A stretch of DNA of 44,575 nt from Agromyces humi. Its GTDB lineage: Bacteria; Actinomycetota; Actinomycetes; Actinomycetales; Microbacteriaceae. The DNA lies in the NCBI RefSeq assembly GCF_009720255.1, contig NZ_WJSP02000005.1:1-44575 (forward strand), given 5' to 3'. Of this stretch, positions 1-44,575 are shown in pieces. The notes below the pieces were generated by a model. That model did not search any database and was not told the origin of the DNA. It saw nothing but the letters and a program-made list of their open reading frames with translations. The position numbers and the translations under genes were made by a program. The first letter of the stretch is position 1; every line of letters begins with the position of its first letter.

Positions 1-2
1 CG

Positions 3-74
3 CATGAGGTAGACGACTCACACCTGATCAACCAGCAACGCCGCCACACCGTCTACGGATGGTGGGCCGACTAG
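3..74 (+). CDS. possible C-terminal tail of an upstream gene (partial)
   Basis: A frame open from the window edge ends at TAG 72-74 and would give about 23 residues (HEVDDSHLINQQRRHTVYGW, then WAD). Third positions are mostly C or G, as in real genes here, and no in-frame start codon is present. Against it, the window opens with CGCATGAGG, the 3' part of the intergenic promoter-like element, so this stretch may be leader rather than coding. Function unknown. Confidence 0.25.
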   Translation, partial: HEVDDSHLINQQRRHTVYGWWAD

Positions 75-89
75 AGAGGAAGCACGTGC

Positions 90-113
90 ATGGCACCGAG
101 CGCCGAGTCTTAG
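90..113 (+). CDS. possible 7-codon leader ORF (MAPSAES)
   Basis: ATG at 90 follows a GAGAGGA Shine-Dalgarno-like sequence and reads MAPSAES to TAG. A long hairpin starts 2 nt after the stop codon, at 116. The arrangement recalls a translated leader with an attenuator, but no codon bias points to a regulating amino acid. Speculative. Confidence 0.2.
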   Translation: MAPSAES

Positions 114-115
114 TG

Positions 116-158
116 ACCGTCGCGCACTGACCCGCCAACCCTGGCGGGCCGCGACGGT
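116..158 (+). terminator. two-tier GC-rich hairpin, terminator or attenuator
   Basis: ACCGTCGCG (116-124) pairs with CGCGACGGT (150-158). Inside, CCCGCC (131-136) pairs with GGCGGG (143-148). There is no T run after it, so intrinsic termination is uncertain. It stands in the leader of the gene starting at 177. Confidence 0.45.
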
Positions 159-176
159 CGGAGACGAGAACCGACC

Positions 177-545
177 ATGTCCCGCACCAACGCGCACACC
201 CCCGCATGCGTGCTGCAGCTCCGACCGGAGCACCAGATCCACATCAACCACTACTGCGGCCGAAACGGCCGAGCCTGCGACGCCGGCGAGACCGTCACCG
301 CCACCACCCTCACCCCGTGGTGCAGCTGGGACATCCCGTGGCAGGAAGAGCGCCGCCACTGGGGCGGGTACCGGAACGCGAAGAAGGACCGCCACGACGC
401 GTGGTGGGGCCCGGACCGCGCCCACACCCGCGACACCCTCCACGACCTCGTGAAGGCCCACCGCGGCGGCGACCTTCTCGACGACACCGACCAGCCCGAC
501 ACCGGCCACCGCCACACCCCGTGGCGCGGCGGGTACTGGGACTGA
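177..545 (+). CDS. hypothetical protein, His/Trp-rich
   Basis: A 122-residue soluble protein of unknown function. It is rich in His, Trp, Asp and Arg, with clusters such as WWGPDRAHTRDTLHD and a C-terminal TPWRGGYWD. It has two Cys (CGRNGRAC) and a third in PWCSW, too few and too irregularly spaced for a clear zinc finger. GAGACGAGAACCGACC precedes the ATG and supplies a weak Shine-Dalgarno. Third codon positions are strongly C/G. The gene lies 23 nt upstream of the gene at 569 and is probably cotranscribed with it. No family recognised. Confidence 0.75.
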   Translation: MSRTNAHTPACVLQLRPEHQIHINHYCGRNGRACDAGETVTATTLTPWCSWDIPWQEERRHWGGYRNAKKDRHDAWWGPDRAHTRDTLHDLVKAHRGGDLLDDTDQPDTGHRHTPWRGGYWD

Positions 546-568
546 CGACCACTGAACGGAGGAACACC

Positions 569-820
569 GTGACGAAGCTCATCGCGATTGACCCGCCCGG
601 CTGCGGCTGCACCGAGTGCATCGTCGGTGAGTACCGCCCGTTCGACCATGCCACCGCCGGTGAGCTGTACCTGCTGCTCACCGGCGAACTGGGCGACAAC
701 GTCGGGTACATCTCGGCCGGCGAGATCTCCGACGAGATCGACAGATTCACCGGCATGGACTGGAGCCTCGCGATCCAGCAAGCGAACGAAATCAGAAACG
801 CCAATCTCAGCCTGCGGTAA
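569..820 (+). CDS. hypothetical small protein with CGCxxC motif
   Basis: GTG start preceded by ACGGAGGAAC, a strong Shine-Dalgarno, giving 83 residues. The N-terminus holds CGCTEC (about residues 12-17), a possible metal-binding or redox pair. The rest is acidic and helical (AGELYLLLTGELGDN). Longer frames extend upstream, but the Shine-Dalgarno fixes this start. Unknown function. It lies directly before the first tRNA pair. Confidence 0.8.
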   Translation: MTKLIAIDPPGCGCTECIVGEYRPFDHATAGELYLLLTGELGDNVGYISAGEISDEIDRFTGMDWSLAIQQANEIRNANLSLR

Positions 821-850
821 GCAGGCGCGCCGGCCGTCAGGTCGGCACTC

Positions 851-922
851 GGCCCATTTGAGTAATGAAGCTCGGGGAGGTTCTCAGCCTCCAGGGAGCC
901 GGTTCAAGTCCGGCATGGGTCA
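851..922 (+). tRNA. tRNA-Glu (CTC), decodes GAG
   Basis: Acceptor GGCCCAT pairs with ATGGGTC. The anticodon arm is GGAGG-TTCTCAG-CCTCC and the T arm GCCGG-TTCAAGT-CCGGC. The 3' CCA is encoded (923-925). The D loop is short (AATGAA) and lacks the usual GG, which is atypical. Confidence 0.85.
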
Positions 923-924
923 CC

Positions 925-998
925 AGCGGTGTAGGGCAGTCCGGTAGCCCGCCTGGCTCATTCCCAGGAAGTCGCGGGTTCGAATCCCGTCACCGCAA
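925..998 (+). tRNA. tRNA-Met (CAT)
   Basis: Acceptor AGCGGTG against CACCGCA leaves the first pair (A-A) unpaired, as in initiator tRNAs. The anticodon arm is CCTGG-CTCATTC-CCAGG and the T arm GCGGG-TTCGAAT-CCCGT. CCA is encoded (999-1001). The anticodon stem lacks the three G-C pairs typical of initiators, so initiator or elongator (or lysidine Ile) identity is open. Position 37 is T, which is unusual. Nucleotide 925 is also the last A of the preceding CCA. Confidence 0.85.
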
Positions 999-1010
999 CC
1001 AACCAAGCGG

Positions 1011-1019
1011 CCGCGCATG
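1011..1019 (+). promoter_or_regulatory. CCGCGCATG element (leadered)
   Basis: Copy of the recurrent element, 36 nt before the gene at 1052. A predicted transcript would start near 1028, leaving room for the AAAGGA Shine-Dalgarno. Confidence 0.6.
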
Positions 1020-1051
1020 AACGCGACGACCGACTTCGAAAGGACCACCTC

Positions 1052-1603
1052 ATGGACCGCCCCGCCCTCGAGCGCAAACACGCCGACCTCGGCCTCCGGT
1101 TCACCCCCGGCGGTCTCGGATCCTTCCCGGTGCAGGCGTACGGGTGGTTGGGGGAGGACCGGTTCTACTTCCGGTTCCGGCACGACTGCGCGCAGTTGCG
1201 GGTCGGGCCGGTGGACGCGGCGTTGAACGAAGCGGAAGCGCTCCGGAGCGTGCAGCAGGAGGTGGCGTTCCGTGAACGGGACCAGATCAAGCTTGCGCTG
1301 CTCGGTCCGGACGCCGATGAGATGGAGCGCCGCTGGGCGGAGGTCCTCTCGTCCCGCCGGATCGGCAAGCGGCCGCAGCACGCAGGCACTCCGGACTTCT
1401 ACCCGAACCGCGTGACCCGGCACGCGTTCCGTTCCAATGTCACCGGTGAGGAGTACGCCGGGACCTTGGAGCGGGGCGAGTTCGTCGCGCTGTTCGAGGA
1501 GATGATGCTGGACCTGCAGCCTGTACCGGAGGAGCAGCAGATCAACGAGCACACCATCGAGTGGCTCCGGAAGGGCGGCCTCTGGCCGCTCGGGACGCTC
1601 TGA
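1052..1603 (+). CDS. hypothetical protein, 183 aa
   Basis: ATG at 1052 after GAAAGGACCACCTC (Shine-Dalgarno GAAAGGA). A soluble alpha/beta protein with an aromatic N-terminal part (GWLGEDRFYFRFRHDCAQL), a helical middle (EVAFRERDQIKLALL) and a C-terminal segment FVALFEEMMLDLQPVPEEQ. No signal peptide, membrane segment or known catalytic motif. It is the only gene between the Glu-Met tRNA pair and tRNA-Gly(CCC) and is preceded by the CCGCGCATG element. Family not recognised. Confidence 0.8.
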   Translation: MDRPALERKHADLGLRFTPGGLGSFPVQAYGWLGEDRFYFRFRHDCAQLRVGPVDAALNEAEALRSVQQEVAFRERDQIKLALLGPDADEMERRWAEVLSSRRIGKRPQHAGTPDFYPNRVTRHAFRSNVTGEEYAGTLERGEFVALFEEMMLDLQPVPEEQQINEHTIEWLRKGGLWPLGTL

Positions 1604-1619
1604 CCCGCTGCGAGCTGTT

Positions 1620-1629
1620 CCCGCGCATG
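1620..1629 (+). promoter_or_regulatory. CCCGCGCATG element before tRNA-Gly
   Basis: Element copy followed by TAG rather than a coding start. The next + feature is tRNA-Gly(CCC) at 1688, so this copy probably drives a tRNA. Confidence 0.6.
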
Positions 1630-1687
1630 TAGTTCACGGCGGCACGGCACCACCCCTTGAGGGCCAGGTGCTCTGCCGCCCCACTTT

Positions 1688-1760
1688 GCCGACGTGGCCC
1701 AACTGGTAGGGCATCTGCTTCCCAAGCAGAGGGTTGCGGGTTCGAGCCCCGTCGTCGGCT
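1688..1760 (+). tRNA. tRNA-Gly (CCC), decodes GGG
   Basis: Acceptor GCCGACG/CGTCGGC, anticodon arm TCTGC-TTCCCAA-GCAGA, T arm GCGGG-TTCGAGC-CCCGT. CCA is encoded at 1761-1763. Confidence 0.95.
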
Positions 1761-1764
1761 CCAG

Positions 1765-2310
1765 TCAGTCCCGGTCGCCGCGGCCTCCGCCGTCGCCCCA
1801 CCAGCCATCGTTGGTGTCGTCGTCGCGGTCCCGGCCGTGACGACCCCCACCCTCGACCGGCGCCGGCTCCTCAGTCGGCTCAACCTCCGGCTCAGGGACG
1901 TACTCATCCTCGGAGCTCGCCTGCTCCTGCAGCTCGGTGATCTGCTGCTGCAAGCGCGCCTGCTCGTCGAGGAGGCGTTGACGTTCCACGGCGTCCGCTG
2001 CAGCCTCAGCGAGAGCGATCTCAGTGTCGATCTGCTTGTCGAGATCCTGGCGGACGAGCTCCATCGCGTCGACGATCTTCCCAAACCGGGTGTCGTCGAC
2101 CTTCCCGGCTCCCCGGGCGGCGGTGAGAGCCGCGCCGAGCTCATCGAGCGCCCCGATGGCGGACTTCCAGTCACCTGCAGCGGAAGCTGTGCTCGCGTCC
2201 ACGACGTACCCGCGCAACGCGGCCGCGGTCGCCTGGTCGTACGCCGGCGCACACGCGGACAGGAAGAGGACCGCCGCCACAGCCATGACGGCGCGCACGC
2301 CCGAACGCAT
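1765..2310 (-). CDS. predicted lipoprotein with coiled coil and acidic/Pro-rich tail
   Basis: 181 residues. The start at 2310 is supported by AGGAG 5 nt upstream on the - strand. The N-terminus is a lipoprotein signal (RSGVRAVMAVAAVLFLSAC) with a lipobox LSAC, Cys about residue 20. Next come helical, Ala-rich sequence, a coiled coil rich in Glu and Gln (EQARLQQQITELQEQ), and a low-complexity acidic/Gly tail ending GGGRGDRD. It is probably anchored outside the membrane of the infected cell. A - strand -10 candidate TATCCT lies just upstream. One of the few - strand genes; possibly a lysogenic or exclusion function (inference). Confidence 0.85.
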   Translation of the reverse strand: MRSGVRAVMAVAAVLFLSACAPAYDQATAAALRGYVVDASTASAAGDWKSAIGALDELGAALTAARGAGKVDDTRFGKIVDAMELVRQDLDKQIDTEIALAEAAADAVERQRLLDEQARLQQQITELQEQASSEDEYVPEPEVEPTEEPAPVEGGGRHGRDRDDDTNDGWWGDGGGRGDRD

Positions 2311-2370
2311 CCCAACTCCTCTTGCCCGGATACGAGGATACGTGCCGCGGAGAGCGCCTCCGTACCTGAG

Positions 2371-2379
2371 CCGCGCATG
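2371..2379 (+). promoter_or_regulatory. CCGCGCATG element (leadered)
   Basis: Element copy 32 nt before the gene at 2403. The predicted start of transcription near 2388 lies just before the GAGGAGC Shine-Dalgarno. It faces away from the divergent lipoprotein gene. Confidence 0.65.
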
Positions 2380-2402
2380 AACTGATCGACTAGAGGAGCA
2401 GC

Positions 2403-2750
2403 ATGGACGAAGACGATTGGGCAGCCGAGTACCGCGCGACCCTCGAGCCACAGCAGACCTACCCGCCCGGCACCGCCTGGGCTGACCTGCCGGACACCAT
2501 CGAGCGGAAATGCTGCCTGTACAAGTCCTGCGGCAACACGACAATCGTGAAGACGGCCGTCCCGTTGATCGACCTGGACAGCCCGACAGGTTCGCGGCAC
2601 GGATACGTGTACGCCCGCGAAAGCAACGGCGACTACTACTTCCGGGTGTGCGACACCGTCGACGAGCTCATCGAACGGGTGTGCGACACCGTCGACGAGC
2701 TCATCGAACGGGTGAACGACCCGACGTACTGGCCGGTCCGGGAGGGCTGA
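2403..2750 (+). CDS. hypothetical protein with tandem 11-residue duplication
   Basis: 115 residues, ATG after AGAGGAGCAGC. An acidic N-terminus is followed by CCLYKSCGNTT (three Cys, possible metal site) and a beta-rich part (HGYVYARESNGDYYFRVC). Then VCDTVDELIER is repeated twice in direct tandem, owing to a perfect 33-bp DNA duplication. Unknown function; the first Cys cluster suggests a small zinc-binding protein. Confidence 0.8.
   Translation: MDEDDWAAEYRATLEPQQTYPPGTAWADLPDTIERKCCLYKSCGNTTIVKTAVPLIDLDSPTGSRHGYVYARESNGDYYFRVCDTVDELIERVCDTVDELIERVNDPTYWPVREG
2646..2711 (+). repeat. perfect 33-bp tandem duplication inside a gene
   Basis: Two identical 33-bp units (2646-2678 and 2679-2711) encode VCDTVDELIER twice. 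They keep the reading frame and differ at no base, which suggests a recent duplication. Confidence 0.95.
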
Positions 2751-2778
2751 CCGACCGCCGCCTTCTGGTGGCGGGCCA

Positions 2779-2852
2779 CGGGGTGTGGCGAAGTTTGGTA
2801 TCGCGCGCCGTTCGGGACGGCGAGGCCGCAGGTTCGAACCCTGTCACCCCGA
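2779..2852 (+). tRNA. tRNA-Pro (CGG), decodes CCG
   Basis: Acceptor CGGGGTG/CACCCCG, anticodon arm CGCCG-TTCGGGA-CGGCG, T arm GCAGG-TTCGAAC-CCTGT. No encoded CCA. Confidence 0.95.
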
Positions 2853-2932
2853 CGCGGGAGGGTCACACCTTCCACAACGACGCCGTCAAGCGGCCGAGCC
2901 ATCTGGGTGCGGCGGGGCGGACGGCGTCGTCC

Positions 2933-3005
2933 GGGCCTCTAGCTCAGTTGGTAGAGCAGCGTCCTTTTAAGTCGCGGGTCGTCGGTTCGAGCCCGACGGG
3001 GCCCA
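2933..3005 (+). tRNA. tRNA-Lys (TTT), decodes AAA/AAG
   Basis: Acceptor GGGCCTC/GGGGCCC with one G-T, anticodon arm GCGTC-CTTTTAA-GTCGC (one T-T mismatch), T arm GTCGG-TTCGAGC-CCGAC. CCA is not fully encoded. Confidence 0.9.
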
Positions 3006-3012
3006 CCCACAC

Positions 3013-3086
3013 GCACCGGTAGCTCAGCCCAGCAGAGCACCCGCCCGACACGCGGAAGGTCGCAGGAGCGAAGCCTGCCCGGTGCA
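3013..3086 (+). tRNA. divergent tRNA-Val-like gene (GAC)
   Basis: Acceptor GCACCGG/CCGGTGC and the D arm GCTC/GAGC are good, and CCA is encoded (3087-3089). The anticodon loop is CCGACAC, with C instead of the universal U at 33. The T loop is AGCGAAG, not TTCGAAT. The stems look maintained, so it is either a decoy or non-canonical tRNA or a decaying gene. Confidence 0.65.
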
Positions 3087-3114
3087 CCACCACCGCCCAC
3101 GCGGCGCACTACGT

Positions 3115-3187
3115 GCGGATGTCTTCCAGCAGTCCAGGATCCCCGGCTTCCACCCGGGCAACGCCGGTGCGAATCCGGTCATCCGCT
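3115..3187 (+). tRNA. tRNA-Gly (TCC), decodes GGA
   Basis: Acceptor GCGGATG/CATCCGC, anticodon arm CCCGG-CTTCCAC-CCGGG, T arm GCCGG-TGCGAAT-CCGGT. CCA encoded at 3188-3190. The D stem is weak (TTCC/GGAT) and the T loop has TGC for TTC. Confidence 0.8.
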
Positions 3188-3193
3188 CCAGTC

Positions 3194-3583
3194 TCAGAGT
3201 TCCCCAGCCTCAGCGCGGCGGAGGATCTCGTCCATGCCGGTCACCACGCCGTTCCAGTCCTCGCGGAGCATCTCCATCCACCGCGGGGCGACCTGAGCTG
3301 GTGGAGCACCGACAGAGAGCCCAAGGTCAGCGAAGCGGCGGCTGGAGGGGTCACCTTCCGCGCCTTCCTCTCCGAGTCCGAGCACAGACGTCCACCGGTT
3401 CCTGAGGGTGGTGAGGTCGAAGAACGCGATCTGGTGCGCCCGGACCCGAATCACCAGCCCGTCGGGGTGGTAGTCGGATTGCCGAATGGACGCCTGCACA
3501 CCGGGCCACATCGCGCGCAGGCGACCGTCGATGTCCTGCATGATCTTCTTCTCGAAGAACCCAGCCACGTCGCGTCCCTTCAT
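3194..3583 (-). CDS. hypothetical protein, 129 aa
   Basis: Reads KGRDVAGFFEKKIMQD from the ATG at 3583 on the - strand. Its end lies just beyond tRNA-Gly(TCC). A soluble protein with aromatic and charged segments (FFDLTTLRNRWTS, PRWMEMLREDWNGVVTG) and a helical C-terminus (EILRRAEAGEL). No strong Shine-Dalgarno is visible at this start; an in-frame ATG at 3667 would add 28 residues of less convincing composition. Family unknown. Confidence 0.7.
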   Translation of the reverse strand: MKGRDVAGFFEKKIMQDIDGRLRAMWPGVQASIRQSDYHPDGLVIRVRAHQIAFFDLTTLRNRWTSVLGLGEEGAEGDPSSRRFADLGLSVGAPPAQVAPRWMEMLREDWNGVVTGMDEILRRAEAGEL

Positions 3584-3729
3584 CGTCGGTGGATGGAGCC
3601 TATCGGTGCCGGCCAACCGGCAGTGATCGTCTTTTGCCACCCCCAACACTGGGAGTCCCATCCGCACGCCACCCTCGGTACCGTCGGAAGGCCCCCGCGC
3701 CCTACGGCGGACCTGAACGGAGATCAGTC

Positions 3730-4377
3730 ATGGTCGACATCACTCCCGGATCGGCAGACGGGCCGAGCGGCGCAACGGACAGCCACCCGGTCTCGGATCC
3801 CGTCCCGGGGGACGCACCCGTCGAGGCGACGGCGGCAACGCCGGCGCCGGGAGGACCACCTCCGGCTCCGCCGAGCACGGTAGGTCCCGTCTGGAAGGCG
3901 CCGTGGTTCCTACCGACCGTGGTCGGCGCGGGCGCCCTGGTTGTCGGAATCCTCGTCGGCGTAGCGATCGGCGTCCCGGTCGGATCCTCTGCAACCGAGT
4001 CGCGGCTGAAGCAGGAAGCGGCGTCCGCCGCTGCCGCCGCGGAGAAGGCAGCGGAAGAGGCGAAGTCCACGTTCTTCGCTGACGCCGTCAAGAAGTGCAA
4101 CCTCGTCGCGTACGCCGACGTCGAAGATGACGGCACCACCCTGATCATCGACGGTGAAGGGGAAGACGCGCTGTCAGGCGACATCGACTTCACCGGCCTG
4201 GACTGCGTCATCGACGCGGTCGGCACGCCGAGCCGTGTAAGGGAGCTGATGTACGAGACCCGCAGCCTCGACGGTCGCCAATCAGGCAACTGGGAGGCGG
4301 AGGACGCCGAGATCGAGGCGTCATGGTCGTACCACCCGGACGATGGACTGGACATCATCTTCGAGCTCGTAAACTGA
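3730..4377 (+). CDS. predicted single-pass membrane protein with extracytoplasmic domain
   Basis: 215 residues, ATG after GAACGGAGATCAGTC. The order is a Pro/Ala-rich cytoplasmic region (about 1-55), a strong hydrophobic segment around 58-85 (PTVVGAGALVVGILVGVAIG), an Ala/Glu coiled stretch (EAASAAAAAEKAAEEAKSTF) and a small beta-rich acidic domain with two Cys (KKCNLVAYADVED, FTGLDCVIDA) that could form a disulfide outside. The layout is common in actinobacterial membrane proteins of unknown role. Confidence 0.85.
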   Translation: MVDITPGSADGPSGATDSHPVSDPVPGDAPVEATAATPAPGGPPPAPPSTVGPVWKAPWFLPTVVGAGALVVGILVGVAIGVPVGSSATESRLKQEAASAAAAAEKAAEEAKSTFFADAVKKCNLVAYADVEDDGTTLIIDGEGEDALSGDIDFTGLDCVIDAVGTPSRVRELMYETRSLDGRQSGNWEAEDAEIEASWSYHPDDGLDIIFELVN

Positions 4378-4407
4378 TCCACGGCCTGGGCGGCCGCAAC
4401 GCCCCAC

Positions 4408-4480
4408 GCGGATGTAGCGCAGCTGGTAGCGCGTCACCTTGCCAAGGTGAAGGTCGCGGGTTCGAACCCCGTCATCCGCT
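4408..4480 (+). tRNA. tRNA-Gly (GCC), decodes GGC/GGU
   Basis: Acceptor GCGGATG/CATCCGC, anticodon arm TCACC-TTGCCAA-GGTGA, T arm GCGGG-TTCGAAC-CCCGT. With the CCC and TCC genes it completes the glycine set. Confidence 0.95.
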
Positions 4481-4545
4481 CAAATATCTGGCCGGTTGGG
4501 CGCCATCAGCCCCGGCCGACGCCGCCCCACCCAACACGTCATCAC

Positions 4546-4617
4546 GCGGCTGTAGCTCAGCGGAAGAGCGCCCGGTTTCGGCCCGGGGTGTCGGGAGTTC
4601 GAATCTCTCCAGTCGCA
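4546..4617 (+). tRNA. tRNA-Arg (TCG), decodes CGA
   Basis: Acceptor GCGGCTG/CAGTCGC, anticodon arm CCCGG-TTTCGGC-CCGGG, T arm GGGAG-TTCGAAT-CTCTC. A discriminator A is followed by CC but no A. Confidence 0.85.
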
Positions 4618-4620
4618 CCG

Positions 4621-4630
4621 CCCGCGCATG
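4621..4630 (+). promoter_or_regulatory. CCCGCGCATG element (leadered)
   Basis: Starts 4 nt after tRNA-Arg(TCG). Predicted transcript start near 4639, followed by GTGAGGAG and the ATG at 4657. Confidence 0.65.
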
Positions 4631-4656
4631 TACGTTCCCCACCTGTGAGGAGCCGC

Positions 4657-4863
4657 ATGCCGACCAGCACCGACCGTGCCGAACGCCCGGCCCGTCGGCC
4701 GGCGCGCACCCCGATCAGGGAGTTGAACCTCTACGACCTCGCCCGCCAGCGAACCACCGAGTCGGTCGGGGAAGCGGAGATCGACTGGATCCCCTCTGGG
4801 AAGTACCTCGACCAGGTTGCCGCGGTCATGGCTGGCGTCGGGCAGGACCGTTCCAGCGACTGA
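4657..4863 (+). CDS. hypothetical small protein, 68 aa
   Basis: ATG after TGTGAGGAGCCGC (Shine-Dalgarno GAGGAG). A basic, Arg/Pro-rich N-terminus (DRAERPARRPARTPIRE) precedes an acidic C-terminal helix (WIPSGKYLDQVAAVMAGVG). The basic stretch might bind nucleic acid. Unknown. It meets the - strand gene at 4868 tail to tail. Confidence 0.75.
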   Translation: MPTSTDRAERPARRPARTPIRELNLYDLARQRTTESVGEAEIDWIPSGKYLDQVAAVMAGVGQDRSSD

Positions 4864-4867
4864 GCTT

Positions 4868-5197
4868 TCAGGGCGCGGCGAGCACCGTGGACTGCGCGGC
4901 AAGTTTCCGTGCGGCTGACCGCGGTGACCCCAACGCAGAGGTGAGCTTGGACGTCCTGGTGACCGTTGCGGTGTCCGCCGCCGGGTACCAAGTGAACACA
5001 GCCTCCCACCACTTCAACTGGCACCGGTAGTACGCGTACATGCGGGTTTCGTCGGCGGCAACGAGGATCGCGGCGTGCTCCTCACCGGGCATCAGGTGGC
5101 ACCCCACGTCCGCCACCCTCAACTCGTTCGCCACGAGCTTGTCCAACTCGATCACCGTCGCAAACGTGTTCTGACGCTCCATATCGGATGATGGCAC
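4868..5197 (-). CDS. hypothetical protein, 109 aa
   Basis: A GTG start at 5197 on the - strand, preceded by AAGGAG at ideal distance, fixes the N-terminus (VPSSDMERQNTFATVIELDK). The protein has a helical N-terminus, VGCHLMPGEEHAAILVAADE, an aromatic patch YAYYRCQLKWWEAVFTW and a basic C-terminus. A -10 candidate TACAGT lies about 30 nt upstream. No motif recognised. It is one of five - strand genes and does not share the CCGCGCATG element. Confidence 0.8.
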   Translation of the reverse strand: MPSSDMERQNTFATVIELDKLVANELRVADVGCHLMPGEEHAAILVAADETRMYAYYRCQLKWWEAVFTWYPAADTATVTRTSKLTSALGSPRSAARKLAAQSTVLAAP

Positions 5198-5268
5198 GGC
5201 GGCTCCTTCGGGTTCCCAGTTCCGAGCACTGTACTGCTTCGCCGGCACCGTTCGGGAACCCATCTCTC

Positions 5269-5342
5269 GCCCCTGTAGCTCAGTTGGCAAGAGCGTCCCA
5301 CTCGTAATGGGAAGGTCACCGGTTCGATTCCGGTCAGGGGCT
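5269..5342 (+). tRNA. tRNA-Thr (CGT), decodes ACG
   Basis: Acceptor GCCCCTG/CAGGGGC, anticodon arm TCCCA-CTCGTAA-TGGGA, T arm ACCGG-TTCGATT-CCGGT. CCA encoded at 5343-5345. Confidence 0.95.
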
Positions 5343-5346
5343 CCAC

Positions 5347-5419
5347 GCGCTCGTAGTTCAGCGGAGAGAACGCTGGCTTGCGAAGCCAGAAGTCGCAGGT
5401 TCGAATCCTGCCGAGCGCA
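5347..5419 (+). tRNA. tRNA-Arg (GCG), decodes CGC
   Basis: Acceptor GCGCTCG/CGAGCGC, anticodon arm CTGGC-TTGCGAA-GCCAG, T arm GCAGG-TTCGAAT-CCTGC. CCA encoded at 5420-5422. Bacteria usually read CGC with an ACG anticodon deaminated at A34; a G34 tRNA needs no deaminase. Confidence 0.9.
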
Positions 5420-5487
5420 CCAATTACCTCACAGCCCGAGACCCGAAACCGCCTGCCGGGTACGCGGTCTTCCCCTACGACCGGTCG

Positions 5488-5497
5488 CCCGCGCATG
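5488..5497 (+). promoter_or_regulatory. CCCGCGCATG element, predicted leaderless start
   Basis: The C of CATG (5494) is 13 nt before the ATG at 5507 and no Shine-Dalgarno lies between. Confidence 0.7.
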
Positions 5498-5506
5498 TGA
5501 CGGGTG

Positions 5507-5818
5507 ATGGAACCGCTCACCTCGACGCTCACATGCCGGCTCTACACGTTCGCTCGACGTGCCGGCACCGCCCTGGCTGAGACGTACGACGTCACCGACC
5601 GCCGCGGCGACCTCATCGGGTACGTCCGGCTCCGCCACGGGGTCTTCAAGGCGGTCGCCTACCCGGCGAACGGCTCGAAACCCCTCGCCCTCGAGGTGGA
5701 GCTCGGCGGCCGGCGAGCCACGTTCACCACCGACCGGGAACGCCGCCGATACCTGGCGAAAGCAGCGACCGCCATCCGCAAAGCCATCAAGACCGCAGCC
5801 AAGGAGGCCGCCAGATGA
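5507..5818 (+). CDS. hypothetical protein, about 103 aa, upstream partner of RNA ligase
   Basis: Starts at ATG 5507 (or GTG 5504) only 13 nt after the CATG of the element, so it is probably translated from a leaderless mRNA. The N-terminal half is beta-rich (TCRLYTFARRAGTALAETYD, GYVRLRHGVFKAVAY). The C-terminus is a basic helix (YLAKAATAIRKAIKTAAKE). It overlaps the RNA ligase gene by 4 nt (ATGA), implying coupled translation; it may be an accessory or RNA-binding partner (inference). No family recognised. Confidence 0.75.
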   Translation: MEPLTSTLTCRLYTFARRAGTALAETYDVTDRRGDLIGYVRLRHGVFKAVAYPANGSKPLALEVELGGRRATFTTDRERRRYLAKAATAIRKAIKTAAKEAAR

Positions 5819-6867
5819 CCGCTACCCTCACCCGAACCCAGACCCGCGCTCTCGCCACCATCGCCGAGATCATCGAGGTCGCCCCGATCCCCGACGCCGA
5901 CGCGATCGAACGAGTCCGCGTGCGCGGCTGGGACGTCGTCGTCAAGAAGGGCGAGTTCCGCCCCGGCGACCTCTGCGTCTACATCGAGGTGGACTCCCAC
6001 CTTGATGTCACCGACCCGAGGTTCGCGTTCCTCGCACCGCGGGGCACCCGCACCACCCTCGAAGGGTTCACCGGGCATGTCCTGAAGACCGCGAAGCTTC
6101 GCGGCCAGTACTCCCAGGGGATCGTGTTCCCGGTCGCGGAGTTCCCGGAGGTCGCCGGGTACGCGGCCGGTGACGACGTCACCGACGTGCTCGGGATCGT
6201 CAAATGGGAGCCGCCGATCCCCGCCGCGCTGGCCGGCCTCGCCCGTGGTGCGTTCCCATCCGGGATTGCCCAGACCGACGAGGAGCGCATCCAGAACCTC
6301 GCGCTCATCCTCACCGCACGCGACCATGACTGGATCCCCACGGAGAAGGTCGACGGCACGTCCATGACGGCATTCATCGAACCCGACTACGACGGTATCG
6401 CCGGCCGGAACTGGGACCTTCAGTTCGCCGAGAACCACTCCATGTGGAAGTTGGCGTTCGAGCATGATCTCCATGGCGCCCTTCGCCGGGCGTACCCCGA
6501 CGCGACCAAGGCTGCCGTGCAAGGGGAGCTGTTCGGCGCCGGCGTCCAGGGGAACCCGCTGAAGCTGAACGAAGCGCGGTTCGCCGCGTTCACCGTCCAG
6601 GTCGACGGCGTGGAGATCCCCCGAGGCGAGTGGCCGGCGGAGGTCGCCGCCCTCTCCGTCCCGGTTTATGACCTCCCGTACCCGGCCACCGTCGACGAGG
6701 CGCTCGCGCAGGTCGAAGGCCTGAAGTCGCTGATCGCTCCCGACCGCGCCGCCGAAGGCATCGTCTGGCGGGCCGCGGACACGGCGCAGGTGAAGGCGGG
6801 GGACTACTACGTCCGTGCTTCATGGAAGGCCATCTCGAACAGGTACGCCATGAAGAACGATCGCTGA
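5815..6867 (+). CDS. RNA ligase of the DraRnl (Rnl5) type
   Basis: 350 residues. Seals 3'-OH/5'-phosphate RNA nicks through an enzyme-AMP intermediate. The N-terminal OB-like domain (about 10-65, IAEIIEVAPIPDADAIERVR through GDLCVYIEVDSHL) precedes the nucleotidyltransferase core, as in Deinococcus DraRnl and unlike T4 Rnl1/2. Core motifs: EKVDGTSM with nucleotidyl Lys178, GELFGAG (III), AEGIVWR (IV) and SWKAIS (V). ATGA overlap with the preceding gene. In a 20-tRNA region, repair of cut tRNAs is the natural role (inference), complementing RtcB at 9178, which uses the opposite end chemistry. Confidence 0.9.
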   Translation: MTATLTRTQTRALATIAEIIEVAPIPDADAIERVRVRGWDVVVKKGEFRPGDLCVYIEVDSHLDVTDPRFAFLAPRGTRTTLEGFTGHVLKTAKLRGQYSQGIVFPVAEFPEVAGYAAGDDVTDVLGIVKWEPPIPAALAGLARGAFPSGIAQTDEERIQNLALILTARDHDWIPTEKVDGTSMTAFIEPDYDGIAGRNWDLQFAENHSMWKLAFEHDLHGALRRAYPDATKAAVQGELFGAGVQGNPLKLNEARFAAFTVQVDGVEIPRGEWPAEVAALSVPVYDLPYPATVDEALAQVEGLKSLIAPDRAAEGIVWRAADTAQVKAGDYYVRASWKAISNRYAMKNDR

Positions 6868-7089
6868 CCTCACAACTTCCGCCGGGTGGCACCGGTGGGC
6901 GCGCGCCAGCGTACGGCGCCCGGATCGACGGCCGGAACTGGCATCCGTCGAGGCTTGGCCGGTCATCAGGCACAACCCTCCTCGAGGTGACGTATCGAGG
7001 CGCGCAGGGGGCCACCGGTAATACCGGCCCGTGCATCAGGAAGCGAACCCCTGGCCGTGACCTTGCCGCCAACAAGGAAGCCGGCACAT
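6868..7089 (+). other. 222-nt non-coding spacer with two hairpins
   Basis: No convincing gene or tRNA is seen. Two hairpins are present: TCGACGG (6925-6931) with CCGTCGA (6945-6951), and CCTCGA (6980-6985) with TCGAGG (6995-7000). They could end the RNA-ligase transcript or be processing sites before tRNA-His. Confidence 0.4.
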
Positions 7090-7162
7090 GGTGGCTGTAG
7101 CTCAGCGGTAGAGCGCCCGGTTGTGGTCCGGGAAGTCGCGGGTTCGAACCCCGTCAGTCACC
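7090..7162 (+). tRNA. tRNA-His (GTG) with G-1
   Basis: Acceptor GTGGCTG/CAGTCAC is preceded by G (7090) opposite discriminator C73, the hallmark of histidine tRNA. Anticodon arm CCCGG-TTGTGGT-CCGGG, T arm GCGGG-TTCGAAC-CCCGT. CCA encoded at 7163-7165. Confidence 0.95.
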
Positions 7163-7166
7163 CCAC

Positions 7167-7238
7167 GCACGCGTAGCTCAGCGGCAGAGCACCTCGTTTA
7201 CACCGAGGATGTCGGGGGTTCGATCCCCTCCGCGTGCA
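7167..7238 (+). tRNA. tRNA-Val (TAC), decodes GTA/GTG
   Basis: Acceptor GCACGCG/CGCGTGC, anticodon arm CCTCG-TTTACAC-CGAGG, T arm GGGGG-TTCGATC-CCCTC. CCA encoded at 7239-7241. Confidence 0.95.
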
Positions 7239-7243
7239 CCAGT

Positions 7244-7252
7244 CCGCGCATG
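7244..7252 (+). promoter_or_regulatory. CCGCGCATG element (leadered)
   Basis: Begins 3 nt after the CCA of tRNA-Val(TAC) and lies 49 nt before the gene at 7301, which has its own Shine-Dalgarno. Confidence 0.6.
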
Positions 7253-7300
7253 GTGTGACCACGGCCGAAGATCGGCCCACCCCGACTCGAAGGATCACGG

Positions 7301-7627
7301 ATGCCCGGCCCTCTCCATCTCGTCTCGCTGATTGCCGCGGCAGCAGCGGCGTTCGCTGCGGCGCTCTTCGGACTCTTTGGAGTCGTAAACGCCCAAGTGG
7401 CTGAAGACCAGGACCGCGTCCACCTACGCGAGTACGCCTCTGACGTCTACGCGGTCGAGCTGTCCGACGCCCAGGCCGACGACCTCACCAAGGAGTCGCT
7501 CACGAAGCGCATCCGGGAGACATCCGTGACCCAGGACGGCGTCCGCTACACAGTCCACGCGGTACGGGACGCCGACGACGATTACATCCTCGTCCTCCCA
7601 GACGGGAGCGAACTCCCGAAGCGCTGA
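7301..7627 (+). CDS. small membrane-anchored or secreted protein, 108 aa
   Basis: ATG after TCGAAGGATCACGG. Residues about 5-31 are hydrophobic (LVSLIAAAAAAFAAALFGLF then GVVNAQ), a signal anchor or a signal peptide possibly cut after VNA. The rest is an acidic domain (LREYASDVYAVELSDAQADD, VRYTVHAVRDADDDYILVLP). It has the layout of small phage proteins exposed on the host membrane. Function unknown. Confidence 0.8.
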   Translation: MPGPLHLVSLIAAAAAAFAAALFGLFGVVNAQVAEDQDRVHLREYASDVYAVELSDAQADDLTKESLTKRIRETSVTQDGVRYTVHAVRDADDDYILVLPDGSELPKR

Positions 7628-7638
7628 GTACGGCCGGA

Positions 7639-7648
7639 CCCGCGCATG
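7639..7648 (+). promoter_or_regulatory. CCCGCGCATG element, predicted leaderless start
   Basis: The C of CATG (7645) is exactly 12 nt before ATG 7657 and there is no Shine-Dalgarno. Confidence 0.75.
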
Positions 7649-7656
7649 TGATCGTC

Positions 7657-7884
7657 ATGAAGGATCGCATCGGAGCATCAGCCCTCACGCTCGGCGGTGT
7701 CGGGCTCATCGGCGAGATCGGGTTCATCACCGCTGACATCAACGGCGCCGACCCCGACCTCGCAAACATCGGTGCGGTGGTCAGCCTGGGCGTCGTGTTC
7801 GTCGCCCTCGTCCTCGGACATGTCGCAGACCGGCTCCGCGAAGACTCCACAGCACCGTCCGCTCCCGTCCAGTGGTGGGAGTGA
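7657..7884 (+). CDS. small two-pass membrane protein, 75 aa
   Basis: ATG 7657 is chosen because it lies 12 nt from the element (an in-frame GTG at 7648 overlaps the element itself). Two hydrophobic segments, about residues 6-24 (ASALTLGGVGLIGEIGFIT) and 37-55 (IGAVVSLGVVFVALVLGHV), are followed by a short charged tail ending PVQWWE. Such small membrane proteins in phages may affect lysis or exclusion, but nothing identifies this one. Confidence 0.75.
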   Translation: MKDRIGASALTLGGVGLIGEIGFITADINGADPDLANIGAVVSLGVVFVALVLGHVADRLREDSTAPSAPVQWWE

Positions 7885-7916
7885 CCAAGCCCGCTCACAG
7901 CTGATGTGAGCGCCAC

Positions 7917-7990
7917 GCCCTAGTAGCTCAGAGGCCAGAGCAGCCGCCTTGTAAGCGGAAGGTTCGCGGGTTCGACTCCCGCCTGGGGCT
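7917..7990 (+). tRNA. tRNA-Thr (TGT), decodes ACA
   Basis: Acceptor GCCCTAG/CTGGGGC, anticodon arm GCCGC-CTTGTAA-GCGGA (outer pair mismatched), T arm GCGGG-TTCGACT-CCCGC. No encoded CCA. Confidence 0.9.
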
Positions 7991-8015
7991 CTCAACAACC
8001 GACCTGGAGACCACG

Positions 8016-8357
8016 ATGTCCAAGCTCCGCGCCTCCATCGAGGAGGCCACACACCACTTCCGTCACAACGGGATGAGCTCCACTGACGCGAACCGCCTCG
8101 AGGGTGAGCTCCACAGAGAATTCGGGCTTGGCCTCCACACCGTCGTCGTGAGCTTCGGCGATGAGGTCGTCACCTCCTGGATCACCGACCGCTACATCAG
8201 CCCGTACTCCGACCCGCGAGCACCAGACGTTGAAGCCGCCGCGTGGCTCCGGGAGAAGCTCGGCATCCAGGTCCAGGCCGGCGGTGACCGCGAGTGGGGG
8301 TCCGACACCCTCCGCAGGTACGCGTCCGCTGAGACCGTGCAGAAGTGCGGCCTCTGA
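8016..8357 (+). CDS. hypothetical protein, 113 aa
   Basis: ATG after CCTGGAGACCACG (Shine-Dalgarno GGAG). Soluble and mixed alpha/beta: a helical N-terminus (SKLRASIEEATHHFRHNG), a beta part (LHTVVVSFGDEVVTSWITD) and a helix AAAWLREKLGIQVQ. No known motif. It follows tRNA-Thr(TGT) directly with no element copy between, so it may be transcribed with the tRNA. Confidence 0.75.
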   Translation: MSKLRASIEEATHHFRHNGMSSTDANRLEGELHREFGLGLHTVVVSFGDEVVTSWITDRYISPYSDPRAPDVEAAAWLREKLGIQVQAGGDREWGSDTLRRYASAETVQKCGL

Positions 8358-8389
8358 CCGGGTAGGCAACGGTGGGGCAGGATGGTCGC

Positions 8390-8986
8390 ATGGCCGACGA
8401 CGCCCTCCAGTACGCGCTCCGCGCTGAATGCGAGGCGCCGCTCGACCTATTCGCGGCCGCGAACCACGAACTCGTCGAATGGTGGACGTTCACGGTCGTA
8501 GCGTTCGGTGAACCTGACGATGATCCCGGTGAGACCGCCGCGGTCGCCCAGGTGGCGGTCATCCGCAACCTCGACGACGACCCGACCGTCTGGTGGACCT
8601 TGCTTGACAGCGACTCTGCCGATCTCGCCGAAGCCGGCGCCGGGCTGCACGAGAAACTGCTCGAGGACCCGGACTGGTTCGCCGACACGTGGGCTGACCA
8701 CCTCGTCATCGTCGACCATGTCACCGTCGAGGCTGCGCACCGCGGCCGCGGGCTCAGCGGGCAGATCATCCAGGCGATCGAGCGGATGTTCCCGGACGGG
8801 CTGTTGATCCTCATCCCCTCCGATCTCGACGAACGTGGGACCGTCCCGGCCGACCCGGCGCATGTCAGCCCGGCCGATCCGCGCCGCAGCCCGGAGAACT
8901 ACCGGAAGCTCCGTGAGCACTGGCAGTCCGTCGGGTTCGAAGACCTCGCCGGGAAGACGATGTACCTGCCGCGGGAACGCGGCTGA
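8390..8986 (+). CDS. GNAT-fold acetyltransferase-like protein
   Basis: 198 residues. The core VTVEAAHRGRGLSGQIIQAI (about 107-126) fits the GNAT acetyl-CoA motif A (V-x5-RGxGxG/A pattern) following the strand DHLVIVDHV. A helix-strand end (LREHWQSVGFEDL then MYLPRE) resembles the family's C-terminal strands. The N-terminal half is acidic. ATG 8390 lies 12 nt after CAGGAT, a possible -10, and no Shine-Dalgarno is seen, suggesting a leaderless mRNA. Substrate unknown; phage GNATs can modify host proteins or toxins. Confidence 0.7.
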   Translation: MADDALQYALRAECEAPLDLFAAANHELVEWWTFTVVAFGEPDDDPGETAAVAQVAVIRNLDDDPTVWWTLLDSDSADLAEAGAGLHEKLLEDPDWFADTWADHLVIVDHVTVEAAHRGRGLSGQIIQAIERMFPDGLLILIPSDLDERGTVPADPAHVSPADPRRSPENYRKLREHWQSVGFEDLAGKTMYLPRERG

Positions 8987-9006
8987 GCCCGTCGATCGTC
9001 GAACGT

Positions 9007-9015
9007 CCGCGCATG
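9007..9015 (+). promoter_or_regulatory. CCGCGCATG element before tRNA-Arg
   Basis: Copy 20 nt before tRNA-Arg(TCT), with no protein start between. Predicted to drive the tRNA and RtcB. Confidence 0.6.
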
Positions 9016-9034
9016 GACGTCATGGCATCACCAC

Positions 9035-9107
9035 GCCTCCGTGGCCGAAAGGACAAGGCAGCGGCCTTCTAATCCGCAGAGTGCAGGTTCGAGTCCTGCC
9101 GGGGGCG
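9035..9107 (+). tRNA. tRNA-Arg (TCT), decodes AGA
   Basis: Acceptor GCCTCCG/CGGGGGC, anticodon arm GCGGC-CTTCTAA-TCCGC (one mismatch), T arm GCAGG-TTCGAGT-CCTGC. CCA encoded at 9108-9110. AGA is rare in high-GC hosts. Confidence 0.9.
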
Positions 9108-9177
9108 CCAACACGGCTGGCGGCCGACTCCGCCGAAACACCACCCCGCGCCAAGGCGCCAGACGAAAGGGACGACC

Positions 9178-10389
9178 ATGTCCAACACCCAGTTCCCCGT
9201 CGAGCTTCGCGGCGCGAAGTCGCCCACGCTCCTCTGGGCTCACGAGCACGAGATCGAGCAGGCCGCTCTGCAGCAGCTCCGCAACATCGCAGCCCTGGAA
9301 TGGGTGCACAAGCTGGCCGTGATGCCGGACGTTCATTTCGGGCTGGGGGCTACGGTTGGCTCGGTCATCGCGATGGAGCAGGCGATCAGCCCGTCCGCCG
9401 TCGGCGTCGACATCGGCTGCGGTGTGTCCGCTGTCCGCACGAGCCTGACCGTCTCCGACCTCGACGACCTTCACGGCCTCCGCCTGAAGATCGAGGAGGC
9501 GATCCCGGTCGGGTTCAACGGACACGACTCCGCGGTGAACGTCCGCCGCCTCGGTCTCGACCGCGGCTGGGACAACTTCTGGGGTTCATTCCGCGACCTC
9601 CACTCCGGTGTCCAGAAGCTCGAAGGCCGCGCCCAGGCGCAGCTCGGGTCGCTAGGCGGCGGGAACCACTTCATCGAGGTGTGCTCAGACTCCGAGGACC
9701 GGATCTGGCTTACTCTGCACTCCGGCTCCCGGAACATCGGGAAGGAGCTCGCTGAGCGTCACATCCAGATCGCGAAGAAGCTTCCGCACAACCAGGACCT
9801 GCCCGACCGTGACCTGGCGGTGTTCTTCCGAGACACCCCGGAGATGCGGGCGTACCGTCACGACCTCGAGTGGGCTCAGGAGTTCGCGCTCCGTTCCCGC
9901 GCGGTCATGATGGGCCTGTTCAAGGAGCAGGTCGCGAAGCACTTCGAGTCGAAGGGCGTCACGTTCGACGAGCCGATCAACGTCCACCACAACTACGTTG
10001 CGGAGGAGGAGATCGACGGCCGAATGATGCTCGTGACCCGGAAGGGCGCGATCCGCGCCGGCGGGGGAGAGCTCGCGCTCATCCCCGGCTCGATGGGCAC
10101 CGGATCGTACGTGGTCCGTGGTCTCGGGAACGACCTGTCGATGCAGTCCGCGTCACACGGCGCCGGCCGCCGCCTGTCTCGCGGGGCAGCAAAGCGCGCG
10201 TTCGCCGGAGACGACGACGGTGCATCGGCGATCGCCGAGCAGCTCGGCAACATCGAGTCCCGCCGCGACAGCGGCATCCTCGACGAGCTCCCCGGGGCGT
10301 ACAAGGACATTCACAGCGTGATCGACGCCCAGTCCGACCTGGTCGAGGTCGTCGAGCACCTCGAGACGCTCATGTGCGTGAAGGGGTAG
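9178..10389 (+). CDS. rtcB: RtcB-family RNA ligase
   Basis: 403 residues, ATG after GAAAGGGACGACC. RtcB joins 2',3'-cyclic or 3'-phosphate ends to 5'-OH ends using GTP and Mn2+. Family motifs visible: VGVDIGCG (metal-binding Asp and Cys), LGSLGGGNHFIEV, HSGSRNIG, the GSMGTGSYVV loop and SHGAGRRLSRGAAKR, which carries the guanylylated His. The length matches the shorter bacterial RtcB form. No archease gene is seen nearby. Position just after tRNA-Arg(TCT) suggests repair of tRNAs cut by ribotoxins that leave cyclic phosphates. Confidence 0.95.
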   Translation: MSNTQFPVELRGAKSPTLLWAHEHEIEQAALQQLRNIAALEWVHKLAVMPDVHFGLGATVGSVIAMEQAISPSAVGVDIGCGVSAVRTSLTVSDLDDLHGLRLKIEEAIPVGFNGHDSAVNVRRLGLDRGWDNFWGSFRDLHSGVQKLEGRAQAQLGSLGGGNHFIEVCSDSEDRIWLTLHSGSRNIGKELAERHIQIAKKLPHNQDLPDRDLAVFFRDTPEMRAYRHDLEWAQEFALRSRAVMMGLFKEQVAKHFESKGVTFDEPINVHHNYVAEEEIDGRMMLVTRKGAIRAGGGELALIPGSMGTGSYVVRGLGNDLSMQSASHGAGRRLSRGAAKRAFAGDDDGASAIAEQLGNIESRRDSGILDELPGAYKDIHSVIDAQSDLVEVVEHLETLMCVKG

Positions 10390-10398
10390 GAGCAGTAC

Positions 10399-10433
10399 GG
10401 CGGAGCGTTGCGGTGAACCCGTAGCGCTCCGCC
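10399..10433 (+). terminator. hairpin after rtcB
   Basis: GGCGGAGCG (10399-10407) pairs perfectly with CGCTCCGCC (10425-10433) across a 17-nt loop. No T run. Confidence 0.6.
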
Positions 10434-10486
10434 ATCCGGTCCGAACCCGCAGTTCCATTCGCCTCACCGAGACAGGAACCCCTCGA

Positions 10487-11341
10487 ATGTCCACTAGCAC
10501 GACGACCTCCCGCGACCTGACCGGTCTTCCGATCGATCAGCGCGGCCATAGGCACATCTCCCGACGAAGCGGCGAACCGCCCGTGGCGTTGCAGTTCGGC
10601 TCGGAAGGCGAGGACGGCGCCAAATGGTTCGGGCTAGACCTGTTCGGCGCCGTGTTCTCCTGCGAGCTGTGCGACGCCTACGCTTCCTGGACCGTGGTGG
10701 AGGACAGCGACGGGAACCCCGTTTCCGTCGCCGCGAAGACAGAATGCTCGCTTCCTGAGGGGATCACCACGGTCATCGAGCTGGCGGTGCCGAGCGGCAA
10801 GATGATCGTCAACGACGACCTGCGCCCGCTCTACAGCTGGAGCGATCCTGAACGCGGCAAGCCCAGCTACAACTCTGTCGCCGGACAGGCGCTGGCTATC
10901 GAAGAGATGGCCGAGCAAGGCTGCGCGTACGGTCCGGTTCTCAACAGCAGCCCGTCGCTGATCCGCACCGGCGACGACCAGTACATCATCAGCCACTACG
11001 ACTCCGAGCTCGGCCCAGGCGAAGATGACAACCCGCACGGCGAAGCGCTGGCATCGGTCTGCACGGACCTGTGGGCGTACTCCATCGCCGACTACGACGA
11101 CTGGTTGTCGAAGCTCACCGAATGGCTGGCACAGCCTGATGCCGACCTGGAGAATTCCTGGCGGATGAAGGATCTCGCCGCCTGGTTCAGGAGCGGTGCT
11201 GACCCGAAGGACCTTCCGTGGACGATCACCGTTGTCGACGTGACCCCCGGCGTGTACCGGTTCACCCACCACACAGGTGAGGCCGCCTTCGATCACGACG
11301 CTTGGCCGGCGATCTTCGCGCACGTCGAACGGATCCGCTGA
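10487..11341 (+). CDS. hypothetical protein, 284 aa
   Basis: ATG after CCGAGACAGGAACCCCTCGA (a weak, distant AGG). A soluble acidic protein. It starts with a Ser/Thr-rich segment, then a part with CELCDA and later Cys residues (TECSL, QGCAYG, ASVCTD), and a Trp-rich C-terminal half (LTEWLAQPDADLENSWRMKD, LPWTITVVDVTPGVYRFTHH). The last part looks like a beta-sandwich edge. No family recognised. It stands between the hairpin after rtcB and the membrane protein at 11431. Confidence 0.75.
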   Translation: MSTSTTTSRDLTGLPIDQRGHRHISRRSGEPPVALQFGSEGEDGAKWFGLDLFGAVFSCELCDAYASWTVVEDSDGNPVSVAAKTECSLPEGITTVIELAVPSGKMIVNDDLRPLYSWSDPERGKPSYNSVAGQALAIEEMAEQGCAYGPVLNSSPSLIRTGDDQYIISHYDSELGPGEDDNPHGEALASVCTDLWAYSIADYDDWLSKLTEWLAQPDADLENSWRMKDLAAWFRSGADPKDLPWTITVVDVTPGVYRFTHHTGEAAFDHDAWPAIFAHVERIR

Positions 11342-11430
11342 CCCACCGACGGCGCGTCTGGGGACTGTGCCACTCGAAGAGGGGCCACACGTTTTCTCCG
11401 TGGCAGCACGCGGTCTGGGAGGCTTGCAGG

Positions 11431-12366
11431 ATGTCCACCATTCCGCCACCTCCGGGGCAGCAGCCGGAGCCCGCAGCATCTCAGCCGACTGACCCGTATG
11501 GCGCACCGCCGGCAGGTCAGCCGTATGGCGCCCCGGTCGCCGCTCCGACGTTCCCGTACGGGGCGCCGCAGCCGGTCGGGCCAGCGCCGTCAACCACGAA
11601 CGGACTCGGGATCGCATCGATCATTCTCGGCGGTGTCGGGCTGCTTCTCGCGTTCATCCCGTTCGTGGGGCTGTTCGGTGGGTTCCTCGCGTTTGTCGGG
11701 CTGGTTCTCGGCATCATCGGAATCCTGCAGAAGAACAAGTCGCGGGTCACCGCGATCATCGGAACGTCCCTGTCCGGGCTGGCGTTGCTCCTGTCGATCC
11801 TGATGGCGATCACGTACGCGGCCGTCCTGGTCAACGCGGTCGACGAGGCCGGCATCGACGCTCCCGCTGTGGTTGAGGAAGGCGACGACGCCGCGCAGCC
11901 CGCAGATGAGACACCCGCGGAACCCGAGCTCGGCACCCGTGAGAACCCGGCGCCGTTCGGGTCCACCGTCGTCGTCGACACCCTCGACGGGCCCGTGTGG
12001 GAGGTCACCGCGGGTGCCCCGAATCTCGACATCACCGCCGACGTGAAGGCTGCCAACCAGTTCAACGACGACCCGGCACCGGGTAACGCGTACGCGTCCC
12101 TGCCTGTGACGATCAAGTACGTCGGTGAGGAGTCCGGCGCGCCATTCGATCTGTCGTTCACCTACGTGAGCCCGGCAGGGCAGTCGTACGACGGCTCCTA
12201 CGTGGTCATGGACGGGCAACTGTCCGACATCTCCGAGCTCTACACGGACGCGAGCGGCACCGGCACGGTCATCATCGAGATCCCCGTCGAAGGCGCCGCA
12301 GCCGGGGTCTGGGGCGTGGAGTACATCCTCGCCGGCGAGCCGATCTTCTTCGGCAACGCCCAGTAG
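11431..12366 (+). CDS. DUF4190-like membrane protein with extracytoplasmic beta domain
   Basis: 311 residues, ATG after GGGAGGCTTGCAGG. The N-terminal Pro/Gly/Tyr-rich cytoplasmic tail has YGAPP-type repeats. It is followed by hydrophobic helices at about 55-80 and 95-120 (IASIILGGVGLLLAFIPF; IIGTSLSGLALLLSILMA), the paired-helix pattern typical of DUF4190 proteins. Then comes an acidic linker and a C-terminal beta domain (about 165-311) of the DUF4352-like immunoglobulin type. Such fusions are common in actinobacterial surface proteins and found in their phages. Role unknown. Confidence 0.8.
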   Translation: MSTIPPPPGQQPEPAASQPTDPYGAPPAGQPYGAPVAAPTFPYGAPQPVGPAPSTTNGLGIASIILGGVGLLLAFIPFVGLFGGFLAFVGLVLGIIGILQKNKSRVTAIIGTSLSGLALLLSILMAITYAAVLVNAVDEAGIDAPAVVEEGDDAAQPADETPAEPELGTRENPAPFGSTVVVDTLDGPVWEVTAGAPNLDITADVKAANQFNDDPAPGNAYASLPVTIKYVGEESGAPFDLSFTYVSPAGQSYDGSYVVMDGQLSDISELYTDASGTGTVIIEIPVEGAAAGVWGVEYILAGEPIFFGNAQ

Positions 12367-12427
12367 GCGAAACGCACCATCGAGGGTCGGGTCGCACAGC
12401 GCGGCCCGGCCCTCACCCATGCCGGAA

Positions 12428-12437
12428 CCCGCGCATG
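12428..12437 (+). promoter_or_regulatory. CCCGCGCATG element before tRNA-Gln
   Basis: Copy in the spacer before tRNA-Gln and the ATP-grasp gene. No ORF starts within 100 nt, so a non-coding leader or the tRNA is the likely product. Confidence 0.55.
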
Positions 12438-12483
12438 GTGCATCCAACAGGACGAGCTGAGCACCGGCTGTCCTGTCACCCGG

Positions 12484-12509
12484 CCAGGCGGCGGTCCATC
12501 CCCGCCTGG
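12484..12509 (+). terminator. hairpin before tRNA-Gln
   Basis: CCAGGCGG (12484-12491) pairs with CCGCCTGG (12502-12509) over a 10-nt loop. No T run; could instead be a processing signal. Confidence 0.45.
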
Positions 12510-12521
12510 TCGGAGCCATGA

Positions 12522-12593
12522 TCCCCCATGGTGTAACGGCAGCACGGCAGCCTTTGGAGCTGTCAGGTCTTGGTTCGAATCCAGGTGGGGGAG
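12522..12593 (+). tRNA. tRNA-Gln (TTG), decodes CAA
   Basis: Acceptor TCCCCCA/TGGGGGA, anticodon arm GCAGC-CTTTGGA-GCTGT, T arm CTTGG-TTCGAAT-CCAGG. Discriminator G; no encoded CCA. Confidence 0.95.
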
Positions 12594-12659
12594 CGTGATC
12601 CGGGCACGGATCTGGCAACATAGGCACGCGCTCCAGCGCCCCACACCCGAAGGACGACG

Positions 12660-13865
12660 TTGATCCGCACCCCCTCGAAGCCGCGCCCTGAGTGGCGTTC
12701 CAGGTTCGACAGCATCGGCTTCACGTTCTACGACATGGAGTCCGAAGGTGGCCGCCCGTACTGGCAGGAGGAGGCCGCGTACGGCTTCACTCTCGGCGAG
12801 GTGGACGCCCTCGAAGCGGTGACGAAGGAACTCTTCGGCCTGTGCATGGAAGCTGTCGAGCACATCGTCCGTAACGGCCGGTTCGCGGAGTTCGGGATCC
12901 CGACGTTCCTGCACGAGCTCGTCGCACGCTCCTGGGATGAGGACGACCCCACCGTGTACGGCCGGTTCGACCTCGCGTACGACGGCGGCGACACGATCAA
13001 GATGCTCGAGTTCAACGCCGACACCCCGACATCGCTTGTCGAGTCCGCCGCCGCGCAGTGGCAATGGCTGGTCGAGTCCCGCGGAGAGGACGCCGACCAG
13101 TTCAACGCCATCCATGAGCTCCTCGTCGAGCAGTGGGAGCACATCCGCACGGAGCGGCTCGCCCTGCCAGCCGGTGCCCGCCTGCACCTCGCGTCGCTTC
13201 ACAACACCGGCGACGGCGAACTGATCGTCGAGGACGCCGACACAGTCGGCTACATGGCGGAGACGGCGAAGGCCGCCGGGTTCGACACGAAGCAGATCTT
13301 CATGGAGGACGTCCAGTTCGACGTCGACCGGCGCCGCTTCATCGACTCCGACGGCGAACCGATCGAGCGGATCTTCAAGCTGTACCCATGGGAGTGGATG
13401 GTCCGCGAGCAGTTCGCGGAGCTTCTCACCTCCACCCGCGACAGCACCGTCTGGATCGAACCGATCTGGAAGATGCTGCTGTCGAACAAGCAGCTGCTCG
13501 TGGTGCTGTGGGAGCTGTTCCCCGGCCATCCGAACCTGCTCCCGGCGTACACCTCACAGGAGATGCTCGCAGGCCGTGAGTATGTCTCCAAGCCGAAGCT
13601 CGGCCGGGAAGGCGCGAACGTCACCATCTACGACCAAGGCGGCCGCCCCGTCGCCCAGCAGGGCGGCGAATACGGCGAGGAAGGGTTCGTGTTCCAGGAG
13701 CGCGCCACACTCGGCCAGGTCGACGGGAAGACCGTCATCGTCGGCTCCTGGGTCGTCGGGGAGACCCCTGCCGGCATCGACATCCGCGAGACCAGCGGCC
13801 CGATCACCGGCGACCTCGCCGAGTTCGTCCCGCACTACATCATCGACGCCGAGGAGAGCCGTTGA
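12660..13865 (+). CDS. YgiC/YjfC-type ATP-grasp peptide ligase (glutathionylspermidine synthase-like)
   Basis: 401 residues from a TTG start after CCCGAAGGACGACG. The whole length matches the glutathionylspermidine synthase C-domain family as in YgiC: FYDMESEGGRPYWQEEAAY near the N-terminus, LEFNADTPTSLVE, EPIWKMLLSNKQLLVVLW, FPGHPNLLPAY and the ATP-grasp KPKLGREGANVTIYD, with FQERATL and WVVGETPAGIDIRET near the end. The amidase domain of full glutathionylspermidine synthase is absent. Family members are predicted to form amide bonds on peptides or polyamines; the substrate is unknown. Overlaps the YgiB-like gene by 4 nt. Confidence 0.9.
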   Translation: MIRTPSKPRPEWRSRFDSIGFTFYDMESEGGRPYWQEEAAYGFTLGEVDALEAVTKELFGLCMEAVEHIVRNGRFAEFGIPTFLHELVARSWDEDDPTVYGRFDLAYDGGDTIKMLEFNADTPTSLVESAAAQWQWLVESRGEDADQFNAIHELLVEQWEHIRTERLALPAGARLHLASLHNTGDGELIVEDADTVGYMAETAKAAGFDTKQIFMEDVQFDVDRRRFIDSDGEPIERIFKLYPWEWMVREQFAELLTSTRDSTVWIEPIWKMLLSNKQLLVVLWELFPGHPNLLPAYTSQEMLAGREYVSKPKLGREGANVTIYDQGGRPVAQQGGEYGEEGFVFQERATLGQVDGKTVIVGSWVVGETPAGIDIRETSGPITGDLAEFVPHYIIDAEESR

Positions 13866-14464
13866 CCGCCACCCGCCGCCGCGGACAGCTCGAGCTGTCC
13901 GGAGTCGCAACCCACCGACCGTCCGCCCCGAAGATCGCCACGGCGATCGGTGTGGCCGGCGCCATGTTCCTCCTCGCCGGCTGCGCGACATTCCCGGAGG
14001 ACGGGGAAGTCGTCACCGGCGCCGACGGTGAGAACTACGTCCTCCCGGACGGCACGGAGCGTCCGGTCTACCGGTCGAAGGAAGACTGCATCGCCGACGT
14101 CACCGAGCAGATGAAGAAGCTCGCCGACGCCGGTGAGCCCGTCCAGGGGGACCCTGACCAGTTGTGCGAGTCATCCGACGGGTATCACGGCCACTACGGC
14201 GGCGGGGCCCTCTGGCTCGGTCCGCTCCTGTTCTCCGGCTCCCGATGGGATTCACCGCGTGTGAGCTCCTGGGCGCCGGTCACCCAAGGCGGGTTCGCGA
14301 AGCCCGGCTCCGTCGCGCACTCCGACGTCGTCGAGAAGGCCCCGGCCGGGGCGAAGGTGGGCACCCGGGCACCGCTGTCCGGCGGGTTCGGGTCGTCAGG
14401 GAAGGCAGCTGGATTCGGGTCCTCGGCGAAGTCCGGCTCGCATTCCGGGTCGTTCGGCGGGTAA
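13862..14464 (+). CDS. YgiB-like (DUF1190) lipoprotein-like partner
   Basis: 200 residues from TTG 13862, overlapping the ATP-grasp gene (TTGA). A basic N-terminus and hydrophobic stretch (KIATAIGVAGAMFLLAGC) end in a lipobox LAGC, Cys about residue 40. Like YgiB/YjfM it has a Cys-containing VYRSKEDCIADV segment, a small Gly/Trp-rich middle (YGGGALWLGPLLFS) and a Gly/Ser-rich tail (GGFGSSGKAAGFGSSAKSG). In enterobacteria ygiB and ygiC also form a pair, so this is probably the substrate or partner of the ligase (inference). Confidence 0.8.
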   Translation: MTATRRRGQLELSGVATHRPSAPKIATAIGVAGAMFLLAGCATFPEDGEVVTGADGENYVLPDGTERPVYRSKEDCIADVTEQMKKLADAGEPVQGDPDQLCESSDGYHGHYGGGALWLGPLLFSGSRWDSPRVSSWAPVTQGGFAKPGSVAHSDVVEKAPAGAKVGTRAPLSGGFGSSGKAAGFGSSAKSGSHSGSFGG

Positions 14465-14474
14465 CCCGCGCATG
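14465..14474 (+). promoter_or_regulatory. CCCGCGCATG element before a tRNA cluster
   Basis: Directly follows the stop of the YgiB-like gene and precedes the structured leader and tRNA-Ala. Probably promoter of the Ala-Thr-Pro tRNA unit. Confidence 0.6.
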
Positions 14475-14537
14475 TAGACATCGAACAGGGTCCTCACGGG
14501 TCCTGGACCGGTCGTCTCACCGCGACCGCGGCATATC

Positions 14538-14556
14538 GCGGGATTAGATACCCCGC
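14538..14556 (+). ncRNA. hairpin carrying the 16S rRNA helix 24 (790) loop sequence
   Basis: GCGGG (14538-14542) pairs with CCCGC (14552-14556) around the 9-nt loop ATTAGATAC, the loop of helix 24 in small-subunit rRNA (E. coli positions about 787-795). The 15-mer GGGATTAGATACCCC is striking in this GC-rich DNA. It sits in the leader of a tRNA unit and no other rRNA similarity is seen around it. Confidence 0.55.
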
Positions 14557-14592
14557 ACGCCCTCAACGGTCGGAAGGCCGGTGAGGTGCGGG
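14553..14592 (+). other. composite stem-loop abutting tRNA-Ala
   Basis: CCGCAC (14553-14558) can pair with GTGCGG (14587-14592); inside are CCTCA/TGAGG and GGTC/GGCC around a GGAA tetraloop. This fold competes with the helix 24-like hairpin (shared 14553-14556) and with the tRNA-Ala acceptor (from 14590), so it could be a switch or processing structure. Confidence 0.4.
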
Positions 14593-14662
14593 CCCATAGC
14601 TCATCAGGTAGAGCGTCTCGCTGGCAGCGAGAAGGTAGCAGGTTCGAGACCTGTTGGGTCCA
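14590..14662 (+). tRNA. tRNA-Ala (GGC), decodes GCC
   Basis: Acceptor GGGCCCA/TGGGTCC, anticodon arm TCTCG-CTGGCAG-CGAGA, T arm GCAGG-TTCGAGA-CCTGT. CCA not encoded. Confidence 0.95.
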
Positions 14663-14724
14663 CAAGGTCAGGGCAAACCTGACCCCACGCAGCGACAAGG
14701 GTCACCTTCGGCTGCCGCGTTCAC

Positions 14725-14797
14725 GCCCCCGTAGCTCAGTGGTACGAGCGCTCCCTTGGTATGGGAGAGGTCCCGAGTTCAATCCTCGGCAGGGGCT
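14725..14797 (+). tRNA. tRNA-Thr (GGT), decodes ACC
   Basis: Acceptor GCCCCCG/CAGGGGC (one mismatch), anticodon arm CTCCC-TTGGTAT-GGGAG, T arm CCGAG-TTCAATC-CTCGG. With CGT and TGT it completes the threonine set. Confidence 0.9.
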
Positions 14798-14799
14798 CG

Positions 14800-14818
14800 A
14801 GACCGGAAAAGCCGGTCT
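14800..14818 (+). terminator. hairpin between tRNA-Thr and tRNA-Pro
   Basis: AGACCGG (14800-14806) pairs with CCGGTCT (14812-14818), loop AAAAG. It is only 2 nt from the next hairpin. Terminator or tRNA-processing spacer. Confidence 0.5.
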
Positions 14819-14820
14819 TA

Positions 14821-14851
14821 CGCAGCGTCAATTCTGGCGACCGACGCTGCG
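14821..14851 (+). terminator. second spacer hairpin before tRNA-Pro
   Basis: CGCAGCGTC (14821-14829) pairs perfectly with GACGCTGCG (14843-14851), and tRNA-Pro starts 4 nt later. Confidence 0.5.
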
Positions 14852-14855
14852 GCAC

Positions 14856-14929
14856 CGGGGTGTAGCTCAGCTTGGTAGAGCGCCCGCTTTGGGAGCGGGA
14901 GGTCGCAGGTTCGAATCCTGTCACCCCGA
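14856..14929 (+). tRNA. tRNA-Pro (TGG), decodes CCA
   Basis: Acceptor CGGGGTG/CACCCCG, anticodon arm CCCGC-TTTGGGA-GCGGG, T arm GCAGG-TTCGAAT-CCTGT. Confidence 0.95.
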
Positions 14930-14971
14930 CGTGGAACACAACACCGCCTTCGCGAAGGACGCCTAAGAGCC

Positions 14972-15565
14972 ATGCTCACCTTCGACTGGGTGACCTCCGA
15001 CCACCACTTCTCTCACGCCCGGATCATCGAGTTCTGCGACCGGCCGTTCTCCTCGGTCGGCCACATGAACGGCGAGTTGATCCGCCGCTGGAACAGCGTC
15101 GTCGGACCAACCGACACCGTCCTTCACCTAGGCGACCTGAACCTCGGCCCGTTCGACCAATCGCTCGCGCTGACGATGGCGCTGAACGGCGACAGAGTGC
15201 TCATGCCCGGGAACCACGACCGAGTGTCTACCGCGACGAACAAGCCCGCGTACGTCGAGACGTTCCGGAAGCGGTACGAGTCTGCCGGGTGGACGGTCGT
15301 TGACGAGATCGTCGACGTCGAAGTTTCCGGACAGCGCCGGCTCCTCGCGAGCCACTACCCCTACCGGGGCGACTCCCGCAAGGACGTCGAACGGTACGCC
15401 GGCCACCGCCCGGTCGACACCGGCCTTCCGCTCCTCCACGGGCACACCCATTCGAAGGAAGCGACCCGGCCCGGCAGCCGCGAGTTCCACGTCGGCGTCG
15501 ACGCACACGACTTCACCCCCGTGCACGTCTCGGTCATCGAGGCGTGGCTCGACACGCTGCCCTGA
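14972..15565 (+). CDS. calcineurin-like metallophosphoesterase
   Basis: 197 residues, short form. All signature motifs are visible in order: SDHHFSH (D-x-H), LHLGDLNLG (GD), MPGNHDR (GNHD), ASHYPYRGD (the later metal His) and LHGHTH (GHxH). These bind two metals and hydrolyse phosphoesters. The compact form resembles phage and bacterial phosphoesterases of unknown substrate; nucleotides, cyclic nucleotides or RNA ends are possible. ATG 14972 is preceded by AAGGACGCCTAAGAGCC. Just downstream of tRNA-Pro(TGG), so an RNA-end processing role is conceivable (inference). Confidence 0.9.
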   Translation: MLTFDWVTSDHHFSHARIIEFCDRPFSSVGHMNGELIRRWNSVVGPTDTVLHLGDLNLGPFDQSLALTMALNGDRVLMPGNHDRVSTATNKPAYVETFRKRYESAGWTVVDEIVDVEVSGQRRLLASHYPYRGDSRKDVERYAGHRPVDTGLPLLHGHTHSKEATRPGSREFHVGVDAHDFTPVHVSVIEAWLDTLP

Positions 15566-15582
15566 CCGGAAGCACAGTCCCG

Positions 15583-15591
15583 CCGCGCATG
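15583..15591 (+). promoter_or_regulatory. CCGCGCATG element, predicted leaderless start
   Basis: The C of CATG (15588) is exactly 12 nt before ATG 15600; no Shine-Dalgarno. Confidence 0.75.
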
Positions 15592-15599
15592 GATGGTGC

Positions 15600-15935
15600 A
15601 TGACGGAGAACACCACCCCACGGACCTGGGACGTGCACGGCATGGACTACGGCCCTGACACGCGCGGGACCCGGTACCGGCACTTCGGCGAACACCGCTG
15701 GGTGCGGCTCTGGGGCGACCACCCGATCGTTCCGGGGCGGCTCATCGAAGATCCCGACGGAGGCCTCATGGGCTGGCTCGACGCCGACCAGCCAGGACGG
15801 GGAATCCACATGGTGGAGCTCCGCCAGCTGTTCCCGATGCAGTTCCCCTACGGCGTCCAAACCGAAGTGGATGCCGGTGGAGGGGAGCCGATCCCACTCC
15901 GGTTCGAGCCCCTAGAGGCGGCAGAGTCCAACTGA
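15600..15935 (+). CDS. hypothetical protein, 111 aa
   Basis: ATG 15600 lies 12 nt from the element CATG and lacks a Shine-Dalgarno, so a leaderless mRNA is predicted. A soluble acidic protein with many Gly, Asp and aromatic residues (WDVHGMDYGPDTRGTRYRHF, GLMGWLDADQPGRGIHMVEL). It reads like a small beta-rich domain. No motif or family recognised. Confidence 0.8.
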   Translation: MTENTTPRTWDVHGMDYGPDTRGTRYRHFGEHRWVRLWGDHPIVPGRLIEDPDGGLMGWLDADQPGRGIHMVELRQLFPMQFPYGVQTEVDAGGGEPIPLRFEPLEAAESN

Positions 15936-15953
15936 TCCACCGCGGCCAACTGG

Positions 15954-15960
15954 CCGCATG
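15954..15960 (+). promoter_or_regulatory. weak CCGCATG variant before tRNA-Cys
   Basis: Shortened variant of the element in the spacer 40 nt before tRNA-Cys. Confidence 0.35.
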
Positions 15961-16000
15961 TCTCACCCCTGAAGATCGCCGCCCAGGCCGTGATCTCCAT

Positions 16001-16071
16001 GGCGTCTTGCCCGAGTGGCTAGGGGCTCGCCTGCAAAGCGAGAGACGTCGGTTCGAACCCGACAGACGCCT
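16001..16071 (+). tRNA. tRNA-Cys (GCA), decodes TGC/TGT
   Basis: Acceptor GGCGTCT/AGACGCC, anticodon arm CTCGC-CTGCAAA-GCGAG, T arm GTCGG-TTCGAAC-CCGAC. No encoded CCA. Confidence 0.95.
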
Positions 16072-16171
16072 CGATCTTCATCCACTGTGGGGTCTTCGAC
16101 GACGACGACCAACGCCCAGAAAGTAGCAACACCGACCGAACTACCCGAACACCGAGAGAGGAAAGAACCCC

Positions 16172-16687
16172 GTGACCGCCGCAGTCGTCGTGCTGAACGC
16201 CAGCTTCGAACCGCTCGGGATTGTCTCGCTTCACCGAGCGATGGCGTTCCTGCTGAAGGAGCGCGCCGTCATCGTCGAAGCGGTCCCCGGTCAGACGGTC
16301 CGGTCAGCGACAGCGGAGTACCCGTTCCCTCGAGTTGTGCAGTTCCGGGAGATGGTGCGCGTCCCCTACAAGTACGGTGTGCAGCCATGGACTCGCGAAG
16401 GTGTCCTGCAGCGCGACCGTGGTCTTGGGTGTGCGTACTGCACCAAGCCAGCACGGCCGACGACGATCGACCACATCATGCCGAAGTCGCGGTTCGTCGG
16501 GAACCCGAACACCTGGCTGAACACGATCGCAGCTCACACCGAGTGCAACGGCCGGAAGGCCGACCGCACCCCGCTCGAGGCGGGCATGCCGCTGCGCTAC
16601 CAGCCGCGTGAGGTGACTACGAGGGACACGCTGCTCGTCGCGATGGCAGAGGTCGGCGCTGACCTGGTCGCCTTGGGGCTCGCCTAG
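16172..16687 (+). CDS. HNH endonuclease
   Basis: 171 residues from a GTG after GAGAGGAAAGAACCCC. The N-terminal half (VVVLNASFEPLGIVSLHRAM) is the usual lead-in of the actinobacterial HNH family. The nuclease core is about 88-140: CAYC, DHIMPKS, NTWLN and HTECNGRKAD, giving the Cys pairs for structural zinc and the D-H...N...H metal-binding set. Such genes are free-standing nucleases in many actinobacteria and phages; packaging-linked or homing roles cannot be told apart here. It ends overlapping a - strand small gene. Confidence 0.9.
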   Translation: MTAAVVVLNASFEPLGIVSLHRAMAFLLKERAVIVEAVPGQTVRSATAEYPFPRVVQFREMVRVPYKYGVQPWTREGVLQRDRGLGCAYCTKPARPTTIDHIMPKSRFVGNPNTWLNTIAAHTECNGRKADRTPLEAGMPLRYQPREVTTRDTLLVAMAEVGADLVALGLA

Positions 16688-16836
16688 TCGTCGTCCGCGG
16701 GGTCCTTCTCGACGGCGTCCTCGTCCCAGCGCCCGCCGGAGAGCAGGTTGAGGTACGCGGCGAACGCCGCCGGTTCCTCTTCCGGCGTGATGCCGTGCTC
16801 GGCCCTGTACTCCGCCCAGCTCTGCCGGTCGTTCAC
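16684..16836 (-). CDS. small acidic protein, 50 aa
   Basis: GTG at 16836 on the - strand; an in-frame TGA two codons upstream fixes this start. The reading NDRQSWAEYRAEHGITPEEE, then AAFAAYLNLLSGGRWDEDAV and an acidic end, looks like a real helical protein with C/G-biased third positions. The Shine-Dalgarno is weak (GAAAG right next to GTG). It overlaps the end of the HNH gene by 4 nt and lies downstream of the wall-protein gene, beyond the terminator. Unknown function. Confidence 0.6.
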   Translation of the reverse strand: MNDRQSWAEYRAEHGITPEEEPAAFAAYLNLLSGGRWDEDAVEKDPADDD

Positions 16837-16903
16837 CTTTCAACGGTGGGCGACCGGCACGGGCTGGCGCAAGCCCTTGCCCGGCGCGAGCCCCTGGGCA
16901 TGC

Positions 16904-16948
16904 GAGAAGCCCCGCCCCCGATGTTGCTGGGGCGGGGCTTCTCGTTTT
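16904..16948. terminator. strong intrinsic terminator of the wall-protein gene
   Basis: GAGAAGCCCCGCCCC (16904-16918) pairs with GGGGCGGGGCTTCTC (16929-16943), 15 bp, with GTTTT after it on + . It lies between the end of the wall-protein gene (16959, -) and the 50-aa gene, and can fold in either direction. Confidence 0.85.
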
Positions 16949-16958
16949 CGCGCTGGAC

Positions 16959-18215
16959 CTACGCGCTGAATGCGCCGCGCTTGCGCGCGACGAGGAACAC
17001 GCCACCTGCGGCGATCAGCGTCAGGGCCGCGGTGAGCGGGCCTGCGAGACCGAAGCCGGTGTCGGGGTGGCCCTCCTCGGCGACGGCCGCAGCGGCTGCA
17101 GCCTTCACCGTGATGGTGCCGGACTGGTACTCGACGCCTGCGGTGTCGACGAGCACGATGTGGTGCTCGCCGGCCGGGGCGTTCGCCGGAATCTTCACGT
17201 AGCCGTCGATCTTGCCGTCGGCGTCAGCGGTGAGCTCGCCGAGGAGGATCGGGTCGGAGTGCAGGTAGACCTTGACGACCTCGTTGGCCTTGAAGCCCGA
17301 GCCGGTCACGCGGAAGTCCTCACCGGCGACAGCGTCAGCTGCCGGGACGGTGTTGGCTGGCTTCGGGGCCTCGGCGCCGGGGTTCTCCGTGCCGGGGTTC
17401 TCGGTGCCGGGGTTCTCGGTGCCAGGGTTCTCCCCACCGGGGTTCTCCCCACCGGGGTTCTCGCCGCCGGGGTTCTCCCCACCGGGGTTCTCGCCGCCGG
17501 GGTTCTCGCCGCCGTCACCGGGCTCCTCGCCGCCGTCACCAGGCTCCTCGCCGCCGGGGTTGCCCCCGCCGTCGCCAGGCTCCTCGCCGCCGTCACCGGG
17601 CTCCTCGCCGCCGTCACCAGGCTCCTCGCCGCCACCGGGCTCCTCGCAGTCCTCGGCCGTGGCCGGGCGCGACTGCTCCTCGGTGTCGCCGATCGCGGTC
17701 TCGCCGGGGACGAACGACTGCGTCGGGACGTCCCAGACCCAGTCGTAGCTCTCGGCGCCGTAGTGCGTCCATGCGAAGACGCCAGCCTCACAGTCGAGCG
17801 TCTCGGGGCCGTCGTACGCGGCTGCCGTGGTGACCGGGTCGGGCTTGACGTCGTCGGCGCCAGGACCGCAGTCAGCGGCTGCGCGCTCGTCGACAGTGGC
17901 GTCACGGGTGGTGTCGGTGACGTCGCCGCCGGTGGTGCCGGCGGGGTCCTCGATCCACGTGTCGGTGCCGCCGTCATCTGCCTCATCCCACACCCAGTCC
18001 TGCAGGACGGCGGAGGTGATGCGGATCGGGATGCTGCCGTCGAGACAGTTGGCGGGGCCGGTGGCCTCGGTGATCTCAGCGGTCACCTCGACGGCGTCCG
18101 GCTTCGGGCTGTCGGGCGCGGCGAACGCCGGCGACACGAATGCCCCAGCGACGCCCGAGCCGACCAGGACACCGGTCAGCGCGAGTGCGCCGAGCCGGGT
18201 GGTGCTCTTCTTCAT
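16959..18215 (-). CDS. sortase-anchored surface protein with Pro/Gly-rich stalk
   Basis: 418 residues, ATG 18215 after CAAAGGACCAAC on the - strand. Order: signal peptide (KKSTTRLGALALTG to SPAFAAP, about 1-35); two Cys-bounded modules each with DWVWD (about 40-190); a repetitive stalk of EEPGDGG, ENPGGE and ENPGTE units (about 195-285); an Ig-like domain (DFRVTGSGFKANEVVKVYLH); and a sorting signal HPDTG (383-387), hydrophobic helix and RKR tail. HPDTG departs from LPxTG but keeps P, T and G. It faces two sortase genes, so a phage-coded cell-wall display protein is likely. Transcript from a divergent - strand copy of the promoter element. Confidence 0.85.
   Translation of the reverse strand: MKKSTTRLGALALTGVLVGSGVAGAFVSPAFAAPDSPKPDAVEVTAEITEATGPANCLDGSIPIRITSAVLQDWVWDEADDGGTDTWIEDPAGTTGGDVTDTTRDATVDERAAADCGPGADDVKPDPVTTAAAYDGPETLDCEAGVFAWTHYGAESYDWVWDVPTQSFVPGETAIGDTEEQSRPATAEDCEEPGGGEEPGDGGEEPGDGGEEPGDGGGNPGGEEPGDGGEEPGDGGENPGGENPGGENPGGENPGGENPGGENPGTENPGTENPGTENPGAEAPKPANTVPAADAVAGEDFRVTGSGFKANEVVKVYLHSDPILLGELTADADGKIDGYVKIPANAPAGEHHIVLVDTAGVEYQSGTITVKAAAAAAVAEEGHPDTGFGLAGPLTAALTLIAAGGVFLVARKRGAFSA
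17380..17645. repeat. short tandem codon repeats encoding the stalk
   Basis: Degenerate 15- to 21-bp units encode PG-rich repeats of the wall protein. Copy number is likely variable between relatives. Confidence 0.85.
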
Positions 18216-18376
18216 GTTGGTCCTTTGGTGGATTGCGTGATTCGCGGCGGCCGCCAGCAGCTGCAATATGCACACGGACGCCGCAGGAGCATTCCCAGCG
18301 GGAACGCACCGTTGCCTCCTCATGCACACGCCGCCGCAAAACCGGGAGGATTCCCGGACACGGACGCCGAGAACCA

Positions 18377-18386
18377 CATGCGCGGG
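18377..18386 (-). promoter_or_regulatory. - strand CCCGCGCATG element, divergent copy
   Basis: Read on -, this is an exact copy pointing at the wall-protein gene, with about 150 nt of leader. Only AAT... (18387-18389) separates it from the + copy. Confidence 0.7.
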
Positions 18387-18389
18387 AAT

Positions 18390-18399
18390 CCCGCGCATG
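18390..18399 (+). promoter_or_regulatory. CCCGCGCATG element, predicted leaderless start of sortase 1
   Basis: The C of CATG (18396) is 12 nt before ATG 18408. Forms a palindrome with the - strand copy. Confidence 0.75.
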
Positions 18400-18407
18400 A
18401 ACTTCGT

Positions 18408-19121
18408 ATGCGCCGCCACCGGATCTTCACCATCGCCGGCGAGCTGCTCCTCACCGCTGGAGTGCTCGTCCTGCTGTACCTCGGATGGAAGCTGTGGTGG
18501 CAGGACACGATCGCCGCGCAGCAGCAGACCGCAGCGGCGTCGGCGCAGTCCGAGGAATGGATCGACGAGTTCGACCATTCCGGCCGGACCGGCGTCGACT
18601 TCGACAAGTACGACCCGCCGGTCGGCGTCGCCCCGGCCACAGATCAGGGGTTCGCGGTGCTGTACGTCCCGAGGTACGGCGCTGACTACCGACGCAACAT
18701 CGCTGAAGGGTTCAGCGACCAGGTGCTCGACAGCTTCGACCTTGGCATCGGCCACTACCCGGGCACCCAGATGCCCGGTGAGGTGGGGAACTTCGCGATC
18801 GCCGGTCACCGCTCCGCGTACGGCGGGGCGATGCACTGGATCGACCAGCTGCAGCCCGGGGATCCGATCATCGTGCAGACCGCCGACGGCTGGTACACGT
18901 ACCGGTACCGGAGCTCGGAGATCATCGAACCGTCCGAGATCGAGGTGGTGCTGCCCGTCCCGCGGCAGCCTGGCGTCGCGCCGGTGAAGCGGACGATCAC
19001 CCTGACCACCTGCGACCCGCTGTACTCGTCCGAGCACCGCTGGGTGGCGTACGGCGAGTTCGAGTCGTTCTCCGCACCGAACGACCCGCCCGCCGATGTC
19101 GAACACCTCGTCAACCAGTAG
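18408..19121 (+). CDS. class E-like sortase 1
   Basis: 237 residues. N-terminal membrane anchor (IFTIAGELLLTAGVLVLLYL, about 5-27) and an extracytoplasmic sortase domain. Catalytic set: His in FAIAGHRSAYG, Cys in TLTTCDP and Arg in SSEHRWVAYG, in the class E pattern TLTTC. ATG 18408 is 12 nt from the promoter element; longer open frames upstream run through intergenic DNA and were discarded. It should cleave at the Thr-Gly bond of a sorting signal and join it to peptidoglycan. Divergent neighbour of its probable substrate. Confidence 0.95.
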   Translation: MRRHRIFTIAGELLLTAGVLVLLYLGWKLWWQDTIAAQQQTAAASAQSEEWIDEFDHSGRTGVDFDKYDPPVGVAPATDQGFAVLYVPRYGADYRRNIAEGFSDQVLDSFDLGIGHYPGTQMPGEVGNFAIAGHRSAYGGAMHWIDQLQPGDPIIVQTADGWYTYRYRSSEIIEPSEIEVVLPVPRQPGVAPVKRTITLTTCDPLYSSEHRWVAYGEFESFSAPNDPPADVEHLVNQ

Positions 19122-19134
19122 CCGGAGGCCCACC

Positions 19135-19308
19135 ATGTACGCAGCCTTGTTCCGCACCCTTCCAGGTCCGCTGTGGCTTCGGATCGTCCTCGTCGTGATC
19201 CTCGCCGCGGCGATCGTGCTCGCCCTGTTCGCCTGGGGATACCCGTGGATGGACACGATCATCGACCCGCAGGACGTCACGGTCGCCGACCCGGCCGCGC
19301 ATGAGTAG
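19135..19308 (+). CDS. small sortase-associated membrane protein, 57 aa
   Basis: ATG after CGGAGGCCCACC (strong Shine-Dalgarno), 13 nt after the sortase stop. One transmembrane helix at about 14-37 (LRIVLVVILAAAIVLALF), then WGYPWMDTIIDPQDVTVADP. From memory, proteins with a GPLWLR start and a WxYPW...P...VTV end sit next to sortases in actinobacterial chromosomes, so the pair may have been acquired together (inference). Its stop codon lies inside the next promoter element. Confidence 0.85.
   Translation: MYAALFRTLPGPLWLRIVLVVILAAAIVLALFAWGYPWMDTIIDPQDVTVADPAAHE
19295..19303 (+). promoter_or_regulatory. CCGCGCATG element, near-leaderless start of dUTPase
   Basis: The C of CATG (19300) is 13 nt before ATG 19313. 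The element overlaps the end of the preceding coding sequence. Confidence 0.7.
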
Positions 19309-19312
19309 TGGC

Positions 19313-19780
19313 ATGACCACCATCGCCGCCGACCTCGAGGTCGAGCAGATCAACATCAAGTTCAAGCGACTCCACCCCGACGCAGTCATCCCGAAGCAGG
19401 CGAAGTACGGCGACGCCGGCGTCGACGCCCGCTCCGTCGACACGTACGTCCTCGAGCCCGGCGACACCGTCCTCGTCCACACCGGCTTCGCGGTCGAGAT
19501 GCCGTACGACACCGTCATGCAGGTGTGCTCCCGTTCCGGGCTCGCGCTGAACCACTCGATCATCGTGCTGAACGCCCCCGGCCTCGTCGACGCCGGCTAC
19601 CGCGGCGAGATCATGGTCATCCTCCATAACGCCAGCCGGAAGCAGTTCACCGTGAACCCCGGCGACCGGATCGCACAGCTGATGTTCCAGCGGTACCTCG
19701 TCCCGGTGTTCGTCGAGACCAACGAACTGTCCGCTTCGGATCGAGGCGCCGGAGGCGCCGGCCACACCGGAATCGCCTGA
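19313..19780 (+). CDS. dut: dUTPase (dUTP diphosphatase)
   Basis: 155 residues, typical of the trimeric family. Converts dUTP to dUMP and pyrophosphate, limiting uracil in DNA and feeding dTMP synthesis. The five motifs are visible: AGVDARS (1), CSRSGLALN (2), GLVDAGYRGEIMV with catalytic Asp (3), NPGDRIAQLMF (4) and RGAGGAGHTG (5). ATG 19313 is the first in frame after the element; no Shine-Dalgarno. Precedes two nucleotidase genes, forming a pyrimidine-nucleotide group with the ribonucleotide reductase genes further on. Confidence 0.95.
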   Translation: MTTIAADLEVEQINIKFKRLHPDAVIPKQAKYGDAGVDARSVDTYVLEPGDTVLVHTGFAVEMPYDTVMQVCSRSGLALNHSIIVLNAPGLVDAGYRGEIMVILHNASRKQFTVNPGDRIAQLMFQRYLVPVFVETNELSASDRGAGGAGHTGIA

Positions 19781-19938
19781 TCCGCGAGGGTCCTCGGCTG
19801 GGTGTGAAACCTGAGTCACAGACCACTCTTCTCCCAGCTTTTCCCCAGCCGTTGACGCCCGAAACGGCCGCCCCGCAAACATCTGGCGTCATACGCTTTC
19901 AGACGTCCAGTGCAGGGCATGCGCTGGGCAGCAAGGGT

Positions 19939-19971
19939 GCCCGACCACAGTTTCGGGTTCTGGGGTCGGGC
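19939..19971 (+). terminator. hairpin after dut
   Basis: GCCCGACC (19939-19946) pairs with GGTCGGGC (19964-19971). It lies just before the stronger hairpin at 19978. Confidence 0.5.
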
Positions 19972-19977
19972 GGGCTG

Positions 19978-20014
19978 AGAAGGGGCCGCTTTCATCGGGT
20001 GAGTGGCCCCTTCT
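19978..20014 (+). terminator. strong hairpin terminator after dut
   Basis: AGAAGGGGCC (19978-19987) pairs perfectly with GGCCCCTTCT (20005-20014). No long T run, but the 10-bp stem in a 264-nt non-coding gap (19781-20044) suits transcription arrest. Confidence 0.7.
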
Positions 20015-20025
20015 ACCCCCACGGT

Positions 20026-20034
20026 CGCCGCATG
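20026..20034 (+). promoter_or_regulatory. CGCCGCATG element variant
   Basis: The C of CATG (20031) is 14 nt before ATG 20045 and directly follows the terminator. Confidence 0.6.
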
Positions 20035-20044
20035 GCCCAGAGGT

Positions 20045-20365
20045 ATGCAACACCTCGACCTCCCCGCCGCCGAGTCCGCCCGCGATGACATCGCCTCGCT
20101 TCCGCCTGCAGCTCGAGCGGAGATCTCCGCCCACGCGCTCAGCACCGTCGACTACACGTACTGGCTGAAGAAGGCTGCCGCGACCGCCGTCGCAGCCGAC
20201 CCGGACGCCGAAACGTTCCTGTCGACACTCGACCCCGACCCCGGCGTGAACGGCCCGGCCGTCGCCGCCCTCGTCGAGCCGCTGATCGGACGAGGTGTCC
20301 ACCGGGCGCAGCTGTGGCTGCTCACCGGCGCGTACGACGGGCATCTGGCCGCCGCTGCCGCGTGA
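20045..20365 (+). CDS. hypothetical helical protein, 106 aa
   Basis: ATG 20045, 14 nt after the element variant, preceded by a weak AGAGG. An Ala-rich all-helical soluble protein (ESARDDIASLPPAARAEISA, YWLKKAAATAVAADPDAETF, LWLLTGAYDGHLAAAAA). No motif. Unknown. Confidence 0.75.
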   Translation: MQHLDLPAAESARDDIASLPPAARAEISAHALSTVDYTYWLKKAAATAVAADPDAETFLSTLDPDPGVNGPAVAALVEPLIGRGVHRAQLWLLTGAYDGHLAAAAA

Positions 20366-20367
20366 TT

Positions 20368-20376
20368 CCGCGCATG
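20368..20376 (+). promoter_or_regulatory. CCGCGCATG element, predicted leaderless start
   Basis: The C of CATG (20373) is exactly 12 nt before ATG 20385; no Shine-Dalgarno. Confidence 0.75.
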
Positions 20377-20384
20377 GGAGTGGC

Positions 20385-20966
20385 ATGAGCATCCCCTTCA
20401 CCGTCCTCCTCGACATCGACAAGCCGATCGCGATGTGGGAAGAAGGCGTCGTCGACCTGGCACGGGAGATGCACCCCGACGTGGAGGTCGCTGATGCCGG
20501 CACCCGTGAGGTGTATGACTTCCTGCCCGTCACTCCGGAGCCGGAGCGTTCGTCCCTCCTCGCGGCGATGAACGCGCCCGGACTGTATCGAGGGTTCCAG
20601 GTGGTCGAGCATGCCCTCGAGACCATCGACCTGCTGCTCTCCGACGGGGTGAACGTCAAGCTCTGCTCGACACCATCACCGACGAACCCGACCTGCGCGT
20701 CCGACAAGTACTGGTGGGTCGGGGAACTCAGCAGGGAGCTCGTCAAGCGAACCACCCTGACGTTCGACAAGACGATGTGCATGGGCCACGTCCTCGTCGA
20801 CGACAAGGACGTCATCACCGGCGACAACCCGAACCCGATGTGGGAACGGATCATCTACGACGCGCCGTACAACCAGCACGCGACCGGCCTGCGCCTGTAC
20901 GACTGGCGCGACCTGCCGGCCATGCTCGAACCGATCCGGTTCTCGTACGAGCGGCGTGCAGCATGA
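20385..20966 (+). CDS. 5'(3')-deoxyribonucleotidase-like HAD phosphatase, copy 1
   Basis: 193 residues. HAD motif I is VLLDIDKPIAMW (two Asp, nucleophile and acid/base), with the small-cap insertion typical of 5'(3')-deoxyribonucleotidases (NT5C). Motif II is KLCSTPS, motif III Lys is in TFDKTM and motif IV is LVDDKDVITGDNP. It would dephosphorylate deoxynucleoside monophosphates. KP replaces the usual GV after the second Asp. Clearly a paralogue of the next gene (shared NPTCASDK, VDDKD, ITGDNPNP and DAPYNQ). Leaderless start predicted. Overlaps the next gene (ATGA). Confidence 0.85.
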   Translation: MSIPFTVLLDIDKPIAMWEEGVVDLAREMHPDVEVADAGTREVYDFLPVTPEPERSSLLAAMNAPGLYRGFQVVEHALETIDLLLSDGVNVKLCSTPSPTNPTCASDKYWWVGELSRELVKRTTLTFDKTMCMGHVLVDDKDVITGDNPNPMWERIIYDAPYNQHATGLRLYDWRDLPAMLEPIRFSYERRAA

Positions 20967-21619
20967 CCGGACCAGCCGTCCTCACTCGCGCCGCCTCCGA
21001 GGCCGCGTGGCTCGAGCGAATGCGGAACCACCCGATGCGGGGCCTCATGCCGTTCACAGTCCTCATGGACATGGATGGGCCGACAACCCACTGGTACCGG
21101 TACATCGTCGACGAGACGAAACGCCGGAACCCCGGCCTCCACGTCCACGAGCCGCACGAGCACACCAGCTGGAAGATGCTCTCGGAGCTGCCTGCCGACG
21201 AAGCTGCCGCGATGAACGAGGTCATGAGCAGCCCTGGACTGTACCGGACTATGACCGCCACCCCCGGCGCTAAGGAAGCGATCGCGGGCATGTTGGAGCT
21301 CGGCTGGCTCGTGCGGTTCTGCAGCACAGCGTCGCTGGACAACCCGACCTGCGCGTCCGACAAGCTCGTCTGGCTGGAAGAGGAGTACAGCCGCGACCTT
21401 GCCAAGACGGCGATCCTCACCGGTGACAAGACCTTCGCTCTCGGCCATGTGATCGTCGACGACAAGGACAAGATCACCGGCGACAACCCGAACCCGGTGT
21501 GGCTGCACACCGTCTTCGATGCCCCGTACAACCAGGGAGCACAGGGGCCGAGGATTGCCGCCGACTGGTCCAACTGGTACGAGGTGCTCGGCCCGCTCGC
21601 TGAGGCAGCCACGGCCTGA
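20963..21619 (+). CDS. 5'(3')-deoxyribonucleotidase-like HAD phosphatase, copy 2
   Basis: 218 residues, ATGA overlap with copy 1. Motif I is VLMDMDGPTTHWY, closer to the family consensus than copy 1. Motif II is RFCSTAS, Lys lies in LTGDKTFA and motif IV is IVDDKDKITGDNP. It has about 25 extra N-terminal residues. The shared later half with diverged caps suggests tandem duplication and specialisation for two nucleotides. TGATG overlap with sortase 2, so all three are translationally coupled. Confidence 0.85.
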   Translation: MTGPAVLTRAASEAAWLERMRNHPMRGLMPFTVLMDMDGPTTHWYRYIVDETKRRNPGLHVHEPHEHTSWKMLSELPADEAAAMNEVMSSPGLYRTMTATPGAKEAIAGMLELGWLVRFCSTASLDNPTCASDKLVWLEEEYSRDLAKTAILTGDKTFALGHVIVDDKDKITGDNPNPVWLHTVFDAPYNQGAQGPRIAADWSNWYEVLGPLAEAATA

Positions 21620-22389
21620 TGAGCGGACGTCGGCGCGCGCGGAGCCGGACACACCCGATCACCGTCGGGTTCGAGGTGCTCCTCACCGTCGGCGTCCTCA
21701 CCTGCGGATACCTCGGCTGGAAACTCACCCCGGATCCGCCCGCACCGCCGGTCCAGGTTGAGGCGGCAGGTCTCGCGAGCGACGACTGGGAAGCGGAGTT
21801 CGCGTCCCTGTCACGCAGGACCGGCCCAGAACTCGAGCGAATCGCTGACGAGGAGTACCGGAACCTCAACACCGACCCAGCCGACATCGGCACGGTCGTC
21901 GGAGTGCTGTACGCACCGAGGCTAGGGGACCAGTTCAAGGTGACGATCCTCGAAGGCACGAACAAGGACGACATCCTCGACACCGGCGCCGCCGGCCGCT
22001 ACCAGCAGACCGCGCAACTCGGCGGCGCCGGGAACGCGGTGATCACCGCTCACCGTTCCGCGTACGGTTCGCCGTTCTGGAACCTTGCCGAGCTCCGCGT
22101 CGGCGACCCGATCTACGTCGAAACCGTCGACGGCTGGTACGAGTACCGGTACCGGAACTCCGCGTACGTCGACCCGTCCCAGATCTCCGTTCTCAACGAC
22201 TGGCCGGACACCGAGAACATCGGGTTCGACCACCTCCTCACCCTCATCTCCTGCAACCCGCGATACGTGGCCAGCGAACGCCTCGTCGCGTACGCCCTGC
22301 TCGAGTCGTTCACGCCACGGAGCGAACCCGCACCGGCGGACGTCGCACCTCTCCTCGACATCGAACCTGACCGTGGGGTGCACTGGTGA
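21619..22389 (+). CDS. class E-like sortase 2
   Basis: 256 residues, TGATG overlap. Basic N-terminus, membrane anchor about 13-36 (PITVGFEVLLTVGVLTCGYL), then a sortase domain with His in VITAHRSAYG, Cys in TLISCNP and Arg in VASERLVAYA. Paralogue of sortase 1 with the same flanks (YEYRYRNS versus YTYRYRSS). The variant TLISC suggests a different substrate preference. Two sortases with one obvious substrate is unusual; a second substrate may be outside the window or the two may act in sequence. Confidence 0.95.
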   Translation: MSGRRRARSRTHPITVGFEVLLTVGVLTCGYLGWKLTPDPPAPPVQVEAAGLASDDWEAEFASLSRRTGPELERIADEEYRNLNTDPADIGTVVGVLYAPRLGDQFKVTILEGTNKDDILDTGAAGRYQQTAQLGGAGNAVITAHRSAYGSPFWNLAELRVGDPIYVETVDGWYEYRYRNSAYVDPSQISVLNDWPDTENIGFDHLLTLISCNPRYVASERLVAYALLESFTPRSEPAPADVAPLLDIEPDRGVHW

Positions 22390-22871
22390 CCGGCAAGGGC
22401 ACGGTCGCGATCGCCGCGGCCGCTGCAGCATCGATCGGCGCTGCCGCGATCCTCTGGGCTCTCGTCCTCTCCGCGCCGGCACCGGAACCTCCACAGGTCG
22501 TGCTCATCGTCCCCACGCTCGAGCCCGACGCGCCGGCGGCACCGCCTCCGGTGTACGCAGCGGAGATGACCGACTCCGGCGCCAGGCGGTTCTTCGACCA
22601 CGTCGCCACCCAGGTCGCCGCGACGGGGAGCATGGACGGCGGCGCCTACGCTGCAGCGTTCGTCGCTGCCGGAGTGCCAGGCGAACTCGTGGAAGCAAGC
22701 GAATCGGTCACCACCGACGGATATGCGGCTGAGACCGTGCAGTTCTCCGTCCGCTGGGCCGACCGGTGCGTGATCGGCGACGTCGGCCACGGCACCTACA
22801 CCTCGCAGGTCGAACCAGCGTTCCACTGGGGCACCTGCCTGGCCGGGAACACACGCCCGCGCACCTGGTAG
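22386..22871 (+). CDS. secreted DUF6993-like protein
   Basis: 161 residues from GTG 22386, overlapping sortase 2 (GTGA). Signal peptide or anchor at about 5-28 (TVAIAAAAAASIGAAAILWA), a Pro/Ala linker, then a domain with FFDHVATQVAATGSMDGGAY, FSVRWADRCVIGD and HWGTCLAGNTRPRTW. The Cys pair and the G-x-C-L-x-G-x-T-R-P-x-x-W end match, from memory, the DUF6993 type of actinobacterial exported proteins. It carries no sorting signal. Operonic with sortase 2. Confidence 0.75.
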   Translation: MTGKGTVAIAAAAAASIGAAAILWALVLSAPAPEPPQVVLIVPTLEPDAPAAPPPVYAAEMTDSGARRFFDHVATQVAATGSMDGGAYAAAFVAAGVPGELVEASESVTTDGYAAETVQFSVRWADRCVIGDVGHGTYTSQVEPAFHWGTCLAGNTRPRTW

Positions 22872-22872
22872 T

Positions 22873-22881
22873 CGCCGCATG
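22873..22881 (+). promoter_or_regulatory. CGCCGCATG element variant before the sigma-like gene
   Basis: Overlaps the end of the preceding gene (stop 22871) and stands 28 nt before the TTG at 22901. Confidence 0.55.
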
Positions 22882-22900
22882 CCTCCCCGATAAGCGCGCA

Positions 22901-23701
22901 TTGCGCGGCTTCCGGGACGGCAAGGAGTGCGCAATCGACACCGCGGACGATCTGAACCGTCTACGCGCCTGCGTTCACTCGATCCCGGACGACCCGCCCG
23001 TCTACGGGACGTGGTGGGCTGGAGATGAGGGTCGCTGGCTGTACGACCAGATCGCTGAACGGTTCGGGACACCGATCTCCGCGTGGCTGCGGCGGCGGTT
23101 CGGGACGCCCTGCGACCCCTACGACGTGGCGAACACCGCTGTCGACATCCTCGCAAGGCCCACCTCCCTCTCCGGCCTGCAGTCCGCGTACGAGCCGTGG
23201 ACGTACCTGTACTCGATGATCCGGCGGGAGCTCAGCAAGCAGCTCGGCGGGTTCTTCCGGGTGGATGTCGGCGGTGACCTCAGCCGGGTGTGCGAGGAGG
23301 CGCGCGAGGAATCTCCGCTCACCCCCGTCGACGAAGCCGTCGACCAGGTGACTCGGATCCTCGCCCCACACGCGGGGATGCCACCGAACCGGCTCCGCGA
23401 ACTCGTCGCGTACTTCGCCGACCACGGAGACCGGAACCTCTCGCACCTCCACTCCGTCGCCGCACGCGACCCTGAGCTCCTCCAGCGCGGATACACGAAG
23501 GGTCAGATCCTCGCCGCCGCGAACGCGGTGCTCGGCGCCCGACCTCGGCATTGGGAAGCGTCCATCCTCGGCGAAGTGATCCGGGACCGCGACTGGACGC
23601 CAGCAGCATCACCGGCGCACTGGCGGGCGATCGAGAAGTTCGGACGGCGGATGCGCCAACCAGAAGGGACCGACGTCCAGGAGTTCGCACGCGCCGGCTG
23701 A
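22901..23701 (+). CDS. putative sigma factor-like protein
   Basis: 266 residues if TTG 22901 is the start; no ATG or GTG fits and no Shine-Dalgarno is seen, so the N-terminus is uncertain. Residues about 46-115 (RWLYDQIAERFGTPISAWLR, PYDVANTAVDI, WTYLYSMIRREL) follow the layout of ECF sigma region 2, with the DAEDVxQ-like helix and a W-Y-L-I-R helix. An acidic linker and a helical C-terminal domain (ELVAYFADHG to GYTKGQILAAANAVLG) could be region 4. A different DNA-binding role is possible. It lies among sortase and secretion genes and is a candidate reader of the CCGCGCATG element. Confidence 0.5.
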   Translation: MRGFRDGKECAIDTADDLNRLRACVHSIPDDPPVYGTWWAGDEGRWLYDQIAERFGTPISAWLRRRFGTPCDPYDVANTAVDILARPTSLSGLQSAYEPWTYLYSMIRRELSKQLGGFFRVDVGGDLSRVCEEAREESPLTPVDEAVDQVTRILAPHAGMPPNRLRELVAYFADHGDRNLSHLHSVAARDPELLQRGYTKGQILAAANAVLGARPRHWEASILGEVIRDRDWTPAASPAHWRAIEKFGRRMRQPEGTDVQEFARAG

Positions 23702-23711
23702 TGAGCGTCTT

Positions 23712-23720
23712 CGCCGCATG
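23712..23720 (+). promoter_or_regulatory. CGCCGCATG element variant (TTCGCCGCATG)
   Basis: Shares TTCGCCGCATG with the copy at 38452. Predicted transcript from about 23729, with Shine-Dalgarno GGAGG before ATG 23772. Confidence 0.6.
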
Positions 23721-23771
23721 TCCACCCGATGCCCGGCAGCCCCGCGCTGCCCGAACCGGAGGACCCACACC

Positions 23772-24839
23772 ATGACCGATTCGTCCGTCACCAACCCGTA
23801 CGAGGTCGACATCCTTCGCGGACGCCGCGCAGGCGACGAAGTGGTCGCTAAAGCACTCGACACCCTCGCAACCCTCCTCGCCGGCGGTGACGAACGGGCA
23901 GCGCTCGAAGCTGCAGCGTCACGGTTCCAGAGCTACGACATCGGCAGGTCGTTCGCGCGCGCCACCGCCGGGCTCGACCTCGGCACGATGACTCTCCGCG
24001 AAGTCCTCGCAGCCGAACCGGTGATCCCCGAATCCGTCCGCCGGCTCGTCGAATACGACCTCAACACCCCGGTCGAAAACATCCTCGCCCGCGCGGCGCA
24101 GCGGATCACCGAGCACCGAACGCTGCAGCGTCGCCTCTGGACGTCCTCACTCCCTGGCTTCGTCGCATTCACCGCCGCAGCCGCGCTCGTCTGGGTGGAC
24201 GCGACGTACATCATCCCGGAGTACGTGAACACCTTCGCCAACCTGAACGCGGACGTTCCACCCCTGGCTTCAACGGTCGTCGACGCCGCATCCGTCGCCC
24301 AAGTCGTCGCCGTGTGGGCTCTCGGAGCTGTCGTCGCGGCCGTCCTGTTCCTCGCGACGTTCGGCCGTGCCGTCCCGGCGGTCCGCGCAGCCGTCGAACG
24401 GGCGTCGTTCCTCATCCCCGGTGTCGGACCTGCGATCAAGCTGGCTGCCGTCTCCCGGTTCCTGGAGGTGCTCGGCGACCTGCTGGCGGCTGGCGCACCA
24501 GAGCGTGAAGCACTCCGCGCAGCCGGCGAAGCGGCCGGGCCGGAGACGTTCCGCCGGGCCGGGAACGCAGCCGAAAGTGTCGCGGACCTCGCTTCGGTCA
24601 AGCTGCTCCCGGAGTCGGCGCGGTTCCTGTTCAACGCGAACGCTGGCGCGGTCGACCAGATCGCCCGGCGCTCCGCCCAGAAGTACCTTGCAGCCTCCAA
24701 CGAGCAGCTCGACGTGTTCTCCCGCGTGGCCGAGCCGTTCGGGAGCGTCGCCGCGTACACCCTCGCCGTCGTTGTGGTGCTCGCGTCCGTCGCCCCGCTG
24801 TTCGCTATCGCCCCAGCGTTGGCTGCCTTCACCGGCTGA
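23772..24839 (+). CDS. T2SF/TadC-like inner-membrane secretion protein
   Basis: 355 residues, ATG after CCGGAGGACCCACACC. Resembles the type II secretion/type IV pilus platform family (GspF, PilC, TadB/C): a helical cytoplasmic region, a hydrophobic segment about 128-152, another about 180-205 (AVWALGAVVAAVLFLATFG), an F-domain repeat RFLEVLGDLLAAGAPEREAL with the typical LL-x-G-x3-x-EAL pattern, and a last helix (AYTLAVVVVLASVAPLF). A T2SF protein assembles pilins with an ATPase, none of which is seen here. TGATG overlap with the next gene. Confidence 0.75.
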   Translation: MTDSSVTNPYEVDILRGRRAGDEVVAKALDTLATLLAGGDERAALEAAASRFQSYDIGRSFARATAGLDLGTMTLREVLAAEPVIPESVRRLVEYDLNTPVENILARAAQRITEHRTLQRRLWTSSLPGFVAFTAAAALVWVDATYIIPEYVNTFANLNADVPPLASTVVDAASVAQVVAVWALGAVVAAVLFLATFGRAVPAVRAAVERASFLIPGVGPAIKLAAVSRFLEVLGDLLAAGAPEREALRAAGEAAGPETFRRAGNAAESVADLASVKLLPESARFLFNANAGAVDQIARRSAQKYLAASNEQLDVFSRVAEPFGSVAAYTLAVVVVLASVAPLFAIAPALAAFTG

Positions 24840-25441
24840 TGAGCGTCACAGCCAACCCCGACCTCACGTCGCACGGAAGGCCTCTCGCTGCACCGGCGCC
24901 ATGGATGGTCGCCACCCTCACAGCCGCTGCAACGAACGCTGCAGCGATCCCTGCCGGGCCGGTGTACCAGCTGACCCTGACCGCCGTCGCGTTCGTCGCT
25001 GGCCTCCTCGGGCAGGTCGAACCTCGCGGCGGGACGCTCAACGCCTGGCAGCTGCTCTCGTTCACCGCGGTGGTCGCCGGGACTGTGGCGACAGCGCAGG
25101 CACTCGGGACCGGGAGGGCTCCAGCGCTTGTGGCCATCGTCGTCGCATCCCTCACCGCGATCGTGTTCCTGGCGATGTCCGCAACCGGTGGGGCTGCGTC
25201 CGGCGATGTGAAGCTCGCCCCGCTGGTCGCCGCGGCAGCCGCGACCATTGACACGATCACCGCCGGCCTCTGGGTGGGATCCACGGTCCTGATCATGGGC
25301 GGCGCAACCGTCCTGTCCACGGTCCGTCGCGACAACCCTGAAACACCTCGACCCCTGGCCGCGTTCATGGCGGCCGGCATACCGATCGCGGTCGCGGTGA
25401 CGTTCTGGTTCAGGCCGGAGTTGGTGGCGCTTCTCGCCTGA
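24839..25441 (+). CDS. prepilin-peptidase-like (A24 family) membrane protein
   Basis: 200 residues, very hydrophobic, about six membrane helices. The segment GAASGDVKLAPLVAA resembles the GxGDxKL active-site loop of type IV prepilin/TadV-type peptidases, with Ser for the middle Gly neighbour. The other catalytic Asp, expected in an earlier loop, is not obvious: GLLGQVEPRGG is at the expected place without Asp. It may therefore be inactive or a divergent form. TGATG coupling to the T2SF gene supports joint function in prepilin handling. Confidence 0.65.
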   Translation: MSVTANPDLTSHGRPLAAPAPWMVATLTAAATNAAAIPAGPVYQLTLTAVAFVAGLLGQVEPRGGTLNAWQLLSFTAVVAGTVATAQALGTGRAPALVAIVVASLTAIVFLAMSATGGAASGDVKLAPLVAAAAATIDTITAGLWVGSTVLIMGGATVLSTVRRDNPETPRPLAAFMAAGIPIAVAVTFWFRPELVALLA

Positions 25442-25460
25442 ACACCCTCGCAAGGTTCAA

Positions 25461-25470
25461 CCCGCGCATG
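25461..25470 (+). promoter_or_regulatory. CCCGCGCATG element
   Basis: Copy 105 nt before GTG 25575; a predicted transcript from about 25479 would carry a leader with a 16-codon ORF. Confidence 0.6.
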
Positions 25471-25522
25471 AGCGTCCCGACATGCCCGGCAGAAGCTGGG
25501 CTTCGACGACCGGAAGACCCGA

Positions 25523-25573
25523 ATGCGTGAACCCGACAGCCGCTCACAGCAGCCGAACACGAGGTGGTGCTGA
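25523..25573 (+). CDS. possible 16-codon leader ORF
   Basis: ATG after CCGGAAGACCCGA reads MREPDSRSQQPNTRWC to TGA. Third positions are mostly C/G, unlike the frame of the longer candidate starting at 25482. Its stop is 1 nt before GTG 25575, suggesting translational coupling. Confidence 0.35.
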   Translation: MREPDSRSQQPNTRWC

Positions 25574-25574
25574 C

Positions 25575-25994
25575 GTGGCGGCCGGACACCTCGGCGAGCT
25601 CGCCCGGCCGGAACCAACCGGTGATCCCGTGCGTGACCTTGCCGCGTCCAGCTTCCAGGTGTTCGACGTGGTGCTCGACACCGAGGACGGCCGCGCCGTC
25701 ATCCTCGACGGTACCGGGCATGCGCCCGACGAGATCGTCACGTTCGTCACCCACTCGGACGCGCCGCACACCTTCGTGCAGTACCCCGGCCTGGCCTCGG
25801 TGATCCGGGTCGAGCAGGGCCTGTTCGCGTGGCGTGACGACGAGCTCGTCGAATCCCCGCGCGGGCGCCCCGTGACGTTGGTCACGGAGATCCGGAAGAC
25901 CGCACTGTCCGGCCGACCAGTCCTCGAGGACGACGCACCCGACGGCCCGCGCATGTTCGTCACGCACCTGAACCCCATGGAGGCCGCAGCGTGA
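25575..25994 (+). CDS. hypothetical protein, 139 aa
   Basis: GTG 25575 is preceded by GAGGTGGTGCTGAC. An upstream ATG at 25482 is in frame, but the 31 extra codons have poor C/G third positions, so I reject it. A beta-rich acidic protein (FQVFDVVLDTEDGRAVILDG, HTFVQYPGLASVIRVEQGLF, FVTHLNP). No motif recognised. Overlaps the next gene by 4 nt (GTGA). Confidence 0.7.
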   Translation: MAAGHLGELARPEPTGDPVRDLAASSFQVFDVVLDTEDGRAVILDGTGHAPDEIVTFVTHSDAPHTFVQYPGLASVIRVEQGLFAWRDDELVESPRGRPVTLVTEIRKTALSGRPVLEDDAPDGPRMFVTHLNPMEAAA

Positions 25995-26263
25995 CCGACA
26001 CCGCCGAGCTCAGCCGCACCCGAACGAAGATCGACCTGGTCGGATCCTTCGACAACCTCGTCTCGTTCATCGGCGAGCCAGAAACGTTCGACGTGCGCAC
26101 GCAGGTGCATCTCGCAGATGCGTTCGCGCAGATGGAGCAGGCGAAGCAACGCCGCATCGGCAACCTCCTCGAGCTGGCATCCCAGACCTCCGACGCCGCC
26201 GTGAAAGCGCGGCTGCAGCGCATCGCAGCGGAGCTCCTCGGGGTGGAGGGGGTGGCGCCGTGA
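25991..26263 (+). CDS. hypothetical helical protein, 90 aa
   Basis: GTG 25991 overlaps the previous stop. Likely all-helical (QVHLADAFAQMEQAKQRRIG, LLELASQTSDAAVKARLQRI). Could be a small dimerising protein. No family recognised; GTGA coupling to the SLOG gene. Confidence 0.75.
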   Translation: MTDTAELSRTRTKIDLVGSFDNLVSFIGEPETFDVRTQVHLADAFAQMEQAKQRRIGNLLELASQTSDAAVKARLQRIAAELLGVEGVAP

Positions 26264-26655
26264 CCTTCACCGTGCTGATCACCGGCAGCCGAGAGATCAA
26301 GCATCGCGAGACGATCGCCGCCGTCCTGAAGCAGACATGGATCGACGCGGGACGGGTCCCGCTGCACCTCATCGCCGGAGGCGCCCGAGGCGCCGACCGG
26401 ATGGCCGCGGCCATTGCACGGCAGAACCCTGGCCGTCTCACCGTCGAAGAGCACTACGCGAACTGGCACCCGAACGGCCGCGACAAGCCGAAGGACAACT
26501 ACGCCGGGTTCACCCGCAACCAGCTGATGGTCGACCTCGGCCCCGACATCTGCCTCGCATTCCTGAAACGCGGGGAACGCAACAGCGGCACCCGCGACTG
26601 CATCCGCCGAGCCAAGAAGGCCGGCATCCCCGTCATCGAAACCTGGGAGGACTGA
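26260..26655 (+). CDS. SLOG-family (DUF2493-like) nucleotide-binding protein
   Basis: 131 residues from GTG 26260, overlapping the previous stop. Motifs of the YspA/DUF2493 SLOG class: VLITGSREI (strand 1 with glycine), LIAGGARGADRMAAAIA (Gly-rich binding loop), FTRNQLMVDL and GIPVIETW. SLOG Rossmann-like domains bind nucleotide or NAD-derived ligands and occur in phages, toxin systems and anti-phage sensing proteins. Ligand here unknown. Confidence 0.85.
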   Translation: MTFTVLITGSREIKHRETIAAVLKQTWIDAGRVPLHLIAGGARGADRMAAAIARQNPGRLTVEEHYANWHPNGRDKPKDNYAGFTRNQLMVDLGPDICLAFLKRGERNSGTRDCIRRAKKAGIPVIETWED

Positions 26656-27003
26656 ATGACCTACGCCAGCACGTTCGAGCACCACGGTGCCGACTACGCG
26701 ATCATCCACATCGACGGCCGCGAGTTCCGGCTCCTCGAGCAACGCCAGGAGCACTGGGGGACCACCAACGGCATCTACGTCACGACCCTCGAGGCGGACC
26801 CCTCGTCGACACCCACCATCCTCGCCAACATCGCGAGACGCTGGATCGACGAGAACCCCGCAACTCTCGACGTCGGCGTGAAGGTGAAGGTCGGTAGCCT
26901 CTACGGGGTGTTCCTCGGCCGTGATTCCGGGACCTGCGTCGTCGCACTCGAAGGACGCCGCGGACCTGCCCGATATCCCGCTCGGATGGTGCGCCCCGCC
27001 TGA
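26656..27003 (+). CDS. hypothetical protein, 115 aa
   Basis: ATG one base after the previous stop (TGAATG), after TGGGAGGACTGA. A beta-strand-rich soluble protein, THFEHHGADYAIIHIDGREF-like start, middle YVTTLEADPSSTP and C-terminal VGSLYGVFLGRDSGTCVVAL with a basic end. Perhaps an SH3-like or KOW-like barrel at the C-terminus. Unknown. Confidence 0.75.
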   Translation: MTYASTFEHHGADYAIIHIDGREFRLLEQRQEHWGTTNGIYVTTLEADPSSTPTILANIARRWIDENPATLDVGVKVKVGSLYGVFLGRDSGTCVVALEGRRGPARYPARMVRPA

Positions 27004-27005
27004 GG

Positions 27006-27011
27006 TAGTCT
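27006..27011 (+). promoter_or_regulatory. TAGTCT -10 box, near-leaderless start
   Basis: Actinobacterial TANNNT -10, 9 nt before ATG 27021, with no Shine-Dalgarno. Not the CCGCGCATG class. Confidence 0.6.
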
Positions 27012-27020
27012 CCGTTCGAG

Positions 27021-28136
27021 ATGGAGCTGCCCAAACGAAACACCACCCATCAGGTCATCGACGAGCTCGATGTCCGCGCTGTCGCGTCCCTGATTCAGAA
27101 CCCGCAACGCGGCAAAGCAGTGCTCGTGGTCACAACACCAGGTCAGACGGGTGTGCCGACCTTTGACGTCGACCGTCTCGTGCACGACGTCGAACCGGAC
27201 GCCGCGGTCTTCGTGATCCCAGCCGGGCCGCTCTCATTCCACCTCACGGCACACCTGCCCGAAGGCATGGCCGTGTACGGGGGAGCTGCACGGGTGTTCC
27301 CGCCACCGCCATTCACATCCGAAGACGCACCCGTGTTCCTCGCCTACGACAAGACCGAAGCGGCAGCCAAACACCACGCTGTCGTCCGGTGCGCTTTGGA
27401 CGCGACGCGTGGGGTGCAGTCCAGGCGGGGGATCTACACCACTGAAACCGTCCCCAGCTCATCTGCGGCGACGGAGCCACCGGTCGTTGCAGCACAGGCG
27501 GCGGCTGGAGCAGGGTCACCGGCCGAGCGACGGACCGCGCTGCAGCAAGCATTGGCCGCCAACCATCAGCTTCGCGCGACCATCGACCAACTTCAGACGT
27601 TGCACAACGACGAGCTCCGGAAGGAGATCGCCGCCGGGAACGAGCTCCGCACGCGCCTCGCCGCGAAGACCGGCAAGCCGGCAGCGTCGAAGGCCCGCGA
27701 GAAGGTGACGGTCGCCGCGCAGCCGGTCCTCTGGGACGCATTCACCAACCCGGAGGACGCGGTCCGCCACGCCATTCTCGTCACCTGGGTGGACCGGATC
27801 CCCGCTGGTCAGAAGCTGGACAGCCCGCTCCCGCAGTACACCGTCGGGGAGGAGTTCGCCGAGACGCTCAAGCCTCAGGAGCCGTCGATTCAGACGAAAG
27901 CCCTGCGGTGCATCGTCGACGTGCTCACCGGCTCGCAGGGAACCCGCGGAACCCACCCGCTCCGCCTCGGCATGGCCGGGAACGAGCAGCCGGTGATCCG
28001 TGAGGACGGTGCCGTGTGCATGCGGGCGTACGTGGAGACGAACACCCCGGCCGCCCGCCGGCTGCACTTCTGGAAACTGCAAGACGGGTCCGTGGAGCTC
28101 TCCCGGGTCGTCAAACACGACGACCTCACACCCTGA
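27021..28136 (+). CDS. hypothetical protein with coiled coil, 371 aa
   Basis: ATG 27021 sits next to a TANNNT promoter, so a leaderless mRNA is likely. N-terminal region (1-110) is a Rossmann-like alpha/beta part: RGKAVLVVTTPGQTGVPTFD, VFVIPAGPLSFHLTAHL. An Ala-rich linker follows, then a coiled coil about 165-225 (LQQALAANHQLRATIDQLQT; DELRKEIAAGNELRTRLA) and a C-terminal domain (VRHAILVTWVDRIPAGQK to HFWKLQDGSVELSR). The sequence bears features of mobile-element proteins, but no family is secure. Third positions are less C/G-biased than in neighbours. Confidence 0.75.
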   Translation: MELPKRNTTHQVIDELDVRAVASLIQNPQRGKAVLVVTTPGQTGVPTFDVDRLVHDVEPDAAVFVIPAGPLSFHLTAHLPEGMAVYGGAARVFPPPPFTSEDAPVFLAYDKTEAAAKHHAVVRCALDATRGVQSRRGIYTTETVPSSSAATEPPVVAAQAAAGAGSPAERRTALQQALAANHQLRATIDQLQTLHNDELRKEIAAGNELRTRLAAKTGKPAASKAREKVTVAAQPVLWDAFTNPEDAVRHAILVTWVDRIPAGQKLDSPLPQYTVGEEFAETLKPQEPSIQTKALRCIVDVLTGSQGTRGTHPLRLGMAGNEQPVIREDGAVCMRAYVETNTPAARRLHFWKLQDGSVELSRVVKHDDLTP

Positions 28137-28149
28137 ACCAGCCCAAGGA

Positions 28150-28178
28150 TTGCGGGACCGCACACATCTCCCTATGAC
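28150..28178 (+). promoter_or_regulatory. sigma70-like promoter TTGCGG-17-TATGAC
   Basis: -35 TTGCGG (28150-28155), 17-nt spacer, -10 TATGAC (28173-28178), before the CAP-domain gene. Confidence 0.55.
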
Positions 28179-28198
28179 ACCAACCCGGGGAGGTGCAG

Positions 28199-29068
28199 AT
28201 GCGCCGTCGTGCTACCACGTTCCTCGCGACCCTCCTCGCCACCCTCCTGATCGCCCCCTCGATCGCACACGCCGGCTCGAAGGAAGACGAAGTCTTCTCC
28301 CTCGTCAACCAGCACCGCGCGAACGCCGGGCTGCCGGCCCTCATACGGGACAGCACCCTCGACGCGGCCGCGCTCGAATGGGCGCAGTACATGACCCGCA
28401 CCGGCGACTTCAACCACTCCAGCAACGACTGGCGTGCAGCCAGGATCCCCGGCGGTTGGCGGAGCAACGGGGAGAACATCGCCGAGGGGTTCGGCACGTC
28501 CACGTCCGTGATGGACGCGTGGATGTCGTCACCAGGCCACCGGCAGAACATCCTCCAACCCGTGTACACCCGCATCGGGATCGCATTCGACCCAGCCGGG
28601 TACGAATGGGTCCAAGTCTTCGCCGGGTACACCTCCGATGGAGCGCCGGCGCCCGCTCCGCCGCCCGCACCGGAACCCGAACCGGATCCGGAACCTGCCG
28701 ACGATCCCGAGCCCGCCTCCGCCGATCAGCACTCCGCACACGGCGGCCCCGGAGACGGCGGTCCGCCCGCAGCGGCGCCGGAAGAGCAGAAACCCACCCT
28801 CACGCGCCCAGACATCCGTGGGCCGAGCTCACCGCTGACCAGCACCGACCCCGGCAGCCAAAACGTGAAGGCTGAGTTCGTCACCGCGTCGGGCGGGATG
28901 ATCGGCTCCATCGGGCCGGTCACCGCTTACACGTCCACGTTCCGCTCACCCTCCCCGGCGCCGATCCTCGCGATCAGCGTCGCGTTCGCCGGCCTCACCG
29001 CGCTGCTCGCCATCGCCGCCGGTACGCTCGTCCTCGCAGCACTCCGCAGAGACCGCAGGTACCGATAG
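28199..29068 (+). CDS. secreted CAP-domain protein with C-terminal membrane anchor
   Basis: 289 residues, ATG 28199 after GGGGAGGTGCAG. Signal peptide (RRRATTFLATLLATLLIAPS to AHAG, about 1-26); CAP/SCP domain about 30-145 with GDFNHSSNDW, GENIAEGFG and WMSSPGHRQNIL (conserved His and Glu positions); a Pro-rich stalk (APPPAPEPEPDPEPADDPEP); an acidic region; and a terminal hydrophobic helix (PILAISVAFAGLTALLAIAA) with RRDRRYR tail. It lacks a sortase signal, so it is membrane-held and extends outward. Bacterial CAP proteins are poorly defined; a surface role in the infected cell is inferred. Confidence 0.9.
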   Translation: MRRRATTFLATLLATLLIAPSIAHAGSKEDEVFSLVNQHRANAGLPALIRDSTLDAAALEWAQYMTRTGDFNHSSNDWRAARIPGGWRSNGENIAEGFGTSTSVMDAWMSSPGHRQNILQPVYTRIGIAFDPAGYEWVQVFAGYTSDGAPAPAPPPAPEPEPDPEPADDPEPASADQHSAHGGPGDGGPPAAAPEEQKPTLTRPDIRGPSSPLTSTDPGSQNVKAEFVTASGGMIGSIGPVTAYTSTFRSPSPAPILAISVAFAGLTALLAIAAGTLVLAALRRDRRYR

Positions 29069-29078
29069 CCCGCGCATG
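29069..29078 (+). promoter_or_regulatory. CCCGCGCATG element (leadered)
   Basis: Predicted transcript from about 29087, with Shine-Dalgarno AAGGAG before ATG 29107. Confidence 0.65.
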
Positions 29079-29106
29079 AGGTCTCCAAGAGAAGGAGACC
29101 CCACCC

Positions 29107-29418
29107 ATGAGCGCACCCGTGTACGCGTACTGCGAGACGATCACGGCAGGACCGACGACCCGGAACCACATCCGCCCGATCACCGAAGCCGGGCTGAAGA
29201 CGGGCGGCGGCGCTGACACGGTCGCGATCTGCGGCCGCGAGGTCGCTTGGGACCTCCGCACCGCGGACATCTACCACCTTCCCGGCGTCACCGCCGAGGG
29301 CGTCGACTGGATCTGCGCGAACTGCCGCGCTGAGGCGGAGCGGATCGCCGCGGCAACACCGAAGCCGGCACCCAAGGCAACCCTGCTCGAGCGGATCACC
29401 GGCCGGGCGCGTTCGTGA
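29107..29418 (+). CDS. hypothetical protein with Cys residues, 103 aa
   Basis: ATG after GAGAAGGAGACCCCACCC. Contains YCETITAG, VAICGREVAW and ICANCRAEAERI: the CANC pair could bind zinc with the earlier Cys. Basic Pro/Ala C-terminus. Likely a small zinc-ribbon-like protein. GTGA overlap with the next gene. Confidence 0.75.
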   Translation: MSAPVYAYCETITAGPTTRNHIRPITEAGLKTGGGADTVAICGREVAWDLRTADIYHLPGVTAEGVDWICANCRAEAERIAAATPKPAPKATLLERITGRARS

Positions 29419-29813
29419 CCCTCGAACTGCCTACGTTCGGTGACGCGTTCGCCGACGTGGTCGCCGGGCTGCCCGCCTGGGCGTGGGTCGCCGCAGCCGC
29501 CGTCGGAGTCCTCGTCGTCTGGAACCTCGCACGAGCGATCCGCCGCGGCATCCGCCGGGCGGTCGGCGCGGGCTTCCTCGCGATCGCCGTCTTCGGAGCG
29601 ATGCCGGGCATCCCCGCGATCATCGCTGCCACCCAGACCAATGAGTCTCGTGTTGCCGCCGTCACCGGGTACATCGAGCAGCGCTACGGCGTCCCGATCG
29701 ACGAGGAAGCCGCCGCCGAGCTCCTCTCCGGCGACGTCCCCAGCGACCTCTCCGGCATCCTGTACGTCGTCGAGCCCGCCGGCGATCTCCTCGAACTGGC
29801 CAACGAAGGCTGA
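29415..29813 (+). CDS. two-pass membrane protein, related to the gene at 29882
   Basis: 132 residues from GTG 29415, overlapping the previous stop. Hydrophobic segments about 22-42 (AWVAAAAVGVLVVWNLARAI) and 50-72 (GAGFLAIAVFGAMPGIPAII), then a small soluble part TGYIEQRYGVPIDEEAAAEL with GILYVVEPAGDLLELANEG. This pattern repeats in the gene at 29882, pointing to paralogy. Unknown function. Confidence 0.8.
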   Translation: MTLELPTFGDAFADVVAGLPAWAWVAAAAVGVLVVWNLARAIRRGIRRAVGAGFLAIAVFGAMPGIPAIIAATQTNESRVAAVTGYIEQRYGVPIDEEAAAELLSGDVPSDLSGILYVVEPAGDLLELANEG

Positions 29814-29825
29814 CCCGGCACGGTT

Positions 29826-29835
29826 CCCGCGCATG
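29826..29835 (+). promoter_or_regulatory. CCCGCGCATG element (leadered)
   Basis: Stands 54 nt before GTG 29882, which has AAGGAG. Confidence 0.6.
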
Positions 29836-29881
29836 TGAGTCGCACCGGGCATACCTCGCGCCCGGAACGAAGGAGCAACAC

Positions 29882-30343
29882 GTGCACGAGCCCACCCACG
29901 AGAACCTCGAACTGACCAGCCGCGGCCTGGACATCCGGTTCCTGATGCCGTCGATCGCGATGGGCGCCGCGGCGTTCGTGTCGACCATCATCCTGTTCGC
30001 CGCTTTCGCGAACGCCAACCCGGTCACCGCATGGATCGGGTTCGTGCTTTACCTGGTCTCCAGTGTCGGGTTCGTGGCCGCGCTCATCTACAACGGGCTG
30101 CAGCTGAAGGTGATCGACCAGGCACGCGCAGGACAACTCGCCGACTACATCTTCGAACGTCACGGCCTCGACCTCAGCGAAGACGCCGCGAAGGCGTTCC
30201 TGAAGCGCCACGAGATCGCCACCCGCCTCGGCACCATCCGCCTCGTCGCGCACGTCGACGGCGGCTGGGTGCTCACCACCGGCGCCGGGAAGACCCTCAC
30301 CTCCGGCATCGACCTGACCGGCGCCGCGGCCGCCGCGGCCTGA
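29882..30343 (+). CDS. two-pass membrane protein, paralogue of the gene at 29415
   Basis: 153 residues from GTG 29882 after CGAAGGAGCAACAC. Two hydrophobic segments (about 24-43 and 49-70, AAAFVSTIILFAAFA and IGFVLYLVSSVGFVAALIY) precede a soluble domain DYIFERHGLDLSEDAAKAFL ending with a Gly/Ala tail. Comparable domain YIxxRxGvxxxxxxAxxLL in the earlier gene. Perhaps a pair in the host membrane. TGATG overlap with the next gene. Confidence 0.8.
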   Translation: MHEPTHENLELTSRGLDIRFLMPSIAMGAAAFVSTIILFAAFANANPVTAWIGFVLYLVSSVGFVAALIYNGLQLKVIDQARAGQLADYIFERHGLDLSEDAAKAFLKRHEIATRLGTIRLVAHVDGGWVLTTGAGKTLTSGIDLTGAAAAAA

Positions 30344-30633
30344 TGGACACGATCCGGCTCGAAGATCTCGTCTGGGGCGGTGCCAGCGGTCTCGACGCCG
30401 CCGGCGCCGCCGAGGTGTCCGCGCTTCACGCCGCGCTCGTCGCAGCTGGCGGGCTCCCGGCGAACGTCATCGCCGAAGCCCACCAGCTCATCGCCGAGCG
30501 TCGCATCAACGGACTCCCGATCACAGTGATCATGGACGACGAAGAACTCCCCATCCCGCTGCCGCACTCCGACGACCTCCTCGCGCTCGGCCGTCCGCCA
30601 GCCCGGCAGCTGCGGATGGCGCTGGCGGCCTGA
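30343..30633 (+). CDS. hypothetical protein, 96 aa
   Basis: ATG overlapping the previous stop (TGATG). Starts TIRLEDLVWGGASGLDAAGA. A helical Ala-rich part ends in an acidic/Pro stretch. No motif. Translation coupled to the upstream membrane protein. Confidence 0.75.
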   Translation: MDTIRLEDLVWGGASGLDAAGAAEVSALHAALVAAGGLPANVIAEAHQLIAERRINGLPITVIMDDEELPIPLPHSDDLLALGRPPARQLRMALAA

Positions 30634-30641
30634 TCCGCGAA

Positions 30642-30650
30642 CCGCGCATG
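30642..30650 (+). promoter_or_regulatory. CCGCGCATG element, predicted leaderless start
   Basis: The C of CATG (30647) is exactly 12 nt before ATG 30659; no Shine-Dalgarno. Confidence 0.75.
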
Positions 30651-30658
30651 GTACGGGC

Positions 30659-31408
30659 ATGATGAACGTTGTGAACGAGATGCGGACCGAACTCCCCATG
30701 AAGGGGATGGACACCGCCCTGCTGTCCGACGCCATCATCCACGAGCTCAACGACCCGGACTCCGTCCAGACCATCCGCGACGCGATCTCGTTCGCCGCCT
30801 ACTACCACCGGAACGACACCCGAGCACAGCGCGGCCCGCTCCCACGCGGGCCGTACATCGAGCACCCGCTGAGGAACACGCTCCGCCTGGTCCGCTACGG
30901 CGTCCGGGACGTCTCAGTGATCGTCGCGTCGATCCTGCACGACACCGTCGAAGACCACGCCGCCGAGATCGGCGAGGAACACTGCACCGACGCGAACGCC
31001 GAGGGTGCGCTGAAGGTGATCCGGTCGATGTTCGGCGAAGAGGTGGCCAACATCGTCCGAGGGGTCACCAACCCGGACCATCCTGCCGGGTTGACCCGTG
31101 CGGAGAAGCACGACCGCTACCGTTCACACGTCGCCGAGGCGATCGCCGACCCGAAAGTCGCGCTCGTCAAGGTCAGCGACTTCGTCGACAACGCCTGCAG
31201 CCTCTCCTACACCGCCGACGGCAACGCCCGAATGACCCGGAACCTCGCCGCGAAGTACGAACCGCTCTTCCCGGTGTTCGAAGACCGGATGGTCCACCCT
31301 GACATCATCGCGCTCGGCGCCAACACAGGCGAGATCCGCCGCCACCTGCAGCACGGTGCCGTCACCCTCGCCGCGGCGGCCGCCGCGGCCGCTGAGGCGG
31401 TGAAGTGA
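30659..31408 (+). CDS. HD-domain hydrolase resembling (p)ppGpp hydrolases (MESH1/SpoT-like)
   Basis: 249 residues. The N-terminal half matches the RelA/SpoT hydrolase domain: YIEHPLRNTLRLVRYGVRD (first metal His), SILHDTVEDHA (HD plus ED pocket) and later VALVKVSDFVDN (second Asp, as in the KLADR region). No synthetase or TGS/ACT domain, as in small alarmone hydrolases. It could degrade (p)ppGpp or related toxic nucleotides. Leaderless start predicted from the element. The gene ends in an Ala-rich tail and overlaps the next gene (TGATG). ATG pair at 30659/30662; the first fits the 12-nt spacing. Confidence 0.8.
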   Translation: MMNVVNEMRTELPMKGMDTALLSDAIIHELNDPDSVQTIRDAISFAAYYHRNDTRAQRGPLPRGPYIEHPLRNTLRLVRYGVRDVSVIVASILHDTVEDHAAEIGEEHCTDANAEGALKVIRSMFGEEVANIVRGVTNPDHPAGLTRAEKHDRYRSHVAEAIADPKVALVKVSDFVDNACSLSYTADGNARMTRNLAAKYEPLFPVFEDRMVHPDIIALGANTGEIRRHLQHGAVTLAAAAAAAAEAVK

Positions 31409-31785
31409 TGGCGGACACCCGCACCGTTCACGCCACCCACCCCGACGGCACCCAGGTGGTGCGGTACGACCGTGCCGGCAAATGGTTCGAGGAGCACCCC
31501 GCACGGCAGTACCGGCGGCTTCACCTCTGGGATGCCGTCAGACGTTCGCTCGAGCTTGAAGCGGACGGCGGGCAGATCCTTCTCGGACGACACGGCGGAA
31601 CCCGATTCGACGCGAAGGTCCGCGAAGAACGCATACAGCGCGCCAAAGCCGTCCGCGCGGCCAACCCTGACGTCTGCGGAGCGCTCATCCCCAGGAGGGT
31701 GCGGCCGGACGAATACGTCTGGGAGCCGTGCCAGAAGCCATTCGCGCACGACGACCGCGGCCACTCCCCAGAACTGCCGGCATGA
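31408..31785 (+). CDS. hypothetical protein, 125 aa
   Basis: ATG 31408 (GTG 31405 is possible) overlapping the previous stop. An N-terminal part rich in Trp, His and Arg (WFEEHPARQYRRLHLWD), a helical middle and Cys residues in PDVCGALIPRRVRPDEYVW and EPCQKPFAHDDRGHS, a possible zinc site C-x-n-C-x-n-H-x-n-H. ATGA overlap with the next gene. No family. Confidence 0.7.
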   Translation: MADTRTVHATHPDGTQVVRYDRAGKWFEEHPARQYRRLHLWDAVRRSLELEADGGQILLGRHGGTRFDAKVREERIQRAKAVRAANPDVCGALIPRRVRPDEYVWEPCQKPFAHDDRGHSPELPA

Positions 31786-32216
31786 GCGTCCCACTGCCGA
31801 TCTTCGGTGAACTCGTCGACGGCGACATGGACCTGATCCGCGCCGCCAAGCAGGCCCTCGACGTGCCGTTCCTCGTCAGCCCCCGCCCGGCCAACCCCGA
31901 GCTCCGCGGGAACCTTCGCGTCCTCGCCATCCGGAACCGACCCACCTACCTCTGCGAGAACGTCCTCGTGCCAGACCCGCACGACGCCACCGCCCTCAGG
32001 TCGGCGCTCGCGTGGACACTGCGCGTCACCGACACCCACCACCTGGCGCTCACCGTGGACGAGATGGTGCTGCCGCTGCTCCGCGGCGCCTTGGGTCCCG
32101 GGGTGCGCGAGCTCATTGACGAGCCGGCCCCGGCGCCAGCCACTCCGGAAGGGAAGGTCCAGCCGAGGCAGTTCGACGGATGGGCGGCCGCGTCAGAGGT
32201 TTTCGCCAACGCCTGA
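31782..32216 (+). CDS. hypothetical protein, 144 aa
   Basis: ATG 31782 overlaps the previous stop (ATGA). Starts PLPIFGELVDGDMDLIRAAK; later LRVLAIRNRPTYLCENVLVP and LTVDEMVLPLLRGALGPGVR. Mixed alpha/beta; C-terminus Pro/Ala-rich linker and an acidic helix. No motif recognised. Confidence 0.7.
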   Translation: MSVPLPIFGELVDGDMDLIRAAKQALDVPFLVSPRPANPELRGNLRVLAIRNRPTYLCENVLVPDPHDATALRSALAWTLRVTDTHHLALTVDEMVLPLLRGALGPGVRELIDEPAPAPATPEGKVQPRQFDGWAAASEVFANA

Positions 32217-32224
32217 CCCTCCCG

Positions 32225-32233
32225 CCGCGCATG
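32225..32233 (+). promoter_or_regulatory. CCGCGCATG element, predicted leaderless start
   Basis: The C of CATG (32230) is exactly 12 nt before ATG 32242; no Shine-Dalgarno. Drives the longest gene. Confidence 0.75.
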
Positions 32234-32241
32234 ACTGGGCC

Positions 32242-35034
32242 ATGGAGACGAACCAGCCCATCGACCTCACCGCTGTGGACACCGCACTCGCGCGACTGCA
32301 GGACACCGTCGAGTCCGCCAGCACCTCACCTGATATGGCTGAGCCGGCAGGCACCGACCTTGCGATCTCCGGTGTCGACACTGCGCTCGCGCTGAAGGAG
32401 CGGATGGCGCTGCAGGCGCGCGCCGCGATGAACGCGCAGAAAGCGGCGATGGAGCAGCAAGCGGAGGTGCGGGGCGCGCTCGAACAGGCCCGCCGACAGG
32501 CTGATGCGATGATCTCCGAAGCCCGCCGCCGCGAAGCGGAGATCATGGCGAAGCTCGCTCCGATCCTCGAGCAGGCCAAGCTCGCCGCCGAAGGCATCGA
32601 GGCGTTGAACCTCTACCTCGGCCGTGACGAGTGGGTGCACACCATCCGGGAGGGCGCGCCCGCGCCGGCGTCCGAGCCGATCACCATCCGACAGAGCGTC
32701 GTGGCGTTCGACGAGGAGACCGCGCTGCGCGCCGAGGACGGCGGCATCGACCACATGAACATCAACGAGTTCGACGCGTGGTTGCTCGCCGACCCCGCCA
32801 ACGTCGATCAGGTGGTGCCCGAGCAGAAGTGCGTCGTCGCTGCGATCGCCAAACGCGCCCTGGTGTTCACCGGCAACCCATGGGAGGACAACGCCCAGAA
32901 CAAAGCCAACCACGAGTCCTGGCTCATAATCCGCAACGGCGAGAACCTCTACCGGATCAACATCTCCGAGGAGTTCACTGTCGGTGAGCGCCTCGTCCCG
33001 AAGGCCGACGAGTTCACCTCGCTGTTCCTGGCCCGCGGCCGGGACGGTGAGCTCGAGCCGCTCCGCCCCGGCACGACAGAGTGGGTGAAAGCGGAGAAGC
33101 AAGCGAACGCGCGCACCCGCCACTACATGAAAATCGCCCTCTGCGTACAGGGGCTGATCGATAGGGCGGCCTACCTTCGACCTCTGCCCGGCCCCGTCTC
33201 CGTGATCGAGCAGGCGTCGTACGACGCCGGCCACGTCCGGGTGGTCACCGATGGGGAGAACGCCATCGACTCAGGTCGGGCGCCTTTCAACGATTGGCTG
33301 GCTGAGAAGCTCAAGATGCTCCGACCCGGCATCCGAGTCGTCGGACACTACCCGTACCGGTACGAAGAGAACCCGTACGGACGACGGGTCTCCAACGTCC
33401 ACCCGAGCACGGCGCACACGCCGGAGAGCATGGAGGTGCAGACGATCTCCAGGCTCGACAGCGACGGCCAGGCGGTCTTCACCTACGACCGCACCGACAG
33501 CGTCTGGACCGAGTACGGCTCCCGGCAGGCGAGAAGCAAAGCCAGCTACACGATCTGGAAGGACACCGCGACGGTCGTCCCCATCGACTTCGTCACCGAG
33601 GAGGAGCTGCACTACTACCTCGAGTCCCGCTCCGAGCGCCGGCACTACGTGAAGATGTTCCCCGCCCTCCGCGCCGCCCTCGAGGTGCTGAGCCGCGAAC
33701 GCAAGGAGGAGGCACCGTTCCGAGCGCTCCTGTCCGCGGAGCTGCAGAAGAAGTTCAACTCCGACGCGGTCGACGCAGATCGCCAGACCGACGAGCTCGT
33801 CCGCTGGTGGAAGGTCGCCAACAAGTGGAACCGCGCGCTCAACGGCGCACCGGACGACGAAGCGAAGGCGGCACGGGTGATCCTCAAGGAAGCCACCCGC
33901 CGCGCGAAGATCGCCGAAGCCGGCGGCGACGACAAGATCGTCGAGAAGCTCCGCGCTGACCACGACGACGTCCTCGTCATCGCCAGACGAACCAATGACC
34001 TCGTCGTCGTGCAGCGCATCAACCGGAAGTGGCCGTGCCAGGACGACAAGTACAGGACCAAGGTCGCCGTCGAGAACTTTTTCGTTCGGATCACCGTCGT
34101 GAAGCCCTCCGGTGACGTCGTGGAGGTTCGGGACTGGCAGCACCTCACGCGCTCCGCGATCGCCAAGTGGCAGGTTCTCTGGCAGGACGCCGCATGGGAG
34201 CAGTGGGACATCAACGGCTCCTGGGCGTCGCACCTGACCGACCCGGAGATCGACGAGGTGATCGAGAAGGCCCTCGCGTTCGCCGCCGCGAACGGGTGGA
34301 CCCCGATAAGCATCAGCCTCTCCGAGGACAGCATGTACACCCTCGCGATCCGGGGAAAGCTGCACTACGTCGACGGCCACGCACCGGTTGCCCCGGCTGA
34401 AGGGGAGGAGCTCACCGGCACCTACGACAAGAGCTTCACCAGCAAGTCCAGGGACATCGGTGCGCGCGAAGCGGGCAAGTTCGAGACCAACAAGTACTCG
34501 CACGACGAGAACTGGACCCGACCGTACCGCAACCACTGGCGCCCCGACGAGCCCGCCCCCGGAACACGGATGCTGGCGCCGTGGGAGTCCGACAGCGAGC
34601 GGCACCGTATCGTCTGGGTGGACGAGGACGCCGTGGAAGCCGCCCGGTCCGCGGCGGACGAGTGGAACGTCGCCGACCTCCGGCGGAGCGACCTGGCCAC
34701 CGAGGCCACCAAGCTGTTCAGCGCCATCGAGCACGGATGGCTGGACCGTGAATGGGAGCGGCGCCGTCTTCGCTTCATCGAGGACTACGGCGACGCGTCA
34801 CTCTGGGACGACCACAAGAAGGCAGTCACCGTCCACCTGCCCACCGACCACCGCGGTGCCAAGCGCGGGGCGAAGCCGACCAGCTGGGCGGGGCTCCGCG
34901 CCGAGATCACCGACGCGGTTCAGGGACGTCGCGACATCCGCGGGCTCACCGTCGCCGAAGCGTTCGGCGCTGCAGCCGTGAAGGACTGGCCGGACGAGAT
35001 CGCATCCCTCAGCTTCCCTGCTGCAGCTGAATAA
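32242..35034 (+). CDS. large hypothetical protein, 930 aa
   Basis: The longest gene, leaderless start 12 nt from the element. Order: disordered N-terminus; coiled coil about 50-125 (KERMALQARAAMNAQKAAME; ALEQARRQADAMISEARRRE); then a long alpha/beta region with GNPWEDNAQNKANHESWLII, RNGENLYRINISEEF and DRTDSVWTEYGSRQARSKAS; a mid-region SERRHYVKMFPALRAALEVL; KNWPCQDDKYRTKVAVENFF-like beta; and a helical C-terminus. No Walker motif, metal site or membrane segment is evident. I recall similar NE-SW-LIIRNGENLYRI segments in other large phage proteins but cannot name the family. A structural or host-takeover role is possible. Confidence 0.75.
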   Translation: METNQPIDLTAVDTALARLQDTVESASTSPDMAEPAGTDLAISGVDTALALKERMALQARAAMNAQKAAMEQQAEVRGALEQARRQADAMISEARRREAEIMAKLAPILEQAKLAAEGIEALNLYLGRDEWVHTIREGAPAPASEPITIRQSVVAFDEETALRAEDGGIDHMNINEFDAWLLADPANVDQVVPEQKCVVAAIAKRALVFTGNPWEDNAQNKANHESWLIIRNGENLYRINISEEFTVGERLVPKADEFTSLFLARGRDGELEPLRPGTTEWVKAEKQANARTRHYMKIALCVQGLIDRAAYLRPLPGPVSVIEQASYDAGHVRVVTDGENAIDSGRAPFNDWLAEKLKMLRPGIRVVGHYPYRYEENPYGRRVSNVHPSTAHTPESMEVQTISRLDSDGQAVFTYDRTDSVWTEYGSRQARSKASYTIWKDTATVVPIDFVTEEELHYYLESRSERRHYVKMFPALRAALEVLSRERKEEAPFRALLSAELQKKFNSDAVDADRQTDELVRWWKVANKWNRALNGAPDDEAKAARVILKEATRRAKIAEAGGDDKIVEKLRADHDDVLVIARRTNDLVVVQRINRKWPCQDDKYRTKVAVENFFVRITVVKPSGDVVEVRDWQHLTRSAIAKWQVLWQDAAWEQWDINGSWASHLTDPEIDEVIEKALAFAAANGWTPISISLSEDSMYTLAIRGKLHYVDGHAPVAPAEGEELTGTYDKSFTSKSRDIGAREAGKFETNKYSHDENWTRPYRNHWRPDEPAPGTRMLAPWESDSERHRIVWVDEDAVEAARSAADEWNVADLRRSDLATEATKLFSAIEHGWLDREWERRRLRFIEDYGDASLWDDHKKAVTVHLPTDHRGAKRGAKPTSWAGLRAEITDAVQGRRDIRGLTVAEAFGAAAVKDWPDEIASLSFPAAAE

Positions 35035-35053
35035 GCGGAGGGCCGCCTCAGAG

Positions 35054-35067
35054 CACCGAACGGTGCG
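35054..35067 (+). terminator. short hairpin after the 930-aa gene
   Basis: GCACCG (35054-35059) pairs with CGGTGC (35062-35067), loop AA; just before the next element. Weak. Confidence 0.3.
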
Positions 35068-35068
35068 T

Positions 35069-35077
35069 CCGCGCATG
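35069..35077 (+). promoter_or_regulatory. CCGCGCATG element, predicted leaderless start
   Basis: The C of CATG (35074) is exactly 12 nt before GTG 35086; no Shine-Dalgarno. Confidence 0.75.
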
Positions 35078-35085
35078 TACCACCC

Positions 35086-35439
35086 GTGACGAAACCGACC
35101 CTCGATAACCTCACCGCCCGCCTCTCAGAGGCAGAGCGTGTCCGCGACGAGCTCCGAGACCACCTCTCCGCGGCGCTCGACGAGATCTACGCGCTCCGCC
35201 GTGGCGCAGCGTTCGAGGCGGCAGGGCTGAAGGCGACACTCGACATGAAGTCGTTCCCGAAGTCGCGGCGAACGGTCACCGAGCAGCAGACCGACCGGCT
35301 GATCAAGTCCGCCCGCGGGAACGCCCAGCTCGCCTACGCGGGGGAGTACTCCATCCACCTTGACGCGGCCACCGAGGCCGCCGGCGCGGAGAACCACCTC
35401 ACCATGTCGATGTGGGTCAGCGACCGCGGACGCCGCTGA
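35086..35439 (+). CDS. hypothetical protein with coiled coil, 117 aa
   Basis: GTG 35086, 12 nt from the element, leaderless start predicted. An N-terminal coiled coil ([32 protein letters not shown]) precedes a beta part ([32 protein letters not shown]). Unknown. Sits before the ribonucleotide reductase genes. Confidence 0.75.
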
Positions 35440-35510
35440 ATGCCGCACACAAACTCCTGCATGACGAGCACGGCGCCACAGCGCACGCGACCCGCAACGG
35501 CCGCGGAGCT

Positions 35511-35912
35511 GTGACCGAACTCATCTACTTCTCCAGCGTGTCCGGCAACACACACCGGTTCGCGGAGAAGCTCGGCCGAGACTCGGCCAGGTTGCCGCTC
35601 AGAGCGAACGACCCGGCCATCGAAGCGGTTTCGCCGTATGTCTTACTCCTGCCGACCTACGGCGGAGGAAACGACGGTGGAGCAGTCCCGAAGCAAGTCA
35701 TCCGCTTCCTCAACAACCCCGACAACCGGGCGCTGCTGAAAGGCGTGATCGCGGCCGGCAACACCAACTTCGGCGACGCCTACTGCAAAGCAGGCGACGT
35801 CGTCGCGCGGAAGTGCAACGTCCCGTTGCTCTACCGCTTCGAACTATTCGGAACCCCAGACGATGTCCGCATCGTCGGCGAAGGATTGGACTCCTTTTGG
35901 AAACAGCAGTGA
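35511..35912 (+). CDS. nrdI: NrdI, flavodoxin-like activator of class Ib ribonucleotide reductase
   Basis: 133 residues from GTG 35511, the usual NrdI start [13 protein letters not shown]. It delivers oxidant (via FMN) to build the Mn-tyrosyl cofactor of NrdF. FMN-binding loops: [17 protein letters not shown] and [11 protein letters not shown]. The Shine-Dalgarno GGAG is very near (2 nt), an unusual spacing. Overlaps nrdE by 4 nt (GTGA). NrdH glutaredoxin is not seen in the window. Confidence 0.9.
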
Positions 35913-38044
35913 TCGGCGCGGCCGACAGAACCCAGCAGTACGACTACCACGCGCTGAACGCGATGCTGAACCTGTACGACGACAACGGACAGATCCAGTT
36001 CGGCAAGGACCGTGAAGCGGCCCGGGAGTACTTCCTCCAGCACGTCAACCAGAACACGGTGTTCTTCCACTCGTTCGAGGAGCGCCTCGAGTACCTCATC
36101 GAGAAGCAGTACTACGAGCCCGAGCTGTTCGACGTCTATGGCGTCCCGTTCGTCAAGGAGCTCACCAAGAAGGCGTACGCGAAGAAGTTCCGCTTCGAGA
36201 CGTTCCTCGGCGCGTTCAAGTACTACACCAGCTACACCCTGAAGACCTTCGACGGCCGCCGCTACCTTGAGCGGTTCGAGGACAGGGTCGTCATGACCGC
36301 CCTCCTCCTCGCCCGCGGCGACCAGAAGCTCGCCGAGCAGCTCGTCGAGGAGATCATCTCCGGCCGGTTCCAGCCCGCCACCCCGACGTTCCTGAACGCC
36401 GGCAAGGCACAGCGGGGCGAGCTCGTCTCGTGCTTCCTGCTCCGCATGGAAGACAACATGGAGTCGATCGCCCGCGGCATCAACTCGGCGCTGCAGCTGT
36501 CCAAGCGCGGCGGCGGCGTCGCACTGCTGCTCTCCAACATCCGCGAGTACGGCGCCGCGATCAAGCAGATCGAGAACCAGTCCTCCGGTGTCATCCCGAT
36601 CATGAAGCTCCTCGAGGACTCGTTCTCCTACGCGAACCAGCTCGGGGCACGCCAGGGTGCCGGCGCCGTGTACCTGTCCGCGCACCACCCGGACATCATG
36701 CGGTTCCTCGACACCAAGCGCGAGAACGCTGACGAGAAGATCCGCATCAAGACGCTGTCGCTCGGCGTCGTCGTGCCCGACATCACGTTCGAGCTCGCGA
36801 AGAACAACGAGGACATGTACCTCTTCTCGCCGTACGACGTCGAGCGCGTCTACGGGGTCGCGTTCGCCGACCTGCCGATCTCCGACCACTACCGGGAGAT
36901 GGTGAACGACGCCCGGATCAAGAAGACGAAGATCAACGCGCGGGAGTTCTTCCAGACGATCGCGGAGCTGCAGTTCGAGTCCGGTTACCCCTACATCGTG
37001 TTCGAGGACACGGTGAACAAGGCGAACGCCATCAAGGGCCGGATCAACATGTCGAACCTGTGCTCCGAGATCCTCCAGGTGAACACCCCGTCGGCATATA
37101 ACGAGGACCTCTCCTACGAGACCGTCGGCCGGGATATCTCTTGCAATCTCGGGTCATTGAACATCGCCCTGGCGATGGACGGCGGCAACCTCGGGAAGAC
37201 CGTCGAGGTCGCCGTACGTGGGCTCACCGCGGTCTCCGACCTGTCGAACATCGGCTCCGTCCCGTCGATCGTGAACGGCAACGACAAGTCGCACGCGATC
37301 GGCCTCGGCCAGATGAACCTGCACGGTTACCTTGCCCGCGAGCACATCTTCTACGGCAGGGAGGAGGGCATCGACTTCACGAACATCTACTTCTACACGG
37401 TGCTGTACCACGCGCTCCGCGCGTCGAACGAGATCGCCCGCGAGAAGGGCGAGACGTTCGCCGGGTTCGAGGATTCGAAGTACGCCACGGGCGAGTTCTT
37501 CGACAAGTACACCGAGCAGGCGTGGGGGCCGCAGACGGAGAAGGTCGCCGGGCTTTTCGAGAAGGCCGGCGTCGACATCCCCACCCAGGAGGACTGGCGG
37601 AAGCTCGCCGCGAAGGTGAAGAAGCACGGCCTCTACAACGCGTACCTGCAGGCGGTGCCGCCCACCGGATCGATCTCGTACATCAACAACTCGACGGCGT
37701 CGATCCACCCGATCGCCGCAAAGGTGGAGATCCGCAAGGAAGGGAAGCTCGGGCGCGTCTACTTCCCGGCCCCCTTCATGACGAACGACAACCTGGACTA
37801 CTACCAGGACTCGTACGAGATCGGCTACGAGAAGATCGTCGACACCTACGCTGCGGCGACGCAGCATGTCGACCAGGGCCTCTCGCTGACGTTGTTCTTC
37901 AAGGACACGGCGACGACGCGCGACATCAACAAGGCGCAGATCTACGCGTGGAAGAAGGGGATCAAGACGATCTACTACATCCGACTGCGACAGATGGCGC
38001 TCGAGGGCACGGAGATGGAAGGCTGCGTCAGCTGCGCGCTCTGA
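35909..38044 (+). CDS. nrdE: NrdE, large subunit of class Ib ribonucleotide reductase
   Basis: 711 residues from GTG 35909 overlapping nrdI. Reduces ribonucleoside diphosphates to deoxy forms. Seen: redox Cys in [15 protein letters not shown], thiyl radical Cys in NMSNLCSEI with Asn/Glu nearby, second redox Cys in [11 protein letters not shown], the [20 protein letters not shown] phosphate loop and the C-terminal thioredoxin tail CVSCAL. No ATP cone, as in class Ib. No intein or intron. The strong terminator at 38059 follows 15 nt after the stop. Confidence 0.97.
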
Positions 38045-38058
38045 GGTTTCCTCGCTAG

Positions 38059-38088
38059 AACGGCCGTCCGGGAAACCGGGCGGCCGTT
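38059..38088 (+). terminator. strong hairpin terminator after nrdE
   Basis: AACGGCCG (38059-38066) pairs with CGGCCGTT (38081-38088), with an inner CCGG-GAAA-CCGG. The CCGCGCATG element starts on the next base. Confidence 0.85.
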
Positions 38089-38097
38089 CCGCGCATG
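38089..38097 (+). promoter_or_regulatory. CCGCGCATG element directly after a terminator
   Basis: Predicted transcript from about 38106, Shine-Dalgarno AAGGGAG before ATG 38147. The terminator-then-element arrangement argues for promoter function. Confidence 0.75.
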
Positions 38098-38146
38098 AGG
38101 CTGGCGACAAGGAACCACTGCCCGCCCCCGACGAAGGGAGACCGCC

Positions 38147-38434
38147 ATGCCGTACCAGCTCGACAAGGAGCCGCTGGAGGTCGTGAAGGCTGTCCGTGAC
38201 TGGCAGGGTGATGTCTTCGGCGGTGCGACTGGTGCGCAGATCGAGCAGTTCAAGCCGATCGCACACGATGTGGTCGCCACCATCACCGGGCTAAAGGCCG
38301 AGCGGGACGTCGCCCTCGGCCACATCGCTGCGGCGCTCACGGCTCAGGCGGCAGGTGACCTCGACCAGGTCGGGAAGCTGCTCGCCCTCGCCAACCACGC
38401 CCTGATGGTGCGGATCCCGGTGACCACCATCTGA
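38147..38434 (+). CDS. hypothetical helical protein, 95 aa
   Basis: ATG after ACGAAGGGAGACCGCC. Helical and Ala-rich (LDKEPLEVVKAVRDWQGDVF; GHIAAALTAQAAGDLDQVGK). No motif. It stands between nrdE and the Nudix gene, with its own terminator and element upstream. Confidence 0.8.
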   Translation: MPYQLDKEPLEVVKAVRDWQGDVFGGATGAQIEQFKPIAHDVVATITGLKAERDVALGHIAAALTAQAAGDLDQVGKLLALANHALMVRIPVTTI

Positions 38435-38453
38435 GTCCCGGCCCGACTATCTT

Positions 38454-38462
38454 CGCCGCATG
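38454..38462 (+). promoter_or_regulatory. CGCCGCATG element variant (TTCGCCGCATG)
   Basis: Identical over 11 nt to the copy at 23710-23720. Predicted transcript from about 38472, with GGAGGG before ATG 38507. Confidence 0.6.
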
Positions 38463-38506
38463 TCTCCCAGGCGCGGGCGACCGCATCCGACCACGGAGGG
38501 CAAGCG

Positions 38507-40629
<2,123 letters not shown>

Positions 40630-40653
40630 GGCAGATCGCGTATGGTTGCCAGC

Positions 40654-40914
40654 ATGCCTGTCGGCGTCGATCTCCTCATGGACGCAGCCTCCCACGAACT
40701 CCGCGGCGCGGTGTACGCCAGTCACTACGGCAACCCGAAACGCGTAGCCGAAGCGCTGGGAATCGACTACAGCAACTTCACCCGCAACCTCAACGGAGAG
40801 GTGCCCCTCAAGCTCGCCACCGTGTTCGCCGTACTCGAACTGGTAGACATCCCGGTGACGGAGTTCTTCAGTCGCGTCGAGCAGACAGCCATGCGCCTCG
40901 GCGCGCAACGTTAG
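40654..40914 (+). CDS. Cro/XRE-like helix-turn-helix regulator
   Basis: 86 residues from ATG 40654 (40642 would add four). A compact five-helix fold with HTH about 28-52: NPKRVAEALGIDYSNFTRNL, then PLKLATVFAVLELVDIPVTE. Reads like a phage Cro/CI-type DNA-binding protein. It has a strong vegetative promoter, unlike most neighbours, and ends in a strong terminator, so it forms a separate transcription unit. Confidence 0.8.
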   Translation: MPVGVDLLMDAASHELRGAVYASHYGNPKRVAEALGIDYSNFTRNLNGEVPLKLATVFAVLELVDIPVTEFFSRVEQTAMRLGAQR

Positions 40915-40958
40915 CGGCCCCGATCGCAGCGCCCTCGGCCGTCGCTCCTCGGCCCTCG

Positions 40959-40991
40959 GAAGGCACCGTCATGATCATCGGCGGTGCCTTC
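40959..40991 (+). terminator. terminator after the HTH gene
   Basis: GAAGGCACCG (40959-40968) pairs with CGGTGCCTTC (40982-40991), followed by TTCTG. It may also serve the convergent - strand gene ending at 41020. Confidence 0.75.
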
Positions 40992-41019
40992 TTCTGATCG
41001 AACTGCCCCTCAACCTCGC

Positions 41020-42486
41020 TCAGAAGAACCCACCGCACCGGACGTTCGTCGCCGGCGCCACCTCGTACTCCACCACCAGTTCGTCTGCCACGAACCGGCC
41101 CGGGGTGACGGCCTGAACGCCGACCGGAACGCTTCGTTCACCACCGATCAGCACGTCATCTGCGTACGAGTCATCCCCGAAGCCCTCTCGCTGTCGGCCG
41201 ATGTCAAAGGACTCCGGATACTTGCCGTCTGCGTCGTCGTTGTCCCAGCCGTACACCCCGAACTGGAATTCCTCGCTGGCTGGCCCACACAGCGTCAATG
41301 GCGCGGGGAGCCGAGACCGAGGGATCGAATCGCCATCCTCGAGGCCGATCGGGGTAGGACCGGTCCACGAATGCGCCGACTGACGAAACTGGCTCGCGCT
41401 GTTGAACAGGACCGCCGCGACTTGCACCTCAGCGGCTTCATCATCAGGGTCACCGTCATCCTTCACCTGGATGGAAGTGATCGTTACCGTCACCGGACGC
41501 TGGTTGACTGCCACGGACGGCTCTCGGGGCGCGCAAGGAGTATTCGCCGGATGTGGACTCACACCGGGCCGGACTGAAAGTGCCAGCAGCAGGCCGGCGC
41601 GGCGCTCCTCCCCAGCGAACTGAACCAACCGGCACCACTCGTACCCCGTCTGTAAGACGGCCAGCGCACGCGCTCGTTCGAACTTGGCGACGGAGTTCTC
41701 GCTACTGCCTGGGCTGTCCTTCGCGAGATCGTTATGGGTGAATCCCGAGACGAACCCCATGCCGTTCGAAGCCTTGTAGTAGGGGATGGTGCATTCGTGG
41801 TCGGCCGAACCGGTCCCACTCTCAAGGAGCCTGACCTGCGCGCCGCCCTCTTTGGCCCACGTCCGAACAAAACCATCCCGAGTGAGCGTTCCCGACGCGA
41901 TCCCACCCCAATCGTCGTTCGCCAACATGATGCCGGACCGCACAGTCAGACCGTTCCGTGCAGACCATGGTTTCGAAAGCGTGGGCGCACCGCTGATGTT
42001 GACGAGATCAGCGGCCTCCACTTCGACACGCTGGGTGGTCGGGTCATCGTTGAGCGGAAATCCAAGCTCGACCCAGTTGGAGTGACTATAGAAGTCCTGC
42101 GCCCCATGCAGCGCCACGCCGAAATCCCAGTACGCCCGAAACAGGTCATAGTCCTCGAGCGCGAGTTTCGCTCCTGCATACTGATGCATGATGTTGGACG
42201 CGCCCTCGTCGAACTCGCAATCGTCGAAGTGGTACTGGTCGTAGCCTTCCCGCAAGCCTTCATCCGCCCACACGTGTCCGTAGTCGATGGCGTCGAGCAC
42301 ACCATCGGAGATGAAACGGTCGTATCCGCCCGCTCGTTCGATCCCGAGACCGTCTGCGGTGTTCTGCCTGTGGGTCCCAGAACCGAACCCCGTCGCTGGA
42401 GCGGCGACGATCACCGATCCGCAGACAATGGCGGCTGCGACGGAGATCATGATCTTGCGGCGCGCACGCGCGCCACGTTGAGTCAT
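41020..42486 (-). CDS. secreted Het-C/zinc phospholipase C-like protein
   Basis: 488 residues from ATG 42486 (an in-frame ATG at 42513 would add nine). Signal peptide RRKIMISVAAAIVCGSVIVA to ATGF (about 9-35). The 60-170 region has GSGTHRQNTADGLG, HFDDCEFDEGASNIMHQYAG and VALHGAQDFYSHSNWVELGF, the His/Asp pattern of the Het-C/bacterial zinc-dependent phospholipase C fold. The C-terminal half contains beta-rich repeats (VTVTITSIQVKDDGDPDDEA). DNA here has less biased third positions than its neighbours, suggesting separate acquisition. Could attack host or neighbour membranes (inference). Confidence 0.75.
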   Translation of the reverse strand: MTQRGARARRKIMISVAAAIVCGSVIVAAPATGFGSGTHRQNTADGLGIERAGGYDRFISDGVLDAIDYGHVWADEGLREGYDQYHFDDCEFDEGASNIMHQYAGAKLALEDYDLFRAYWDFGVALHGAQDFYSHSNWVELGFPLNDDPTTQRVEVEAADLVNISGAPTLSKPWSARNGLTVRSGIMLANDDWGGIASGTLTRDGFVRTWAKEGGAQVRLLESGTGSADHECTIPYYKASNGMGFVSGFTHNDLAKDSPGSSENSVAKFERARALAVLQTGYEWCRLVQFAGEERRAGLLLALSVRPGVSPHPANTPCAPREPSVAVNQRPVTVTITSIQVKDDGDPDDEAAEVQVAAVLFNSASQFRQSAHSWTGPTPIGLEDGDSIPRSRLPAPLTLCGPASEEFQFGVYGWDNDDADGKYPESFDIGRQREGFGDDSYADDVLIGGERSVPVGVQAVTPGRFVADELVVEYEVAPATNVRCGGFF

Positions 42487-42640
42487 CGGCTTCCCGCTTC
42501 GAATGAATGACACGTTCGACGCCCACGATCCTCCGTCACACCCAACCCGTCAATCACCCGGGCTGCAGTACGACACCGAACCCAAAGGAGCCCAAGTCCG
42601 GGCAACCATCCGCCCCTGAACTGGGGAGTTCCTCTCAGCT

Positions 42641-42656
42641 TCCTCACAGGAGTACC
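42641..42656 (+). promoter_or_regulatory. possible -10 TACCGT before the gene at 42693
   Basis: TACCGT (within 42652-42658) fits TANNNT, with a leader of about 30 nt carrying GGGGAGGG. No clear -35. The rest of 42487-42692 shows no gene. Confidence 0.35.
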
Positions 42657-42692
42657 GTCGGCGACATCGTCCGACGGCCCGGGGAGGGCAAC

Positions 42693-43232
42693 ATGATCGC
42701 GTACGGAACGACACCTGGCATGTGGGCCGCGTACGGCATCGCAGTCGTTCTCGGCGCGATCGGAGGCCTCGTCGCAGAGCTCATGCTCCGCGGGCAAGCC
42801 GGCCAACTGGAGAAGCCCCGCCCGAAGCTCAAGAACTTCTGGGATCTAGGGTTCTGGGCGAACATCATCATCGGCGCAGCAGCGGCCGCCGGGTTTCTCC
42901 TCTTCCTGCCACCCGAGACCATCGGGACCGGCGCGAAGGCCCACCAGATCTATCGGATCGAAGCTCTGGTCAGCACCTCCCTGATCGTCGGCACGGTCGG
43001 AGGCGCAATCCTGGCTGCGATGGCGGAGCGGGTGAAAGCGGCCATCAGCGGTGAGAAGGCTAGGGATGTGAAGGCGACATCGATCGCGACACTCGAGTCA
43101 CTGCTGAAGGTGAACGGGAAAATCCCAGACAGTTTCGCACCGGACTTCACAGTGGATCCGAAGGCTATCCAGACGGCAATCGACCAGATCAAAGCGATCG
43201 ACCTCAGCTCCACTGCACGCGACGACGAGTAG
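42693..43232 (+). CDS. membrane protein, about three helices, 179 aa
   Basis: ATG after CCGGGGAGGGCAAC (strong Shine-Dalgarno). Hydrophobic helices at about 10-31 (WAAYGIAVVLGAIGGLVAEL), 55-74 (ANIIIGAAAAAGFLLFL) and 90-115 (LVSTSLIVGTVGGAILAAMA), then a soluble C-terminal helix pair. A DUF-type small integral membrane protein. Unknown function. Confidence 0.8.
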   Translation: MIAYGTTPGMWAAYGIAVVLGAIGGLVAELMLRGQAGQLEKPRPKLKNFWDLGFWANIIIGAAAAAGFLLFLPPETIGTGAKAHQIYRIEALVSTSLIVGTVGGAILAAMAERVKAAISGEKARDVKATSIATLESLLKVNGKIPDSFAPDFTVDPKAIQTAIDQIKAIDLSSTARDDE

Positions 43233-43237
43233 CGACG

Positions 43238-43243
43238 TACTCT
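43238..43243 (+). promoter_or_regulatory. TACTCT -10 box, leaderless start of the DNA ligase
   Basis: TANNNT box, 6 nt, then ATG 43250. Transcription would start at the A of the start codon. No Shine-Dalgarno. Confidence 0.65.
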
Positions 43244-43249
43244 GACGGG

Positions 43250-44245
43250 ATGGAGCTACCCGACGCGCTCCACCCACCGTTCGAGCTTGCCCTCGCCCGC
43301 CCAGTCACGCTGCGCGCAGCCCCGAAGGTTGGCGCCGGATGGTCTGCGGAGCCGAAATGGGACGGCTTCCGCACTGCGCTCGCCTCCGAATCAGGCGCGG
43401 TCACCTTGTGGTCCAGGCAACGCAAGAATCTGACGCGATACTTCCCGGAGATCGTCGCCGCGGCCGCCGCAGTGATCCCAGACGGGTGCGTCGTCGACGG
43501 GGAGATCGTCGCCTGGCGGGACGGGCGGCTCGACTTCGACGACCTGCAACAACGGCTCGGCGGCGGCGCGACCCGCGTCACCCAGCTCACACGAACCCAG
43601 CAGCTGTCGTACGTCGCGTTCGACCTGCTCGCCGCTGCCGGCCGCGACATCCGGGAGGTCGCGCTGACCCACCGGCGGGCGCTCCTCGAGCAGCTCGCCG
43701 ACGGCTGGCCACCTCCGCTCACCCTGTCTCCGTCAACCACGGACCCTGACGAAGCTGACGACTGGTTCAAAACGATGCCCGCCGTTGGCGTTGAAGGGCT
43801 CATGCTGAAAGACCTCAGCCGCGGCTACCCGGCCGGCCGCCGGGACTGGCTGAAGCTGAAGCATCGCGACACCGTCGAGGTGATCGCCGGGGCGGTGATC
43901 GGGTCGCTGCAACATCCGAGGGAAGTGATCATTGGGATGCCCCAAGGTGGTCGGCTCCGCGTGACCGGACGGTCCACCACCCTGGATCAACAGGCGTCAC
44001 GGGCCCTCGCCGAGGAAATCAGCCCGCCGGCAGGGGAGCATCCGTGGCCGAACGCGCTCCGCCCCGGAATGTTCGACCGGTTCGCGAAGGACCGCACCCC
44101 AGTGAAGATCACGTTGATCGAGCCGATCGTCGTCGAGGTCTCCGCGGACGTCGCAACATCAGGTGGCTCGTTCCGGCACTCCGTGAGGTTCGTCCGCGCA
44201 CGCCCTGACGTACCGGTGGAGGAAGTCGGTGACGGCCGGGCCTGA
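43250..44245 (+). CDS. ATP-dependent DNA ligase
   Basis: 331 residues. Motif I is EPKWDGFR with nucleotidyl Lys36; motif III DGEIVAW; DFDDLQQRL; motif IV VEGLMLKD; motif V WLKLKHRD, in the order of the LigC/LigD-type nucleotidyltransferase, followed by an OB-like C-terminal part (VIIGMPQGGRLRVTGRS; VKITLIEPIVVEVSAD). Nick sealing in DNA replication or repair. No Ku or polymerase domain attached. Leaderless mRNA predicted from the TACTCT box. Confidence 0.93.
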   Translation: MELPDALHPPFELALARPVTLRAAPKVGAGWSAEPKWDGFRTALASESGAVTLWSRQRKNLTRYFPEIVAAAAAVIPDGCVVDGEIVAWRDGRLDFDDLQQRLGGGATRVTQLTRTQQLSYVAFDLLAAAGRDIREVALTHRRALLEQLADGWPPPLTLSPSTTDPDEADDWFKTMPAVGVEGLMLKDLSRGYPAGRRDWLKLKHRDTVEVIAGAVIGSLQHPREVIIGMPQGGRLRVTGRSTTLDQQASRALAEEISPPAGEHPWPNALRPGMFDRFAKDRTPVKITLIEPIVVEVSADVATSGGSFRHSVRFVRARPDVPVEEVGDGRA

Positions 44246-44271
44246 CCGGCATGTGGCGTAGCCGCTCACCT

Positions 44272-44290
44272 ACCTCCTGACACAGGAGGT
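44272..44290 (+). promoter_or_regulatory. hairpin that hides the Shine-Dalgarno of the next gene
   Basis: ACCTCCTG (44272-44279) pairs with CAGGAGGT (44283-44290) over a 3-nt loop; the second arm contains AGGAGG, 4 nt before TTG 44295. The ligase gene ends at 44245. Confidence 0.6.
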
Positions 44291-44294
44291 GGGA

Positions 44295-44575
44295 TTGGGT
44301 CGTCACAGGATGCCCGGCGCGCCTTGGCGTGCGCTCCCCGTGTCCGGCGACCCGAAGAAGGCGATCGCCATGGCGATGGCCGTCAGCCTGTTGTGGGTGA
44401 ACGCCGCAGCACCGGCCACCGTCGCCGTCCGATACGTGGCCGCACCGAGCTCCGGTCCGCGAGCACCAGGACAGAAGGTCGACGTCTCAGAGATGGCGAT
44501 CGTCGCCCCTGCAAGCCGAGACGGGTTCGTCGTCGAAGCACCGCCTCCACCTCCACCACCTCCACCGCCGCCCGC
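44295..44575 (+). CDS. secreted Pro-rich protein, 5' part only (runs off the window)
   Basis: TTG 44295 follows AGGAGGT; an ATG at 44310 in frame is an alternative. After a basic start the hydrophobic stretch KKAIAMAMAVSLLWVNAAAP looks like a signal peptide, cut near NAA or APA. Then comes a small segment (VSEMAIVAPASRDGFVVEAP) and a polyproline run at the window end. The mature protein is unknown; peptidases and wall-binding proteins of actinophages start like this. Its Shine-Dalgarno lies in a hairpin arm. Confidence 0.7.
   Translation, partial: MGRHRMPGAPWRALPVSGDPKKAIAMAMAVSLLWVNAAAPATVAVRYVAAPSSGPRAPGQKVDVSEMAIVAPASRDGFVVEAPPPPPPPPPPP

Follow-up and report, generated by a model that had tools for sequence, protein, structure and literature searches.

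Putative cell-wall anchoring by class E-related sortases and an HPDTG sorting signal on a probable megaplasmid of Agromyces humi

Gene content of the locus

The stretch of DNA analyzed (the window) comprises 44,575 nucleotides of Agromyces humi contig NZ_WJSP02000005.1, and the genes considered here are collected in Table 1. Comparisons were made chiefly with the 701-kb contig C5 of the leaf isolate Leifsonia sp. Leaf264, with which the window is collinear. The wall protein begins with a Sec-type signal peptide (judged by eye), followed by a head in which two repeats bearing Cys and Trp were recognized by eye and by a stalk of Pro/Gly/Glu repeats, and it carries the sequence features of a sortase substrate, namely a signal peptide, a C-terminal Thr-Gly pentapeptide, a hydrophobic segment, and a basic tail. 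Signal peptide, Pro/Gly stalk, and HPDTG signal, all described in an earlier note on this DNA, were recovered by eye and by script scan. The protein matched the NCBIfam PGS Ig-like domain weakly (21 bits, below the cut-off of 45), and its residues 285 to 418, used as a query, found matches in 48 of 60 genomes of the genus, its own included.

Both sortases named in the earlier note are present and are conserved on C5. Sortase 1, divergent from the wall gene, scored 96.9 bits against the Pfam sortase family and 242.5 bits against the NCBIfam class E family NF033747 (cut-off 160), and is 50 to 59% identical to SrtE of 53 of the 60 genus genomes; it is an ordinary class E enzyme that can probably process LAxTG substrates. 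Sortase 2 scored 85.9 bits in Pfam and 152 bits against NF033747, which lies below the class E cut-off of 160 although class E is still its best family. In alignment, each retains the catalytic His, Cys, and Arg together with the β3/β4 Tyr. The "small partner" of the earlier description proved to be a membrane protein, a relative of which directly follows srtE on another contig of the same genome (C346), and the DUF6993 assignment was confirmed (69.3 bits against a cut-off of 25), this gene adjoining sortase 2 on C5 as well. The following open reading frame (ORF; 22766..23701) had no relative on C5 at E ≤ 1e-5. The genes that had been grouped as a module are where they were said to be, but they do not form one uninterrupted module, because the sortases are separated by genes for a dUTPase and two NT5C proteins.

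Table 1. Coordinates of the features discussed, numbered along the window
Feature	Position	Strand	Remarks
Wall protein, 418 aa	16959..18215	-	Signal peptide, head, Pro/Gly/Glu stalk, pre-anchor domain, HPDTG signal
HPDTG sorting motif	17055..17069	-	Followed by hydrophobic segment and basic tail
Pre-anchor domain (residues 285-372)	17100..17363	-	Sequence search and alignment
Divergent intergenic region, 162 bp	18216..18377	.	Between the starts of wall protein and sortase 1
Sortase 1, class E	18378..19121	+	Start ATG 18378 or 18408
Small membrane protein	19096..19308	+	Relative adjoins srtE on contig C346
dUTPase	19301..19780	+	Intervening gene
Two tandem NT5C-like nucleotidases	20385-20966 and 20963-21619	+	Intervening genes
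Sortase 2, diverged from class E	21619..22389	+	Relative on Leifsonia C5, 57-58% identity
DUF6993 protein	22386..22871	+	Hydrophobic N-terminus (by eye)
ORF	22766..23701	+	Later true start probable
T2SF platform protein	23718..24839	+	PF00482
Prepilin-peptidase (A24) relative	24839..25441	+	Glu for first catalytic Asp; ASGD for GGGD
Megaplasmid-family marker gene, 972 aa	32116..35034	+	Context gene

Identity of the replicon

Matches on C5 at E ≤ 1e-5 were found for 37 of 54 window ORFs, and 29 of these 37 fall on a single strand of C5, within a segment of about 63 kb that runs across the two contig ends, with the order mostly kept. A 20-base overlap between the ends of C5 was absent in the stretch tested, so its circularity is read from synteny only. 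C5 in turn resembles the 608-kb Curtobacterium plasmid D40, which was read over 300 kb and one further 42-kb stretch: nine of 11 chosen D40 proteins have relatives on C5, including RepA (41% identity), a ParA (63%), a TraG-like protein (40%), and an integrase (44%), while no relative on C5 was found for the other two, and one ParA match covers only about half of the length. RepA and ParA are located on the collinear relative, outside the window itself. The nrdE and nrdF products are 76 to 78% identical to those of D40, and the eleven best-listed matches of the 972-residue marker protein are all on actinobacterial plasmids of 266 to 608 kb. The window is almost certainly part of a Microbacteriaceae megaplasmid, probably of about 0.6 to 0.7 Mb as judged by its relatives. 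D40 and a 567-kb C. pusillum plasmid (probably pCPAA3) resemble this replicon in size class and in RepA/ParA, and D40 does so also in its nrd genes and in pilus ATPases accompanied by T2SF and peptidase.

The locus had been described as phage-borne. A tRNA array and genes for dUTPase, RNA ligase, ribonucleotide reductase, and HNH proteins are common in large phages; the window has all of these, and several of its proteins match PHROGs families. However, virion families, including terminase, portal, and capsid, were absent above cut-off when 30 window proteins were compared with Pfam, and 20 window proteins gave no convincing virion match in PHROGs; a PHROGs tail row (E 0.064) and a Pfam portal row, which scored 10.8 bits where the cut-off is 39.1, were both at noise level. 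Among 50,697 phage records, no relatives were detected of sortase 1 at E ≤ 1e-3 or of T2SF at E ≤ 1, and a viral-contig search with sortase 1, T2SF, and the 972-residue protein, by a method that reaches close relatives only, found none. Megablast of positions 14001 to 26700 matched 213 phage records, of which the best 20 match the tRNA-Pro stretch only. The relatives that were recovered are plasmids with RepA/ParA, and the collinear one is the Leifsonia contig with RepA, ParA, and a TraG-like protein, which leaves carriage of these genes by a phage very improbable. Excerpts of two papers (PMC10832533, PMC5966550) describe tRNA arrays and HNH genes on mycobacterial plasmids, a tRNA array with tmRNA on B. 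breve pMP7017, and tmRNA on pCPAA3; C5 has a tRNA array and tmRNA.

Such tRNA-array megaplasmids differ with respect to the sortases: 18 plasmid records matched sortase 1 at E ≤ 1e-6, none of them from Curtobacterium, and in B. breve the sortase match on NZ_KM406416 (190 kb, probably pMP7017) is only a distant one (35%). The plasmid-record matches include an Arthrobacter StoSoilB13 plasmid, which is without annotation at the matched place. A scan of genome contigs with sortase 2 returned Leifsonia Leaf264 and one weak Acidobacteria match.

T2SF, the A24-like protein, and pilus loci

T2SF was verified as a member of PF00482 (33.1 bits against a cut-off of 25.2) and is 25 to 29% identical to the T2SF proteins of C5, the value for pilus locus B being 29%. 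The claim of an A24-like peptidase held in part. The protein is 33% identical to a Leifsonia protein whose gene likewise comes after T2SF (E 1.5e-9 with the low-complexity filter off), a match that is lost at E ≤ 1e-5 with the filter on; it has no Pfam match at E ≤ 1 and no NCBIfam match at E ≤ 0.01, and its structure model has a pLDDT of 43.9. Of the two Asp residues on which A24 peptidases depend, the first is Glu and the second is kept, in ASGD. The peptidase of C5 locus A, by comparison, matches PF01478 at 36.5 bits.

Leifsonia C5 carries two pilus-type gene sets, locus A and locus B. Locus B is complete, with two T2SSE ATPases, T2SF, a peptidase relative, and a pilin-like protein (recognized by eye), and adjoins DUF6993 and sortase 2. 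The window's genome has a locus A set, cut by the contig end, on contig C112, and its nearest ATPases, also on C112, are 72% and 67% identical to those of locus A versus 45% and 38% to those of locus B. Pilins and an ATPase, for which the earlier note suggested searching the flanks, were not found beside the window T2SF: the secretion ATPase family is absent from 30 window proteins scanned, C5 pilins used as queries found no window relatives at E ≤ 1e-3, and a pattern for pilin N-termini, which retrieves two of three C5 pilins, had no hit in the window. Because these neighbors are absent and the first catalytic Asp is now Glu, the T2SF and A24-like genes look like the remnant of a second plasmid pilus operon that is complete in Leifsonia, a reading that we consider somewhat favored. 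The presence of locus A on C112 and the completeness of C5 locus B beside DUF6993 and sortase 2 would fit a different arrangement, in which the locus A ATPases would serve the window T2SF and A24-like protein, and these together with the sortases would build a second surface appendage. This is unlikely given the missing ATPase and pilin genes, the altered catalytic residue, and the low identity of T2SF to its C5 counterparts. Of the "appendage" suggested earlier, what stands is that pilus-type genes exist on these plasmids; the window T2SF and peptidase relative lack the ATPase and pilin neighbors.

Sorting signal, sortases, and the proposed anchoring route

The surface-display machinery that the earlier note proposed is supported by sequence (wall protein, two sortases, and small partner), and the new point is the HPDTG sorting signal of the plasmid wall proteins. 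The same motif ends a wall protein encoded at C5:506156-507445, which is 55% identical to the window protein over 94 residues, and HPDTGF is common to the two. In 398 genomes of the family there were 20 HPDTGF-coding matches, of which two are C-terminal sorting signals, namely those of the window and C5; since the pattern demands a Phe following the Gly, HPxTG signals of other kinds may have escaped it. The conservation of HPDTG accordingly stands on n = 2. Among 20 other sorting signals read in the genus, 15 were LAxTG and none HPxTG, 19 of them coming from a scan restricted to certain first residues and certain TG endings; the remaining one is LAETG on contig C756 of the same genome. C5 also carries LAETG and LSSTG signals. 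About 180 kb separate its HPDTG gene from both C5 sortases, which counts against the anchoring route proposed below.

The closest characterized enzyme is Streptomyces coelicolor SrtE1 (class E; PDB 5CUW; LAXTG substrates), which both plasmid sortases match, with His, Cys, Arg, and the counterpart of Tyr229 all retained. The score of sortase 1 exceeds the class E cut-off, whereas sortase 2 falls below it and differs both at the residue equivalent to Ala249 and in the stretch that precedes the Cys, and the plasmid wall signal is HPDTG rather than LAXTG. The Ala249 position (role of this and the pre-Cys sites from an excerpt of PMC5148588), assigned by counting along the sortase alignment, is Ala in both sortase 1 copies (window and C5) and in all 31 other SrtE rows, these being best-scoring matches and not an even sample, but Thr in both copies of sortase 2. 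The stretch preceding the Cys, of the usual type in sortase 1, is changed alike in both sortase 2 copies and is acidic in sortase 2, and nine positions that are near-invariant across the 31 other rows, and that sortase 1 retains, are identically changed in the sortase 2 pair. In the sortase tree each plasmid pair forms its own clade, with support of 100/98 for sortase 1 and 100/100 for sortase 2.

Anchoring of the wall protein by a plasmid sortase is probable, and two assignments of the enzyme were weighed. Sortase 2 is suggested as the somewhat likelier HPDTG reader because its substrate-contact region is changed, an assignment that we place at about even chances. Against it, neither sortase has lost the class E Tyr229, which is thought to favor Ala over Pro at P3 (excerpt of PMC5148588). 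Under the other assignment, the HPDTG protein would be anchored by sortase 1, and sortase 2 would act on a different substrate or make a different linkage, for instance with a pilin or another plasmid protein. In its favor, the wall gene faces sortase 1 and not sortase 2, the wall gene and sortase 1 being divergent with starts 162 bp apart; SrtE1 can also recognize Pro at P3 according to the same excerpt (PMC5148588), and six near-invariant positions are changed identically in the window and C5 copies of sortase 1. Yet the Ala249 equivalent and pre-Cys stretch are usual in sortase 1 and changed in both sortase 2 copies, and on C5 it is a 179-residue ORF and then a pilin-like protein, not a wall protein, that is divergent from sortase 1, so that the assignment to sortase 1 is possible but falls short of even chances. 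That the sortases merely add dosage to host LAxTG anchoring, the HPDTG protein not being anchored, would agree with the LAETG and LSSTG signals of C5 and with the identity of sortase 1 to the usual SrtE of the genus; it is improbable, since HPDTGF persists, its hydrophobic segment and tail intact, on two plasmids that have diverged.

The best overall explanation, given with moderate confidence, is that the region may encode a plasmid-owned route that anchors proteins to the cell wall. The wall protein would be exported by Sec and stay in the membrane through its C-terminal tail; a plasmid sortase would then cut HPDTG between Thr and Gly and join the protein to a cell-wall precursor. The head would stand out from the cell on its Pro/Gly stalk, and bacteria carrying the plasmid may thereby acquire a new trait at their surface, for example adhesion, contact between cells, or shielding. 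The T2SF gene and its A24-like neighbor would lie outside the core of the module, as the decayed or repurposed portion of a second plasmid pilus operon. The signal that a sortase reads sets its anchoring channel apart from others. A more tentative extension, which we rate below even chances, is that this route may be orthogonal to the host, a class E-derived sortase having shifted its specificity to HPDTG, so that surface proteins of the plasmid would be sorted separately from the LAxTG proteins of the host.

Plasmid-borne sortases of Enterococcus and Lactococcus are similar in lying on a mobile replicon, but where annotated they are class C and, among the matches listed, about 26 to 33% identical to sortase 2, whereas the enzymes here are class E-derived. 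The same pentapeptide is the target of a sortase engineered for histone H2B (excerpts of PMC8895396 and PMC9126251), which is a laboratory mutant, while here a natural signal lies next to class E-derived sortases; in a limited literature search, the excerpts found presented HPDTG as a sortase target only for the engineered sortase and not as a natural signal. A natural HPDTG enzyme, if true, would be useful for protein labeling, and would mean that a mobile replicon keeps its own surface-display route. What had appeared to be a phage oddity is thereby placed within a family of plasmids of very large size from actinobacteria.

A megaplasmid-borne gene set

The genes that the earlier note had named as a surface-display module, among them a wall protein with an HPDTG sorting signal, two sortases, and T2SF and prepilin-peptidase-like genes, are all real and lie at 16959–25441, with a dUTPase and two NT5C nucleotidases encoded between sortase 1 and sortase 2. 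The wall protein exhibits a Sec-type signal (judged by eye), Pro/Gly/Glu repeats, and the C-terminal end GHPDTGFGLAGPLTAALTLIAAGGVFLVARKRGAFSA.

Positions of surface-display and pilus-type features in the window and on C5, a contig of Leifsonia sp. Leaf264
Feature	Position	Strand	Content
Wall protein	16959–18215	minus	
Sortase 1	18378–19121		
70-aa membrane protein	19096–19308		
Sortase 2	21619–22389		
DUF6993	22386–22871		
T2SF	23718–24839		
A24-like protein	24839–25441		
C5 locus A	476971–491051		T2SSE-type ATPases, T2SF, peptidase with PF01478, pilin-like proteins
C5 locus B	683006–676291		two T2SSE ATPases, T2SF, peptidase relative, pilin-like protein

The same note had described the module as phage-borne, which was not borne out. 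For the window proteins compared with Pfam (30 proteins) and PHROGs (20 proteins), most of the families matched were nucleotide, RNA-repair, or enzyme families; none of the virion families exceeded its cut-off. The 972-aa product of the gene at 32116–35034 had no Pfam match at E≤0.05 and no PHROGs match at E≤0.1. Its phage matches were four and weak (22–26% identity), while relatives were detected on 1,248 of 72,556 plasmids, including many from enterobacteria; the five plasmid matches with coverage of at least 80% comprised three from Curtobacterium and one each from Euzebya and Streptomyces. Among 299 family genomes (its own included), one other genome carries a 45% relative, on the 701,121-bp contig C5, and three more gave short weak matches. 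Relatives of 37 of the 54 window ORFs were found on C5 (E≤1e-5), 29 of them on one strand over ∼63 kb across both contig ends and mostly in window order, the other eight elsewhere. C5 also carries relatives of nine of 11 chosen proteins from D40, a circular Curtobacterium plasmid record of 607,661 bp: RepA (41%), two ParA (one at 63% over its full length, the other at 29% over roughly half), an integrase, a TraG-like, two FtsK-like, SMC, and UvrD proteins. No C5 relative was found for the other two tried, a ParB-domain protein and a helicase protein. Given the lack of virion families above cut-off in the proteins scanned, the plasmid matches of the 972-aa gene, the collinearity with C5, and the D40 relatives on C5, we conclude that the region is carried by a megaplasmid.

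The window contains 19 tRNA genes (851–16072) interspersed with ORFs; two of these ORFs encode an RNA ligase (5815–6867) and RtcB (9178–10389, 92% identical to its C5 relative), which may form a tRNA repair kit next to the array. On C5, 41 of 42 tRNA genes lie within 40 kb of the contig start or within 16 kb of its end, and a single tmRNA gene (L051:18642–19035) lies inside the former stretch; a tmRNA is also reported for pCPAA3 and pMP7017. The window further encodes an NrdE (35813–38044) that shares 82% identity with another NrdE encoded on A. humi contig C379, and a glutathionylspermidine-synthase-like protein (12660–13865; 468 bits; C5 relative 73%).

Pilus-type genes

Locus B of C5 adjoins DUF6993 and sortase 2. 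Proteins on C5 were called pilin-like by eye, and the two scanned had no Pfam pilin match. On D40, T2SF is followed directly by a gene annotated as prepilin peptidase, the same order as in the window. In the A. humi assembly (4.39 Mb, 812 contigs, the window being C445), locus A lies on contig C112, where identities to the C5 counterparts are 72% and 67% for the ATPases and 57% for T2SF, and none of the seven T2SSE matches in this assembly was seen to be closer to locus B. The window T2SF is 29% identical to that of locus B; in the window peptidase relative the first Asp is Glu, and ASGD replaces GGGD. The simplest reading, in a fragmented assembly, is that these two genes would be a remnant or repurposed pair. 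A 485-aa pilin-like protein (L065:5347–6804; C5:690347–691804) is encoded on the strand opposite C5 sortase 1, near the site matching the window wall protein, and a CHAP-domain protein and a reprolysin-like secreted protein flank locus B (L064; 683082–683906 and 671450–674317).

The HPDTG signal and its candidate sortase

The pre-anchor domain of the wall protein (residues 285–372), searched with residues 285–418, has matches in 48 of 60 genus genomes. Among 19 C-terminal signals outside the window, extracted by script from loci fetched for this domain, 14 were LAxTG, four LGxTG, one IPVTG, and none HPxTG. The only further A. humi protein with the domain is encoded on contig C756 and has LAETG as its C-terminal signal, which brings LAxTG to 15 of 20; this protein (L183:2102–4939) has a YDWTWY stretch recalling the DWVWD repeats in the window wall protein head. 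The C5 wall protein (506156–507445) ends in EHPDTGFNPLLP and has the pre-anchor domain in common with its window counterpart; their heads align poorly. Nine occurrences of an HPDTG-coding pattern in the two plasmid-bearing genomes included sorting signals only in these two wall proteins, as did 20 HPDTGF matches in 18 of 398 family genomes (versus three for a reversed control). C5 further encodes one LAETG protein and one LSSTG protein. A secreted CAP-domain protein of the window (28193–29068; relative on C5) has a hydrophobic C-terminal anchor without a TG sorting motif.

Sortase 1 is 50–59% identical to a sortase present in 53 of 60 genus genomes, including A. humi itself (contig C346), where a gene for a small membrane protein resembling the 70-aa window protein comes directly after srtE, whose neighbors also include crgA-like and pabA-like genes. 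The C5 relative of the small membrane protein sits elsewhere (∼96.5 kb). Sortase 2 is 58% identical to its C5 counterpart and at most 46% to the next best among the matches listed (398 family genomes). In a 36-row tree, the sortase 1 pair (support 100/98) and the sortase 2 pair (100/100; stem 2.12) each formed a clade, and the Leifsonia C8 SrtE grouped with sortase 1 at 91/84, under the starred level. We infer that the common ancestor of these plasmids already carried both sortases, with no separate capture. Another genus genome encodes, beside the usual enzyme, a second class E-like sortase on a very long branch (G057:C8; L043:3593–4345).

In Streptomyces coelicolor SrtE1, the second signal residue is contacted by Tyr229, Ile215, Leu221, and Ala249, and the β3/β4 and β6/β7 loops touch the signal (PMC5148588). 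When these contacts were placed on the plasmid sortases by counting on the alignment, the Tyr229 equivalent was present in both sortases, and the Ala249 equivalent was Ala in all 31 other SrtE rows and both sortases 1 and Thr in both sortases 2. The stretch before the Cys contains VP in the other 31 rows and reads DWPD in both sortases 2. Nine positions near-invariant in the 31 rows and unchanged in sortase 1 carry the same new residue in both sortases 2, and six near-invariant positions are altered alike in both sortases 1. The sortase 2 changes are in keeping with an altered specificity, short of proof, and we give sortase 2 an even chance of being the reader of HPDTG, as judged from sequence comparison. 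Two points count against it: the wall gene lies head to head with sortase 1, and SrtE1 is reported to accept Pro (PMC5148588).

Plasmid-borne sortases and class E sortases are already known. What would be new here, and was not found in the literature searched, is the presence, on actinobacterial megaplasmids, of a conserved HPDTG signal together with a diverged sortase of class E type.
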